Source of the DNA: Prostheceraeus crozeri
Taxonomy: Eukaryota; Platyhelminthes; Polycladida; Euryleptidae
Direction: 5' to 3'
Assembly: GCA_907163375.1 (NCBI GenBank)
Contig: CAJQUW010015625.1
Location: 414,943-478,942 of the forward strand
DNA: 64,000 nucleotides
Shown here piece by piece: positions 1 to 64,000 of this stretch (position 1 is the first letter of the stretch; each line of letters starts with the position of its first letter). Made by a program: the position numbers and the translations under genes. The notes under the pieces were generated by a model. The model was not told the origin of the DNA and did no database searches. It saw only the letters and a program-made list of their open reading frames with translations.

Positions 1-285
1 AGGACTGTGGCTCGGTGGGGTGATGAGAGACAGGCATTTGAGAAGTTGGAGCGCATGAGGGATGAGTGGAATCGTGTGAATGAGGATAGGTTGTTTGAGT
101 TTCACATCCCTATTCGGGATAATCATTTGGACGGTGAAGTCCTCGTCAACCGTAGTGTCGACGAGTCCATCATTTGTTACAATGGCTATCCGACCAAGAA
201 ATGTTTGCATGCCACACTGAGAATGCGCGGACATTTGCATAAATTTTCTGTTAGGAAGCGCGCGAGACTGCCTAAGGATGGCTAA
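1..285 (+). CDS. C-terminal end of the coiled-coil, Cys-containing Polinton protein (truncated by the window edge)
   Basis: This open frame runs in from the window edge and ends at TAA 283-285. It is the last 95 or so residues of the 392-aa protein seen complete at 29,220-30,398, with position 1 here matching about 30,115 there. It keeps the end of the coiled coil (MRDEWNRVNEDRLFEFHIP) and the basic C-terminus (RKRARLPK). The first Met-like codon at position 7 is an internal GTG, so no start lies in the window. I do not recognise the function. The fragment differs from the element 2 copy by several substitutions, so element 1 is an independent insertion rather than an assembly duplicate. Confidence 0.75.
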   Translation, partial: RTVARWGDERQAFEKLERMRDEWNRVNEDRLFEFHIPIRDNHLDGEVLVNRSVDESIICYNGYPTKKCLHATLRMRGHLHKFSVRKRARLPKDG

Positions 286-289
286 CTTG

Positions 290-349
290 GTAAGTGAAAA
301 GCAAATAAGATAGTATATCCTATTCTAATACATATCATTTTCATTGCAG
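290..349 (+). other. Putative 3'-UTR intron of the coiled-coil gene
   Basis: A donor GTAAGT lies 4 nt after the stop codon and a pyrimidine-rich acceptor ending TTGCAG closes at 349, giving a 60-nt GT-AG intron. Element 2 has the same intron at 30,403-30,463 with donor GTGAGT. The stop is so close to the junction that nonsense-mediated decay would not be expected. This is seen as motifs only; no transcript is available. Confidence 0.5.
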
Positions 350-383
350 ATCTTTTCCCCGCCTTCACCACCCCATCACGTTA

Positions 384-526
384 CTCCCGAGAACGAACCA
401 TCGGCTCTCTTAAGGGCCACCTAGGGGCAAGACATGATAGAACCTCCACGCGGTTTGCCCTAGGCAGTCTTCGGACTGGCGAATACTATCATTAAGTTGA
501 ATCTGCTATCAGTCAACTTGAACGTT
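384..526. repeat. 143-bp repeat (CR143), copy 1 of element 1
   Basis: The block begins CTCCCGAGAACGAACC and ends at CAACTTGAACGTT. The second copy at 921-1063 is nearly identical and encodes the C-terminus of the leftward 126-aa gene. This copy is a detached duplicate between the coiled-coil gene and the TATA box of the 89-aa gene. It carries point changes (CACCTAGGGG for CACCATGGGG) that break its rightward frame. It is followed by a stretch resembling part of the 204-bp tandem repeat (GCAGTCGATTGC), which suggests it arose by deletion within a duplicated 126-aa gene region. Confidence 0.85.
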
Positions 527-592
527 ATGCAGTCGATTGCCATCCCTGAAGCATTCTGATTCGCTGTTGAGCAATTCATTGTTGAAAACCCT

Positions 593-600
593 ATATAAGC
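593..600 (+). promoter_or_regulatory. TATA box of the 89-aa gene
   Basis: TATATAAG lies about 45 nt upstream of the ATG at 640, with an initiator-like TTCTCATTC at the expected distance. The same TATATAAG plus TCATTC arrangement is present before the homologous gene in element 2 (31,191). Confidence 0.65.
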
Positions 601-639
601 CAGAAGATTGTAGCGCTTCTCATTCAATTTTAAGTCACG

Positions 640-909
640 ATGGAAGCAACATCTGCTAGTACCATTCCCGACTTCATCATCCTCGACGAGTGGGATGAAG
701 ACAACGCCATTCCCGACTTCATCATCCTCGACGAGTGGGATGAAGAGGATGAGAAGAAGGGGAAGATCAAGAAGATCGTTTGGACGGATGAGGTGTGGAC
801 TCCTAATACCACTCGCATCCGAAAGGTGCCAGATGCACCAGCACGGCTTAGGCGGTATAGGGTATACGAGAACCTAACCGTCATACCTATTGACTATTCA
901 AGCCAATAG
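640..909 (+). CDS. Small acidic protein, 89 aa, cassette gene
   Basis: The ORF starts at an ATG just downstream of a TATA box and ends at TAG 907-909. It encodes an acidic N-terminal half, then a basic Arg-rich segment (RLRRYRVY). The N-terminal part carries an internal tandem duplication of about 15 residues (IPDFIILDEWDED, then IPDFIILDEWDEE) that the 84-aa homologue at 31,229-31,483 lacks. Three other versions in the window keep the same product, which supports coding. No family is recognised. It sits between two CR143 repeats, so it could be gained or lost as a unit. Confidence 0.65.
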   Translation: MEATSASTIPDFIILDEWDEDNAIPDFIILDEWDEEDEKKGKIKKIVWTDEVWTPNTTRIRKVPDAPARLRRYRVYENLTVIPIDYSSQ

Positions 910-1290
910 TCATTTTGTTACTCCCGAGAACGAACCATCGGCTCTCTTAAGGGCCACCATGGGGCAAGACATGATAGAACCTCCACGCGGTTTGCCCTGG
1001 GCAGTCTTCGGACTGGCGAATACTATCATTAAGTTGAATCTGCTATCAGTCAACTTGAACGTTGCAAATGAAGTTCGGTGTAATACTTCCTTTCGACGGG
1101 CGTTCCTGTAAAGGGCGGCGGTGAAACCCGTAGCTATGTATACCGCAAGGGACATTCGGCAATGGTCAATCTTGTTAAACCTCTCTGCGGCATGTTTGCA
1201 AGTGATTGCCTCTGTTTCAACGTAGTATGCATTCTCGCCAGGGCGACATTTAGCCAACTGTCGAAGGTTGCCTAAAACTTTCCATTGCAT
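910..1290 (-). CDS. Conserved 126-aa protein of unknown function
   Basis: Leftward ORF with ATG at 1290. Near-identical versions (about 124 aa) occur at 31,490-31,864 and 44,176-44,550, with changes mostly at the extreme C-terminus. The C-terminal third is encoded by the CR143 repeat (MIVFASPKTAQGKPRGG region). Cys residues near 16, 31 and 45 could bind metal but form no pattern I recognise. The 3' end abuts the stop of the 89-aa gene, so the two are convergent and nearly overlap. An in-frame stop closely precedes the ATG, so the start is well defined unless a spliced exon is added. Confidence 0.6.
   Translation of the reverse strand: MQWKVLGNLRQLAKCRPGENAYYVETEAITCKHAAERFNKIDHCRMSLAVYIATGFTAALYRNARRKEVLHRTSFATFKLTDSRFNLMIVFASPKTAQGKPRGGSIMSCPMVALKRADGSFSGVTK
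921..1063. repeat. 143-bp repeat (CR143), copy 2, forming the 3' end of the 126-aa gene
   Basis: Same 143-bp block as 384-526, here intact as coding sequence of the leftward 126-aa gene. It is probably the parental copy, because here the repeat is continuous with the rest of a gene. Confidence 0.85.
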
Positions 1291-1311
1291 ACGTTATGAG
1301 AACCATGAGTT

Positions 1312-1509
1312 CTACCTGTCTCTATCAATGAGACGAATTGATGAATGGAATGAAATGGGAGGACACTCACGCGCCACACGCAACATAACACACTTCTCTC
1401 TTCCGTAGTCTAACAAGCTCTTTACACATGGATCGCAGTCGATTGCTATCCCTGTATCAGAAGTGTAAGCTATCTTAATTTTATTTGACACTATTTCATC
1501 TACCATCAT
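1312..1509 (-). CDS. 65-aa ORF reaching into the 204-bp tandem repeat; possible exon
   Basis: Leftward ORF from ATG 1509 whose middle (TGIAIDCDPCVKSLLDYG) is repeated in every unit of the tandem array. A GTGAGT donor lies inside its 3' part, and a CAG acceptor at about 1313 would remove about 60 nt, so this may be an exon of a spliced transcript running towards the 126-aa gene. The simple splice does not join the 126-aa frame. It may be non-coding. Confidence 0.3.
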   Translation of the reverse strand: MMVDEIVSNKIKIAYTSDTGIAIDCDPCVKSLLDYGREKCVMLRVARECPPISFHSSIRLIDRDR

Positions 1510-1812
1510 CGCCCATATGAAATGTTATAAGATTTACAAGTTAGACTAAGCGTGCTACTATTTCCAAATGAAAAAGTATACATGGTTAAATCATCCACTT
1601 AAGCCCATCCGTAGTCTAACAAGCTCTTTACACATGGATCGCAGTCGATTGCTATCCCTGTATCAGAAGTGTAAGCCATCTTAATTTTATTTAACACATT
1701 TTCATGTACCATCATCGCCCATATGAAATGTTATAAGATTTACAAGTTAGACTAAGCGTGCTACTATTTCCAAATGAAGAAGTATACATGGTTAAATCAT
1801 CCACTGAAGCCC
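1400..1812. repeat. Tandem repeat of about 204 bp, two units
   Basis: Two consecutive units start with CCGTAGTCTAACAAGC (near 1403 and 1608) and contain GATCGCAGTCGATTGC and TAGACTAAGCGTGCTAC. The same array has three units in element 2 (31,977-32,590), four in its inverted copy (43,236-44,056), four at 50,430-51,240 and three at 62,800-63,405. Copy number is therefore variable between near-identical copies. Confidence 0.9.
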
Positions 1813-1862
1813 CATTCAAGTAAGTCAGTATGAAAGCAAAGATAATACGAAATAAAAATTTA

Positions 1863-2312
1863 TTATGGCATGTATTTCAAAAGGTCTTCATCGTCAATAT
1901 CGTCACAGAGTCTGACTTCTTCACATAGATCGCAAAAACAGTTCATTTGCTTCAGTCGTTCTTCTACCGCGAGCCTCACTTTGTCGATGTACTCCCACTC
2001 CACCATAGTTCGTGGCTGGGAGTTGGGGGTGTACCATTCCCATAATTGGTGGAGGAATTTGGTGCTGGTGATCTCCATCACATCATCAGTATCGTACTGC
2101 AGATACTTCCACCTCACGCCTGTTAAGTCGGGACACTCCTTCTCACATACACTCTCTTCGTCGTCCGCTGGTAATGACAACTTTCTGATATTGTCCAGTC
2201 GGCATATTTTCTCCACCTTCCCCTTCGTTGGAGCGTTTGGTGCAACGAGCGCCATTGGTGTTGAGCATGGAGAAGAGAATTTTGTGCTCGGCGTTGTCGG
2301 AGGGCTTGTCAT
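1863..2312 (-). CDS. Conserved acidic 149-aa protein with a CxxC motif
   Basis: ATG at 2312, TAA at 1863-1865 merging directly into a TAATAAA-type polyadenylation signal. The product has a Ser/Thr/Pro-rich N-terminus, a central WKYLQYD...LHQLWEWYTPNSQPR block, and a C-terminal CFCDLCEE followed by an acidic tail. Homologues at 32,640-33,077 and 42,758-43,195 (145 aa) keep the core while the linker varies, a pattern of selection on protein. It diverges head to head from the polymerase with a 278-bp shared upstream region. I do not recognise the family. Confidence 0.7.
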   Translation of the reverse strand: MTSPPTTPSTKFSSPCSTPMALVAPNAPTKGKVEKICRLDNIRKLSLPADDEESVCEKECPDLTGVRWKYLQYDTDDVMEITSTKFLHQLWEWYTPNSQPRTMVEWEYIDKVRLAVEERLKQMNCFCDLCEEVRLCDDIDDEDLLKYMP

Positions 2313-2410
2313 GTTGACTGTGAATAATAACTTTGAAATGTTTTCTAATTCTTAAGTATCAACAAGCAACCAATCAGAATGAACAGCCAATGAATGATGA
2401 ATATGAAAGT

Positions 2411-2421
2411 ATATATATAAA
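2411..2421 (+). promoter_or_regulatory. TATA box of the polymerase gene
   Basis: ATATATATAAAG followed about 30 nt later by TCATTTCACTTTG. Element 2 has TATATAAG at 33,191-33,198 in the same place. It lies in the divergent region between the 149-aa gene and the polymerase ATG. Confidence 0.6.
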
Positions 2422-2593
2422 GTGACATTCGTGTCATTTCACTTTGTCTTTGAGACGTATAAGTGAAGTGTTCTCTGGCGAATTCTGTTATTATTTGAGG
2501 CGTACAAGTGAACTCCTCTCTCGTGAATTAGAAGTTTGAGTGAAGTCTCTATCTTGTTGAAGTATCAACCTAAAACTTGATTTCGTTGAAATG

Positions 2594-2660
2594 GTAAGTT
2601 GAAAATTTCTTCACTCATCTCCCTCAAACGTGTGGCTAATAGCATCTTCCTCAATTTCAG
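2594..2660 (+). other. Intron 1 of the polymerase gene, 67 nt, directly after the ATG
   Basis: Donor GTAAGT at 2594 directly follows ATG 2591-2593. The acceptor CTCAATTTCAG ends at 2660. It is phase 0, and the next exon stays open for 61 nt to the second donor. The same intron is found in element 2 at 33,374-33,440. Confidence 0.65.
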
Positions 2661-2721
2661 GCATCAACTTCATCACCAACACCCTCCCTTCTCGAGGAAA
2701 GTTTAGAGTTGTTGAGTCAAA

Positions 2722-2780
2722 GTAGGTTGTAACAATACACTGAGACTTGAACAGAGATGATAGAATGATTTCTCTTTCAG
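2722..2780 (+). other. Intron 2 of the polymerase gene, 59 nt
   Basis: Donor GTAGGT at 2722 and acceptor TTTCTCTTTCAG ending at 2780. Exon 2 (2661-2721, 61 nt) gives the phase needed to enter the zinc-finger frame. Without splicing, exon 2 runs into TAA shortly after the donor. The alternative donor GTTGTA at 2726 gives the wrong phase. Confidence 0.55.
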
Positions 2781-5700
2781 GTGATGTGAGTTCCAGCTCA
2801 GGACTCTCGCGACAAGGCAACGAGTGGGAATGTGCCGACTGCGGACATATGTTTACAAGGAAGCACAGTCTCCTTCGACACATCAAACAACGTGTGTGTC
2901 AACGCAAAGCGGCGTCAATCTCCGGAGGTGAAGTTGATTCTGACGATGACATCTCCTTTCCTTGCGATTTGTGCCCTCTTTCTTTTGATAGTCACTTTCA
3001 GCGATCTTCGCACAGACTTCAACACACGCATGCAAATGATCACTACACCAACGGTACCTCTACCATCTCCCTCATTAATGTTTCACATAATAATTTAGTA
3101 CGCGACTACTGCATGGAGTCCAATACTCAAATAGTAGATTTTCCTGACTGGCTCCTTCAAAATTCAAACATTATCGAAGCGCTCTTCAACAATTTAGACA
3201 ATTTTAGAATGAAGGCGCTCATCTACCTTAAACTAAAATATATTAAAATAGATTTTCAAACGGGTCAAGTGACGGAGAGAATACAGTTTCATGTTCCTTC
3301 CTCTTCCGCAACCGAAGTTGTAGACTGCGAGTCTTGGCTAAATTTTCACATTCAATGTTTAAAATCAAATGTAGATAAATTCAATCAACGCGACAGCGCT
3401 CTCATTTTTGATGGTGTGGACTCAGCCATATTCAAAATTTCCCTATTAGAAAGTCATGCAGCTCGAGGCACATTTAAACTACCAAAAACGTTGTATAATA
3501 AGAAAGCTGTCATCAATGTCGATTGTAAATAGCAGTGTTTCAAATACGCAGTCCTATCCATCCTTCACTATAATGATATCAACGCGCATCGAGATCGCAC
3601 CTATAGCTATAGACAGTGGGAGGATGAACTAGACTTTGAAGGTTGTGATAGTAACAACATGAAAATCAAAGATGTAGAAACGTTCGAAAAACATAATAAG
3701 ATTAAAATTGTCGTTCACGTGTGGGAGAAGGGGTTGAAGGGTGCCCGCTATAATTCACGTTCAACTTGTTATGAACGTGTAGTCAACCTCTTATTAGTAA
3801 AACAAGATGATAGCGAGGAATGGCACTACTGTGGTATTCCCAAAATCTCTCGCTTGTACACACACTTGGGGCACTCTAAAAGAGGTGAACATTTTGTATG
3901 CGACCCCTGCATCCGCTCCTTTTGGAGTAAAGATAAATTTGAAACTCACTATGAATGGTGCAAGCGAGGTAAATTACAAATGGAACGCATGCCCAAAGAT
4001 AAAATATTTTCACATAGGGATAATGGTGACGAATTAAGTCCCCTGCGTGTCATTTACGCAGACATAGAATGCTACATTGATGATATCATCCACAAGCCAG
4101 CAGCCATATCCCGCTATGAAGTATGGCATGACCACTTTAGAAATAGGCAAAACAAAATGCATGCTTGGCAAGGTGAAGATTGTATTTCAAAATTTCTAGA
4201 ATTTCTCGATAAAGCTGCTAAATTTCAACAATCATATGATTCCCAATTGCAGCGTAAGTCACTACATATGTCAGATGAAGACAAACAAAAATTTGAAAGT
4301 TGCACATCCTGTCCTAAATGTCATAAAACGTTTGATGACGATAAAATTAAGAAAGTGCGTGATCATGATCACATCACTGGTAAATTTAGAAACGCACTCT
4401 GCTCCAAATGTAACTTTTCACTTAGGTTGAGACGTCGTGTACTACCCGTCATTTTTCATGACTTTAAGGGCTATGACAGTCATATGCTCATAAAAGGAAG
4501 GTTGAGCCAGATGAAATCGTGGCCGTTTAATGTAATAGCGCAAATGAGAGAAAAATTCATGGCAATGACAGCAAAAGTACCGGTAGATAAAACTAAAGAA
4601 AATAAGACAGTCTTCTTCGAAATAAAATTTTTAGATTCATTCCAATTCATGTCAGCGTCACTAGCTTCTCTCGTTCGTAATCTCAAGTTTCTTCCCCATA
4701 GTCAAACTTTGAAGAAACACTATCCAAACTTAACGGATGAAATAATCACTCGCAAAGGAGTCTTTCCTTATGCGTATTTTAGCTCAATGTCTAAACTAAA
4801 TGAAACAACCCTTCCTTCCATTGACAAATTCCAAAACGATTTGACGGGTGAAGATTGTCCAGTAGAGGACTATGAACATGCTCAAGAGGCATGGTTAAAA
4901 TTTGATTGTAAAACGTTTGGCGATTATATGATCGCTTACTTAGAATTAGATGTCATTTTGCTGGCTGATGTCTTTCAGGAATTTCGACGAGTGGCATTAG
5001 AAGAAGACAAATTAGATCCTGTCCACTTTGTCAGTATACCAGCCATGTCCTTTAAATCAGCCTTTAAAATGACTGGTGAGACCATCCATCTCTTACAAGA
5101 CCCCAAGATGTATAATATATTTGAGCGCGGAATACGCGGTGGTCTCACATTTGTGAATAAACATCACATAAAATCTAAAACAGTAGGTAATGATCATATC
5201 CACCTAAAGTACTATGACCAAAATAATTTATATGGCAGTTCACTGTCTAAACCACTACATCACTCCGAGTTTAGTTGGTTAAATCAAGATGAGCTTGCGT
5301 ATTACTCCAACCCTTCAAACATTCTGAAGATTCCAGATGAATGTGATTGGGGATATTATTTTGAAGTGGATTTGATTTATCCAAATAGTATTAAAAATAA
5401 AACTGCTGATTTCCCACTCGCACCTGAATCTGGTGAAGTGACTGAAGATTTGTTTTCACCATTCATGTCACAATTTCATAATAACTTAACAGAGTGTGGA
5501 CAGCCAAGGTACAAACCATGCCGCAAACTTTTGCTCACCCAATATGATAAGACAAATTATCTCGTGCACTTCTGCATACTAAAATTCTATTTAGAAATGA
5601 GCATGCTTCTAAAGTCAGTTCACCGCATTATCAAATTTAGACAGAAAGCCTTCCTCAAACCCTACATGGATAGTAACAGTCAAAAACGTGCACTAGCCCA

Positions 5701-6565
5701 AAATAATTTTGAAAAAGATTTTTATAAATATAAGAATAACAGTCTTTTCGGAAAGACCATGGAGGATGTTAGAAAACGCATAAACTACAAACTAGTCACT
5801 GATGATCAAAAATATCACAAATTGACCTCATCACCTCTTTTCATTGATAGAGACATTATCGATGAGGATCTTGTAGGTGTTAAAATGATAAAATCTGAAG
5901 TTGAGTTGTGCAAACCCATCTATATTGGGCAAGCCGTTTTAGATTATTCCAAGCTTGAAATGTATCAACTCTTCTACAAAATATTAAAACCATGCCCTCT
6001 CGTAAAAGAGGTTCGCTTGCTGGGTGGTGATACAGATAGTTTCTTTTTAGGAATTACCACTCAAAAAGATTTAAATTTTAATGAAGTAGCTAAGTCATTA
6101 GAAAAATATTTCGATACATCTAACTACAATCCCACTCATCCACTCTATTCCATACAGAATAAAGCCAAACTTGGTTGTTTTAAGGATGAAACAGCAGGAA
6201 AGGAAATAGATGAGATGATTCTCCTCCGTCCTAAAATGTATTCCATGAAATGAAAAGAATGTGCAGATAGTATTAAGCGCGCTAAAGGTATATCAAAATC
6301 CATTGTTCACAAAATGAAACATCGGTCCTATAAGAAGGCCTATAAAAATAAAACTATAACGTTTGTCAATATGACAATCTTAAAATCTCAAGTTCATACT
6401 GTGAAAATGCACACGTTCAAGAAACGAGCGCATTCAGCATTGGAGGATAAGAGGTGTTGGATAGGACATAACACATCTCTTCCACATGGACATCCTGACA
6501 CAAACGTACCTCCACCCAAAAGAATAAAACTCACGCTACCACATTCAGGAGATGTATTGACATAA

Positions 6566-6744
6566 TCAACTTTAACTCAGTATTTTGATGTTGCTTTTTG
6601 TAGATATACATGGTTGTTTTATGTATCGCATGAGATCGTTTCTTCCTTGTGATTATATGCCTACAGTTAGCCCATTCCCCCTATATCTGTGAAAAGAATT
6701 TTTCATACACATATTTTTATTTCAATAAACATATCACAATGACT
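6566..6744. terminator. Convergent 3' ends with polyadenylation signals on both strands
   Basis: AATAAA at about 6723 serves the rightward polymerase. On the other strand AATAAA at about 6716 serves the leftward capsid-accessory gene, so the two 3' UTRs would overlap. The layout is repeated at 37,346-37,523. Confidence 0.55.
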
Positions 6745-7606
6745 TCACTTTGTTTTCCGAAACACTAAAGTTACGAGGGATTTAGTATCTTTCACATGGA
6801 TGCACTCTTGTAAACCATTGGTAATTTTGATAGCAATAGAGGGTATAGTTTGTTTGACGACGGGATGATAGAAAATAGATTCAAACATCTTCTCGACTAT
6901 TCCATATGAAGCGTCTTTATCATGAATGAAATCACGTAAAATGTATTCTTTTTTCTCACCAACAGAAATAGGTATAATCAAATCACTTTGAATGTAAAGG
7001 TGCTGTTCATGATTATCAAGTGTCATTGGTGTTTCTATACCAATCGTATGCGCAGCAGCAAACACAGTTTGTAGCATTGAAAAACCAAAGAGTTTTTTCA
7101 AATTTTTACTCAATTGACATTGAATGTCATCACCCAGTTTCAGAACAACGCGTTGATTTTTAATTGAAAACGAAATGTGGTGTGTCTTTACATCATATTT
7201 ACTTTTCATCACATGCTTCAACTTCTGTTGTATATAAGGATTTACTACATGAATGAAGCTTTCAACTGTATGATATAGACGCGGCATTATATTGATAGCA
7301 ACTTTAGATTCTTCATAAGACTGGTAAATTTTTTTGATGCGATCACCAAAGATGTCCACCCACCATTCATCATTAACTGAATCAGCTTTAGTGTGATATT
7401 CATGAGAAGCATATACCAGACCGCTTCCAATAATAGGGGTTGGATGTCTTACAAAATGACGCAAGGTTGGAGAGAAATAAACTGTAAGTTTGTCATTATA
7501 TTTCTGAATAACCAACTTATTTTTGTCCGCCATCATTTTCTCTCCATACTTCTTACCCACAGTCTCATTCCATCGTTTTACTAACTCAATAAGTGATCAA
7601 GGTTGA
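6745..7606 (-). pseudogene. C-terminal part of a capsid-accessory (penton/fibre-like) Polinton protein
   Basis: The 271-residue open frame begins at a GTG (7560) but stays open further upstream to an in-frame TGA near 7600, so this is not a natural start. Its C-terminus (IYIQSDL...PISVG...LVTLVFRK pattern) has the same layout as the end of the 408-aa ORF at 8362-9588. The missing N-terminal half, with the WEVGV signature, is the next ORF at 7620-8303. I infer one ancestral gene split by a frameshift plus a stop around 7600-7625. The role is inferred from the family's usual place in Polintons (minor capsid or vertex protein); the structure was not tested. Confidence 0.6.
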
Positions 7607-7619
7607 ACACCACGCTTTT

Positions 7620-8303
7620 TCAAATGATGCGTTCTTCGCATTCTACAACATCTTCATCAAATATTTTAAATTTATAATGAAATTTGTTGATTCGATTTGA
7701 ATAAACTTTTTTAACATTTGCAGTAGCAATTGACGTTAGATGTAGTCCATGGCCAAAACCGAGATATGGATAGAATTCATTATCCAACCTCAGTGTAGGA
7801 CATTTAGTAAAAGAATGAAAGCGAAGGAACTGTCTCCCACTCCAATGATAGATAGTAAACTCATAAACTTTCTGATCCTTATTCTTCATGATGGAAGTAT
7901 TACCACTGTTGAATGCCTTAATAATTTTCTCATTCCCAAATGGACCATAATAATCTGATTTTATCTGAATCCATTCATAGTTCCACTTTCCATCTGACGT
8001 TAAATTGTATGGGAACTGGAATGCATTATTCATCGTTATTCCATCATGGGTGCGAGGAGTCAATATCATTTCTTCCAAATCATTCACATTCTGAATATTG
8101 GTATCATAGCAAATACTAGAAACGCCAACCTCCCATTCACCTTCTAAATGTAGTGGGCGATTTAATTCTACTCGATAGTCTGATGGTTTATTATTAGGAA
8201 ATTTATTCATAGAAGCATTACTGGGCAAGTAGATTAGAAACGAGCCCTTATTTTCACTTTCCATATTATTCACATTGGAAAATATATTAGCATACTTTTG
8301 CAT
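7620..8303 (-). pseudogene. N-terminal part of a capsid-accessory (penton/fibre-like) Polinton protein
   Basis: 227-aa ORF with FLIYLPSNASMNKFPNNKPS and then LEGEWEVGVSSI, the signature seen near the N-terminus of this group. ATG 8303 and ATG 8264 are both possible; 8264 puts the FLIYLPSN strand near the usual N-terminus and is my preference. The ORF stops where the next one (6745-7606) takes up in another frame. Either the pair is one broken gene or, less likely, two adjacent genes. Codon use and context match neighbouring late genes. Confidence 0.6.
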
Positions 8304-8361
8304 TAACTCTTCATTCGGAAATGGAGTGTGATACTTGTTACAGCATCTTTATGAAAAGGAA

Positions 8362-9672
8362 TCAACGCATCATCGCACAATCGTCATAAATTGCAATATC
8401 AATTTGTGGGATGTAGTTTGATTTCAGCTTTGTATAATGCACTTTCTTGAAAGTATGCTCAGATAAAATACTGCAGCTTTTTGGCTGGTATGGTATCATT
8501 GCTAGCAATGGAGCTTCAACATCTCCCACACGTACATCTTCACCAATATTGGAATATATCTGAAAATAGTTAATACGACGCGATAGTGACATGTCTGCGC
8601 TAGCTTTGGTTACAGTACCACTTTTAAAGATATTTTGATCAAAACCCAAAATGTCCATTAGAGTTTTATCCATAATTAGTTCAATACCTTTTCCACTTAT
8701 AGTGAGAGACAAAACACCTTCTTTTTCAGAAAATGAAATATGTTGCTCATTAATCACTTCATTTAAATAATCTACAACCAATTTAACCGAAGTAATAATG
8801 CGAGGCATCAACACTCTTGTTTCATGTAAGATACCACCTAAAGGCTCTACACACTTTCTGTATAAAGATACGGTCCATTCTGTATCAAATTGATTTGACC
8901 TTTCACATGGTAAATGTTGCATATCAGATTTTCCATGAACAGCTGCAGAACGATGTCGTAAGAACTGATGAAAATCTTTTGAACAAACTAATACTAGATC
9001 ATCATCATTTAATTTACTTATTGCAATATGATTAGATGATTTGATATAAGTCAATGTTGCTACTTGTTTACCATCAACTCGAAGGAGATAATTAAATTTC
9101 TTCAATAATGTTTCAGGAGTCATGTTTGTCTTTCGTGGCTTAATCACAATCTTCTTCACCAACGTCTTCTCTTTTTTTGGAACAAGATCTACATAATAAT
9201 CTTCCTCTCGATATATTAACTGTTTATGACCACTTGGGTGGTAATTAACGTTATAATTATCATAGCTTGTTAAGGCGCTAGCGAGGTAACCTAAATCATT
9301 TCTTAAACTTGGACTTAAGCCAACAATCCAATCTTTCTGAACTACATGATGTACATAATTATGATCATCATTGTGCGGAGTAAATTGGATGATGTTTCTA
9401 CCCTCTTTATTCAGGAAATCATATATAAACTTTTTACATGATAAGAGATCTTTCTTTGGCCACTGTGGAATGTATACTCGGCATACCTTTTCACATTGGT
9501 AAGCAGCTGTACGTCTCATATTAATAGTCATCACCTCATGATCAAAAGTATAGACACAGTTGCTATAAACAAGTTGAGTGACACCCACTTCCCACTTTCC
9601 ATTTAGCTGTTGTATATGATCAATGGGAGTAGAAAAGAGTGCGGCTCGATTACTAGCAAATCTATTTGCGGC
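8362..9672 (-). CDS. Second capsid-accessory (penton/fibre-like) protein, N-terminus probably frameshifted
   Basis: A 408-residue frame from ATG 9588 to 8362 carries the full body of the family, ending with NIGEDVRVGDVEAPLL and HYTKLKSNYIPQIDIAIYDD. The conserved KWEVGV signature lies immediately upstream of this ATG in frame, so translation should begin earlier. The frame is open back to a TAG near 9680, while a better N-terminal start lies in another frame a few bases beyond. A 1-nt frameshift near 9670 is therefore likely. It is a paralogue of the gene at 6745-8303. Minor capsid or vertex function is inferred. Confidence 0.6.
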   Translation of the reverse strand, partial: AANRFASNRAALFSTPIDHIQQLNGKWEVGVTQLVYSNCVYTFDHEVMTINMRRTAAYQCEKVCRVYIPQWPKKDLLSCKKFIYDFLNKEGRNIIQFTPHNDDHNYVHHVVQKDWIVGLSPSLRNDLGYLASALTSYDNYNVNYHPSGHKQLIYREEDYYVDLVPKKEKTLVKKIVIKPRKTNMTPETLLKKFNYLLRVDGKQVATLTYIKSSNHIAISKLNDDDLVLVCSKDFHQFLRHRSAAVHGKSDMQHLPCERSNQFDTEWTVSLYRKCVEPLGGILHETRVLMPRIITSVKLVVDYLNEVINEQHISFSEKEGVLSLTISGKGIELIMDKTLMDILGFDQNIFKSGTVTKASADMSLSRRINYFQIYSNIGEDVRVGDVEAPLLAMIPYQPKSCSILSEHTFKKVHYTKLKSNYIPQIDIAIYDDCAMMR

Positions 9673-9742
9673 CGCATTTTGCTAAGCAAAATATGATAAA
9701 ACGACATTTTGATATTGCTGATCTGCGGCTTTGCATAACATC

Positions 9743-10099
9743 ATGAAGACTTGGATTTTGGACTCTCTGCAATATATCAGAGTTGATCGTGATGGAAACG
9801 TGCATTTCAAAAATTCTCATGGTCATGCATCAAGAGGTATTACATTAACATGGCGACAATTTGTCAACCTCAATGATATCATGAGGGATTTGGAATATTT
9901 TGAAACATTAAGATTCATCTCCTTGGGTGATCAAGTTTGGCTTCAACATCACAGAAATGAAATTCAAATTTGCCATTCTCATTCCGCAAACTGTTTCTCA
10001 TTCCGCAAATACAATTGGGAGAAGTATAGAAGATACATACATCGCTCCATCATGACATTTATTCGTCGTGAGTTCATCGCCCTACTATGCAAATCTTAA
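9743..10099 (+). CDS. Small protein A of a tandem paralogue pair (possible PC4-like fold)
   Basis: 118 aa from ATG 9743. It is paralogous to the next ORF: both share a WxLDSLQ-type start, a DRDGNVHFK/DHDRNVYFK strand, a basic ALS/TLT helix entry (RGITLTWRQFVNLNDIM) and a final WEKYRR...RSI block. The GI-x-LT-x-xQF-x-x-L pattern recalls the PC4/p15 transcriptional coactivator, and placement next to a TBP-like gene fits, but similarity is faint. It begins the only rightward block in this half of the element. Alternative: unknown DNA-binding protein. Confidence 0.55.
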   Translation: MKTWILDSLQYIRVDRDGNVHFKNSHGHASRGITLTWRQFVNLNDIMRDLEYFETLRFISLGDQVWLQHHRNEIQICHSHSANCFSFRKYNWEKYRRYIHRSIMTFIRREFIALLCKS

Positions 10100-10121
10100 T
10101 CAGACATGACTACCACGCACC

Positions 10122-10676
10122 ATGAGTTGGAAATTAGATTCCCTACAACGTATTGAAACGGATCATGATCGAAACGTCTATTTCAAAGATTCAACTGGAA
10201 ATGTGGGAAGAGAGTTTGCTTTATCTTATCGTCATTTTCAATCTCTACATCATATCATGAAGGATTTGAAATACTTCTATATGAAAAGACATTCACGTAT
10301 TGGAAATCGCATCTGGTTGCGCGTCAACAAACGGCGAATTCAACTCTATCATTCCCAACTCCATACTAACTTCACATTTCATCAAGGTAGTTGGGAAAAG
10401 TATAAAAGGAAGGTATATCGCTCAATTTACTCATTTTTTCATCATGAAGCGCCATCGCTACACCATCGTCAACATTCTCCGTCGCTTCAGACGCTACACC
10501 AAAATCGATCTCACAACATTACACCAACACCTTCCAAACAGCAAGTATTACCCGGGCCGTCCTCAAATGTTAGTGGTGAAGATGAACAATTCACGGAATC
10601 TTCAACTCTTCCCAAATGGGACTGTACAGATTCTCGGCGCCCTTTCTCATTCATCGGGCAGTCAATGCGCTTATAG
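10122..10676 (+). CDS. Small protein B of a tandem paralogue pair, with an overprinted tail
   Basis: 184 aa from ATG 10122, 22 nt after protein A. Residues 1 to about 108 align with protein A (KLDSLQRI, NVYFKDS, RIGNRIWLR, SWEKYKRK). The remaining 75 residues have no counterpart in A, are Ser/Pro/His-rich and overlap the TBP-like N-half ORF in another frame. The tail is thus probably frame left open by overprinting rather than an independent domain. Role unknown; PC4-like is a weak suggestion. Confidence 0.55.
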   Translation: MSWKLDSLQRIETDHDRNVYFKDSTGNVGREFALSYRHFQSLHHIMKDLKYFYMKRHSRIGNRIWLRVNKRRIQLYHSQLHTNFTFHQGSWEKYKRKVYRSIYSFFHHEAPSLHHRQHSPSLQTLHQNRSHNITPTPSKQQVLPGPSSNVSGEDEQFTESSTLPKWDCTDSRRPFSFIGQSMRL

Positions 10677-10722
10677 CTACAAAGACTACTACGTCGGATA
10701 TGGAAGAGGGAGAGGTGTGTGA
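10444..10722 (+). CDS. TBP-like protein, first repeat (N-half)
   Basis: 92 aa from ATG 10444 to TGA 10720-10722. The segment YTIVNILRRF..., KIDLTTLHQHLPNSKYYPGR, QMLVVK and NLQLFPNGTVQILG follows the order of the first repeat of TATA-binding protein (strand, helix, Y-x-P-x-R, then F-x-x-G-x-V-x-x-x-G). It would contribute half of the DNA-binding saddle. Its stop overlaps the next start as TGATG (10720-10724), so the second half could be made by reinitiation or by a -1 shift. Whether the split is functional or a lesion cannot be told. It overlaps the tail of small protein B. Confidence 0.65.
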   Translation: MKRHRYTIVNILRRFRRYTKIDLTTLHQHLPNSKYYPGRPQMLVVKMNNSRNLQLFPNGTVQILGALSHSSGSQCAYSYKDYYVGYGRGRGV

Positions 10723-10988
10723 TGTCGAATCTGACTGTGGACAATATGGTGATCTCTACTCAATTGAATGAAAGTGTATCATTTTTGAAGATTCGTACCA
10801 GCAGTTACAATTTGTGTTATGAACCCGAACTTTTTCCTGCAGCTCTCATTAGTTGTTGGTTACCTGTGCATGTGTCAATCTTTCATAATAGTAAAGTGAT
10901 CATTACTGGACTAAAATCTCATGTACAAGCAAATGTGATCCTAGACTATCTCATCGAGTATGTGCGTACCCAGCGGATTGTAAAATAA
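10722..10988 (+). CDS. TBP-like protein, second repeat (C-half)
   Basis: 88 aa from ATG 10722. It contains VDNMVIST, then YEPELFPAALISCW, then VSIFHNSKVIITGLKSH, which is the signature layout of the second repeat of TATA-binding protein (YEPELFP is nearly diagnostic, and the phenylalanine strand and TG-x-K turn follow at the right spacing). The distance to the first repeat across the ORF junction equals that expected in a continuous TBP. The stop TAA is embedded in an AATAAA signal. In the cell it would act at TATA promoters in the nucleus or viral factory. Homology is firm; whether it is active is unknown. Confidence 0.8.
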   Translation: MSNLTVDNMVISTQLNESVSFLKIRTSSYNLCYEPELFPAALISCWLPVHVSIFHNSKVIITGLKSHVQANVILDYLIEYVRTQRIVK

Positions 10989-11014
10989 AAAACAATTTTT
11001 CCAACATGATGTTT

Positions 11015-11476
11015 TTATTTCAAATCATGATAGAACTTACAAATCATTTTTTCATTAGAGGATGGATTACATGAAAAGTTTTGAATAACAGATACAAATC
11101 GAGATACATGTAAACGTTTTAAGATGAAGTACAGTACAAAAGCACCACACGTTGATGAAAGTGGATGTTGTAGTATGCGTTCATTTCGCTGATATTGACG
11201 CGTATGTTTTCTCAACCACTGCTGTGTTGGTATATTTGGAGGTTGAGCAAGAGAGTCAAATAGTTCACCACGTCGGTCTTCTCCAATAAAGATCGCTTTC
11301 CAATGCTCACCGCCTAAATTCTGCGAATGAGTGTTTAGCACAATAAAGATGGGATAGTGATTTACTGCAGGTGGTAAGGTATCGAGCGAATAGACATTAT
11401 CGAAAGCTTTCAACGTCGCTTCGTCTGAATTACGCTGTACTTTAGTTTTAATATTGTCAGCAGTCAACCAACTCAT
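11015..11476 (-). CDS. Adenain-like maturation cysteine protease
   Basis: 153 aa. It cleaves capsid and core precursors during virion maturation in adenoviruses and is a core Polinton gene. Visible residues: H58 in GGEHWKAIFI, D74 in GELFDSLAQ, Q103 (oxyanion) and C110 in SSTCGAFV, the adenain order His-Asp-Gln-Cys. Length is at the short end for the family. Its ATG overlaps the capsid stop as TAATG (11474-11478), and it is the last gene of the pX-capsid-protease cluster. An AATAAA signal lies just downstream on this strand. No break is seen. Confidence 0.88.
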   Translation of the reverse strand: MSWLTADNIKTKVQRNSDEATLKAFDNVYSLDTLPPAVNHYPIFIVLNTHSQNLGGEHWKAIFIGEDRRGELFDSLAQPPNIPTQQWLRKHTRQYQRNERILQHPLSSTCGAFVLYFILKRLHVSRFVSVIQNFSCNPSSNEKMICKFYHDLK

Positions 11477-12753
11477 TAACGATTATACTGAAGAATCACG
11501 TCACGATACTTTGTAATTTCAATATTTGAATCGAAGACTGCATAAATTAATACATTGATCGTCTCAGGTAGTGTTCTTTTGAACGTCAAATCCAAACGAA
11601 TATTATGAGGCACGTTCGCTTGACGATAGGGTGCACTAATATCGCTGTCAGCAGTCAAATCAAATGCATAAATGGTATATCCACTCTTAAACTCTTTCAT
11701 AGTCAGTCCGTTGGTGTCATCCGTATTGTAAAAGCCAAAGACATCCATAAAATCAACATAACTGCGCATAAATTGATCCGAAGCAAAATCTGGTTTGTAG
11801 GGTGGACCAGGATGACTCACACCATTTACACGTAAAGCAATTTCACTTAACTGATTGTGTTTAAAATTGAAAGGATTCTTCTTTATATTACCATTAAATG
11901 CATCATTTTCAACCATTGCCACCATGAGGAGCTTCGGTGCTTCCGATGGAAAGAGGCCATCTTTCATGAAACTCTTTTGATCTTTCGGAATTGTAAAGGT
12001 GAGAAGCTTTGTATGCTGAATGGGGTAAATGGCATTTTGGCGGTTAAGACCTTCAGCATGCCCTCTAATGACACTTGGATTCGGTACTACTCGACGAATG
12101 TAAAGTGCAATATCTTCCACATGAATTCTAAGATTGTCAACTTTAGCAAATGCATTCAGCGCAAATTCAGGCTTATTCAATGTCAGCTTGAGTCGCATGC
12201 TGGTATTACAGAGTAAAAACTTTGACTGTCTAAAGAAGTCTAAATTCAGCGGACCATATAGCTGACATACTTTACTATCTTTAATCATAGCAGATCGCTT
12301 TACAAAGCCACTGTTTGTTTCAGCATCACATTTTCCTGCTTCATCTCTGTACCATCCCATGGCTTCCATATGACTTTTTTGTGCTGCTGGATGAAACTGT
12401 GATACATGATTGAAATATGATTTATAGGGATAATCACTTTCACCACCTTCCACCTGCTGCTCTCCAATCGTTAGAGAAACATCGCGAAGTAATGTAGTCA
12501 ATGGTAAATTGTTCAGTCCAACTTTATGTGTATCGTCAATAGCAGTTCCATCTGCTTGCTGAATTCTAAACCTCAAATCAACCATCGCATAACTCAAATC
12601 TATGTAGTCATCACTACCACCAGGAATAACAAATTCAATGGGGCCAGCATTCTCAGCTGTTCGAGGATGATAATCTACAATACTTGAACTAAGAATATCT
12701 GTCTGTATGGCTTGTTGATCAAACAAACAAAACCCGGAAGTTTTACACTCCAT
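11476..12753 (-). CDS. Major capsid protein (double jelly-roll, hexon-like)
   Basis: 425 aa from ATG 12753, the usual length of Polinton capsid proteins. It would form the pseudo-hexameric capsid shell. Recognisable features: the N-terminal region with FVIPGGSDDYIDLSYAMVDL (first jelly-roll strand pair), LLRDVSLTIGEQQVEGG, and the C-terminal KRTLPETINVLIYAVFDSNI. Its neighbours are as expected: the basic core protein 2 nt upstream and the protease overlapping its stop. The frame is intact although other genes of this element are broken, so capsid genes may be under longer selection or the decay is recent. Identity rests on motif order and synteny. Confidence 0.85.
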   Translation of the reverse strand: MECKTSGFCLFDQQAIQTDILSSSIVDYHPRTAENAGPIEFVIPGGSDDYIDLSYAMVDLRFRIQQADGTAIDDTHKVGLNNLPLTTLLRDVSLTIGEQQVEGGESDYPYKSYFNHVSQFHPAAQKSHMEAMGWYRDEAGKCDAETNSGFVKRSAMIKDSKVCQLYGPLNLDFFRQSKFLLCNTSMRLKLTLNKPEFALNAFAKVDNLRIHVEDIALYIRRVVPNPSVIRGHAEGLNRQNAIYPIQHTKLLTFTIPKDQKSFMKDGLFPSEAPKLLMVAMVENDAFNGNIKKNPFNFKHNQLSEIALRVNGVSHPGPPYKPDFASDQFMRSYVDFMDVFGFYNTDDTNGLTMKEFKSGYTIYAFDLTADSDISAPYRQANVPHNIRLDLTFKRTLPETINVLIYAVFDSNIEITKYRDVILQYNR

Positions 12754-12755
12754 GA

Positions 12756-13211
12756 TTAGAAGTTATGGCAGCGTCGTCGTTTAGCGCCTGATGAATGATT
12801 AGAGCCTCTGCGACGTTTGCGTGAATGCCTTTTGACTGAAGATCGCACCTTACCAGCTCCGCGATGTTTCCTCCTTCCTTTATTCATTCGTTTAGGCGAT
12901 TTCTTTCCTTGAGTAACACCAGCAAAGGTCTGCTTCAATGTTTTTAAACCGCGTTCCTTCCCACGATTCAACAAACTGCTCTTAAAACTTCTACCTCTGG
13001 AAAGATCACTAGCAACATCACCAGGAAAGCCAACGGCATTACTTAAAACATTTCGTTTTAAAGATCTACCGACATTGGATATGAGAGGTGCTACAACAGA
13101 TTTCAGTGCACCAAGTATGCTACCTCCACGTTGGCGGCGAGCGCCGCTGTAAATTTGTCCTCCACTACTTACATAGGAGGGTCGTGAATAAAATGAGGCA
13201 GTTGGATTCAT
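12756..13211 (-). CDS. Basic core protein (adenovirus pX/pVI-like)
   Basis: 151 aa, ending 2 nt before the capsid ATG. The N-terminus (GGQIYSGARRQRGGSILGALK) contains a Gly-Gly-type site followed by an amphipathic segment (LKSVVAPLISNVGRSLKRNVL). The rest is very rich in Arg and Lys (RKRRRGS; KRRRC), as in proteins that condense virion DNA or disrupt membranes. The RRQRGGS stretch is a plausible protease site. The assignment follows composition, position and the adintovirus layout rather than direct sequence similarity. Confidence 0.65.
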   Translation of the reverse strand: MNPTASFYSRPSYVSSGGQIYSGARRQRGGSILGALKSVVAPLISNVGRSLKRNVLSNAVGFPGDVASDLSRGRSFKSSLLNRGKERGLKTLKQTFAGVTQGKKSPKRMNKGRRKHRGAGKVRSSVKRHSRKRRRGSNHSSGAKRRRCHNF

Positions 13212-13252
13212 AGCTCAAACCCTAAACATTGTTAGTTACAACTTCGCATGAA

Positions 13253-14341
13253 TCACTGTTGATCACTTAGATGAAAGATATCGGCACGACGCATCCAAGA
13301 GTTCATACTTGAAGGATAACCAGTCCATTTAACAAGACACCATTCTTTACCTTGTCGTTTTTTACATCGAATGATTTTCTCTACCAAATATGTTTCACTT
13401 TCAGTGACTACCTCAATCTCATCGCGGTAAAAGCTACCCTCAATTTCTTCATTATCGTAATCTTTCAACTTGTAGGTGGTGGGAGAGTCTTTTTGATCAA
13501 TCCTTGATACTGTAAATACCTCCTCTGTCCAATTCGGAAGGTACCCTTTAGCAAAAACACTCTTCACTTTTGAGATACGAACTTTATCACCAATTTTCAC
13601 ATCACTTTTCACATGAGTGCGTTTACGTTGGAATGATTCGCGCACTTTATCTACATTGTCAGCATTTACATCTACTGGTCTGAGTCCAATAGAACGATGG
13701 ATAGAGTGATTGTAGGCATGGAGTGTATCTTGTAGAACCCTTGTCCAATTTTGTGTCAAGTTGGCAGTAAAATGTCGCCACAAGCGATTTTTTAATGTGC
13801 GATTAAAACGTTCAACGAGTGCAGCTTTATAGGCACTCTTTACACTAAACAACTCAATGTCATGCCTCTCAAATAATCTTCTCACATGCTGATTTTCAAA
13901 CTCTTTTCCTTGATCACTCTGAATTCATTTTGGAATGCGACCTTCTCGAAAAATTGTTTGGAATGCTTTTGCTACTCCTTTCCCTTCTTTAGCTTTTAAA
14001 GGTTGAGCCCACGCATAACGCGAGAAAATATCAATGACGGTTAAAATAAAATTATTGCCCGAGTTATGTTTTGAAATGGAGGCAACATCACACAAATCTG
14101 CTTGCCACTGTTCATCGATGTCATGAACAATATAATGGCGGGTGCGGTACTTCTTTTTCGCTTGTTTGTGGAGTGTATAGGTAGCCTGACCCTTTAACCA
14201 TCGTTTCACTTGTGATTCTGGAAGACCACTGGCTTTTCATAATTTCTTGATAGATGCAAATCCTGCCGGATGTTTTACATCATAATAGATTGACTTCAAA
14301 CGTTCAGTCGATGACGACTGACTCTTTTTCGTCCTTCTCAT
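13253..14341 (-). pseudogene. Polinton retroviral-type integrase with C-terminal chromodomain, broken by two nonsense codons
   Basis: Integrase inserts the element into the host genome. The gene runs leftward from about ATG 14341. The N-terminal zinc-binding part begins with YYDVKHPAGFASIKKL and is then cut by a stop at about 14,237-14,239. The rve core follows with the first Asp in QWQADLCDV, then a second stop at about 13,925 just before the second catalytic Asp. The Glu is in ALVERFNRTLK. The C-terminus has YLVEKIIRCKK...WCLVKWTGYPS...SW, a clear chromodomain that probably targets chromatin. The three open pieces are all in the same frame, so simple nonsense mutations explain the breaks. 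Confidence 0.88.
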
Positions 14342-14516
14342 CTTTTTTTCTTGCCTTTCTACATTTACAACAACTGCAGCATTTAGCTTTAGCGGTTTTG
14401 CGATCGTGTTCACATTGCTTAGGGGTTTCATTGCGAGAGCTGGCGCAGCAAGTGCAAGTGACAACGACATTCACCTCTGGCGGCTCATTACATGGCAAGC
14501 AACACATCTGCTTCAT
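14304..14516 (-). CDS. Small Cys-rich protein, 70 aa
   Basis: ATG 14516 lies immediately after the stop of the 230-aa gene. It has about a dozen Cys, in CLPC, CTCC and CCSCCKC clusters, then a charged tail. The ORF overlaps the integrase N-terminus in another frame. Zinc binding is likely from composition. It could be an upstream exon of the integrase, or a chance Cys-rich frame. No family recognised. Confidence 0.4.
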   Translation of the reverse strand: MKQMCCLPCNEPPEVNVVVTCTCCASSRNETPKQCEHDRKTAKAKCCSCCKCRKARKKDEKDEKESVVID

Positions 14517-14517
14517 A

Positions 14518-15210
14518 TTAATAGTCTGAGAACATGTATTTCTTGGGAGGAGGTGTTTTGCGTTTTCCTTTTACTAGTTTTAGTGGTGGCGTAGATCTAC
14601 GACGAGTTCTTCCTCTTGTTTGCTTATTGAGTGTGGGAGGGGATGTAGCAGGTGACGTCTTAAACCAATTTGTTGGCATTTTCATCGTCTGAAGCATTGG
14701 AGCAGTAGCCACTGTTGAATCAAGTTCTTTCAATGTCTCATTATTCAAAGCAAATTTTGGCACATTATGCTTTTTCAATAGTTTAAGAAAGTATGACCAA
14801 CCAGGTGGAACATAGCCCTGACGGCACTTTCTACGTGTCGCATGCGGAATCAAGTCTTCATAACGTGAAGCATCAATCACTTTATTTTCATCTGTAATGA
14901 TTTCTCCTCTATCATTTACATTGAGATGGGGTTCAATACTGTTGAAAAGAGATATGGCATGTGCGCGAGATGCTAAAGGTGTAGCAGTCGATACCGAGTC
15001 ACGCATCTTATTCTTCAAGCTTTTCAATTGCTCAACAGTTTCCGATTGTAATAATACAGCACGATGTGGATCTTTGATGTGAACATTTTGCTGATAATCT
15101 ATTTCTTTCCTATACATTTGATTTGCAAGAGGTTGCTTTACTTGCTGCATGACAGTCAATTGTACATATTCATCCTGAGGAATAACAATCATGCGAGAAT
15201 AAGAACTCAT
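14518..15210 (-). CDS. Conserved Polinton protein of unknown function, 230 aa
   Basis: The ATG overlaps the ATPase stop as ATGA (15,207-15,210). The product has IVIPQDEYVQL near the N-terminus, a coiled-coil-prone middle, and YEDLIPHATRRKC...PPGWSYFLKLLKKHNVPK, a block often seen in Polinton/adintovirus proteins beside the ATPase. The C-terminus is Pro/Arg/Lys-rich (RGRTRRRS; KGKRKTPPPKK), which suggests nucleic-acid or nuclear association. I cannot name its activity. Position and overlap point to late, virion-linked expression. Confidence 0.65.
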   Translation of the reverse strand: MSSYSRMIVIPQDEYVQLTVMQQVKQPLANQMYRKEIDYQQNVHIKDPHRAVLLQSETVEQLKSLKNKMRDSVSTATPLASRAHAISLFNSIEPHLNVNDRGEIITDENKVIDASRYEDLIPHATRRKCRQGYVPPGWSYFLKLLKKHNVPKFALNNETLKELDSTVATAPMLQTMKMPTNWFKTSPATSPPTLNKQTRGRTRRRSTPPLKLVKGKRKTPPPKKYMFSDY

Positions 15211-15824
15211 AGTTTGTAGATAATCATGGGAGTTTTCAAAATATCACTTTGAAATCTAAATTCTTCCGGACACTCTTGCGTAAAGTCAATGAATAAGTAA
15301 CCGTGTGGTTTTTCAGTAGCTGCTTGAAAAATTTCAATTAAGGCTTTTGATCCTCTGGGTGCAACTTGTCGCGCTAAAATTTCAAATTGACTTTTATCTC
15401 GCGGATTCTTGAAAACAGCATAATAGTGTGTATTCAGGTTTCGTGTACGAGCTTCTTTTCCATCAGGAAACAAATTTTGTGTGATATAGATGATAAAGCA
15501 CCTTTTATGATGTGCTGCGCGAGTGAACATATCTGTAACATCTTTTGAATTTTTACTTTCTTTTAATAAATCATCCAATACAACAACATCATTAGACTGA
15601 AGTTTATCCACTGCAATAATTCCTTCATGTCGAATAAAGTTGCGACTTTGCAATTCCTGAAACAGCGACGGTTGATAAATACCATAACACAAAATCACTC
15701 GATTGATAGGTTCCTTAAACAACTCTCTTCTTTTATCCAATAAATTCAGCGTGAAAACAGTTTTACCTGCATGAGATGGACCTGATACAGTCAGAACTTT
15801 ATCACATTGAAGTCTGAAATCCAT
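15207..15824 (-). CDS. Genome-packaging ATPase (FtsK/HerA superfamily, A32-like)
   Basis: Drives DNA into the capsid by ATP hydrolysis. Walker A is GPSHAGKT close to the N-terminus and Walker B is VVVLDDLL about 60 residues later. A downstream FIIYITQNLF strand carries the polar sensor expected in this family. I start at ATG 15824 because the family typically begins a few residues before Walker A; the frame stays open further upstream to about 15,872 without another ATG. About 205 aa, normal for Polintons. No lesion is seen. Confidence 0.88.
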   Translation of the reverse strand: MDFRLQCDKVLTVSGPSHAGKTVFTLNLLDKRRELFKEPINRVILCYGIYQPSLFQELQSRNFIRHEGIIAVDKLQSNDVVVLDDLLKESKNSKDVTDMFTRAAHHKRCFIIYITQNLFPDGKEARTRNLNTHYYAVFKNPRDKSQFEILARQVAPRGSKALIEIFQAATEKPHGYLFIDFTQECPEEFRFQSDILKTPMIIYKL

Positions 15825-15855
15825 TATAATACTTTGAGATTCAACATTTGCATAA

Positions 15856-16206
15856 TTAACGTCTAGAGCCACAGATATTACCCAATACGTTGCCCACGAT
15901 AGGAGCTAGCATCGGTAGTAACGCTGGAAGGAAACCGCCCTTTTGTGTTAGAGTTTCCCTCTTTCTTTGAAGGGTGACTTTAGGATTGGAGATGCAACGC
16001 AATTTCGTAGCATATCGCTTAAGTAACTTTCGTTGTTTTGGTGCTAATTTCTTCGTCCTCAACTTTCCGACATGAGAAATAATTTCACGAATGAATTTAT
16101 CGTTAGCATGTCGTATAGCATTGTATCGCTGATTTGCTTTCATTCGTCGGAGAGTTTGAATGGCTGAAGAAAACTTTGAAGACTTTTGACTTTTACGTTT
16201 CGCCAT
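15856..16206 (-). CDS. Basic protein with hydrophobic C-terminus (Polinton core/membrane-active protein)
   Basis: 116 aa, ATG 16206. About 90 residues of Lys/Arg-rich helix (RMKANQRYNAIRHANDKFIR) are followed by GGFLPALLPMLAPIVGNVLG, a Gly-rich hydrophobic segment after a QKGG site. This resembles the arrangement in many Polinton proteins next to the ATPase, where a protease could release a membrane-active peptide at the Gly-Gly site. Function is inferred; identity of the gene group is fairly secure from its position and shape. Confidence 0.65.
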   Translation of the reverse strand: MAKRKSQKSSKFSSAIQTLRRMKANQRYNAIRHANDKFIREIISHVGKLRTKKLAPKQRKLLKRYATKLRCISNPKVTLQRKRETLTQKGGFLPALLPMLAPIVGNVLGNICGSRR

Positions 16207-16257
16207 TTTCCGTGTTAGTCTTTGCTAAAACCTATCTTTACCACATTTGCATAGGTA

Positions 16258-16584
16258 CTAACTATTGCGGCATAAGTGGCACTCGAAATGAGCAGTATCA
16301 CAGTGGTTACATTTGCAAAGTTGAATGCAATTACGTATGAAACAGCGTTGACAAAAAGCATGCTTACATCTCTTGAAGATGCGCTTTTCATTTCTATCCT
16401 TTCGCTTACATACATCACAACACATAGTTTCACCGTTACTGGTAACGTCTATAGCAAGTCTTTTTGAAGATATGAATTTGCTAGCCTTTTCTAAATAATA
16501 GACGCATGTACAGAAGGAATATACTTCGAGAGTGAGCAGACATAGCTCGAAAACCAGTTGTGCTACAATCAAGTACCACTGCAT
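16258..16584 (-). CDS. Membrane-anchored RING-finger-like protein
   Basis: 108 aa from ATG 16584. Residues about 3-32 form a hydrophobic helix (YLIVAQLVFELCLLTLEVYS), so a signal anchor is likely. After a linker come CDVC, then FKRCKHAFCQRC, then CKCNHC and CHLC: a cysteine/histidine spacing like a RING (C3HC4-type) zinc finger. A RING of this type would act as an E3 ubiquitin ligase with the ring in the cytosol, possibly modulating host membrane proteins. The last pairs are tighter than the classic spacing, so a divergent zinc finger is also possible. Confidence 0.6.
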   Translation of the reverse strand: MQWYLIVAQLVFELCLLTLEVYSFCTCVYYLEKASKFISSKRLAIDVTSNGETMCCDVCKRKDRNEKRIFKRCKHAFCQRCFIRNCIQLCKCNHCDTAHFECHLCRNS

Positions 16585-16586
16585 TT

Positions 16587-16997
16587 TCAATTTTTCTTTA
16601 TAGAAAGTTGAATGTGAATATCTGAAATCGCTTCAATCACTAGACTGCTGCCATGATGGTTAAATGCGTTAAGACGTTCAGCAATTTTTATCATATGTCT
16701 TTTAAAAAATTCTTCGGGGTGATCTACCACTTCCATTGAATAAGAAGCAAAATGGAAAGAGCGACTTTCCACCTCTTCCTTTCCAAAATGACTAAACTTA
16801 ATTTTCGCAACTAATCGTGCCATGACAATGCTATCAGAGAATGTATTCATTAACTCTAGAAATAGAGTGCTAGCATCATCGACCACTGCTTCGATGTCGG
16901 TCTCATCTTTATGAAAATTTATCACATAATCTTGAACAGCTCCTTTTAAACTTTGCCTATGAAAATGTAATGTTCCGCAGTCGTTTGAGAAAGACAT
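16587..16997 (-). CDS. 136-aa protein resembling the polymerase pre-exonuclease domain
   Basis: ATG 16997; the stop lies 2 nt upstream of the RING gene ATG. The segment FFKRHMIKIAERLNAFNHHGSSLVIEAISDIHIQLS follows the same plan as the polymerase segment near FHIQCLKSNVDKFNQRDSAL...AIFKISLLE (helix, RxSxx, strand). I infer a free-standing paralogue of that domain, perhaps a DNA-binding or priming accessory. Function is not known. The ORF appears intact. Confidence 0.55.
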   Translation of the reverse strand: MSFSNDCGTLHFHRQSLKGAVQDYVINFHKDETDIEAVVDDASTLFLELMNTFSDSIVMARLVAKIKFSHFGKEEVESRSFHFASYSMEVVDHPEEFFKRHMIKIAERLNAFNHHGSSLVIEAISDIHIQLSIKKN

Positions 16998-17269
16998 GAT
17001 CGCCCTTTATCTAACCCATCCATTGCATGAAAAAAACTCTTCTGATAGTAACATTTATTGAATAACGGTAACAAGCATGCATTATAAATCAATGGTTTGA
17101 AACATATAAAATAGATACAGCTGGTAACTATCATACAGCGAGCAATGATGACCATACAGGACTTTGGCAGTGTTGAGGTAAGGAAAGAAGCATTGGTTAT
17201 GAACGTAGCTACTACAACGAACAGACAAAATAGGATCAGACAAATCCTTAAAACGTTTCGTGACTTCAT
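16946..17269 (-). CDS. Possible small membrane protein
   Basis: 107-aa frame from ATG 17269 with two or three hydrophobic stretches (ICLILFCLFVVVATFIT; IYFICFKPLIYN). It overlaps the 3' fragment of the broken exonuclease in another frame, so the hydrophobic character could be a by-product. Kept at low confidence because two of its neighbours also have membrane segments. Confidence 0.25.
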   Translation of the reverse strand: MKSRNVLRICLILFCLFVVVATFITNASFLTSTLPKSCMVIIARCMIVTSCIYFICFKPLIYNACLLPLFNKCYYQKSFFHAMDGLDKGRSCLSQTTAEHYIFIGKV

Positions 17270-17318
17270 GGTAGTGTTGATTCACTCTACTATCCCAAGG
17301 TGGGAGCAAAATGTCATC

Positions 17319-17356
17319 AATAAGTCAATAAGTCAATAAGTCAATAAATGTTTATT
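17319..17356. repeat. 8-bp tandem repeat (AGTCAATA) ending in a two-way polyadenylation signal
   Basis: Four consecutive AGTCAATA-type units run into AATAAATGTTTATT, which reads AATAAA on both strands. It sits at one edge of the sequence that interrupts the exonuclease gene. Confidence 0.7.
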
Positions 17357-17385
17357 TCCAAATACTTTGGGAAACATGGAAAAAT

Positions 17386-17640
17386 ATGGGGAACATGTGT
17401 GTGAACAAAAACATTCGTGTTTCAAACACAACTATTGAAACTCAGACATCAAAAGTACATTTCAAGCGTGCGGTCAATTTCAACAATAAAAGAATTCGTA
17501 TTCAGGAAGGAGAGGAGAAAAATTTGCTTCTAAATGTCATTCAGTTTGTGTTCTCTGTAGTAGACTGTCGCAACTCTTTAGCTTTTTTGAAGAAATTTAG
17601 CAATGCATTTAAGATTATTTGGAATATGCGTGTATTGTGA
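17386..17640 (+). CDS. 84-aa ORF carried by the insertion in the exonuclease gene
   Basis: Rightward ORF from ATG 17386 (start MGNMCVNKNIRV), basic in its middle part. It lies within the sequence that separates the two exonuclease pieces and overlaps the tail of the 5' piece. No recognised domain. Short length makes chance plausible. Confidence 0.25.
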   Translation: MGNMCVNKNIRVSNTTIETQTSKVHFKRAVNFNNKRIRIQEGEEKNLLLNVIQFVFSVVDCRNSLAFLKKFSNAFKIIWNMRVL

Positions 17641-18010
17641 TTGTATATGTGATTTGGAATATCCATCATTAATTAGATTGGGAAATACTTTCCTCTCCTT
17701 ACCAGGATTATTACAAAAGATGCGTATAACATTGAAAGCAGCTAACCATCGTTTAAAGTCAATAAGAAGAGGACTCTCACAAGAAAAGCCATAGTCTTGC
17801 AAATATTTCAGATTAAGTCCATGAATGTGTTTTCTCGCCCATTGATCAACATTGGGATCGCAGTTGGCATGTTGATGATAGACACTAACAATCTGATATG
17901 TCCAATTGTTCATAGCAATAGCACTGAGCTCTTGTACAGGTTCACCCTCACAATCCATAAAAATGATGATAGAAGCCTAAAACGGAAATTTACACATCTA
18001 AGGAAACGTT

Positions 18011-18136
18011 CTATAACATATTACAAAATGAAGAATTACATGGATGCTTTTCACGACAAAATACACAAATGATATGATGGCAACGAAGAATTAAAATGTA
18101 TCTAATAAGACCACGTCTACGACACTCAAAGCGCAT
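18011..18136 (-). CDS. Short Cys/His-rich ORF, possible zinc-binding first exon of the exonuclease
   Basis: 41 aa from ATG 18136 with FECRRRGLIRY, LRCHHIICVFCREKH and FC, a zinc-finger-like spacing. It lies between the spliced gene at 18,171-18,945 and the exonuclease, and a TTTTAG acceptor near 17,977 precedes the exonuclease frame. A join could add a zinc-binding N-terminus, but no donor with the right phase is obvious. Confidence 0.35.
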   Translation of the reverse strand: MRFECRRRGLIRYILILRCHHIICVFCREKHPCNSSFCNML

Positions 18137-18170
18137 AAGCGAATTGTCATAGGGTAGAGTTAGGAAAGGA

Positions 18171-18945
18171 CTAGTAATTCTCCTTCTTTGATTTGCGTTT
18201 TGAGGCAGCATTCTTCTCCGACTTGCGCTTCGTACCACTGCTGTTGAGGATTTGATCAATTATGTCATCCACGTTGGGTGGTTTTGGAATATATAGGATG
18301 GATTCCATATGCATGGAGAGCGAGGCTATTTTATTATCCTTGTGCCGACCATAATATAGCCCATTCACTTTGAAAAGGATATCCCAAGTACCTTCTCCGA
18401 GCTCGTCGCATCTGATGGGTGTTGAATGATCTCCCTCCTTCTTATAGTAAGTGCACCAATGTGATACCGGTAGGCAAATTTGATTACCATCCCAAATCTT
18501 TCTATAGGGAGTATCCTTGTCATCTCTCGCCTTCCACTCTTGAGCAAGAGGAGTAGGAATGTCCATATTTAATGTCACGTACTCCTCAATAATATCAAGT
18601 TGGTGGCGAATGTACGGACTCACGGGGATCAGTATGTAGTCCCCATACTGATTGTGCATTATCTTGACATCCGTGGAAGGGAGCATTCCCGTTTGGAGTA
18701 CTACGCTATGATCGTCATAACGCAAGACTTGTTTAAATTTACGCTGTAGCGGTGTAGGATTATGTACCTTGGTTGTTTCTTCCACTGGCCTCAGTTGTAG
18801 ATGATCTGATCGTAGCGAACCTTGTAACGTTTGATCGCCATTTTGTCCTACTAGTGCAGCAGATGGAGTAGATGCCTGAAAATGAAAAAGATTGTATTAA
18901 GTTTACGTTCAAGGGAGGAGAGGGAGGAAACTAGCGACTTACCAT
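18171..18945 (-). CDS. Spliced gene with ATG-only first exon; nuclear-type protein of unknown function
   Basis: The main frame (to 18,171) is open upstream to a CAG acceptor at 18,876. Across a 67-nt intron lies ATG 18,943-18,945 followed at once by GTAAGT. Splicing is phase 0 and the second exon begins GCATCTACTCC, much like the polymerase's second exon (GCATCAACTTC). Coding length is about 230 aa. The body has GDYILIPVSPYIRHQLDIIE and a WDIL...GLYYGRH segment that I cannot place. The C-terminus (KRKSEKNAASKRKSKK) is a likely nuclear localisation signal. A TATA box lies upstream at 19,042-19,049. It is transcribed away from the right TIR, so probably an early gene. Confidence 0.6.
18876..18942 (-). 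other. 67-nt intron directly after the ATG of the right-end gene
   Basis: Donor GTAAGT at 18,942 follows ATG; acceptor TTTTTCATTTTCAG ends at 18,876. Same length, phase and downstream GCATC as polymerase intron 1. Confidence 0.65.
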
Positions 18946-19041
18946 TTTAGTTGGATAATAGAATAGAGAGAGAGAGAAAATGTGCGTCCGTCACTCGTGC
19001 GATTCAACGATGGAATGATTCTCACTGTGGAAGGCTCGCTA

Positions 19042-19049
19042 TTTATATA
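19042..19049 (-). promoter_or_regulatory. TATA box of the right-end gene
   Basis: On the minus strand CTATATAAAT lies about 100 nt upstream of ATG 18,945, immediately inside the TIR satellite. Confidence 0.55.
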
Positions 19050-19169
19050 GAAATGCTTGATTCTCATTGGATGATGATCCTCATTGGACAATAACATCAA
19101 TTTGATTCCAAATCTGGCCTCCGTTTACCAATCCGAGCCTTCGTTCGCCCGCTGGAGCTGTTTCTTGGG

Positions 19170-20066
19170 AAATTCTAACTCTGTCGTTTTTCGTCAATGT
19201 CCCAAATCTTGAATGGCGTCTCACATCTAAACGAAGACAGATATGAACAAGCCGTTTCTTTCAGTGAATTTGTCTCACTCTTAGCTTTCAAACGAGCTAT
19301 TGCACGACAAAATCCATCCACTAGAAGCAAAATTGGAAGTTTGGTGTCGGGGGGGGGCGGGTCGGTGAAATTTGATGAAAAATGTTTTGGTAAAGGTCCC
19401 AGGTCGAAATGCCACACTTTGGAAAATTTTCAAAATTTTACCCATACAAAGCCACTCTGACACTTAGGATTTTTTCAGGTGAGCTCCGACCTAAAATCTT
19501 GTAACAGCTCTAACTTTTGAACGGCTGGTCCGATTGACTCGCAACAAAAAATGTCATCGAGCAGTTTTTTCTCCTCTTTCAAACGAGTAGCTGTAAGACA
19601 AAATCCGTCCACTAGAACCAAAGTTAGAAGATCGCTGTCGGGGGGGGGGGGTCGGTGAAATTTGATGAAAAATGTTTTGGTAAAGGTCCCAGGTCGAAAT
19701 GCCAAAGCTTTGGAAAATTTTCAAAATTTTACCCATACAAAGCCACTCTGACACTTAGGATTTTTTTAGGTGAGCTCCGACCTAAAATCTTGTAACCGCT
19801 CTAACTTTTGAACGGCTGGTCCGATTGACTCGCAACAAAAAAATGTCATCGAGCAGTTTTTTCTCCTCTTTCAAACGAGTAGCTGTAAGACAAAATCCGT
19901 CCACTAGAACCAAAGTTAGAAGATTGCTGTCGGGGGGGGGGGGGTCGGTGAAATTTGATGAAAAATGTTTTGGTAAAGGTCCCAGGTCGAAATGACACAC
20001 TTTGGAAAATTTTCAAAATTTTGTCCATACAAAGCCACTCTGACACAGGATTTTTTCAGGTGACCT
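19170..20066. repeat. Satellite of about 291-bp units, three units, in the right TIR
   Basis: CACTCTGACACTTAGG recurs near 19,453, 19,742 and 20,034. Each unit carries GGTAAAGGTCCCAGGTCGAAAT and a poly-G tract of 8-12. The first unit has the B-type middle (TTTCAAACGAGCTATTGCACG); the other two have the A-type (TTTCAAACGAGTAGCTGTAAG). ORFs of 60-100 aa here are by-products. Confidence 0.9.
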
Positions 20067-20340
20067 ACGACATTCCACCCTCCCAACCTGGCCGGCACAC
20101 CACGCCAACCTGGAGAGCGCAGCACACACCACCTCGCGCTACGTCGGCCGGCCAGAGAGAGGGGGGACGTCAGACACGAAGCAACACGACGGCACACCAC
20201 GACCGACTCGACTGACATGAGGGGGGGACGTCAGACTCGAAGCAACACGACGGCACACCACGACGGACTCGACTGACAGGAGGGGGGGACGTCAGCGACG
20301 GTGGCCATCTTGCGCGGTCCAGTGGTGGAGTTTTACTTAC
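20067..20340. repeat. GC-rich minisatellite in the right TIR
   Basis: Units of about 60 bp contain GACGTCAGAC, CGAAGCAACACGACGGCACACC and a G7 tract, two to three copies from about 20,160 to 20,295. The mirror region at 26,255-26,440 has matching C-tracts and CGACAGAG. Confidence 0.7.
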
Positions 20341-21881
20341 TACTTATCTATATGCTATTATTATTGATGCATCCAAGCATAGCGCCCTTCCAAATTCTCT
20401 GAAGACAGCCCTAGAGCCGAGAAAATGATGAACTCGAACCATCTGACGCACTCAGACGCACCAAATCGATGATAAGCTACAGTATTTTTTATCACTTAGC
20501 TATTTAAGATAAGCGCGCGCAATGTCAAAATATGTTAGTGATGAAGATTTTGATCAAATTTTAATATTCCAAAAATTACACATTTCAATTTATAACTAAT
20601 ACATGAATGTAATACACATTATCTGAATATATGCATTATTGCAATACATGTACATTTTACAATTGCATAAAACATTTACAAGTTAAGTACAAGTCTATTC
20701 GAGAAGACCTGCATTTATAATTAGGAATCATATGGTCATCCAAAAGAATCGCATACCGATACATGGAAAATTTGATGGAATTATGCAGTAAAATCAAGTA
20801 TAATTTCATACAATAATTTCAGGATGTATAGGCTAATGATAAACAATTAATATTCACACTAATTTTTTCAAAAAATTGTGATTTTATCAAGCCCTGAATA
20901 AAAATGGACTTACCCATGGCTAACTTACCACATTCTCTCTCTCTCTTCTATATCTGCATTCAGTCGTGGCAATCAATTCTTCCGGAGATTTTTTCCTGGT
21001 GAAAGGTGCCGTTGGTGCTAATATCTATGCTGGCCCTCTCTCTCAACGCCAAAGACAATGGAGAATATAATTTCTAGATGATCGAGTTTCATTTTCATCC
21101 TACCCATTTCAATGAATACTTCTTTGAACCAGGTTGCAATAAAAAGAAATAGTAAGCATGATTCTATACAATTATAACTGGCATACATCAAGGCCTTTCA
21201 TGAATGTCTCACTCGAGTAAAATATGTCAAAAATGTATGGTGCTGTTCCTGTGATTAAATTCCATCTGGAGATCTCGATTACCGAGATGTCGACACGATC
21301 TCGACCAATTTTTAGGCGTTCTTATTGAAATCGAGTGAAAAATAAAGGTACTCAAAACTAATTGAAGCTTAGTCAGCGACAGGTGTAATAAAATCGCCAT
21401 TTTCCAAACATTGAAAATATATTGAACACTTAAATATGTTGAACAATTATTCCAAGTCAATAGATTTATCAGCGTGACGTTTCGTTTGAATATTTATTTC
21501 TTCCCATAGGAAAGATTATCAAGGCCCGTTCAGACAGAGCACGGTTTGCGGCTATTTTCTGCCGAGCTTATTGGCTTCTCGAATTCTATCATTAAACTCA
21601 GTACAAAATCGCAGATGGCGTTCCCACACGATACGGTTTGTCGCAGTTGTAATGGATCTGAACCCATTTCAACTGCGGTTCTTTCATTTTAGAAAAAATT
21701 TTTTTGCTTCTGATTGTAAAATGAATAATGGCATCGCATTCTCCATAAAATTTCGATTTAATCGAAGTCCATTTCGGTAATTTTGGTCAAGTATTGAGAT
21801 AACTAGATCAAAGAAATCATTTGATAACAAACCTCATGCTTTAAGTGTGCGGGGCGGCCACAGAATTAAATATTTTGTTTA

Positions 21882-21978
21882 TCCGAAGAGGCGCGCGCAG
21901 ATGAATCGAATTCTGTGGATACAATAATTCCGTTCTAGGAAACCGAAGAGGCGCGCGCAGATGAATCCAATTCTGTGG
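21882..21978. repeat. Two 39-bp direct repeats with a GCGCGC core
   Basis: CCGAAGAGGCGCGCGCAGATG followed by AATCNAATTCTGTGG occurs twice, about 58 bp apart. Confidence 0.8.
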
Positions 21979-22619
21979 GCATGCCATTATCATGGATATT
22001 TTTAATAACTACCGGAGTAACTGAAGGAAGAGTGACCTTCGTGAATACGTGTAAAACTGGTTGGCTGATTAGCCTTCAGTCTATAAAATGTCTTTCTTGC
22101 GATCAGGTTTCAACGAATCTAATCCTTCGCCTATCTTGACGACGTTGAGCTCAAGATCATGTTGAGAACATCTGTAGTTGTGCACGAGCTCGTGGTGGGT
22201 TTAATGATCATCCCGATTACTCGATGTTTTTCGCTGCTCTTCGAACATTGCCTGTTTCGCAACTGCTTCGTCCGCTTTCAAAAACGACCAACTGCATCGA
22301 GGATGGAGATCAAATCCTTCTCGAGTTATCAATCTTGTGTCAAAATATCACGTTAACGTCAATTCTGCAGTAAATTGGTGAAAGAATGCAAAAGAATACT
22401 TGAAAGATCTTTCTGACTTTGTTTCAGTTGACGAAGAAGTCAACACATTTATCGCGGCCCTGTATTGATGAATGCAAACACAGTCCAGATTTGTGTTGTT
22501 CATTCAATTTCAATTACAAATAGGACTGCGTAATTGCAAATCTAGGCCTATAGACTACTGCACAGTAAATAGTAATTGCCTTGTAATTAATCACATTTTT
22601 TGAGTAGATGGAACAATCT

Positions 22620-24120
22620 GATATATGCCTACTCGTAATAACGAATTCGAGATCTCGGTATTTGGAAAATGTTGATCCGAGATCTCGAGATTGAGAGGCC
22701 AGATCGAAAAATTCACTTTGTTGATTAAACGTTCTTTAACATTTACAAGGTTCCTTTGAGCTGCCTTTTAAATGACTGATCACTGCATGTTAGCTGTGTT
22801 GAACATGAACAATTACTCAAAGTCAATACATGTGTCAACTGAACGCTACAGTTAGATAATTATTTCCTTCCTTGAGAGGGTCATGATCATCATTTTCAGA
22901 CATTCATGAATTGATTTTCGTAAGTGATTTTTCGAGAATGTATATATAGGCCTAATTAAAGCATGTTGATAACTAAATAATATTTGTATATGCAAATGTG
23001 AGCCAAATTACGAATATCCAGCAGACAAATATTCCGGCACTGACATAGAGAATTTGATAGATAAAAAGAACAGATGGTCCGCCTTATGAAAGGTAGAGAA
23101 TCATGGTCTCAAGAGCACCAACTTCTCATCATATCTGTAGGAATTCATAGAGCTTTTGCATCGATACTGACTAAGCATGTTTTGCGTAGAAGACTGCACA
23201 TGTAGGCTATAGTGAATTCAATCCATTTTTAGACGTTCGAGATCTCGGGATTATAGTATTATCTCAATTAGATTCGAGATTAAGTTTTTTGATACACACA
23301 TAACAAATGAAAAATCCTATAACATTTGAATTGCTTGTTGGAGCATTTGGTCACCTGTCGACAACAAATGCAAACCCATACCCACTTTTTAGGTACCATA
23401 TGAAAGGTAATTCAACAGTTAAAGGAATTTAACTATTTTTTTAGTATATAATTTAGTTATAATTTATTAGTTAATTAGTTATATATTTTAGTTATAATTT
23501 ATTTTTGATTAAGCCACGTCATATTTTCACGATCATCTGAAAGAATGAAATGTAAATGAATGAAATGTTCCTGAAGGTGCACAATGTTGGATGACTGTGC
23601 CTTTGAACTGCCTTCTAAATTACCTTAACTGTTGATATCAGTCATCCATGAATAGCTGCGTTGATCATAGATATCGAACAGTTTTTCCAAGTCAATAAAT
23701 ATGTCACCTCGGCGTTGTGTTTAAATATTTCCATTGAAAGGCTTGTAATATGCTCTTCATATTATATATTCTACCAATCATTTGATCATCATTTTCTGAC
23801 ACTAATTGATTTTTATAACTTGTGTGATTTTTTTTTCGAGACCTTACATTATAGAAGATGGCGACTGAAATGCCACGCGCTTGCCACATCACATATCGAG
23901 AACTTTTCTCACCTCTTTTACTGACCATCCTTTATTAAAAGAAAGTTATCATGTACATGTAATTAACAGATGCTGTGATGAATAAATAACATTTGTATGC
24001 AGTGTGTGCGCCAAATATTCAGACAGATATTTCAGCATTGACGGAGAGAAATTAACTTGACATGTAAAAAGAGCAGACGGTGCAGTGAAAGGTGATGAAT
24101 CATGGCCTCAGCAGTGCCGG
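22620..24120. repeat. Diverged tandem duplication of about 0.9-1 kb
   Basis: Matching anchors appear in order in both halves: a GAGATCTCG palindrome (22,650; 23,235), AAGTCAATA followed by TGTCA (22,818; 23,690), TGATCATCATTTTC (22,883; 23,780), and a GACAGAGA-type stretch ending GAATCATGG (23,020-23,106; 24,020-24,105). A third partial copy of the AAGTCAATA segment lies near 21,455. Confidence 0.6.
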
Positions 24121-26789
24121 CTTTATGCTGTGCAAGGCCCACCCCTCACCATAAAATTTTGACTACATTTTTCAATTACAACTGCTTCACGTGGGATTCC
24201 TGAAGCTGGATACTAAGCTTAGCCTTATAATTGGCATCAGAATATGTTACTATGCTCCCGGTTGCTGACTCGGGTAATGCTAAGTTGCAAGGACAACTAC
24301 AAATAGATACTTCTATGCATAAATACATATAGGCCTAATTATGAACCTATTTGTAGAAGTCCTTCCTAGCTATTGGCTAATCATAACTCGCCATAATGAA
24401 CCTCGTACCATATTTCGAAACCGATTGCATCGGTGAAATCAAAGTAAGCTTAGGTGAAATCATGTCTTAATTTGATGATAACGTATACAATGCCATTTTG
24501 GAATTATTGGAATTGCTGTAGCCTAGACCATACATATTATGATGCATCTAGCCTATAAAAACGGAAAAATTCACTCAAAAATAGGCTACAAATTAATAAA
24601 ATATATTTCAATCATTTCACAACTGAATTTTCTGAGCTTTCATTGTGGCAAAATCATTCATCCGGGTTTCTAGATCAAGTTCATTACATATTTCATATTC
24701 TATTGACATGAGAGCGAGGTAGCTTTTAGTCTTTCTTCGAGCATTTGTTCGATTTATTCATGGCATTCAATAATTCAAACCACACGATCATCGAGAGAAT
24801 GAATTCCCAAGAAGACACTTCGTCAAAGAGTGAGCTTGCTTCACTAGTTGTACAGTTATGTGTTATCTTGCCTCTTTTATAGAATTTTTCTTTAATTCTT
24901 TTAGAGTCTTTCGCATCTTTTTCAGTTCATACGTGAATGGCTTAACAAAATTCACATTTGCCTCCCATTGCGTAATACAACAGTTTTTCAGAGCGATAGA
25001 TATGTTTTCAACCAAAGTATCCCATCGGACTGGTGAAGAAGAAAAGAGCACATCGCTTCTCTCATGGCTTCCTGATGACGATGTGATTATTCTTTCCTAC
25101 GACGAGATAAATGATTTTGTTGAGAAACTGCAAAAAATTGGCAGACTTTACAACCTCAACATATTTAGCAACATGATTAACAAGTTAGGAAGGGTGGTAG
25201 CTTTCCCTGTATGATCTCGTCATAGCGGTCGTAGCACAACGCCTTCAATAGTCTATCTTACTGTTGTGATGTACAGGTTTCATTGGCCAAGACTCTTACC
25301 CGAGTAAGTCAGAACAACAACGTTTCATTTAATTTATAGCTGTAATTTCAGGTCAGTAGTAGAAAATCTTAGTTTAATAGCGGCAATTTTAATGGATGAT
25401 GGCCACAAATATTGCTGCTTTTTCACTGAAAATTTCTACTATTTTCTTCGATTTCCTTTATAATCATCTGCAGTTGCTAACTGGATTTGCCGTCATTGTT
25501 GGGATAAATGTCGTTGGCCTATGAAATTATGGATCTAAATTGAAAGTTGTGTAAAGATTAAAGGATGCCTTAGACATTTTAAACAGAAATACCGAAATAT
25601 TTCTGATTTACAAATGTATGAGGTCATCCTTTAACCGCATTAAAGAAAATTATTGACTATCTATGTGATGAAGTAAATTTGAACAAGGTCAGATTGACTA
25701 ATGTGGACAGATGTCTTGATTTCTCTTCCAATAAATGGTGTAGCAACTCTCCCCTGGGTCATAACACACTCACAATGATAATCACGAGAAGACGGGAATT
25801 TCACCGACCCTAGTGGGCGTCGGACGAGTGCTGCCCGAATAACGGGTGACAGACAGTTAGCCAAAAAAAGTAATCGGTCATCGATCTGATTGTGTCGTGT
25901 GCAAGAGCACAAAATACTGAAGAGAATGAGAACTAATGAGAACTGCTTGCCACGACTGAATGCAGATATAGATGAGAGAGAGAGAGAGAGAATGTGGTAA
26001 GTTGGCCATTTGTAAGTCCATTTTTATTCAGGGTTTGGTTAAAATCACAATTTTTGAAAAAAATTAGTGAATATTAATTGTCATCATTAGCCTACACATC
26101 CTGAAATTACTGCATGAAATTTGACTTGATTTTACTGCTAAATTCCATAAAATTTTCCATGTATCGGTATGCGATTCTTTTGGATGACAGCAGTTAGTTT
26201 TGCGGACGAGTAGTAAGTAAAACTCCACTTCTGGACCGCGCAAGATGGCCGCCATCGCTGAGTCCCCCCCCTCTGGCACGGCAGAGTGTCGTGGTCGGCC
26301 GCCGTGGTGCTTCGTGTCTGAGTCCCCCCCCCCTCTGGAACGACAGAGGTTGTGGTCTGTCGTGGTGTGCCGGCCAGGTGGGTTCACGTTCACAACATGT
26401 TCGCTGACGCCCCCCCCCTGGAACGACAGAGTGTGAGACTCGGGTGAGTTGGTCCGACCGCCTGGTTGACGTGGGCGACCGTCTAGGTTGACGTGGGCGA
26501 CCGCCAGGATTAGTCTTAAGGCTATAGTGTGTGATGTTTTTGGTGCAATCTGCTGAATGTTGGGTTGTAAAATGGGTTGTTTCGAGTGGAAGGAGTGGTC
26601 GGATGAGAAAACGGAGGTCGGATTCGTGTTCAGCGTGAAATTCTGCATCGGTAGGGTGAGTTTCCAGTCAATCGGTGAGAAAAAATTTTCAACATTTTTC
26701 GAAAAACGACAGAGTTAGAATTTGGGACGTTTTGGTGTGTAGTGTCCAAACGAAGCATCGGATGAGAAAACGGAGGTCAGATTCGGATT

Positions 26790-28310
26790 CAGCGTGAAAT
26801 TCTGCATCGGTAGGGTGAGTTTCAAGTCAGTCGGAGAGAAAAAATTTTCGGCTGACGTCCCCCCCTCCCCTCTGGACAGCTTGCTTCCAGTGGACGGATT
26901 TTGTCGTGCGATAGCTCGTTTGAAAGCTAAGAGTGAGACAAATTCAGTGAAAGAATCGGCTTGTTCCTATCTGTCTTCGTTCAAAAGTTAGAGCGGTTAC
27001 AAGATTTTAGGTCGGAGCTCGCTTACCTGAAAAAATCCTAAGTGTCAGAGTGACTTTGTATGGGTAAAATTTTGAAAATTTTCCAAAGTGTGGAATTTCG
27101 ACCTGGGACCGTCACCAAAACATTTTTCATCAAATTTCACTGACCCCCCCCCGACAGCAATCTTCTAACTTTGGTTCTAGTGGACGGATTTTGTCTTACA
27201 GCTACTCGTTTGAAAGAGGAGAAAAAACTGCTCGATGACATTTTTTGTTGCGAGTCAATCGGACCAGCCGTTCAAAAGTTAGAGCGGTTACAAGATTTTA
27301 GGTCGGAGCTCGCTTACCTGAAAAAATTCTAAGTGTCAGAGTGACTTTGTATGGGTAAAATTTTGAAAATTTTCCAAAGTGTGGAATTTCGACCTGGGAC
27401 CTTTACCAAAACATTTTTCATCAAATTTCACTGACCTCCCCCCCCCTCTGGACAGCTTGCTTCGATTTTGGCTTCTAGTGGACGGATTTTGTCGTGCGAT
27501 AGCTCGTTTGAAAGCTAAGAGTGAGACAAATTCAGTGAAAGAAACGGCTTGTTCCTATCTGTCTTCGTTCAAAAGTTAGAGCGGTTACAAGATTTTAGGT
27601 CGGAGCTCGCTTACCTGAAAAAATCCTAAGTGTCAGAGTGACTTTGTATGGGTAAAATTTTGAAAATTTTCCAAAGTGTGGAATTTCGACCTGGGACCGT
27701 CACCAAAACATTTTTCATCAAATTTCACTGACCCCCCCCCCCGACAGCAATCTTCTAACTTTGGTTCTAGTGGACGGATTTTGTCTTACAGCTACTCGTT
27801 TGAAAGAGGAGAAAAAACTGCTCGATGACATTTTTTGTTGCGAGTCAATCGGACCAGCCGTTCAAAAGTTAGAGCGGTTACAAGATTTTAGGTCGGAGCT
27901 CGCTTACCTGAAAAAATCCTAAGTGTCAGAGTGACTTTGTATGGGTAAAATTTTGAAAATTTTCCAAAGTGTGGAATTTCGACCTGGGACCTTTACCAAA
28001 ACACTTTTCATCAAATTTCACTGACCTCCCCCCCCCCGACAGCAATCTTCTAACTTTGGTTCTAGTGGACGGATTTTGTCGTGCTATAGCTCGTTTGAAA
28101 GCTAAGAGTGAGACAAATTCAGTGAAAGAAACGGCTTGTTCCTATCTGTCTTCGTTCAAAAGTTAGAGCGGTTACAAGATTTTAGGTCGGAGCTCGCTTA
28201 CCTGAAAAAATCCTAAGTGTCAGAGTGACTTTGTATGGGTAAAATTTTGAAAATTTTCCAAAGTGTGGAATTTCGACCTGGGACCGTCACCAAAACATTT
28301 TTCATCAAAT
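26790..28310. repeat. Satellite of about 291-bp units, five units, alternating A and B types
   Basis: GTGTCAGAGTGACTTTG recurs near 27,044, 27,336, 27,630, 27,924 and 28,215. Middles alternate B (26,880), A (27,170), B (27,470), A (27,770), and the last (28,050) is A at its start and B at its end. The higher-order period is about 590 bp. Each unit has a poly-C tract. Confidence 0.88.
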
Positions 28311-28381
28311 TTCTGTGAATGAGGGGGGGGAGGTCAGTGAAATTTGATGAAAAATGTTTTGGTAAAGGTCCCAGGTCGAAA
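28266..28381. repeat. Short inverted repeat at the inner edge of the left TIR
   Basis: Arms of about 45 bp (AATTTCGACCTGGGACC through CATCAAATTT and its reverse complement) flank a loop of about 25 nt containing a G8 tract. The same hairpin-forming segment lies at the second fold-back centre near 47,240. Confidence 0.85.
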
Positions 28382-28619
28382 TTCGGAAGTTTTAAATTTT
28401 TCAAAATTTTCACCACACTGGAGCTCTCACACTTAGGAATTTTTTCACTTGTGGCATGTTACATGTATATGTGCTGACGGACCAACTTCCCGTGGTCATA
28501 TGAGAATGGTTCAGGTGTCATATTGTAAAGAATGATGAGACGAATCGTCTGCAACAAACCGCATGTCGCTACGATGAATACTTTCGGAGATAGAGCCATT
28601 TTAAGTTTTCTTCCGAGCA

Positions 28620-28627
28620 TATATAAA
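28620..28627 (+). promoter_or_regulatory. TATA box of the coiled-coil gene
   Basis: TATATAAA, followed after about 30 nt by a likely start region and then a GAG|GTAAGT donor at 28,669. Confidence 0.6.
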
Positions 28628-28668
28628 CCCCCGACAACGTAAGTCTGATCACTTCATCGAAAGACGAG

Positions 28669-29202
28669 GTAAGTGACGGTCGTCGCTCTGAGCTCCGGAT
28701 ATCGGGTGTTTCAAAGGACTCTATCTTTTGAAGTAGGCAAGCTATCTTCTTACTTCAAAGTTTGTATGATAGAGTTTGATAGTGTCTTTACTACTGATGA
28801 AATTTTTTAAAAGTAGTATGAGTAGTAAAATGCGGAGTTTTTTTTAAAATTCTTAATTTTCACTTTTTTCAAAGTTTTAACATATAGACTAAGGTTTTCA
28901 AGTATCCTGAGTTCAAATATGCTATCAGATTTGAAATTTAACTAAGTCTAAGGCAGCTTTGAGGGGTTAGATCCCAGCTACTGATCACTACCTTTGACTC
29001 GGCGTTCCTGTTACCACTTCGGGGCAGTGACAATGATGTCTTCAGCTGTAAAGAGCGGGTATCGGGGAAGATCTCTCACTTCCCTAGTGATCAGTACAAG
29101 GCCTTCGGGCTGTCGACGGGATCGAGTGCCACTCACTACACTCTTTAGGAATATGACTGTACTACATGATTCCAAACTTATACAAATTTCATTATCTTAC
29201 AG
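28669..29202 (+). other. 5'-UTR intron of the coiled-coil gene, 534 nt
   Basis: Donor GAG|GTAAGT and acceptor TTCATTATCTTACAG ending at 29,202, 17 nt before ATG 29,220. The span between TATA and ATG has no long ORF. The alternative donor GTAAGT at 28,639 is possible. Confidence 0.55.
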
Positions 29203-29219
29203 CTAACGATAAATCAGGC

Positions 29220-30398
29220 ATGGCTAATGACAAGAATAGAAAATACCATATCAAAATGTGTGTGTGCGGTCGTATAAATCGCAGTGCGGACGCCAAGGCT
29301 CACGTCAAGAAGGCGGGCACCGGCCACATGATTATCTTGAATAGGGTTGCGTGCGTGAAGTGTAGAGTGCTGAAGGGTGATGAGGATGAGGCGCGTTTCT
29401 ACAGAGTGCATGCTGACTGTAGTGGTGGTTTAGTGACTGATTTGAGATTTACGCAGTTGATTGTGGAAGAGAGGGAGCGAATGTTGGCGATCGAGCGAGA
29501 GGGTAAGGTTGAGAATGTTGTTGAGAATGTTGTTGAGAATGATGAGTTGGCGAGAGCGGTTGCGTCGTTGGAGCGTGAGATTGAGCGAAAGAGAGTGCTT
29601 GAGAGTGATGATGAGGATGATGTGGATTTAGATAGGCAGCGTGTGAGGAAGCGTGTGAGGAAGTTGAGCTCTTCGTCATCGGAGGTGTCAAACATTGTCA
29701 TCACCGACCCCCCGAAGAGCTCATCTTCCCCAAAAGTGAAGAGTGGTGGGATTCGTGTGCAGTCGGCGAGGTGGTTGAAGGATGAAGAGAAGAGGCATGT
29801 TTCGCAGCAGATGGCGCATGATTTGTTGGTAAATAAGTATGAGAGTTTGAAGAAAGTGAAGGATGAAGTTGTGAAGGAGTTGGATGAGTTAAAAAAGAAG
29901 GAACTGAAGTCGAAGGAGGTGGCGGATGAAAACATTAGAATGAGGCGTTGTGTGACTGATTTGAAGAATAAGACGCGAGAGTTGGAAGAGAAGAATGATG
30001 AGTGTGAGAAGAGGGCGAGTGCTGCGGAGAGAAGAATGAGAGATGCAGAGGCGAATTTTGAGGAGATGATGAAGGAGATTAGTGTGTTGAGAGCGAGGAA
30101 TGTTGAGTTGGAGAGGACTGTGGCTCGGCGGGGTGATGAGAGGCAGGCGTATGAGAAGTTGGAGCGCATGAGAGATGAGTGGGAACGTGTGAATGAGGAT
30201 CGTTTGTTTGAGTTTCACATCCCTATTCGGGATAATCATTTGGCCGGCGAAGTATTGGTAAATCAAAGCCTCGACGAAAGTATAGTATGTTACAATGGTC
30301 ATCCGAGCAAGAAGTGTCTGCATGCCAGCCTGAGAATGCGCGGTCACCTACATAAATTCTCGATTCGGAAACGCGCGAGACTGCCAAAGGATGACTAA
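29220..30398 (+). CDS. Coiled-coil protein with Cys-containing N-terminus, 392 aa
   Basis: I use ATG 29,220 (MANDKNRKYHIK) because the upstream in-frame codons lie in the likely intron. The N-terminal 60 residues have CVCGRINRSADAKAHVKKAG and CVKC, which could form a zinc site. An acidic and Ser-rich linker follows (VVEN repeats; SSSSSEVSN), then a coiled coil over about 150 residues (KYESLKKVKDEVVKELDEL onward), and a conserved C-terminal region (FEFHIPIRDNHL; MRGHLHKFS) ending basic. No known family. As the first gene inside the left TIR with its own TATA box it is probably early. A short intron follows the stop (30,403-30,463). Confidence 0.7.
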   Translation: MANDKNRKYHIKMCVCGRINRSADAKAHVKKAGTGHMIILNRVACVKCRVLKGDEDEARFYRVHADCSGGLVTDLRFTQLIVEERERMLAIEREGKVENVVENVVENDELARAVASLEREIERKRVLESDDEDDVDLDRQRVRKRVRKLSSSSSEVSNIVITDPPKSSSSPKVKSGGIRVQSARWLKDEEKRHVSQQMAHDLLVNKYESLKKVKDEVVKELDELKKKELKSKEVADENIRMRRCVTDLKNKTRELEEKNDECEKRASAAERRMRDAEANFEEMMKEISVLRARNVELERTVARRGDERQAYEKLERMRDEWERVNEDRLFEFHIPIRDNHLAGEVLVNQSLDESIVCYNGHPSKKCLHASLRMRGHLHKFSIRKRARLPKDD

Positions 30399-30402
30399 CT
30401 TG

Positions 30403-30463
30403 GTGAGTGAAAAAGTAAATAAGATAGTATATCCTATTCTAATACATATCATTTTCATTGCAG
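30403..30463 (+). other. 3'-UTR intron, 61 nt
   Basis: GTGAGT donor 4 nt after the stop; acceptor TTCATTGCAG. Matches 290-349 in element 1. Confidence 0.5.
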
Positions 30464-30496
30464 ATCTTTGCCCGCCTTCACCACCCCATCACGTCA

Positions 30497-30639
30497 CTCC
30501 CGAGAACGAACCATCGGCTCTCTTAAGGGCCACCTAGGGGCAAGACATGATAGAACCTCCACGCGGTTTGCCCTGGGCAGTCTTTAGACTGGCGAATACT
30601 ATCATTAAGTTGAATCTGCTATCAGTCAACTTGAACGTT
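30497..30639. repeat. CR143 repeat, element 2 copy 1
   Basis: Carries the same CACCTAGGGG change as copy 1 of element 1 and precedes the 88-aa cassette. Confidence 0.85.
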
Positions 30640-30656
30640 GCGTCGCGTTAGAGGGG

Positions 30657-30664
30657 TATATAAA
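30657..30664 (+). promoter_or_regulatory. TATA box of the 88-aa cassette gene
   Basis: TATATAAA about 32 nt before the ATG at 30,696, with a TCATTTCATTTCATTTC stretch between. Confidence 0.6.
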
Positions 30665-30695
30665 CCACTGCCTCTCATTTCATTTCATTTCAATC

Positions 30696-30962
30696 ATGCA
30701 GACGCCGAACAGTCAAGTCAGCTCTCCTCGCGGACCACAGTTAAGGCCGCGAAATTTATTTGAGGAGTTTGTCAGGCTAGAGGAGCAAGACAGAGTTTTT
30801 AATAATCTTGCTCGGATTGGCAATCCGATGACAGCAACTGCTGTCAATCCAACGGAATGGCGCTACATTCCAATTTTTAGTCATGTGCCAGTTAGTGTGG
30901 AAGTCGACAGTGCTACCAAAGAGAGAGTCAAAGACTCTCTCAGCAGAATTGGTAGGGTGTAA
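30696..30962 (+). CDS. 88-aa protein of a cassette found only in this arm
   Basis: Starts MQTPNSQVSSPRG; mixed charged middle (FEEFVRLEEQDRVFNNLARI) and a C-terminal VKDSLSRIGRV. It has its own TATA box and lies between two CR143 repeats. The inverted copy of the element lacks this gene together with one repeat (476 bp). I do not recognise a family; no second copy in the window allows a test for selection. Confidence 0.5.
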   Translation: MQTPNSQVSSPRGPQLRPRNLFEEFVRLEEQDRVFNNLARIGNPMTATAVNPTEWRYIPIFSHVPVSVEVDSATKERVKDSLSRIGRV

Positions 30963-30972
30963 GATGACGTTA

Positions 30973-31115
30973 CTCCCGAGAACGAACCATCGGCTCTCTT
31001 AAGGGCCACCATGGGGCAAGACATGATAGAACCTCCTCGCGGTTTGCCCTGGGCAGTCTTCGGACTGGCGAATACTATCATTAAGTTGAATCTGCTATCA
31101 GTCAACTTGAACATT
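30973..31115. repeat. CR143 repeat, element 2 copy 2
   Basis: Separates the 88-aa and 84-aa cassettes; ends AACATT rather than AACGTT and is followed by the GCAGTCGATTGC stretch. Confidence 0.85.
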
Positions 31116-31190
31116 ATGCAGTCGATTGCTATCCCTGAAGCATTCTGATTCGCTGTTGAGCAATTCATTGTTGAAAACCCTATATAAGCT

Positions 31191-31198
31191 AGAAGATT
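31191..31198 (+). promoter_or_regulatory. TATA box of the 84-aa gene
   Basis: TATATAAG, same position and downstream TTCTCATTC as at 593-600. Confidence 0.65.
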
Positions 31199-31228
31199 GT
31201 AGCGCTTCTCATTCAATTTGAAGTCACG

Positions 31229-31483
31229 ATGGAAGCGACATCTGCCGACAACATTCCCGTCTTCACTGATGAAGACAACGGCATTCCCGAGTTCGTCATC
31301 CTCGACGAGTGGGATGAGGAGGATGAGAAGAAGGGGAAGATCAAGAGGATCGTTTGGGCGGATGGAGTGTGGACTCCAAATACCACTCGCATCCGAAAGG
31401 TGCCAGATGCACCACCACGGCTTAGGCGGTATAGGGTATACGACAACCTAAGCGTCATACCCATTGACTATTCCAGTCAATAG
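31229..31483 (+). CDS. Small acidic protein, 84 aa (homologue of 640-909)
   Basis: Same product as the 89-aa gene of element 1 without the internal duplication: acidic start (FTDEDNGIPEFVILDEWDEE), basic RLRRYRVYD end. Ends at the CR143 repeat that forms the 126-aa gene's 3' end. Confidence 0.65.
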   Translation: MEATSADNIPVFTDEDNGIPEFVILDEWDEEDEKKGKIKRIVWADGVWTPNTTRIRKVPDAPPRLRRYRVYDNLSVIPIDYSSQ

Positions 31484-31489
31484 TCAAAT

Positions 31490-31864
31490 TCACGTCCCCG
31501 AGAACGAACCATCGGCTCTCTTAAGGGCCACCATGGGGCAAGACATGATAGAACCTCCTCGCGGTTTGCCCTGGGCAGTCTTCGGACTGGCGAATACTAT
31601 CATTAAGTTGAATCTGCTATCAGTCAACTTGAACGTTGCAAATGAAGTTCGGTGTAATACTTCCTTTCGACGGGCGTTCCTGTAAAGGGCGGCGGTGAAA
31701 CCCGTAGCTATGTATACCGCAAGGGACATTCGGCAATGGTCAATCTTGTTAAACCTCTCTGCGTCATGTTTGCAAGTGATTGCCTCTGTCTCAACGTAGT
31801 ATGCATTCGCGCCAGGGCGACATTTAGCCAACTGTCGAAGGTTGCCTAAAACTTTCCATTGCAT
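31490..31864 (-). CDS. Conserved 124-aa protein (homologue of 910-1290)
   Basis: ATG 31,864. Differs from the element 1 copy at few residues (for example RPGANAYY for RPGENAYY). The C-terminal third is CR143 (31,496-31,637). Convergent with the 84-aa gene. Confidence 0.6.
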   Translation of the reverse strand: MQWKVLGNLRQLAKCRPGANAYYVETEAITCKHDAERFNKIDHCRMSLAVYIATGFTAALYRNARRKEVLHRTSFATFKLTDSRFNLMIVFASPKTAQGKPRGGSIMSCPMVALKRADGSFSGT

Positions 31865-31976
31865 ACGTTATGAGAACCATGAGTTCTACCTGTCTCTATC
31901 AATGAGACGAATTGATGAATGGAATGAAATGGGAGGACACTCACGCGCCACACGCAACATAACACACTTCTCTCTT

Positions 31977-32590
31977 CCGTAGTCTAACAAGCTCTTTACA
32001 CATGGATCGCAGTCGATTGCTATCCCTGTATCAGAAGTGTAAGCTATCTTAATTTATTTGACACTATTTTATCTACCATCATCGTCCATATGAAATGTTT
32101 TTAGATTTACAAGTTAGACTAAGCGTGCTACTATTTCCAAATGAAAAAGTATACATGGTTAAATCATCCACTTAAGCCCATCCGTAGTCTAACAAGCTCT
32201 TTACACATGGATCGCAGTCGATTGCTATCCCTGTATCAGAAGTGTAAGCTATCTTAATTTATTTGACACTATTTTATCTACCATCATCGTCCATATGAAA
32301 TGTTTTTAGATTTACAAGTTAGACTAAGCGTGCTACTATTTCCAAATGAAAAAGTATACATGGTTAAATCATCCACTTAAGCCCATCCGTAGTCTAACAA
32401 GCTCTTTACACATGGATCGCAGTCGATTGCTATCCCTGTATCAGAAGTGTAAGCTATCTTAATTTATTTGACACTATTTTATCTACCATTATCACCCATA
32501 TGAAATGTTATAAGATTTACAAGTTAAACTAAGCGTGCTACTATTTCCAAATGAAAAAGTATACATGGTTAAATTATTCACTAAAACCCC
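31977..32590. repeat. Tandem repeat of about 204 bp, three units
   Basis: CCGTAGTCTAACAAGC at about 31,977, 32,181 and 32,385. The last unit differs by a few bases (TTATCACCC). Confidence 0.9.
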
Positions 32591-32639
32591 ATTCAAGTAA
32601 GTCAGTATGAAAGCAAAGATAATACGAAATAAACATTTA

Positions 32640-33077
32640 TTATGGCATGTATTTCAAAAGGTCTTCATCGTCAATATCGTCCCAGAGTCTGGCTTCACAT
32701 AGATCACAAAAACAGTTGAGCTGCTTTAAACGTTCTTCTGCAGCGTCCCTCACTTTCTCAATGTACGCCCACTCCGCCACGGTTCGCGGTTGGGAGTTAG
32801 GGGTGTACCACTCCCATATTTGATGCAAGTGCGACTTGCTGGTCATCTCCATCACCCCTTCGGCATCATATTGTAAATATTTCCACCGTATGCCTGTTAG
32901 GTCGGGCAACTCCTCTTCATCCTCCTCCGATAATGATAACTTTCGTATATTGTCCAGTCGGTACACCTTCTCCACCTTCGCCTTTCTTGGTGCATTTGGT
33001 GTAACGAGCACCTTTGCTGATGTACATGGAGAGGAGAACTCCAATGCGTTATTTGGTGCTGTTGGAGGACTTGTCAT
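32640..33077 (-). CDS. Conserved acidic 145-aa protein (homologue of 1863-2312)
   Basis: ATG 33,077. Keeps RWKYLQYD, WEWYTPNSQPR and CFCDLCEA. The linker lost the VCEKE segment present in element 1. The stop merges with the polyadenylation signal. Confidence 0.7.
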   Translation of the reverse strand: MTSPPTAPNNALEFSSPCTSAKVLVTPNAPRKAKVEKVYRLDNIRKLSLSEEDEEELPDLTGIRWKYLQYDAEGVMEMTSKSHLHQIWEWYTPNSQPRTVAEWAYIEKVRDAAEERLKQLNCFCDLCEARLWDDIDDEDLLKYMP

Positions 33078-33190
33078 GTTGTCTTTGAAATGCTGACTTT
33101 GAATAATGATAACTTTAACATTTTTCTAATTCTTAAGTATACACAAGCAGCCAATCAGAATGAACATCCAATGAATGAAGAGAATGAAAG

Positions 33191-33198
33191 TATATAAG
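33191..33198 (+). promoter_or_regulatory. TATA box of the element 2 polymerase
   Basis: TATATAAG about 170 nt before ATG 33,371 in the divergent promoter region. Confidence 0.6.
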
Positions 33199-33370
33199 CA
33201 AAGTGACATTCGTGTCATTTCACTCTGTCTTTGAGACGCATAAGTGAACGGTTGTCTAGCGAATTCTGTTATTATTTGAGGCGTACAAGTGAATTCCAAA
33301 TTTGAGACGTATTATTTGAGTGAAGTCTCTATCTTGTTGAAGTATCAAGCTTAAACATAATTTCGTTGAA

Positions 33371-36300
33371 ATGGTAAGTTGAAAATTTCTTCACTCATCT
33401 CCCTCAAACGTGTGGCTAATAGCATCTTCCTCAATTTCAGGCATCAACTTCATCACCAACACCCTCCCTTCTCGAGGAAAGTTTAGAGTTGTTGAGTCAA
33501 AGTAGGTTGTAATAATACACTGAGACTTGAACAGAGATGATAGAATGATTTCTCTTTCAGGTGATGTGAGTTCCAGCTCAGGACTCTCGCGACAAGGCAA
33601 CGAGTGGGAATGTGCCGACTGCGGACATATGTTTACAAGGAAGCACAGTCTCCTTCGACACATCAAACAACGTGTGTGTCAACCCAAAGCGGCGTCAATC
33701 TCCGGAGGTGAAGTTGATTCTGACGATGACATCTCCTTTCCTTGCGATTTGTGCCCTCTTTCTTTTGATAGTCACTTTCAGCGATCTTCGCACAGACTTC
33801 AACACACGCATGCAAATGATCACTACACCAACGGTACCTCTACCATCTCCCTCATTAATGTTTCCCATAATAATTTAGTACGCGACTACTGCATGGAGTC
33901 CAATACTCAAATAGTAGATTTTCCTGAGTGGCTCCTTCAAAATTCAAACATTATCGAAGCGCTCTTCAACAATTTAGACAATTTTAGAATGAAGGCGCTC
34001 ATCTACCTTAAACTAAAATATATTAAAATAGATTTTCAAACGGGTCAAGTGACGGAGAGAATACAGTTTCATGTTCCTTCCTCTTCCGCAACCGAAGTTG
34101 TAGACTGCGAGTCTTGGCTAAATTTTCACATTCAATGTTTAAAATCAAATGTAGATAAATTCAATCAACGCGACAGCACTCTCATTTTTGATGGTGTGGA
34201 CTCAGCCATATTCAAAATTTCCCTATTAGAAAGTCATGCAGCTCGAGGCACATTTAAACTACCAAAAACGTTGTATAATAAGAAAGCTGTCATCAATGTT
34301 GATTGTAAATCACAGTGTTTCAAATATGCAGTCCTATCCATCCTTCACTATAATGATATCAACGCGCATCGAGATCGCACCTATAGCTATAGACAGTGGG
34401 AGGATGAACTAGACTTTGAAGGTTGTGATAGTAACAACATGAAAATCAAAGATGTAGAAACGTTCGAAAAACATAATAAGATTGAAATTGTCGTTCACGT
34501 GTGGGAGAAGGGGTTGAAGGGTGCCCGCTATAATTCACGTTCAACTTGTTATGAACGTGTAGTCAACCTCTTATTAGTAAAACAAGATGATAGCGAGGAA
34601 TGGCACTACTGTGGTATTCCCAAAATCTCTCGCTTGTACACTCACTTGGGGCACTCTAAAAGAGGTGAACATTTTGTATGCGACCGCTGCATCCGCTCCT
34701 TTTGGAGTAAAGATAAATTTGAAACTCACTATGAATGGTGCAAGCGAGGTAAATTACAAATGGAACGCATGCCCAAAGATAAAATATTTTCACATAGGGA
34801 TAATGGTGACGAATTAAGTCCCCTGCGTGTCATTTACGCAGACATAGAATGCTACATTGATGATATCATCCACAAGCCAGCAGCCATATCCTGCTATGAA
34901 GTATGGCATGACCACTTTAGGAATAGACAAAACAAAATGCATACTTGGCAAGGTGAAGATTGCATTTCAAAATTTCTAGAATTTCTCGATAAAGCTGCTA
35001 AATTTCAACAATCATATGATTCCCAATTGCAGCGTAAGTCACTACATATGTCAGATGAAGACAAACAAAAATTTGAAAGTTGCACATCCTGTCCTAAATG
35101 TCATAAAACGTTTGATGACGATAAAATTAAGAAAGTGCGTGATCATGATCACATCACTGGTAAATTTAGAAACGCACTCTGCTCCAAATGTAACTTTTCA
35201 CTTAGGTTGAGACGTCGTGTACTACCCGTCATTTTTCATAACTTTAAGGGCTATGACAGTCATATGCTCATAAAAGGAGGGTTGAGCCAGATGAAATCGT
35301 GGCAGTTTAATGTAATAGCACAAACGAGAGAAAAATTCATGGCAATGACAGCAAAAGTACCAGTAGATAAAACTAAAGAAAATAAGACAGTCTTCTTCGA
35401 AATAAAATTTTTAGATTCATTTCAATTCATGTCAGCGTCACTAGCTTCTCTCGTTCGTAATCTCAAGTTTCTTCCCCATAGTCAAACTTTGAAGAAACAC
35501 TATCCAAACTTAACGGATGAAATATTCACTCGCAAAGGAGTCTTTCCTTATGCGTATTTTAGCTCAATGTCTAAACTAAATGAAACAACCCTTCCTTCCA
35601 TTGACAAATTCAAAAACGATTTGACGGGTGAAGATTGTCCAGTAGAGGACTATGAACATGCTCAAGAGGCATGGTTAAAATTTGATTGTAAAACGTTTGG
35701 CGATTATATGATCGCTTACTTAGAATTAGATGTCATTTTGCTGGCTGATGTCTTTCAGGAGTTTCGACGAGTGGCATTAGAAGAAGACAAATTAGATCCT
35801 GTCCACTTTGTCAGTCTACCAGCCATGTCCTTTAAATCAGCCTTTAAAATGACTGGTGAGACCATTCATCTCTTACAAGACCCGGAGATGTATAATATAT
35901 TTGAGCGCGGAATACGCGGTGGTCTCACATTTGTAAATAAACATCATATAAAATCTGAAACAGTAGGTGATGATCATATCCACCTAAAGTACTATGACCA
36001 AAATAATTTATATGGTAGTTCACTGTCTAAACCACTACCTCATTCCGAGTTTAGTTGGTTAAATCAAGATGAGCTTGAGTATTACTCCAACCCTTCAAAC
36101 ATACTGAAGATTCCAGATGAAGGTGATTGGGGATATTATTTTGAAGTGGATTTGATTTATCCAAATAGTATTAAAAATAAAACTGCTGATTTCCCACTTG
36201 CACCTGAATCTGGCGAAGTGACTGAAGATATGTTTTCACCATTCATGTCACAATTTCATAATAACTTAACAGAGTGTGGACAGCCAAGGTACAAACCATG

Positions 36301-37345
36301 CCGCTAACTTTTACTCACCCAATATGATAAGAAAAATTATCTCGTACACTTCTGCATATTAAAATTCTATTTAGAAATGGGCATGCTTCTAAAGTCAGTT
36401 CACCGCATTATCAAATTTAGACAGAAAGCCTTCCTCAAACCCTACATAGATAGTAACAGTCAAAAACGTGCACTCGCCCAAAATAATTTTGAAAAGGATT
36501 TTTATAAATATAAGAATAACAGTCTATTCGGAAAGACCATGGAGGATGTTAGAAAACGTATGAATTACAAACTAGTCGTTGATGAACAAAAATATCACAA
36601 ATTGACCTCATCACCTCTTTTCATTGATAGAGACATCATCGATGAGGATCTTGTAGGTGTTAAAATGATTAAATCAGAAGTTGAGTTGTGCAAACCCATC
36701 TATATTGGGCAAGCCGTTTTAGATTATTCCAAGCTTGAAATGTATCAACTCTTCTACAAAATATTAAAACCATGCCCTCTCGTAAAAGAGGTTCGCTTGC
36801 TGGGTGGTGATACAGATAGTTTCTTTTTAGGAATTACCACTCAAAAAGATTTAAATTTTAATGAAGTAGGCAAGTCATTAGAAAAATATTTCGACACATC
36901 TAACTACAATCCCACTCATCCACTCTATTCCATACAGAATAAAGCCAAACTTGGTTGTTTTAAGGATGAAACAGCAGGAAAGGAAATAGATGAAATGATT
37001 CTCCTCCGTCCTAAAATGTATTCCATGAAACTAAAAGAATGTGCAGATAGTATTAAGCGTGCTAAAGGTATATCAAAATCCATTGTTCATAAAATGAAAC
37101 ATCGGTCCTATAAGAAGGCCTATAAAAATAAAACTATAACGTTTGTCAATATGACAATCTTAAAATCTCAAGTTCATACTGTGAAAACGTACACGTTCAA
37201 GAAACGAGCACTTTCAGCATGGGAGGATAAGAGGTGTTGGATAGGACATAACACATCTCTTCCACATGGACATCCTGACACAAACATACCTCCACCCAAA
37301 AGAATAAAACTCACGCTACCACATTCAGGAGATGTATTGACATAA
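33371..37345 (+). pseudogene. polB: Protein-primed family B DNA polymerase, element 2, one nonsense codon
   Basis: Same layout as the element 1 gene, including both small introns (33,374-33,440 and 33,502-33,560). The frame is open over 926 codons from 33,527 and then meets TAA at 36,305-36,307, between Pol A and Pol B, where element 1 has a sense codon. After it the same frame continues to 37,345 with Pol B and Pol C. Approximate positions in the 33,527 frame: fingers 29-95, Exo I about 436, endonuclease VII-like insert about 535-560, Exo II about 570, Exo III about 735, Pol A about 822, Pol C about 1095. The two elements thus carry different disabling mutations. Confidence 0.9.
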
Positions 37346-37523
37346 TCAACTTTAACTCAGTATTTTGATGTTGCTTTTTGTAGATATACATGGTTGTTTT
37401 ATGTATCGCATGAGATCGTTTCCTCCTTGTGAATATATGCCTACAGTCAGCCCATTCCCCTATATCTGTGAAAAGACTTTTTCATATACATATTTTTATT
37501 TCAATAAACATATCACAATGACT

Positions 37524-37896
37524 TCACTTTGTTTTCCGAAACACTAAAGTTACGAGGGATTTAGTATCTTTCACGTGGATGCACTCTTGTAAACCATTGG
37601 TAATTTTGATAGCAATAGAGGGTATAGTTTGTTTGATGACGGGATGATAGAAAATAGATTCAAACATCTTCTCGACTATTCCATATGAAGCGTCTTTATC
37701 ATGAATGAAATCACGTAAAATGTATTCTTTTTTCTCGCCAACAGAAATAGGTAAAATCAAATCACTTTGAATGTAAAGGTGCTGTTCATGTTTATCAAGT
37801 GTCATTGGTGTTTCTATACCAATCGTATGCGCAGCAGCAAACACTGTTTGTAGCATTGAAAAGCCAAAGAGTTTTTTCAAATTTTTACTCAATTGA
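37524..37896 (-). pseudogene. 3' fragment of the capsid-accessory gene, cut by the fold-back
   Basis: Matches the C-terminal region of 6745-7606 (SVGEKKEYILRDFIHDK; LVTLVFRK). Upstream of 37,896 the sequence turns into its own reverse complement, so the 170-aa frame reported across the centre is a chimaera. Confidence 0.85.
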
Positions 37897-37938
37897 AAAT
37901 CAACGCGTTGTTCTGAAACTGGGTGATGACATTCAATG
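37897..37938. other. Fold-back centre 1 (42-nt spacer of a giant inverted repeat)
   Basis: Arms end at AATTGA (37,891-37,896) and start at TCAATT (37,939). The spacer is the reverse complement of the 42 nt that follow the same point in element 1 (7117-7158). A 6-nt match, TCAATT, exists at both switch points. Confidence 0.9.
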
Positions 37939-38311
37939 TCAATTGAGTAAAAATTTGAAAAAACTCTTTGGCTTTTCAATGCTACAAACAGTGTTTGCTG
38001 CTGCGCATACGATTGGTATAGAAACACCAATGACACTTGATAAACATGAACAGCACCTTTACATTCAAAGTGATTTGATTTTACCTATTTCTGTTGGCGA
38101 GAAAAAAGAATACATTTTACGTGATTTCATTCATGATAAAGACGCTTCATATGGAATAGTCGAGAAGATGTTTGAATCTATTTTCTATCATCCCGTCATC
38201 AAACAAACTATACCCTCTATTGCTATCAAAATTACCAATGGTTTACAAGAGTGCATCCACGTGAAAGATACTAAATCCCTCGTAACTTTAGTGTTTCGGA
38301 AAACAAAGTGA
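37939..38311 (+). pseudogene. Capsid-accessory gene fragment, right arm
   Basis: Mirror of 37,524-37,896. It continues 42 nt into the spacer at its 5' side, then reverts to the other arm. Confidence 0.85.
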
Positions 38312-38489
38312 AGTCATTGTGATATGTTTATTGAAATAAAAATATGTATATGAAAAAGTCTTTTCACAGATATAGGGGAATGGGCTGACTGTAGGCATAT
38401 ATTCACAAGGAGGAAACGATCTCATGCGATACATAAAACAACCATGTATATCTACAAAAAGCAACATCAAAATACTGAGTTAAAGTTGA

Positions 38490-41400
38490 TTATGTCAATA
38501 CATCTCCTGAATGTGGTAGCGTGAGTTTTATTCTTTTGGGTGGAGGTATGTTTGTGTCAGGATGTCCATGTGGAAGAGATGTGTTATGTCCTATCCAACA
38601 CCTCTTATCCTCCCATGCTGAAAGTGCTCGTTTCTTGAACGTGTACGTTTTCACAGTATGAACTTGAGATTTTAAGATTGTCATATTGACAAACGTTATA
38701 GTTTTATTTTTATAGGCCTTCTTATAGGACCGATGTTTCATTTTATGAACAATGGATTTTGATATACCTTTAGCACGCTTAATACTATCTGCACATTCTT
38801 TTAGTTTCATGGAATACATTTTAGGACGGAGGAGAATCATTTCATCTATTTCCTTTCCTGCTGTTTCATCCTTAAAACAACCAAGTTTGGCTTTATTCTG
38901 TATGGAATAGAGTGGATGAGTGGGATTGTAGTTAGATGTGTCGAAATATTTTTCTAATGACTTGCCTACTTCATTAAAATTTAAATCTTTTTGAGTGGTA
39001 ATTCCTAAAAAGAAACTATCTGTATCACCACCCAGCAAGCGAACCTCTTTTACGAGAGGGCATGGTTTTAATATTTTGTAGAAGAGTTGATACATTTCAA
39101 GCTTGGAATAATCTAAAACGGCTTGCCCAATATAGATGGGTTTGCACAACTCAACTTCTGATTTAATCATTTTAACACCTACAAGATCCTCATCGATGAT
39201 GTCTCTATCAATGAAAAGAGGTGATGAGGTCAATTTGTGATATTTTTGTTCATCAACGACTAGTTTGTAATTCATACGTTTTCTAACATCCTCCATGGTC
39301 TTTCCGAATAGACTGTTATTCTTATATTTATAAAAATCCTTTTCAAAATTATTTTGGGCGAGTGCACGTTTTTGACTGTTACTATCTATGTAGGGTTTGA
39401 GGAAGGCTTTCTGTCTAAATTTGATAATGCGGTGAACTGACTTTAGAAGCATGCCCATTTCTAAATAGAATTTTAATATGCAGAAGTGTACGAGATAATT
39501 TTTCTTATCATATTGGGTGAGTAAAAGTTAGCGGCATGGTTTGTACCTTGGCTGTCCACACTCTGTTAAGTTATTATGAAATTGTGACATGAATGGTGAA
39601 AACATATCTTCAGTCACTTCGCCAGATTCAGGTGCAAGTGGGAAATCAGCAGTTTTATTTTTAATACTATTTGGATAAATCAAATCCACTTCAAAATAAT
39701 ATCCCCAATCACCTTCATCTGGAATCTTCAGTATGTTTGAAGGGTTGGAGTAATACTCAAGCTCATCTTGATTTAACCAACTAAACTCGGAATGAGGTAG
39801 TGGTTTAGACAGTGAACTACCATATAAATTATTTTGGTCATAGTACTTTAGGTGGATATGATCATCACCTACTGTTTCAGATTTTATATGATGTTTATTT
39901 ACAAATGTGAGACCACCGCGTATTCCGCGCTCAAATATATTATACATCTCCGGGTCTTGTAAGAGATGAATGGTCTCACCAGTCATTTTAAAGGCTGATT
40001 TAAAGGACATGGCTGGTAGACTGACAAAGTGGACAGGATCTAATTTGTCTTCTTCTAATGCCACTCGTCGAAACTCCTGAAAGACATCAGCCAGCAAAAT
40101 GACATCTAATTCTAAGTAAGCGATCATATAATCGCCAAACGTTTTACAATCAAATTTTAACCATGCCTCTTGAGCATGTTCATAGTCCTCTACTGGACAA
40201 TCTTCACCCGTCAAATCGTTTTTGAATTTGTCAATGGAAGGAAGGGTTGTTTCATTTAGTTTAGACATTGAGCTAAAATACGCATAAGGAAAGACTCCTT
40301 TGCGAGTGAATATTTCATCCGTTAAGTTTGGATAGTGTTTCTTCAAAGTTTGACTATGGGGAAGAAACTTGAGATTACGAACGAGAGAAGCTAGTGACGC
40401 TGACATGAATTGAAATGAATCTAAAAATTTTATTTCGAAGAAGACTGTCTTATTTTCTTTAGTTTTATCTACTGGTACTTTTGCTGTCATTGCCATGAAT
40501 TTTTCTCTCGTTTGTGCTATTACATTAAACTGCCACGATTTCATCTGGCTCAACCCTCCTTTTATGAGCATATGACTGTCATAGCCCTTAAAGTTATGAA
40601 AAATGACGGGTAGTACACGACGTCTCAACCTAAGTGAAAAGTTACATTTGGAGCAGAGTGCGTTTCTAAATTTACCAGTGATGTGATCATGATCACGCAC
40701 TTTCTTAATTTTATCGTCATCAAACGTTTTATGACATTTAGGACAGGATGTGCAACTTTCAAATTTTTGTTTGTCTTCATCTGACATATGTAGTGACTTA
40801 CGCTGCAATTGGGAATCATATGATTGTTGAAATTTAGCAGCTTTATCGAGAAATTCTAGAAATTTTGAAATGCAATCTTCACCTTGCCAAGTATGCATTT
40901 TGTTTTGTCTATTCCTAAAGTGGTCATGCCATACTTCATAGCAGGATATGGCTGCTGGCTTGTGGATGATATCATCAATGTAGCATTCTATGTCTGCGTA
41001 AATGACACGCAGGGGACTTAATTCGTCACCATTATCCCTATGTGAAAACATTTTATCTTTGGGCATGCGTTCCATTTGTAATTTACCTCGCTTGCACCAT
41101 TCATAGTGAGTTTCAAATTTATCTTTACTCCAAAAGGAGCGGATGCAGCGGTCGCATACAAAATGTTCACCTCTTTTAGAGTGCCCCAAGTGAGTGTACA
41201 AGCGAGAGATTTTGGGAATACCACAGTAGTGCCATTCCTCGCTATCATCTTGTTTTACTAATAAGAGGTTGACTACACGTTCATAACAAGTTGAACGTGA
41301 ATTATAGCGGGCACCCTTCAACCCCTTCTCCCACACGTGAACGACAATTTTAATCTTATTATGTTTTTCGAACGTTTCTACATCTTTGATTTTCATGTTG

Positions 41401-42464
41401 TTACTATCACAACCTTCAAAGTCTAGTTCATCCTCCCACTGTCTATAGCTATAGGTGCGATCTCGATGCGCGTTGATATCATTATAGTGAAGGATGGATA
41501 GGACTGCATATTTGAAACACTGTGATTTACAATCGACATTGATGACAGCTTTCTTATTATACAACGTTTTTGGTAGTTTAAATGTGCCTCGAGCTGCATG
41601 ACTTTCTAATAGGGAAATTTTGAATATGGCTGAGTCCACACCATCAAAAATGAGAGCGCTGTCGCGTTGATTGAATTTATCTACATTTGATTTTAAACAT
41701 TGAATGTGAAAATTTAGCCAAGACTCGCAGTCTACAACTTCGGTTGCGGAAGAGGAAGGAACATGAAACTGTATTCTCTCCGTCACTTGACCCGTTTGAA
41801 AATCTATTTTAATATATTTTAGTTTAAGGTAGATTAGCGCCTTCATTCTAAAATTGTCTAAATTGTTGAAGAGCGCTTCGATAATGTTTGAATTTTGAAG
41901 GAGCCACTCAGGAAAATCTACTATTTGAGTATTGGACTCCATGCAGTAGTCGCGTACTAAATTATTATGGGAAACATTAATGAGGGAGATGGTAGAGGTA
42001 CCGTTGGTGTAGTGATCATTTGCATGCGTGTGTTGAAGTCTGTGCGAAGATCGCTGAAAGTGACTATCAAAAGAAAGAGGGCACAAATCGCAAGGAAAGG
42101 AGATGTCATCGTCAGAATCAACTTCACCTCCGGAGATTGACGCCGCTTTGGGTTGACACACACGTTGTTTGATGTGTCGAAGGAGACTGTGCTTCCTTGT
42201 AAACATATGTCCGCAGTCGGCACATTCCCACTCGTTGCCTTGTCGCAAGAGTCCTGAGCTGGAACTCACATCACCTGAAAGAGAAATCATTCTATCATCT
42301 CTGTTCAAGTCTCAGTGTATTATTACAACCTACTTTGACTCAACAACTCTAAACTTTCCTCGAGAAGGGAGGGTGTTGGTGATGAAGTTGATGCCTGAAA
42401 TTGAGGAAGATGCTATTAGCCACACGTTTGAGGGAGATGAGTGAAGAAATTTTCAACTTACCAT
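38490..42464 (-). pseudogene. polB: Protein-primed DNA polymerase, right arm copy
   Basis: Mirror of 33,371-37,345 with the same TAA (39,528-39,530), so the lesion predates the duplication or the arms are copies of one another. Differences include TTG for TCG in the segment after the second intron, GCT for ACT near 41,660 and ATG for ATA near 41,050. Confidence 0.9.
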
Positions 42465-42757
42465 TTCAACGAAATTATGTTTAAGCTTGATACTTCAACA
42501 AGATAGAGACTTCACTCAAATAATACGTCTCAAATTTGGAATTCACTTGTACGCCTCAAATAATAACAGAATTCGCTAGACAACCGTTCACTTATGCGTC
42601 TCAAAGACAGAGTGAAATGACACGAATGTCACTTTGCTTATATACTTTCATTCTCTTCATTCATTGGATGTTCATTCTGATTGGCTGCTTGTGTATACTT
42701 AAGAATTAGAAAAATGTTAAAGTTATCATTATTCAAAGTCAGCATTTCAAAGACAAC

Positions 42758-43195
42758 ATGACAAGTCCTCCAACAACACCAAATACCGCATTGGAGTTCT
42801 CCTCTCCATGTACATCAGCAAAGGTGCTCGTTACACCAAATGCACCAAGAAAGGCGAAGGTGGAGAAGGTGTACCGACTGGACAATATACGAAAGTTATC
42901 ATTATCGGAGGAGGATGAAGAGGAGTTGCCCGACCTAACAGGCATACGGTGGAAATATTTACAATATGATGCCGAAGGGGTGATGGAGATGACCAGCAAG
43001 TCGCACTTGCATCAAATATGGGAGTGGTACACCCCTAACTCCCAACCGCGAACCGTGGCGGAGTGGGCGTACATTGAGAAAGTGAGGGACGCTGCAGAAG
43101 AACGTTTAAAGCAGCTCAACTGTTTTTGTGATCTATGTGAAGCCAGACTCTGGGACGATATTGACGATGAAGACCTTTTGAAATACATGCCATAA
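42758..43195 (+). CDS. Conserved acidic 145-aa protein, right arm copy
   Basis: Mirror of 32,640-33,077; differs by a few N-terminal residues (TTPNTA for TAPNNA). Confidence 0.7.
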   Translation: MTSPPTTPNTALEFSSPCTSAKVLVTPNAPRKAKVEKVYRLDNIRKLSLSEEDEEELPDLTGIRWKYLQYDAEGVMEMTSKSHLHQIWEWYTPNSQPRTVAEWAYIEKVRDAAEERLKQLNCFCDLCEARLWDDIDDEDLLKYMP

Positions 43196-43235
43196 TAAAT
43201 GTTTATTTCGTATTATCTTTGCTTTCATACTGACT

Positions 43236-44060
43236 TACTTGAATGGGGTTTTAGTGAATAATTTAACCATGTATACTTTTTCATTTGGAAATAGTAGCAC
43301 GCTTAGTTTAACTTGTAAATCTTATAACATTTCATATGGGTGATAATGGTAGATGAAATGGTGTCAAATAAATTAAGATAGCTTACACTTCTGATACAGG
43401 GATAGCAATCGACTGCGATCCATGTGTAAAGAGCTTGTTAGACTACGGATGGGCTTAAGTGGATGATTTAACCATGTATACTTTTTCATTTGGAAATAGT
43501 AGCACGCTTAGTCTAACTTGTAAATCTAAAAACATTTCATATGGACGATGATGGTAGATAAAATAGTGTCAAATAAATTAAGATAGCTTACACTTCTGAT
43601 ACAGGGATAGCAATCGACTGCGATCCATGTGTAAAGAGCTTGTTAGACTACGGATGGGCTTAAGTGGATGATTTAACCATGTATACTTTTTCATTTGGAA
43701 ATAGTAGCACGCTTAGTCTAACTTGTAAATCTAAAAACATTTCATATGGACGATGATGGTAGATAAAATAGTGTCAAATAAATTAAGATAGCTTACACTT
43801 CTGATACAGGGATAGCAATCGACTGCGATCCATGTGTAAAGAGCTTGTTAGACTACGGATGGGCTTAAGTGGATGATTTAACCATGTATACTTTTTCATT
43901 TGGAAATAGTAGCACGCTTAGTCTAACTTGTAAATCTAAAAACATTTCATATGGACGATGATGGTAGATAAAATAGTGTCAAATAAATTAAGATAGCTTA
44001 CACTTCTGATACAGGGATAGCAATCGACTGCGATCCATGTGTAAAGAGCTTGTTAGACTA
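43236..44060. repeat. Tandem repeat of about 204 bp, four units
   Basis: GACTACGGA marks the end of units near 43,440, 43,645, 43,850 and 44,056. One unit more than the left arm. Confidence 0.9.
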
Positions 44061-44175
44061 CGGAAGAGAGAAGTGTGTTATGTTGCGTGTGGCGCGTGAG
44101 TGTCCTCCCATTTCATTCCATTCATCAATTCGTCTCATTGATAGAGACAGGTAGAACTCATGGTTCTCATAACGT

Positions 44176-44550
44176 ATGCAATGGAAAGTTTTAGGCAACC
44201 TTCGACAGTTGGCTAAATGTCGCCCTGGCGCGAATGCATACTACGTTGAGACAGAGGCAATCACTTGCAAACATGACGCAGAGAGGTTTAACAAGATTGA
44301 CCATTGCCGAATGTCCCTTGCGGTATACATAGCTACGGGTTTCACCGCCGCCCTTTACAGGAACGCCCGTCGAAAGGAAGTATTACACCGAACTTCATTT
44401 GCAACGTTCAAGTTGACTGATAGCAGATTCAACTTAATGATAGTATTCGCCAGTCCGAAGACTGCCCAGGGCAAACCGCGAGGAGGTTCTATCATGTCTT
44501 GCCCCATGGTGGCCCTTAAGAGAGCCGATGGTTCGTTCTCGGGGACGTGA
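44176..44550 (+). CDS. Conserved 124-aa protein, right arm copy
   Basis: Mirror of 31,490-31,864, identical product. Its C-terminal third is CR143 (44,403-44,544). Confidence 0.6.
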   Translation: MQWKVLGNLRQLAKCRPGANAYYVETEAITCKHDAERFNKIDHCRMSLAVYIATGFTAALYRNARRKEVLHRTSFATFKLTDSRFNLMIVFASPKTAQGKPRGGSIMSCPMVALKRADGSFSGT

Positions 44551-44556
44551 ATTTGA

Positions 44557-44811
44557 CTATTGACTGGAATAGTCAATGGGTATGACGCTTAGGTTGTCGT
44601 ATACCCTATACCGCCTAAGCCGTGGTGGTGCATCTGGCACCTTTCGGATGCGAGTGGTATTTGGAGTCCACACTCCATCCGCCCAAACGATCCTCTTGAT
44701 CTTCCCCTTCTTCTCATCCTCCTCATCCCACTCGTCGAGGATGACGAACTCGGGAATGCCGTTGTCTTCATCAGTGAAGACGGGAATGTTGTCGGCAGAT
44801 GTCGCTTCCAT
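44557..44811 (-). CDS. Small acidic 84-aa protein, right arm copy
   Basis: Mirror of 31,229-31,483 with the same TATATAAG upstream (near 44,850). Confidence 0.65.
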   Translation of the reverse strand: MEATSADNIPVFTDEDNGIPEFVILDEWDEEDEKKGKIKRIVWADGVWTPNTTRIRKVPDAPPRLRRYRVYDNLSVIPIDYSSQ

Positions 44812-44924
44812 CGTGACTTCAAATTGAATGAGAAGCGCTACAATCTTCTAGCTTATATAGGGTTTTCAACAATGAATTGCTCAACAGCGAATCAGAATGC
44901 TTCAGGGATAGCAATCGACTGCAT

Positions 44925-45067
44925 AATGTTCAAGTTGACTGATAGCAGATTCAACTTAATGATAGTATTCGCCAGTCCAAAGACTGCCCAGGGCAAACCG
45001 CGAGGAGGTTCTATCATGTCTTGCCCCATGGTGGCCCTTAAGAGAGCCGATGGTTCGTTCTCGGGAG
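44925..45067. repeat. CR143 repeat, single upstream copy of the right arm
   Basis: Only one CR143 lies between the 84-aa gene and the coiled-coil gene here, against two in the left arm. It ends AACATT (like left-arm copy 2) but joins the flank of left-arm copy 1 (CACGTCACTCC), as expected after recombination between the two. Confidence 0.85.
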
Positions 45068-45165
45068 TGACGTGATGGGGTGGTGAAGGCGGGCAAAGAT
45101 CTGCAATGAAAATGATATGTATTAGAATAGGATATACTATCTTATTTACTTTTTCACTCACCAAG

Positions 45166-46344
45166 TTAGTCATCCTTTGGCAGTCTCGCGCGTTTCCGAA
45201 TCGAGAATTTATGTAGGTGACCGCGCATTCTCAGGCTGGCATGCAGACACTTCTTGCTCGGATGACCATTGTAACATACTATACTTTCGTCGAGGCTTTG
45301 ATTTACCAATACTTCGCCGGCCAAATGATTATCCCGAATAGGGATGTGAAACTCAAACAAACGATCCTCATTCACACGTTCCCACTCATCCCTCATGCGC
45401 TCCAACTTCTCATACGCCTGCCTCTCATCACCCCGCCGAGCCACAGTCCTCTCCAACTCAACATTCCTCGCTCTCAACACACTAATCTCCTTCATCATCT
45501 CCTCAAAATTCGCCTCTGCATCTCTCATTCTTCTCTCCGCAGCACTCGCCCTCTTCTCACACTCATCATTCTTCTCTTCCAACTCTCGCGTCTTATTCTT
45601 CAAATCAGTCACACAACGCCTCATTCTAATGTTTTCATCCGCCACCTCCTTCGACTTCAGTTCCTTCTTTTTTAACTCATCCAACTCCTTCACAACTTCA
45701 TCCTTCACTTTCTTCAAACTCTCATACTTATTTACCAACAAATCATGCGCCATCTGCTGCGAAACATGCCTCTTCTCTTCATCCTTCAACCACCTCGCCG
45801 ACTGCACACGAATCCCACCACTCTTCACTTTTGGGGAAGATGAGCTCTTCGGGGGGTCGGTGATGACAATGTTTGACACCTCCGATGACGAAGAGCTCAA
45901 CTTCCTCACACGCTTCCTCACACGCTGCCTATCTAAATCCACATCATCCTCATCATCACTCTCAAGCACTCTCTTTCGCTCAATCTCACGCTCCAACGAC
46001 GCAACCGCTCTCGCCAACTCATCATTCTCAACAACATTCTCAACAACATTCTCAACCTTACCCTCTCGCTCGATCGCCAACATTCGCTCCCTCTCTTCCA
46101 CAATCAACTGCGTAAATCTCAAATCAGTCACTAAACCACCACTACAGTCAGCATGCACTCTGTAGAAACGCGCCTCATCCTCATCACCCTTCAGCACTCT
46201 ACACTTCACGCACGCAACCCTATTCAAGATAATCATGTGGCCGGTGCCCGCCTTCTTGACGTGAGCCTTGGCGTCCGCACTGCGATTTATACGACCGCAC
46301 ACACACATTTTGATATGGTATTTTCTATTCTTGTCATTAGCCAT
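45166..46344 (-). CDS. Coiled-coil protein, 392 aa, right arm copy
   Basis: Mirror of 29,220-30,398, same product. The 5'-UTR intron, TATA box and flank are also mirrored, to about 46,950. Confidence 0.7.
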   Translation of the reverse strand: MANDKNRKYHIKMCVCGRINRSADAKAHVKKAGTGHMIILNRVACVKCRVLKGDEDEARFYRVHADCSGGLVTDLRFTQLIVEERERMLAIEREGKVENVVENVVENDELARAVASLEREIERKRVLESDDEDDVDLDRQRVRKRVRKLSSSSSEVSNIVITDPPKSSSSPKVKSGGIRVQSARWLKDEEKRHVSQQMAHDLLVNKYESLKKVKDEVVKELDELKKKELKSKEVADENIRMRRCVTDLKNKTRELEEKNDECEKRASAAERRMRDAEANFEEMMKEISVLRARNVELERTVARRGDERQAYEKLERMRDEWERVNEDRLFEFHIPIRDNHLAGEVLVNQSLDESIVCYNGHPSKKCLHASLRMRGHLHKFSIRKRARLPKDD

Positions 46345-47194
46345 GCCTGATTTATCGTTAGCTGTAAGATAATGAAATTTGTATAAGTTTGGAATCATGT
46401 AGTACAGTCATATTCCTAAAGAGTGTAGTGAGTGGCACTCGATCCCGTCGACAGCCCGAAGGCCTTGTACTGATCACTGGGGAAGTGAGAGATCTTCCCC
46501 GATACCCGCTCTTTACAGCTGAAGACATCATTGTCACTGCCCCGAAGTGGTAACAGGAACGCCGAGTCAAAGGTAGTGATCAGTAGCTGGGATCTAACCC
46601 CTCAAAGCTGCCTTAGACTTAGTTAAATTTCAAATCTGATAGCATATTTGAACTCAGGATACTTGAAAACCTTAGTCTATATGTTAAAACTTTGAAAAAA
46701 GTGAAAATTAAGAATTTTAAAAAAAACTCCGCATTTTACTACTCATACTACTTTTAAAAAATTTTATCAGTAGTAAAGACACTATCAAACTCTATCATAC
46801 AAACTTTGAAGTAAGAAGATAGCTTGCCTACTTCAAAAGATAGAGTCCTTTGAAACACCCGATATCCGGAGCTCAGAGCGACGACCGTCGCTTACCTCGT
46901 CTTTCGATGAAGTGATCAGACTTACGTTGTCGGGGGTTTATATATGCTCGGAAGAAAACTTAAAATGGCTCTATCTCCGAAAGTATTCATCGTAGCGACA
47001 TGCGGTTTGTTGCAGACGATTCGTCTCATCATTCTTTACAATATGACACCTGAACCATTCTCATATGACCACGGGAAGTTGGTCCGTCAGCACATATACA
47101 TGTAACATGCCACAAGTGAAAAAATTCCTAAGTGTGAGAGCTCCAGTGTGGTGAAAATTTTGAAAAATTTAAAACTTCCGAATTTCGACCTGGG

Positions 47195-47310
47195 ACCTTT
47201 ACCAAAACATTTTTCATCAAATTTCACTGACCTCCCCCCCTCATTCACAGAAATTTGATGAAAAATGTTTTGGTGACGGTCCCAGGTCGAAATTCCACAC
47301 TTTTAAATTT
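47195..47310. other. Fold-back centre 2
   Basis: The right arm runs through the small TIR hairpin (CCTCCCCCCCTCATTCAC) to GAAATTCCACACTT and then switches strand into TTTTAAATTTTTC. A TTTT match at the switch is the only homology apart from the hairpin itself. Confidence 0.8.
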
Positions 47311-48128
47311 TTCAAAATTTTCACCACACTGGAGCTCTCACACTTAGGAATTTTTTCACTTGTGGCATGTTACATGTATATGTGCTGACGGACCAACTTC
47401 CCGTGGTCATATGAGAATGGTTCAGGTGTCATATTGTAAAGAATGATGAGACGAATCGTCTGCAACAAACCGCATGTCGCTACGATGAATACTTTCGGAG
47501 ATAGAGCCATTTTAAGTTTTCTTCCGAGCATATATAAACCCCCGACAACGTAAGTCTGATCACTTCATCGAAAGACGAGGTAAGCGACGGTCGTCGCTCT
47601 GAGCTCCGGATATCGGGTGTTTCAAAGGACTCTATCTTTTGAAGTAGGCAAGCTATCTTCTTACTTCAAAGTTTGTATGATAGAGTTTGATAGTGTCTTT
47701 ACTACTGATAAAATTTTTTAAAAGTAGTATGAGTAGTAAAATGCGGAGTTTTTTAAAAATTCTTAATTTTCACTTTTTTCAAAGTTTTAACATATAGACT
47801 AAGGTTTTCAAGTATCCTGAGTTCAAATATGCTATCAGATTTGAAATTTAACTAAGTCTAAGGCAGCTTTGAGGGGTTAGATCCCAGCTACTGATCACTA
47901 CCTTTGACTCGGCGTTCCTGTTACCACTTCGGGGCAGTGACAATGATGTCTTCAGCTGTAAAGAGCGGGTATCGGGGAAGATCTCTCACTTCCCTAGTGA
48001 TCAGTACAAGGCCTTCGGGCTGTCGACGGGATCGAGTGCCACTCACTACACTCTTTAGGAATATGACTGTACTACATGATCCAAACTTATACAAATTTCA
48101 TTATCTTACAGCTAACGATAAATCAGGC

Positions 48129-49328
48129 ATGGCTAATGACAAGAATAGAAAATACCATATCAAAATTGTGTGTGCGGTCGTATAAATCGCAGTGCGGACG
48201 CCAAGGCTCACGTCAAGAAGGCGGGCACCGGCCACATGATTATCTTGAATAGGGTTGCGTGCGTGAAGTGTAGAGTGCTGAAGGGTGATGAGGATGAGGC
48301 GCGTTTCTACAGAGTGCATGCTGACTGTAGTGGTGGTTTAGTGACTGATTTGAGATTTACGCAGTTGATTGTGGAAGAGAGGGAGCGAATGTTGGCGATC
48401 GAGCGAGAGGGTAAGGTTGAGAATGTTGTTGAGAATGTTGTTGAGAATGTTGTTGAGAATGTTGTTGAGAATGATGAGTTGGCGAGAGCGGTTGCGTCGT
48501 TGGAGCGTGAGATTGAGCGAAAGAGAGTGCTTGAGAGTGATGATGAGGATGATGTGGATTTAGATAGGCAGCGTGTGAGGAAGCGTGTGAGGAAGTTGAG
48601 CTCTTCGTCATCGGAGGTGTCAAACATTGTCATCACCGACCCCCCGAAGAGCTCATCTTCCCCAAAAGTGAAGAGTGGTGGGATTCGTGTGCAGTCGGCG
48701 AGGTGGTTGAAGGATGAAGAGAAGAGGCATGTTTCGCAGCAGATGGCGCATGATTTGTTGGTAAATAAGTATGAGAGTTTGAAGAAAGTGAAGGATGAAG
48801 TTGTGAAGGAGTTGGATGAGTTAAAAAAGAAGGAACTGAAGTCGAAGGAGGTGCGGATGAAAACATTAGAATGAGGCGTTGTGTGACTGATTTGAAGAAT
48901 AAGACGCGAGAGTTGGAAGAGAAGAATGATGAGTGTGAGAAGAGGGCGAGTGCTGCGGAGAGAAGAATGAGAGATGCAGAGGCGAATTTTGAGGAGATGA
49001 TGAAGGAGATTAGTGTTTTGAGAGCGAGGAATGTTGAGTTGGAGAGGACTGTGGCTCGGCGGGGTGATGAGAGGCAGCGTATGAGAAGTTGGAGCGCATG
49101 AGGGATGAGTGGGAACGTGTGAATGAGGATCGTTTGTTTGAGTTTCACATCCCTATTCGGGATAATCATTTGGCCGGCGAAGTATTGGTAAATCAAAGCC
49201 TCGACGAAAGTATAGTATGTTACAATGGTCATCCGAGCAAGAAGTGTCTGCATGCCAGCCTGAGAATGCGCGGTCACCTACATAAATTCTCGATTCGGAA
49301 ACGCGCGAGACTGCCAAAGGATGACTAA
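48129..49328 (+). pseudogene. Coiled-coil protein, noisy copy
   Basis: Frame is broken near 48,165, 48,853 and 49,078 by single-base indels. The VVEN-coding repeat has two more 12-bp units than the other copies. Confidence 0.8.
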
Positions 49329-49426
49329 CTTGGTGAGTGAAAAAGTAAATAAGATAGTATATCCTATTCTAATACATATCATTTTCATTGCAGATCTTTG
49401 CCCGCCTTCACCACCCCATCACGTCA

Positions 49427-49569
49427 CTCCCGAGAACGAACCATCGGCTCTCTTAAGGGCCACCATGGGGCAAGACATGATAGAACCTCCTCGCGGTTTG
49501 CCCTGGGCAGTCTTTGGACTGGCGAATACTATCATTAAGTTGAATCTGCTATCAGTCAACTTGAACATT
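49427..49569. repeat. CR143 repeat, noisy copy
   Basis: Same junction type as 44,925-45,067, supporting its origin from the right arm. Confidence 0.8.
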
Positions 49570-49682
49570 ATGCAGTCGATTGCTATCCCTGAAGCATTCT
49601 GATTCGCTGTTGAGCAATTCATTGTTGAAAACCCTATATAAGCTAGAAGATTGTAGCGCTTCTCATTCAATTTGAAGTCACG

Positions 49683-49936
49683 ATGGAAGCGACATCTGCC
49701 GACAACATTCCCGTCTTCACTGATGAAGACAACGCATTCCCGAGTTCGTCATCCTCGACGAGTGGGATGAGGAGGATGAGAAGAAGGGGAAGATCAAGAG
49801 GATCGTTTGGGCGGATGGAGTGTGGACTCCAAATACCACTCGCATCCGAAAGGTGCCAGATGCACCACCACGGCTTAGGCGGTATAGGGTATACGACAAC
49901 CTAAGCGTCATACCCATTGACTATTCCAGTCAATAG
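49683..49936 (+). pseudogene. Small acidic protein, noisy copy
   Basis: One base missing at about 49,734 (AACGCATTCC for AACGGCATTCC) shifts the frame. Confidence 0.75.
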
Positions 49937-49942
49937 TCAAAT

Positions 49943-50316
49943 TCACGTCCCCGAGAACGAACCATCGGCTCTCTTAAGGGCCACCATGGGGCAAGACATG
50001 ATAGAACCTCCTCGCGGTTTGCCCTGGGCAGTCTTCGGACTGGCGAATACTATCATTAAGTTGAATCTGCTATCAGTCAACTTGAACGTTGCAAATGAAG
50101 TTCGGTGTAATACTTCCTTTCGACGGGCGTTCCTGTAAAGGGCGGCGGTGAAACCCGTAGCTATGTATACCGCAAGGGACATTCGGCAATGGTCAATCTT
50201 GTTAACCTCTCTGCGTCATGTTTGCAAGTGATTGCCTCTGTCTCAACGTAGTATGCATTCGCGCCAGGGCGACATTTAGCCAACTGTCGAAGGTTGCCTA
50301 AAACTTTCCATTGCAT
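49943..50316 (-). pseudogene. Conserved 124-aa protein, noisy copy
   Basis: One A missing at about 50,205 breaks the frame; the C-terminal part (CR143, 49,949-50,090) is clean. Confidence 0.75.
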
Positions 50317-50429
50317 ACGTTATGAGAACCATGAGTTCTACCTGTCTCTATCAATGAGACGAATTGATGAATGGAATGAAATGGGAGGACACTCACGCGC
50401 CACACGCAACATAACACACTTCTCTCTTC

Positions 50430-51240
50430 CGTAGTCTAACAAGCTCTTTACACATGGATCGCAGTCGATTGCTATCCCTGTATCAGAAGTGTAAGCTATC
50501 TTAATGTATTTGAAACTATTTTATCTACCATCATCGTCCCATAATGAAATGTTTTTAGATTTACAAGTTAGACTAAGCGTGCTACTATTTCCAAATGAAA
50601 AAGTATACATGCTTAAATCATCCAATTAAGCCCATCCGTAGTCTAACAAGCTCTTTACACATGGATCGCAGTCGATTGCTATCCCTGTATCAGAAGTGTA
50701 AGCTATCTTAATTTATTTGACACTATTTTATCTACCATCATCGTCCATATGAAATGTTTTTAGATTTACAAGTTAGAATAAGCGTGCTACTATTTCCAAA
50801 TGAAAAAGTATACATGGTTAAATCATCCACTTAAGCCCATCCGTATTCTAACAAGCTCTTTACACATGGATCGCAGTCGATTGCTATCCCTGTATCAGAA
50901 GTGTAAGCTATCTTAATTTATTTGACACTATTTTATCTACCATCATCGTCCATATGAAATGTTTTTAGATTTACAAGTTAGACTAAGCGTGCTACTATTT
51001 CCAAATGAAAAAGTATACATGGTTAAATCATCCACTTAAGCCCATCCGTAGTCTAACAAGCTCTTTACACATGGATCGCAGTCGATTGCTATCCCGGTAT
51101 CAGAAGTGTAAGCTATCTTAATTTATTTGACACTATTTCATCTACCATCATCGTCCATATGAAATGTTTTTAGATTTACAAGTTAGACTAAGCGTGCTAC
51201 TATTTCCAAATGAAAAAGTATACATGGTTAAATTATTCAC
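50430..51240. repeat. Tandem repeat of about 204 bp, four units (noisy)
   Basis: Units near 50,430, 50,636, 50,842 and 51,045, the same number as the right arm. Confidence 0.85.
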
Positions 51241-51298
51241 TAAACCCCCATTCAAGTAAGTCAGTATGAAAGCAAAGATAATACGAAATAAACATTTA

Positions 51299-51738
51299 TT
51301 ATGGCATGTATTTCAAAAGGTCTTCATCGTCAATATCGTCCCAGAGTCTGGCTTCACATAGATCACAAAAACAGTTGAGCTGCTTTAAATGTTCTTCTGC
51401 AGCGTCCCTCACTTTCTCAATGTACGCCCACTCCGCCACGGTTCGCGGTTGGGAGTTAGGGGTGTACCACTCCCATATTTGATGCAAGTGCGACTTGCTG
51501 GTCATCTCCATCACCCCTTCGGCATCATATTGTAAATATTTCCACCGTATGCCTGTTAGGTCGGGCAAAACTCCTCTTCATCCTCCTCCGATAATGATAA
51601 CTTTCGTATATTGTCCAGTCGGTACACCTTCTCCACCTTCGCCTTTCTTGGTGCATTTGGTGTAACGAGCACCTTTGCTGATGTACATGGAGAGGAGAAC
51701 TCCAATGCGGTATTTGGTGTTGTTGGAGGACTTGTCAT
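51299..51738 (-). pseudogene. Conserved acidic 145-aa protein, noisy copy
   Basis: Two extra A near 51,568 split the frame; otherwise identical to the right-arm gene. Confidence 0.75.
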
Positions 51739-52030
51739 GTTGTCTTTGAAATGCTGACTTTGAATAATGATAACTTTAACATTTTTCTAATTCTTAAGTA
51801 TACACAAGCAGCCAATCAGAATGAACATCCAATGAATGAAGAGAATGAAAGTATATAAGCAAAGTGACATTCGTGTCATTTCACTCTGTCTTTGAACGCA
51901 TAAGTGAACGGTTGTCTAGCGAATTCTGTTATTATTTGAGGCGTACAAGTGAATTCCAAATTTGAGACGTATTATTTGAGTGAAGTCTCTATCTTGTTGA
52001 AGTATCAAGCTTAAACATAATTTCGTTGAA

Positions 52031-55000
52031 ATGTAAGTTGAAAATTTCTTCACTCATCTCCCTCAAACTGTGGCTAATAGCATCTTCCTCAATTTCAGGC
52101 ATCAACTTCATCACCAACACCCTCCCTTCTCGAGAAAGTTTAGAGTTGTTGAGTCAAAGTAGGTTGTAATAATACACTGAGACTTGAACAGAGATGAATA
52201 GAATGATTTCTCTTTCAGGTGATGTGAGTTCCAGCTCAGGACTCTTGCGACAAGGCAACGAGTGGGAATGTGCCGACTGCGGACATATGTTTACAAGGAA
52301 GCACAGTCTCCTTCGACACATCAAACAACGTGTGTGTCAACCCAAAGCGGCGTCAATCTCCGGAGGTGAAGTTGATTCTGACGATGACATCTCCCTTCCT
52401 TGCGATTTGTGCCCTCTTTCTTTTGATAGTCACTTTCAGCGATCTTCGCACAGACTTCAACACACGCATGCAAATGATCACTACACCAACTGTACCTCTA
52501 CCATCTCCCTCATTAATGTTTCCCATAATAATTTAGTACGCGACTACTGCATGGAGTCCAATACTCAAATAGTAGATTTTCCTGAGTGGCTCCTTCAAAA
52601 TTCAAACATTATCGAAGCGCTCTTCAACAATTTAGACAATTTTAGAATGAAGGCGACTAATCTACCTTAAACTAAAATATATTAAAATAGATTTTCAAAC
52701 GGGTCAAGTGACGGAGAGAATACAGTTTCATGTTCCTTCCTCTTCCGCAACCGAAGTTGTAGACTGCGAGGTCTTGGCTAAATTTTCACATTCAATGTTT
52801 AAAATCAAATGTAATAAATTCAATAAACGCGACAGCGCTCTCATTTTTGATGGTGTGGACTCAGCCATATTCAAAATTTCCCTATTAGAAAGTCATGCAG
52901 CTCGAGGCACATTTAAACTACCAAAACGTTGTATAATAAGAAAGCTGTCATCAATGTCGATTGTAAATCACAGTGTTTTAAATATGCAGTCCTATCCATC
53001 CTTCACTATAATGATATCAACGCGCATCGAGATCGCACCTATAGCTATAGACAGTGGGAGGATGAACTAGACTTTGAAGGTTGTGATAGTAACAACATGA
53101 AAATCAAAGATGTAGAAACGTTCGAAAAACATAATAAGATTAAAATTGTCGTTCACCGTGTGGGAGAAGGGGTTGAAGGGTGCCCGCTATAATTCACGTT
53201 CAACTTGTTATCGAACGTGTAGTCAACCTCTTATTAGTAAAACAAGATGATAGCGAGGAATGGCACTACTGTGGTATTCCCAAAATCTCTCGCTTGTACA
53301 CTCACTTGGGGCACTCTAAAAGAGGTGAACATTTTGTATGCGACCGCTGCATCCGCTCCTTTTGGAGTAAAGATAAATTTGAAACTCACTATGAATGGTG
53401 CAAGCGAGGTAAATTACAAATGGAACGCATGCCCAAAGATAAAATGTTTTCACATAGGGATAATGGTGACGAATTAAGTCCCCTGCGTGTCATTTACGCC
53501 AGACATAGAATGCTGACATTGATGATATCATCCACAAGCCAGCAGCCATATCCTGCTATGAAGTATGGCATGACCACTTTAGGAATAGACAAAACAAAAT
53601 GCATACTTGGCAAGGTGAAGATTGCATTTCAAAATTTCTAGAATTTCTCGATAAAGCGCTAAATTTCAACAATCATATGATTCCCAATTGCAGCGTAAGT
53701 CACTACATATGTCAGATGAAGACAAACAAAAATTTGAAAGTTGCACATCCTGTCCTAAATGTCATAAAACGTTTGATGACGATAAAATTAAGAAAGTGCG
53801 TGATCATGATCACATCACTGGTAAATTTAGAAACGCACTCTGCTCCAAATGTAACTTTTCACTTAGGTTGAGACGTCGTGTACTACCCGTCATTTTTCAT
53901 AACTTTAAGGGCTATGACAGTCATATGCTCATAAAAGGAGGGTTGAGCCAGATGAAATCAATCGTGGCAGTTTAATGTAATAGCACAAACGAGAGAAAAA
54001 TTCATGGCAATGACAGCAAAAGTACCAGTAGATAAAACTAAAGAAAATAAGACAGTCTTCTTCGAAATAAAATTTTTAGATTCATTTCAATTCATGTCAG
54101 CGTCACTAGCTTCTCTCGTTCGTAATCTCAAGTTTCTTCCCCATAGTCAAACTTTGAAGAAACAACATACTATCCAAACTTAACGGATGAAATATTCACA
54201 TCATGAGTTTCGCAAAGGAGTCTTCCTTATGCGTATTTTAGCTCAATGTCTAAACTAAATGAAACAACCCTTCCTTCCATTGACAAATTCAAACACGCTT
54301 TGACGGGTGAAGATTGTCCAGTAGAGACTAACTATGAACATGCTCAAGAGGCATGTTAAAATTTGGATTGTAAAAACGTATGCGATTAATATGGATTCGC
54401 TTAACTTAGAATTAGATGTCATTTTGCTGGCTGAATGTCTTATCAGGAGTTTTCGGACGAGTGGCATTAAGAAGAAGACAAATTAGATCCTGTCCAAGCT
54501 TTAGTCAGTCTACCAGCCATGTCCCTTTCAAATCAGCCTTTTAAAAATAGAACTGGTGAGGACCATTCATCTCTTACAAGACCCGAGATGTATAATATAT
54601 TTGAGTGCGCGCGGAATACGCGGTGGTCTCACAATTTGTAAATAAACATCATATAAAATCTGAAACAGTAGGTGATGATCATATCCACCTAAAGTACTAA
54701 TGACCAAAATAATTTATAGGTAGTTCACTGTCTAAAACACTACCTCATTCCGAGTTTAGTTGGTTAAATCAAGATAGAGCTTGAGTATTACTCCAACCCT
54801 TCAAACATACTGAAGATTTCCAGATGAAGGTGATTTGGGGAATATTAATTTTGATGTGGATTTGATTTATTCCAAATAGTATTAAAAATAAAACTGCTGA
54901 TTTCCCACTTGCACCTGAATCTGGCGAAGTGACTGAAGATATGTTTTTTCCACCCATTCATGTCACAATTTCATAATAACTTAAGACAGAGTGTGGAACA

Positions 55001-56445
55001 GCCAAAGGTACAAACCATGGCCGCTAACTTTTACGTCACACCAATATGATAAGAAAAATTATCTCGTACACTTCTGCATATTAAAATTCTATTTAGAAAT
55101 GGCATGCTTTCTTAAAGTCAGTTCACCGCATTATCAAATTTAGACAGAGAAAAAGAAAAACAAAAAAAGACAAAAGAAAAAAAAAAAAATAGAAAAAAAA
55201 AAAACAAAAAAAAAAAAAAAAACCAAAAAAACAAAGAAAAAAAAAAAAAAAAGAGAAAAAAAAAAAAAGAAAAAAACAAACAAAGAAAAAAAAAAAAACA
55301 AAAAAAGAAAAAGAAAAAAACAAAAAAAAAAAACAGAAAATAAAAAATAAAAAAAAAATAACAAAAACAATAAAAAAAAAAAAACAAAAAAAAAAAAACG
55401 AGAAAAAAGAAAGAAAAAAAAAAAAAAGGATAAAAAAAAAAACAAAAAACAAAAAAACCAGAAAAAGCCTTCCTCAAACCCTACATAGATAGTAACAGTC
55501 AAAAACGTGCACTCGCCCAAAATAATTTTTGAAAAGGATTTGTTATAAATATAAAAATAACAGCTCTATTCGGAAAGACCATCGGAGGATGTTAGAAAAC
55601 GTAATGAATGTACAAACTAGTCGTTGATGAACAAAAAATATCACAAATTGACCTCATCCACCTCTTTTCAATTTGATAGAGACATCATCGATGAGGATCT
55701 TTGTTTAGGTGTTTAAAATGATTAAATCAGAAGTTGAAGGTTGTGCGAAACCCATCTATATTGGGCAAGCCGTATTTTAGGATTATTCCAAGCTTGAAAT
55801 GTATCAACTCTTCTACAAAATATTTAAAACCATGCCCTCCAATCAGTAAAAGAGGTTCGCTTGCTGGTGGTGATACAGATAGTTTCTTTTTTAGGAATTA
55901 CCACTCAAAAAGATTATAAATTTTTAATGAAGTAGGCAAGTCATTAGAAAAATATCTTCGACACCATCAAACTACAATCCCACATGCATCCACTCTATTC
56001 CATACAGAATAAAGCCAAACTTGGTTGTTTTAAGGATGAAACAGCAGGAAAGGAAATAGATGAAATGATTCTCCTCCGTCCTAAAATGTATTCCATGAAA
56101 TTAAAAGAATGTGCAGATAGTAATTAAGCGTGCTAAAGGTATACTCCAAAATCCATTGTCATAAAATTGAAGAACATCGGACCCTATAAGAAGGTGCCTA
56201 TAAAAATAAAACTATAACGTTTGTCAATATGAACAATTCTTAAAATCTCAAGTTCATAACTGTAGAAAACGTACACGTTTCAAGAAACGAGCACTTTCAG
56301 CATGGGAGGATAAGAGGTGATTGGATTTTTTAAAAGGAACCAATAACACATCTCTTCCACATGGACCATTCCTGACACAAACATACCTCCACCCAAAAGA
56401 ATAAAAACATCACGCTACCACATTTCAGGAGATGTAATTGACATA
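52031..56445 (+). pseudogene. polB: DNA polymerase, noisy copy
   Basis: Homologous along its length to 38,490-42,464 (reverse complement) but with dozens of indels and a 317-nt A-rich block at 55,149-55,465. Confidence 0.85.
55149..55465. other. A-rich block of about 317 nt inserted in the polymerase copy
   Basis: Runs of A broken by single G, C or T, between GACAGA and GAAAAAGCC, where all other copies read GACAGAAAGCC. It has no target duplication or tail structure of a retroelement. The Phe-rich antisense frames are meaningless. Confidence 0.85.
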
Positions 56446-56599
56446 AAAATCAACTTTTAACCTCGTATTTTGATGTTGCTTTTTTGTAGATATCACATGG
56501 TTGTTTTAATGTAATCGCAATGAGATCGTTTCCTCCTTGTGAAATATATGCCTACAGTCAGCCCATTCCCCTATATCTGTGAAAAGACTTTTTACATAT

Positions 56600-57545
56600 A
56601 CATATTTTTATTTCAATAAACATATTATCACAATGACTTCCTTTGTATTTTCGTTTCCCGAAACACTAAAGTTAACGAGGGATTTAGTATCTTATCACGT
56701 GGATGCACATCTTGTAAACCCATTGGTTAATTTTGATAGTAAACAACTAGAGGGTATAGTTTGGTTTGATGACGGGATGATAGAAAATAGATTCAAACCA
56801 TCTTCTCCGAACTATTCCATATGAAGCGTCTTTATCATTGAATGAAATCACGTAAAATGGTTATTCTTTTTTTCTCGCCAACAGAAATAGGACAAAATCC
56901 AAATCACTTTGAATGTAAGGTGCTGTTCATGTTTATCAAGTGTCATTGGTGTTTTCTATACCAATTACGTATTGCGCAGTACAGCAAACACTGGGTTTGT
57001 AGCATTGAAAACCAAAGAGTTTTTTTCAAATTTTTTAACTCAATTGAAAATCAACTCGTTGTTCTGAGACTGGGTGATGACATTCAATGTCAATTGAGTA
57101 AAAATTTGAAAAAACTCTTTGTGGCTTTTCAATGCTACAAACAGTGTTTGCTGCTCGCGCATAACATTAGTATAGAAAACACCAATGACACATTGATAAA
57201 CATGAACAACAACTTTACATTCAATGTGATTTGATTTTACCTATTACTGTTGGCGAGAAAAAAGAATACATTTTACGTGATTTCATTCATGATAAAGACG
57301 CTTCATATGGATTAGTCGAGAAGATGTTTGAATCTATTTTCTATCATCCCGTCATCAAAACAAACTATACCCTCTATTGCTATCAAAAATTACCATGGTT
57401 TACAAGGAGTGCATCCCACGTGAAAGATACTAAATCCCCTCGTAACTTTAGTGTTTTACGGAAAACCAAAGTGAAGTCCATATGTGATATGTTTATTGAA
57501 ATAAAATATAAGTATAATGAAAAAAAGTCTTTTCACAGATACTAG
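56600..57545. pseudogene. Capsid-accessory gene fragments around fold-back centre 1, noisy copy
   Basis: Repeats the inverted arrangement of 37,524-38,311 with its centre near 57,065 (CAATTGAAAATCAACTCG). Confidence 0.8.
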
Positions 57546-57663
57546 GGGAATGGGCTGACTGTAGGCATATATTCACAAGGAGGAAACGATCCTCATGCGA
57601 TAACATAAAACAACCATGTATTATCGTACAAAAAGCAACATCAAAATACTGAGTTAAAGTTGA

Positions 57664-60600
57664 TTATGTCAATACATCTCCTGAAATGTGGTAGCGTGAG
57701 TTTTTATTCTTTTGGGTGGAGGTATGTTTGAGTGTCAGGATGTCCATGTGTGAAGAAGATTTGTGTTATGTCCTATCCAACACCATCATTATCCTCCCAT
57801 GCTGAAAGTGCTCCGTTTCTTGAACGTGTACGTTTTCACAGTATGAACTTGAGATTTTAAGATTGTCATAATTGACCAAACGTTATAGTTTTATTTTTAG
57901 AGGCCTTCTTATAGGACCGATGTTTCATTTTATGAACAATGGATTTTGATATACCTTTAGCACGCTTAATACTATCTGCACATTCTTTTAGTTTCATGGA
58001 ATACATTTTTGGACGGAGGAGAATCATTTCATCTATTTCCTTTCCTGCTGTTTCATCCTTAAAACAACCAAGTATTGGCCTTTATTCTGTATGGGAATAG
58101 AGTGGATGAGTGGATTGTAGTTAGATGTGTCGAAATATTTTTTCTAATGACTTGCCTACTCATTAGAAATATTAAATCTTTTTGAGTGTAATTCCTAAAA
58201 AGAAACTATCTGTATCACCACCCAGCAAGCGAACCTCTTTACGAGAGGGCATGGTTTTTTAATAATTTTGTAAAAGAGTTGATACATTTCAAGCTTGGAA
58301 TAATCTAAAACGGCTTGCCCAATATAGATGGGTTTGCACAACTCAACTTCTGATTTAATCATTTTAACACCTACAAGATCCTCATCGATGATGTCTCTAT
58401 CAATGAAAAGAGGTGATGAGGTCAATTTGTGATATTTTTGTTCATCCACAAACGACTTAGTTTTGTAATTCCATACGTTTTCTATGCGCACATCCTACCA
58501 TGGTCTTTCCGAATAGACTGTTATTCTTATATTTATAAAAAATCCTTTTCAAAATTATTTTGGGCGAGTGTGCACGTTTTTTGACTGTTACTGACGATCC
58601 TATGTAGGGTTTGAGAAGGCTTTCTGTCTAAATTTGATAATGCGGTGAACTGACTTTAGAAGCATGCCCATTTTCTAATAGAGATTTTACATATGCAGAA
58701 GTGTACGAGATAATTTTTTTCTTATCATATGGGTGAGTTAAAAAGTTTAGCGGCATGGTTTGTACCTTGGCTGTCCACACTCTGTTAAGTTATTATGAAA
58801 TTTGTGACATGAATGGTGAAAACATATCTTCAGTCACTTCGTCCCCCCCATGGGGACCCCCACCCCCCCCCCCCCACCCCACACACAAACCCCCCCCCCC
58901 CCAGATTCAGTGCAAGTGGAAATCAGGCAGTTTTATTTTTGAATACTATTTGGATAAATCAAATCCACTTCAAAATAATATCCCTAGGATAAAATCACCT
59001 TCATCTGGAATCTTCAGTATGTTTGAAGGGTTGGAGTAATACTCAAGCTCATCTTGATTTAACCAACTAAACTCGGAATGAGGTAGTGGTTTAGAAAGTG
59101 AACTACCATATAAATTATTTTGGTCATAGTACTTTAGGTGGATATGATCATCACATACTGTTTCAGATTTTATATGATGTTTATTTACAAATGTGAGACC
59201 ACCGCGTATTCCGCGCTCAAATATATTATACATCTCCGGGTCTTGTAAGAGATGAATGGTCTCACAGTCATTTTAAAGGCTGATTTAAAGGACATGGCTG
59301 GTAGACTGACAAAGTGGACAGGATCTAATTTGTCTTCTTCTAATGCCACTCGTCGAAACACCCTGAAAGACATCAGCCAGCAAAATGACATCTAATTCTA
59401 AGTAAGCGATCATATAATCGCCAAAACGTTTTACAATCAAATTTTAACCATGCCTCTTGAGCATGTTTCATAGTCCTCTACTGGACAATCTTCACCAACT
59501 AAGACAAAGAAAATGGCGCGTCAAATCGTTTTTGAATTTGTCAATGAAGTAAATAACAAGAGAAGGGTTGTTTCATTTAGTATTAGACATATGAGCTAAA
59601 ATACGCATAAGGAAAGACTCCTTTGCGAGTGAATATTTCATCCGTTAAGTTGGATAGTGGTTTTCTTCAAAGTTTGACTATGGGGAAGAAAACTTGAGAT
59701 TTACGAACGAGAGAAGCTAGTGACGCTTGACATGAATTGAAATGAATCTAAAAATTTTATTTCGAAGAAGACTGTCATTATTTTCTTTTAGTTTTATCTA
59801 CTGGTACTTTTTGCTGTCATTGCCATGAATTTTTCTCTCGTTTGTGCTATTACATTAAACTGCCACGATTTCATCTGGCTCAACCCTCCTTTTATGAGCA
59901 TATGACTGTCATAGCCCTTAAAGTTATGAAAAATGACGGGTAGTACACGACGTCTCAACCTAAGTGAAAAGTTACATTTGGAGCAGAGTGCTTTTCTAAA
60001 TTTACCATGATGTGATCATGATCACGCACTTTCTTAATTTTAATCGTCATCAAACGTTTTATGACATTTAGGTAGACAGGATGTGCAACTTTCAAATTTT
60101 TGTTTGTCTTCATCTGACATATGTAGGTGACTTAACGCTGCAATTGGGAATCATATGATTGTTGAAAATTTAGCAGCTTTATCGAGAAATTCTAGAAATT
60201 TTGAAATGCAATCTTCACCTTGCCAAGTATGCATTTTGTTTTTGTCCTTATTCCTAAAGTGGTCATGAGAGCCATACTTCATAGCAGGATATGGCTGCTG
60301 GCTTGTGGATGATATCATCAATGTAGCATTCTATGTCTGCGTAAATGACACGCAGGGACTTAATATCCGTCAATCCATTATCCCTATGTGAAAATATTTT
60401 ATCTTTGGCATGCGTTCCGATTTGTAATTTTACCTCGCTTGCACCATTCATAGTGAGTTTCAAATTTATCTTATACTCCAAAAGGAGCGGATGCAGCGGT
60501 CGCATACAAAATGTTCACCTCTTTTAGAGTGCCCCAAGTGAGTGTACAAGCGAGAGATTTTGGAATACCACAGTAGTGCCATTCCTCGCTATCATCTTGT

Positions 60601-61861
60601 TTTACTAATAAGAGGTTGACTACACGTTCATAACAAGTTGAACGTGAATTATAGCGGGCACCCTTCAACCCCTTCCCTCACACGTGAACGACAATTTTAA
60701 TCTTATTATGTTTTTCGAACGTTTCTACATCTTTGATTTTCATGTTGTTACATATCATACACAACCGTTCAAATTCTAGTTCATCCTCCCAACTGTCCTA
60801 TAGCTATAGGTGCGATCTCGAGTGCGCGTTGATATCATTATAAGTGAAGGATGGATAGGACTGCAATATTTGGAAAAAAACAAACTGGGGGGTTGATTTA
60901 CAATCAACATTGATGACAGCTTCTTATTATACAACGTTTTTTTGTAGTTTAAATTGCCTCGAGCTGCAAATGACCTTTCTAATAGGGAAATTTTGAATAT
61001 GGCTTGAGTCCACACCATCAAAAATAGAGTGCTGTCGCGTTGATTGAATTATCTACATTTGATTTTAAACATTGAATGTGAAAATTTAGCCAAGACTCGC
61101 AGTCTACAACTCGGTTTCGGATAGAGTGAAGGAACATGAAACTGTATTCTCTCCGTCACTTGACCCGTTTGAAAATCTATTTTAATATACTTTTAGGTTT
61201 AAGTAGATGAGCGCCTTCATTCTAAAATTGTCCTAAATTTGTTGAAGAGACGCTTCGATAATGTTTGAATTCTTGAAGAGCCACTCAGGAAAATTCTACT
61301 AATTGAGTATTGGACTCCATGCAGTAGTCGCGTACTAAATTATTATGGAAACATTAATGAGGGAGATGGTAAGAAGGTTACCGATTGGTGTAGTGATCAT
61401 TTGCATGCGTGTGTTGAAGTCTGTGCGAAGAGTCGCTGAAAGTACGACTATCGAAAAAGAAAGAGGGCACAAATCGCAAGAGAAAGGAATGTGTCATCGT
61501 CAGAATCAACTTCACCTCCGGAGATTGACGCCTGCAATTGCGTTCCTGACACACACGTTGTTTGAATGTTGTCGAAGGAGACTGTGCTTCCTTTAAACAA
61601 ATGGTCCGCAGTCGCACATTCCCACTCGTGCCTTGTCCGCGATAGTCCTGAGCAGGAAACTCACATCATCTGAAAGAGAAATCATTCTACATCTCTGAGT
61701 TCAAGTCTTCAGTGTATTATATACAACCAACTTGACTCAACAACTCTAAACTTTCCTACGAGTATGGGAGGATGTTTGGTGATGAGTTTGATCCTGAAAT
61801 TGGAGGAAGATGCTATTAGCCACACGTTGAGGAGATGAGTGAAGAAATTTCAACTTACCAT
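57664..61861 (-). pseudogene. polB: DNA polymerase, second noisy copy
   Basis: Reverse complement of the left-arm polymerase (33,371-37,345), with left-arm variants and many indels. Confidence 0.85.
58842..58902. other. C-rich block inserted in the noisy polymerase copy
   Basis: C-runs with ATGGGG and ACACACAAA interruptions, placed where other copies have only CACTTCGCCAGATTC. Confidence 0.85.
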
Positions 61862-62102
61862 TATCAACGAAATTCTATGTTTAAGCTTGATACTTCAACA
61901 AGATAATGAGACTCACTCAAATAAGACGTCTCAAATTTGAATTACACTTGTACGCCTCAAAAATAACAGAATTCGCTAGAACAACCGTTCTCACTTATGC
62001 TCTCAAGACAGAGTGAAATGACACGATGTCACTTGCTTATATACTTTCATTCTCTTCATTCATTGGATGTTCATTTCTGAATGGCTGCTAGTGTATACTT
62101 AA

Positions 62103-62147
62103 TGTCTTTCCTTAATTGGGGGGGGGGGGGTGGGGGGGGGGGTGGGT

Positions 62148-62192
<45 letters not shown>

Positions 62193-62231
62193 ACTATTCA
62201 CTGTTCATTTTAAAATTCGTCAAATAGTTTA
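62103..62231. other. G-rich block inserted in the divergent promoter region
   Basis: About 75 G with two T interruptions, plus about 50 nt of flank absent from other copies, between GTATACTTAA and AAGAATTAG. A second G14 run is inside the next gene (62,386-62,400). Confidence 0.85.
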
Positions 62232-62287
62232 AGAATTAGAAAAATGTTTAAAGTTATCATATTCAAAGTCAGCATTGCAAAGACAAC

Positions 62288-62736
62288 ATGACAATCCTCC
62301 AACCGCACCAAATACCGCATTGGGAAGGTTCTCCTCTCCCATGTACATCAGCATAGTTAGCTCGTTACACCAAATGCACCAAGAAAGGGGGGGGGGGGGG
62401 AAGGTGGAGAAGTGTACCGACTGACAATATACGAAAGTTATCATTATCGGAGGAGGATGAAGAGGAGTTGCCCGACCTAACAGGCATACGGTGGAAATAT
62501 TTACAATATGATGCCGAAGGGGTGATGGAGATGACCAGCAAGTCGCACTTGCATCAAATATGGGAGTGGTACACCCCTAACTCCCAACCGCGAACCGTGG
62601 CGGAGTGGTCGTACATTGAGAAAGTGAGGGACGCTGCAGAAGAACGTTTATAGCAGCTCAACTGTTTTTGTGATCTATGTGAAGCCAGACTCTGGGACGA
62701 TATTGACGATGAAGACCTTTGGAAATACATGCCATA
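62288..62736 (+). pseudogene. Conserved acidic 145-aa protein, second noisy copy
   Basis: Starts ATGACAATCC, frame broken by several indels and by the G14 run; AGGCATACGG onwards is clean except a TAG at about 62,651. Confidence 0.75.
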
Positions 62737-62799
62737 ATAAATGTTTATTTCGTATTATCTTTGCTTTCATACTGACTTACTTGAATGGGGTTTTAGTGA

Positions 62800-63405
62800 A
62801 TAATTTAACCATGTATACTTTTTCATTTGGAAATAGTAGCACGCTTAGTCTAACTTGTAAATCTTATAACATTTCATATGGTTGATAATGGTAGAATGAA
62901 ATTGTGTCAAATAAATTTATGATAGCTTACACTTCTGATACAGGGATAGCAATCGACTGCGATCCATGTGTAAAGAGACTTGTAAGACTACGATGGCCTT
63001 AAAGTGGATGAATTAACCATGTCTACTTTTCTTCATTTGAAATAGTAGCACGCTTAGTCTAACTTGTAAATCTAAAAACAGTTCATATGGACGATGATGG
63101 TAGATAAAATAGTGTCAAATAAATTAAGATAGCTTACACTTCTGATACAGGGATAGCAATCGACTGCGATCCATGTGTAAAGAGCTTGTTAGACTACGGA
63201 TGGGCTTAAGTGGATGATTTAACCATGTATACTTTTTCATTTGGAAATAGTAGCACGCTTAGTCTAACTTGTAAATCTAAAAACATTTCATATGGACGAT
63301 GATGGTAGATAAAATAGTGTCAAATAAATTAAGATAGCTTACACTTCTGATACAGGTATAGCAATCGACTGCGATCCATGTGTAAAGAGCTTGTTAGACT
63401 ACGGA
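62800..63405. repeat. Tandem repeat of about 204 bp, three units (noisy)
   Basis: Units end near 62,995, 63,199 and 63,403; three units as in the left arm. Confidence 0.85.
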
Positions 63406-63516
63406 AGAGAGAAGTGTGTTATGTTGCGTGTGGCGCGTGAGTGTCCTCCCATTTCATTCCATTCATCAATTCGTCTCATTGATAGAGACAGGTAGAACTC
63501 ATGGTTCTCATAACGT

Positions 63517-63900
63517 ATGCAATGGAAAGTTTTAGGCAACCTTCGACAGTTGGCTAAATGTCGCCCTGGCGCGAATGCATACTACGTTGAGACAGAGGCA
63601 ATCACTTGCAAACATGACGCAGAGAGGTTTAACAAGATTGACCATTGCCGAATGTCCCTTGCGGTATACATAGCTACGGGTTTCACCGCCGCCCTTTACA
63701 GGAACGCCCGTCGAAAGGAAGTATTACACCGAACTTCATTTGCAACGATCAAGTTGACTGATAGCAGATTCAACTTAATGATAGTATTCGCCAGTCCGAA
63801 GACTGCCCAGGGCAAACCGCGAGGAGGTTCTATCATGTCTTGCCCCATGGTGGCCCTTAAGAGAGCCGATGGTTCGTTTCTCGGGGAAAGTACAAGATGA
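63517..63900 (+). CDS. Conserved 124-aa protein, fourth copy
   Basis: Frame is open but the last residues are altered by an extra T in GTTCGTTTCTCGG. CR143 covers 63,744-63,886. Confidence 0.6.
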   Translation: MQWKVLGNLRQLAKCRPGANAYYVETEAITCKHDAERFNKIDHCRMSLAVYIATGFTAALYRNARRKEVLHRTSFATIKLTDSRFNLMIVFASPKTAQGKPRGGSIMSCPMVALKRADGSFLGESTR

Positions 63901-63902
63901 CT

Positions 63903-64000
63903 ATTGGCTAGAATAGTCAATAGGTATGACGGTTAGGTTCTCGTATACCCTATACCGCCTAAGCCGTGGTGGTGCATTGGCACCTTTCGGATGCGGTGGT
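63903..64000 (-). pseudogene. 3' end of the small acidic gene, cut by the window edge
   Basis: Reverse complement of the 84-aa gene's end (RYRVY; VIPIDY), with missing bases (GTGCATTGGC for GTGCATCTGGC). It reads GAATAGTCAATAGGTATGACGGTTAGGTTCTCG, with a few bases closer to element 1 than to element 2. Confidence 0.6.

Follow-up and report, generated by a model that had tools for sequence, protein, structure and literature searches.

Two adjoining ORFs in a Polinton-like element of the flatworm Prostheceraeus crozeri raise the question of whether such an element carries its own TATA-binding protein (TBP) and, if so, whether this protein is made in one piece or in two. The stretch of DNA analysed here (the window) comprises 64,000 nucleotides. 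The original prediction held that a Polinton encodes a TBP as two ORFs joined by UGAUG. The described layout, with the ORFs in different frames and the stop codon of ORF 1 overlapping the ATG of ORF 2 within TGATG, was confirmed together with its coordinates (Table 1).

Table 1. Coordinates of the TBP locus and the surrounding element within the window
Feature	Position	Strand	Frame, evidence or remark
PolB-type gene, several ORFs	2747-6565	+	N-terminal zinc finger, endonuclease VII-like part
U1, paralogue of U2	9743-10099	+	43% identity to U2
U2, 184 aa	10122-10676	+	Paralogous to U1 over first ~108 aa
TATAWA match, TATAAAAG	10401-10408	+	43 bases before TBP ATG, within upstream ORF
ORF 1	10444-10722	+	Frame 1
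TBP repeat 1, up to ...GALSHSS	10444-10656	+	Frame 1; Pfam TBP, tblastn with P0037 and P0036
ORF 1 tail, GSQCAYSYKDYYVGYGRGRGV, ends with TGA	10657-10722	+	Out of frame with family
Connecting helix between repeats	10659-10721	+	Frame 0; in-frame TAG at 10674-10676
TGATG overlap	10720-10724	+	Read as incidental
ORF 2	10722-10988	+	Frame 0
TBP repeat 2 (NxV, YEPELFP stirrup, TGxK)	10722-10988	+	Frame 0; Pfam TBP, PDB
Probable Ulp1/adenovirus-type cysteine protease	11015-11476	-	Pfam Peptidase_C48 0.001, Peptidase_C5 0.044, both below gathering
Putative major capsid protein	11476-12753	-	Position
Integrase, at least 2 ORFs (13253-13885 with chromodomain; 13925-14209)	13253-14209	-	Pfam
Probable packaging-type ATPase	15207-15872	-	Weak Pfam AAA_14 0.0027, Pox_A32 0.031, below gathering

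TBP repeats and the element that carries them

Both ORFs exceeded the gathering score of the Pfam TBP family PF00352 (22.9 bits), with 35.9 bits for ORF 1 (E = 6.7e-9) and 35.4 bits for ORF 2 (E = 9.3e-9). TBPs also ranked top in PDB sequence searches with ORF 1 (0.0028) and with ORF 2, for which the best match was the TBP of M. jannaschii (1.5e-13); PHROGs yielded a single match for ORF 1 (0.15) and none for ORF 2. Since both ORFs lie above the Pfam cut-off and the PDB matches are led by TBPs, the homology to TBP goes beyond chance, and the profile search of both ORFs bore out their predicted assignment to the first and second TBP repeats. PF00352 was likewise matched above its curated score by all four database relatives with a continuous frame (P0007, P0036, P0037, and P0038). 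In tblastn, repeat 1 had 77% identity to P0037 over 71 aa and 70% identity to P0036 over 92 aa, the latter alignment beginning upstream of the ATG. The predicted model of P0036, the only relative modelled, has the TBP saddle fold. Its input was alignment A2, in which three rows cover parts of repeat 1 correctly; this alignment is imperfect, since MAFFT aligned ORF 1 of the window to repeat 2 when it belongs with repeat 1.

The closest solved cellular TBPs are those of M. jannaschii (2z8u) and yeast (7o4i). With archaeal and eukaryotic TBPs the Polinton protein shares the two repeats, the saddle fold, the YEPELFP stirrup, and a connecting helix without a long insert. At what we take to be the positions of the four DNA-wedging Phe and two central Asn of TBP, both Asn and three of the four Phe are kept. 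The Polinton protein differs from cellular TBPs in being encoded by a Polinton, in an identity of only 19–28%, and in the replacement of the remaining Phe, located in the N-terminal stirrup, by Pro (GRPQ/GRPH). This replacement is present in the window, P0036, P0037, and P0038, that is, in all four first halves covering the site, and TATA binding may therefore be altered. The low identity to cellular TBPs is the sole point in favour of a chance resemblance or a protein other than TBP, an extremely improbable reading that is contradicted by the Pfam, PDB sequence, and P0036 model results.

The TBP region follows U1 and U2, and the genes for the protease, capsid candidate, integrase, and ATPase-like protein lie downstream on the opposite strand. 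In the integrase region, the Pfam match to Chromo (1.1e-7) was above the cut-off and those to rve_3 (0.0034) and rve (0.0022) were below it; the integrase gene is broken. The capsid candidate, which presumably resembles a major capsid protein, had neither a Pfam nor a PDB sequence match at E 1, and no useful PDB match was found for the ATPase candidate. When the pieces of the PolB-type gene were searched apart, zf-C2H2 (1.1e-5) and Endonuclease_7 (2.6e-6) were the sole Pfam matches above the cut-off. We take certain motifs in this gene to be those of the polymerase; the C-terminal PolB piece of a second copy had no Pfam match. Polinton/Maverick elements likewise combine PolB-type genes with those for a chromodomain integrase, a protease, and an ATPase, and the element looks Polinton-like in its gene content, with several matches being weak and the capsid and PolB genes counted as candidates.

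Other Polinton copies in the window (at about 30–46 kb and 48–64 kb) consist of PolB-side sequence. A second TBP copy was not found in the window: tblastn matches of the four continuous proteins were strong only at 10.4–11.0 kb, and all others had E of at least 0.13. The region 28324-47240 contains a long palindrome with arms at 31,976-37,903 and 37,932-43,859, reported to be 100% complementary and separated by 28 bases, and a second palindrome is centred near 47,237; the region looks like a long-read hairpin, an assembly artefact, or a head-to-head duplication. A further Polinton copy at 52000-62000 has heavily fragmented ORFs and a low-complexity stretch near 55 kb, possibly reflecting uncorrected reads. 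A 410-aa ORF at 29166-30398, coiled-coil-like by eye and matching no Pfam family above the cut-off, is repeated beside other element copies (45166-46398, and partly at 7-285 and 48170-48874). Tandem repeats of ~205 bases occur on the outer side of element copies (1403-1919, 31976-32696, 43285-44199, 50430-51355, and 63036-63540).

The junction between the repeats

Searched against the window with tblastn, each of the four continuous proteins gave two strong pieces, one ending at 10,656 in frame 1 and the other spanning 10,659 to 10,985 in frame 0. The homology thus switches frames at 10,656-10,659, which is 63 bases before UGAUG, and not at the overlap at 10,720, where the two repeats had been predicted to meet. 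The step from the frame of repeat 1 to that of repeat 2 is a -1 relation (frame 1 to frame 0). The final 66 bases of ORF 1 show no alignment to any of the four continuous relatives. In frame 0, the window reads QSMRL, a stop codon, and LQRLLRRIWKRERCV, preceded in frame 1 by ALSHSS; the helix stretch following QSMRL and the stop is also given as LQRLLRRIWKRERCVMSN. At the same place P0037 reads ALSHSSAQSMRLELQKLLRRIWKREKCVMSN, and the helix agrees between the window and P0037 at 18 of 21 positions. Thus, the DNA still encodes the inter-repeat helix, shifted by one frame.

Given the frame change and the TAG that follows it, the two ORFs are best read as remnants of what was once a single protein. 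TBP is encoded in one piece by some related copies, so the two-piece appearance of the gene is probably damage in the window copy; the frame change could stem from an assembly or read error. The window copy can no longer make a whole TBP. The TGATG itself has counterparts at the protein level in P0037 (CVMSN) and P0007 (CLMSN), which have a Val-Met or Leu-Met pair at this site and no split; any such pair encoded as NTG-ATG yields UGAUG. As part of the overall explanation, a single-chain Polinton TBP with a lesion in the window copy, we hold it probable that UGAUG simply marks the chance end of the wrong frame. An Rfam scan yielded nothing at gathering scores.

Continuous relatives, half-length relatives, and the overlapping frame

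A protein search with ORF 2, which was blind to proteins above about 154 aa, gave 35 matches with 53–92% identity. The lengths of 32 of them were 77 to 95 aa, the other three having 58, 63, and 139 aa, and 34 carried the Pfam TBP label. In the 139-aa protein, P0007, part of repeat 1 is fused to repeat 2 in one frame and the N-terminus is missing. A search with P0007, in which lengths could reach 243 aa, gave 26 proteins, 22 of which were second halves and four continuous: P0007 itself, P0036 (202 aa), P0037 (184 aa), and P0038 (177 aa). Only P0036 and P0038 look complete, since P0037 changes at the C-terminus and P0007 lacks the N-terminus. According to the alignment, the continuous forms fall into two sequence groups, P0038 with a two-residue gap and P0036, P0037, and P0007 without it.

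In total, 40 relatives were collected, of which 36 are not continuous, and 35 of the latter are second halves only. The remaining one, P0033, as read from its sequence, starts in a different frame before passing into that of TBP. Two neighbouring Met positions account for the starts of most second halves (27 of 35), and eight begin further in, some of them inside the repeat. None of the 26 proteins found with P0007 was a first half alone. ORF 1 used alone as a protein query gave no candidate, although P0007 shares a 14-residue stretch with it, so this negative is given no weight here. No relatives were found in viral contigs scanned with ORF 2, alignment A1, the capsid candidate, and the ATPase, or in genome contigs scanned with A1. 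Among phages and plasmids, P0036 matched only distant TBPs, all of them haloarchaeal (one virus and 12 plasmid records).

The Ser/Pro/Gln-rich tail of U2 crosses TBP repeat 1 in the -1 frame. The predicted model of U2 has a two-repeat strand-helix arrangement, weakly Pur-alpha/Whirly-like. Over repeat 1 (71 codons), synonymous resampling with the codon usage of the element left the U2 frame open in 8 of 20000 cases, permutation of the gene's own codons in 456 of 20000, and resampling with uniform codons in 214 of 20000. Among 3534 windows of 71 codons taken from 14 other ORFs, none was open in the U2-type frame vs 65 in the +1 frame; these windows overlap one another, and two copies contribute PolB pieces that are nearly identical. 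A second open piece, picked after it had been seen open, gave 3.4%. The U2 frame is open over repeat 1 more often than expected under the three nulls, which has moderate support. Past the switch, frame 2 stays open as far as 10,771; it reads the acidic stretch MEEGEVCDVESDCGQYGDLYSIE, and P0033 starts with nearly the same sequence. Over 10446-10771 as a whole, the U2 frame is open across repeat 1 and the matching frame is open beyond the switch, which suggests overlapping genes.

Since an upstream ORF crosses repeat 1 in another frame, the half-length database proteins are likelier to result mostly from start-site calling than from a real split. Common gene callers tolerate little overlap between genes. 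A caller would retain U2 and start TBP at the first Met near the U2 end, and this is the region where 27 of the 35 halves begin.

These observations bear on the ways in which a split gene could still give a functional product. If the split were natural, most elements would make a two-chain TBP through reinitiation at a stop/start overlap, and the continuous forms would be derived. The predominance of second halves and their clustered starts agree with this scheme, and the 36 relatives that are not continuous count against a continuous gene. However, continuous forms occur in both sequence groups, eight halves begin further in, no first-half-only protein accompanies the second halves in the P0007 search, and the overlap with U2 would account for the short calls; in the window, the homology switches well before UGAUG and the helix is readable past a stop. 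We regard a natural split as unlikely. For the window copy, a reinitiation split at UGAUG is ruled out by the position of the switch and by the continuous relatives, and a two-chain saddle, also envisaged in the original prediction, is at odds with the single unbroken frame of P0036, P0037, P0038, and P0007.

Programmed -1 frameshifting, another proposed mechanism, would unite both ORFs into one protein. The repeats do stand in the matching frames, but the frame entered at the switch carries a TAG 15 bases on, so that a single -1 shift is no rescue; this stop rules out a programmed frameshift in the window copy unless it is read through. No slippery heptamer was recognised at the switch by eye, and the four relatives need no shift. 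Frameshifting is accordingly very unlikely. The original prediction had named an unbroken ORF in sister copies as the mark of a simple lesion, and related elements do have such ORFs. Of the original claim, a two-repeat TBP in a Polinton stood and a natural two-ORF make-up did not: the answer to the UGAUG split is no for the window copy, and elsewhere it is unproved.

Proposed promoter recognition and viral counterparts

We therefore favour, with good confidence, the explanation that this Polinton lineage encodes a complete single-chain two-repeat TBP of about 175–185 aa that would serve in promoter recognition, and that the window copy was broken by a frame change and a stop. Its lineage part is established by family membership, the two repeats, the saddle fold in the model of a relative, and the continuous frames of four relatives. 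The protein is probably a promoter-recognition factor. In working elements, the single-chain TBP would bind element promoters and recruit the host TFIIB and Pol II machinery via its conserved C-terminal stirrup, which is the TFIIB side of TBP, so that element genes would be read without the host TBP or in competition with it. It is possible, though rather doubtful, that the lineage carries an initiation cassette of Pur/PC4-like U1 and U2 together with TBP, the U2 tail lying over repeat 1, with which the element would pick its own promoters for host RNA polymerase II.

TATAWA was present within 120 bases upstream of 4 of 18 element starts vs 7.1% of random stretches (binomial 0.034), at positions -43 (TBP), -12, about -105, and -116. 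This motif thus appears somewhat enriched near element starts. In a set of 17 starts (the 18 minus the PolB start), the best shared 8-mer had p 0.0013; at least 10 of 20 random sets yielded a stronger top 8-mer. These TATAWA and 8-mer searches of the stretches upstream of starts established no promoter motif for the Polinton.

The proposed role has to be weighed against a TBP relative kept by the element and no longer engaged in promoter recognition, acting, for example, as a TFIIB decoy or an architectural DNA binder. The Phe to Pro replacement in the N-terminal stirrup and the 14 of 18 starts without TATAWA speak for this reading and, together with the lack of a standout 8-mer, against the proposed role. 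On the other side, N8, V10, F38, F54, T62, G63, and K65 (ORF 2 numbering) are invariant in the 27 rows of alignment A1, which omits 9 of the 35 ORF 2 matches, the Lys of TGxK being absent from P0038, found after A1 was made. Such invariance is what DNA-binding constraint would give, and we consider a role outside promoter recognition fairly unlikely.

The nearest working analogue of a promoter-recognizing Polinton TBP is ORF24 of herpesviruses, nuclear DNA viruses that use a TBP-like domain for late promoters and the host Pol II; in the KSHV protein, as described in the accessible part of the source, residues 419-594 are predicted to be TBP-like and to bind late promoters, the specificity being for a TATT motif (PMC13345323). 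According to the same text, ORF24 extends to about residue 752 and has a Pol II-binding N-terminal domain (PMC13345323). The Polinton protein is limited to the TBP core, and genes for partners of it were not identified. A second analogue is the giant virus CpV-BQ1, whose TBP and TFIIB are proposed, in the accessible text, to redirect the host RNA polymerase (PMC12085832). TBP was found in 59% of the mirusvirus genomes in one study, as given in the part of it available (PMC10132985). The TBP fold of the Polinton protein is also encoded by giant viruses and mirusviruses, and by poxviruses within the TBP-like part of their early transcription factor. Unlike the Polinton, these are viruses of large size, and some, Megavirus among them, encode an RNA polymerase of their own (PMC11464507, available part). 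No RNA polymerase was noticed in the window element on general inspection rather than a gene-by-gene search.

A Polinton TBP is new to the literature searched, in line with the original prediction: none was described in the Polinton papers covered (titles and the beginnings of abstracts, with subscription papers mostly outside coverage). In the accessible portions of the sources, viral TBP mentions concern large viruses (PMC12085832, PMC11464507, PMC4602308) and mirusviruses (PMC10132985), the matching terms in PMC12220804 sit in the reference list, and a term search found no TATA/TBP passage in PMC11071308 or PMC10328495. In 2018, transcription machinery genes of the type present in giant viruses and yeast virus-like elements were, in the available text, unreported in characterised polintoviruses, and giant viruses and yeast virus-like elements were hypothesized to descend from a polintovirus that gained transcription genes (PMC6211774).

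The locus also carries a caution: where two halves of a familiar protein meet in a stop/start overlap, the cause can be plain decay of the gene. Polintons are regarded as standing near the root of many eukaryotic DNA viruses. An element-encoded TBP bears on the gap in polintovirus transcription genes and opens the question of a common origin of the Polinton TBP with the TBPs of giant viruses, mirusviruses, poxviruses, and herpesviruses.
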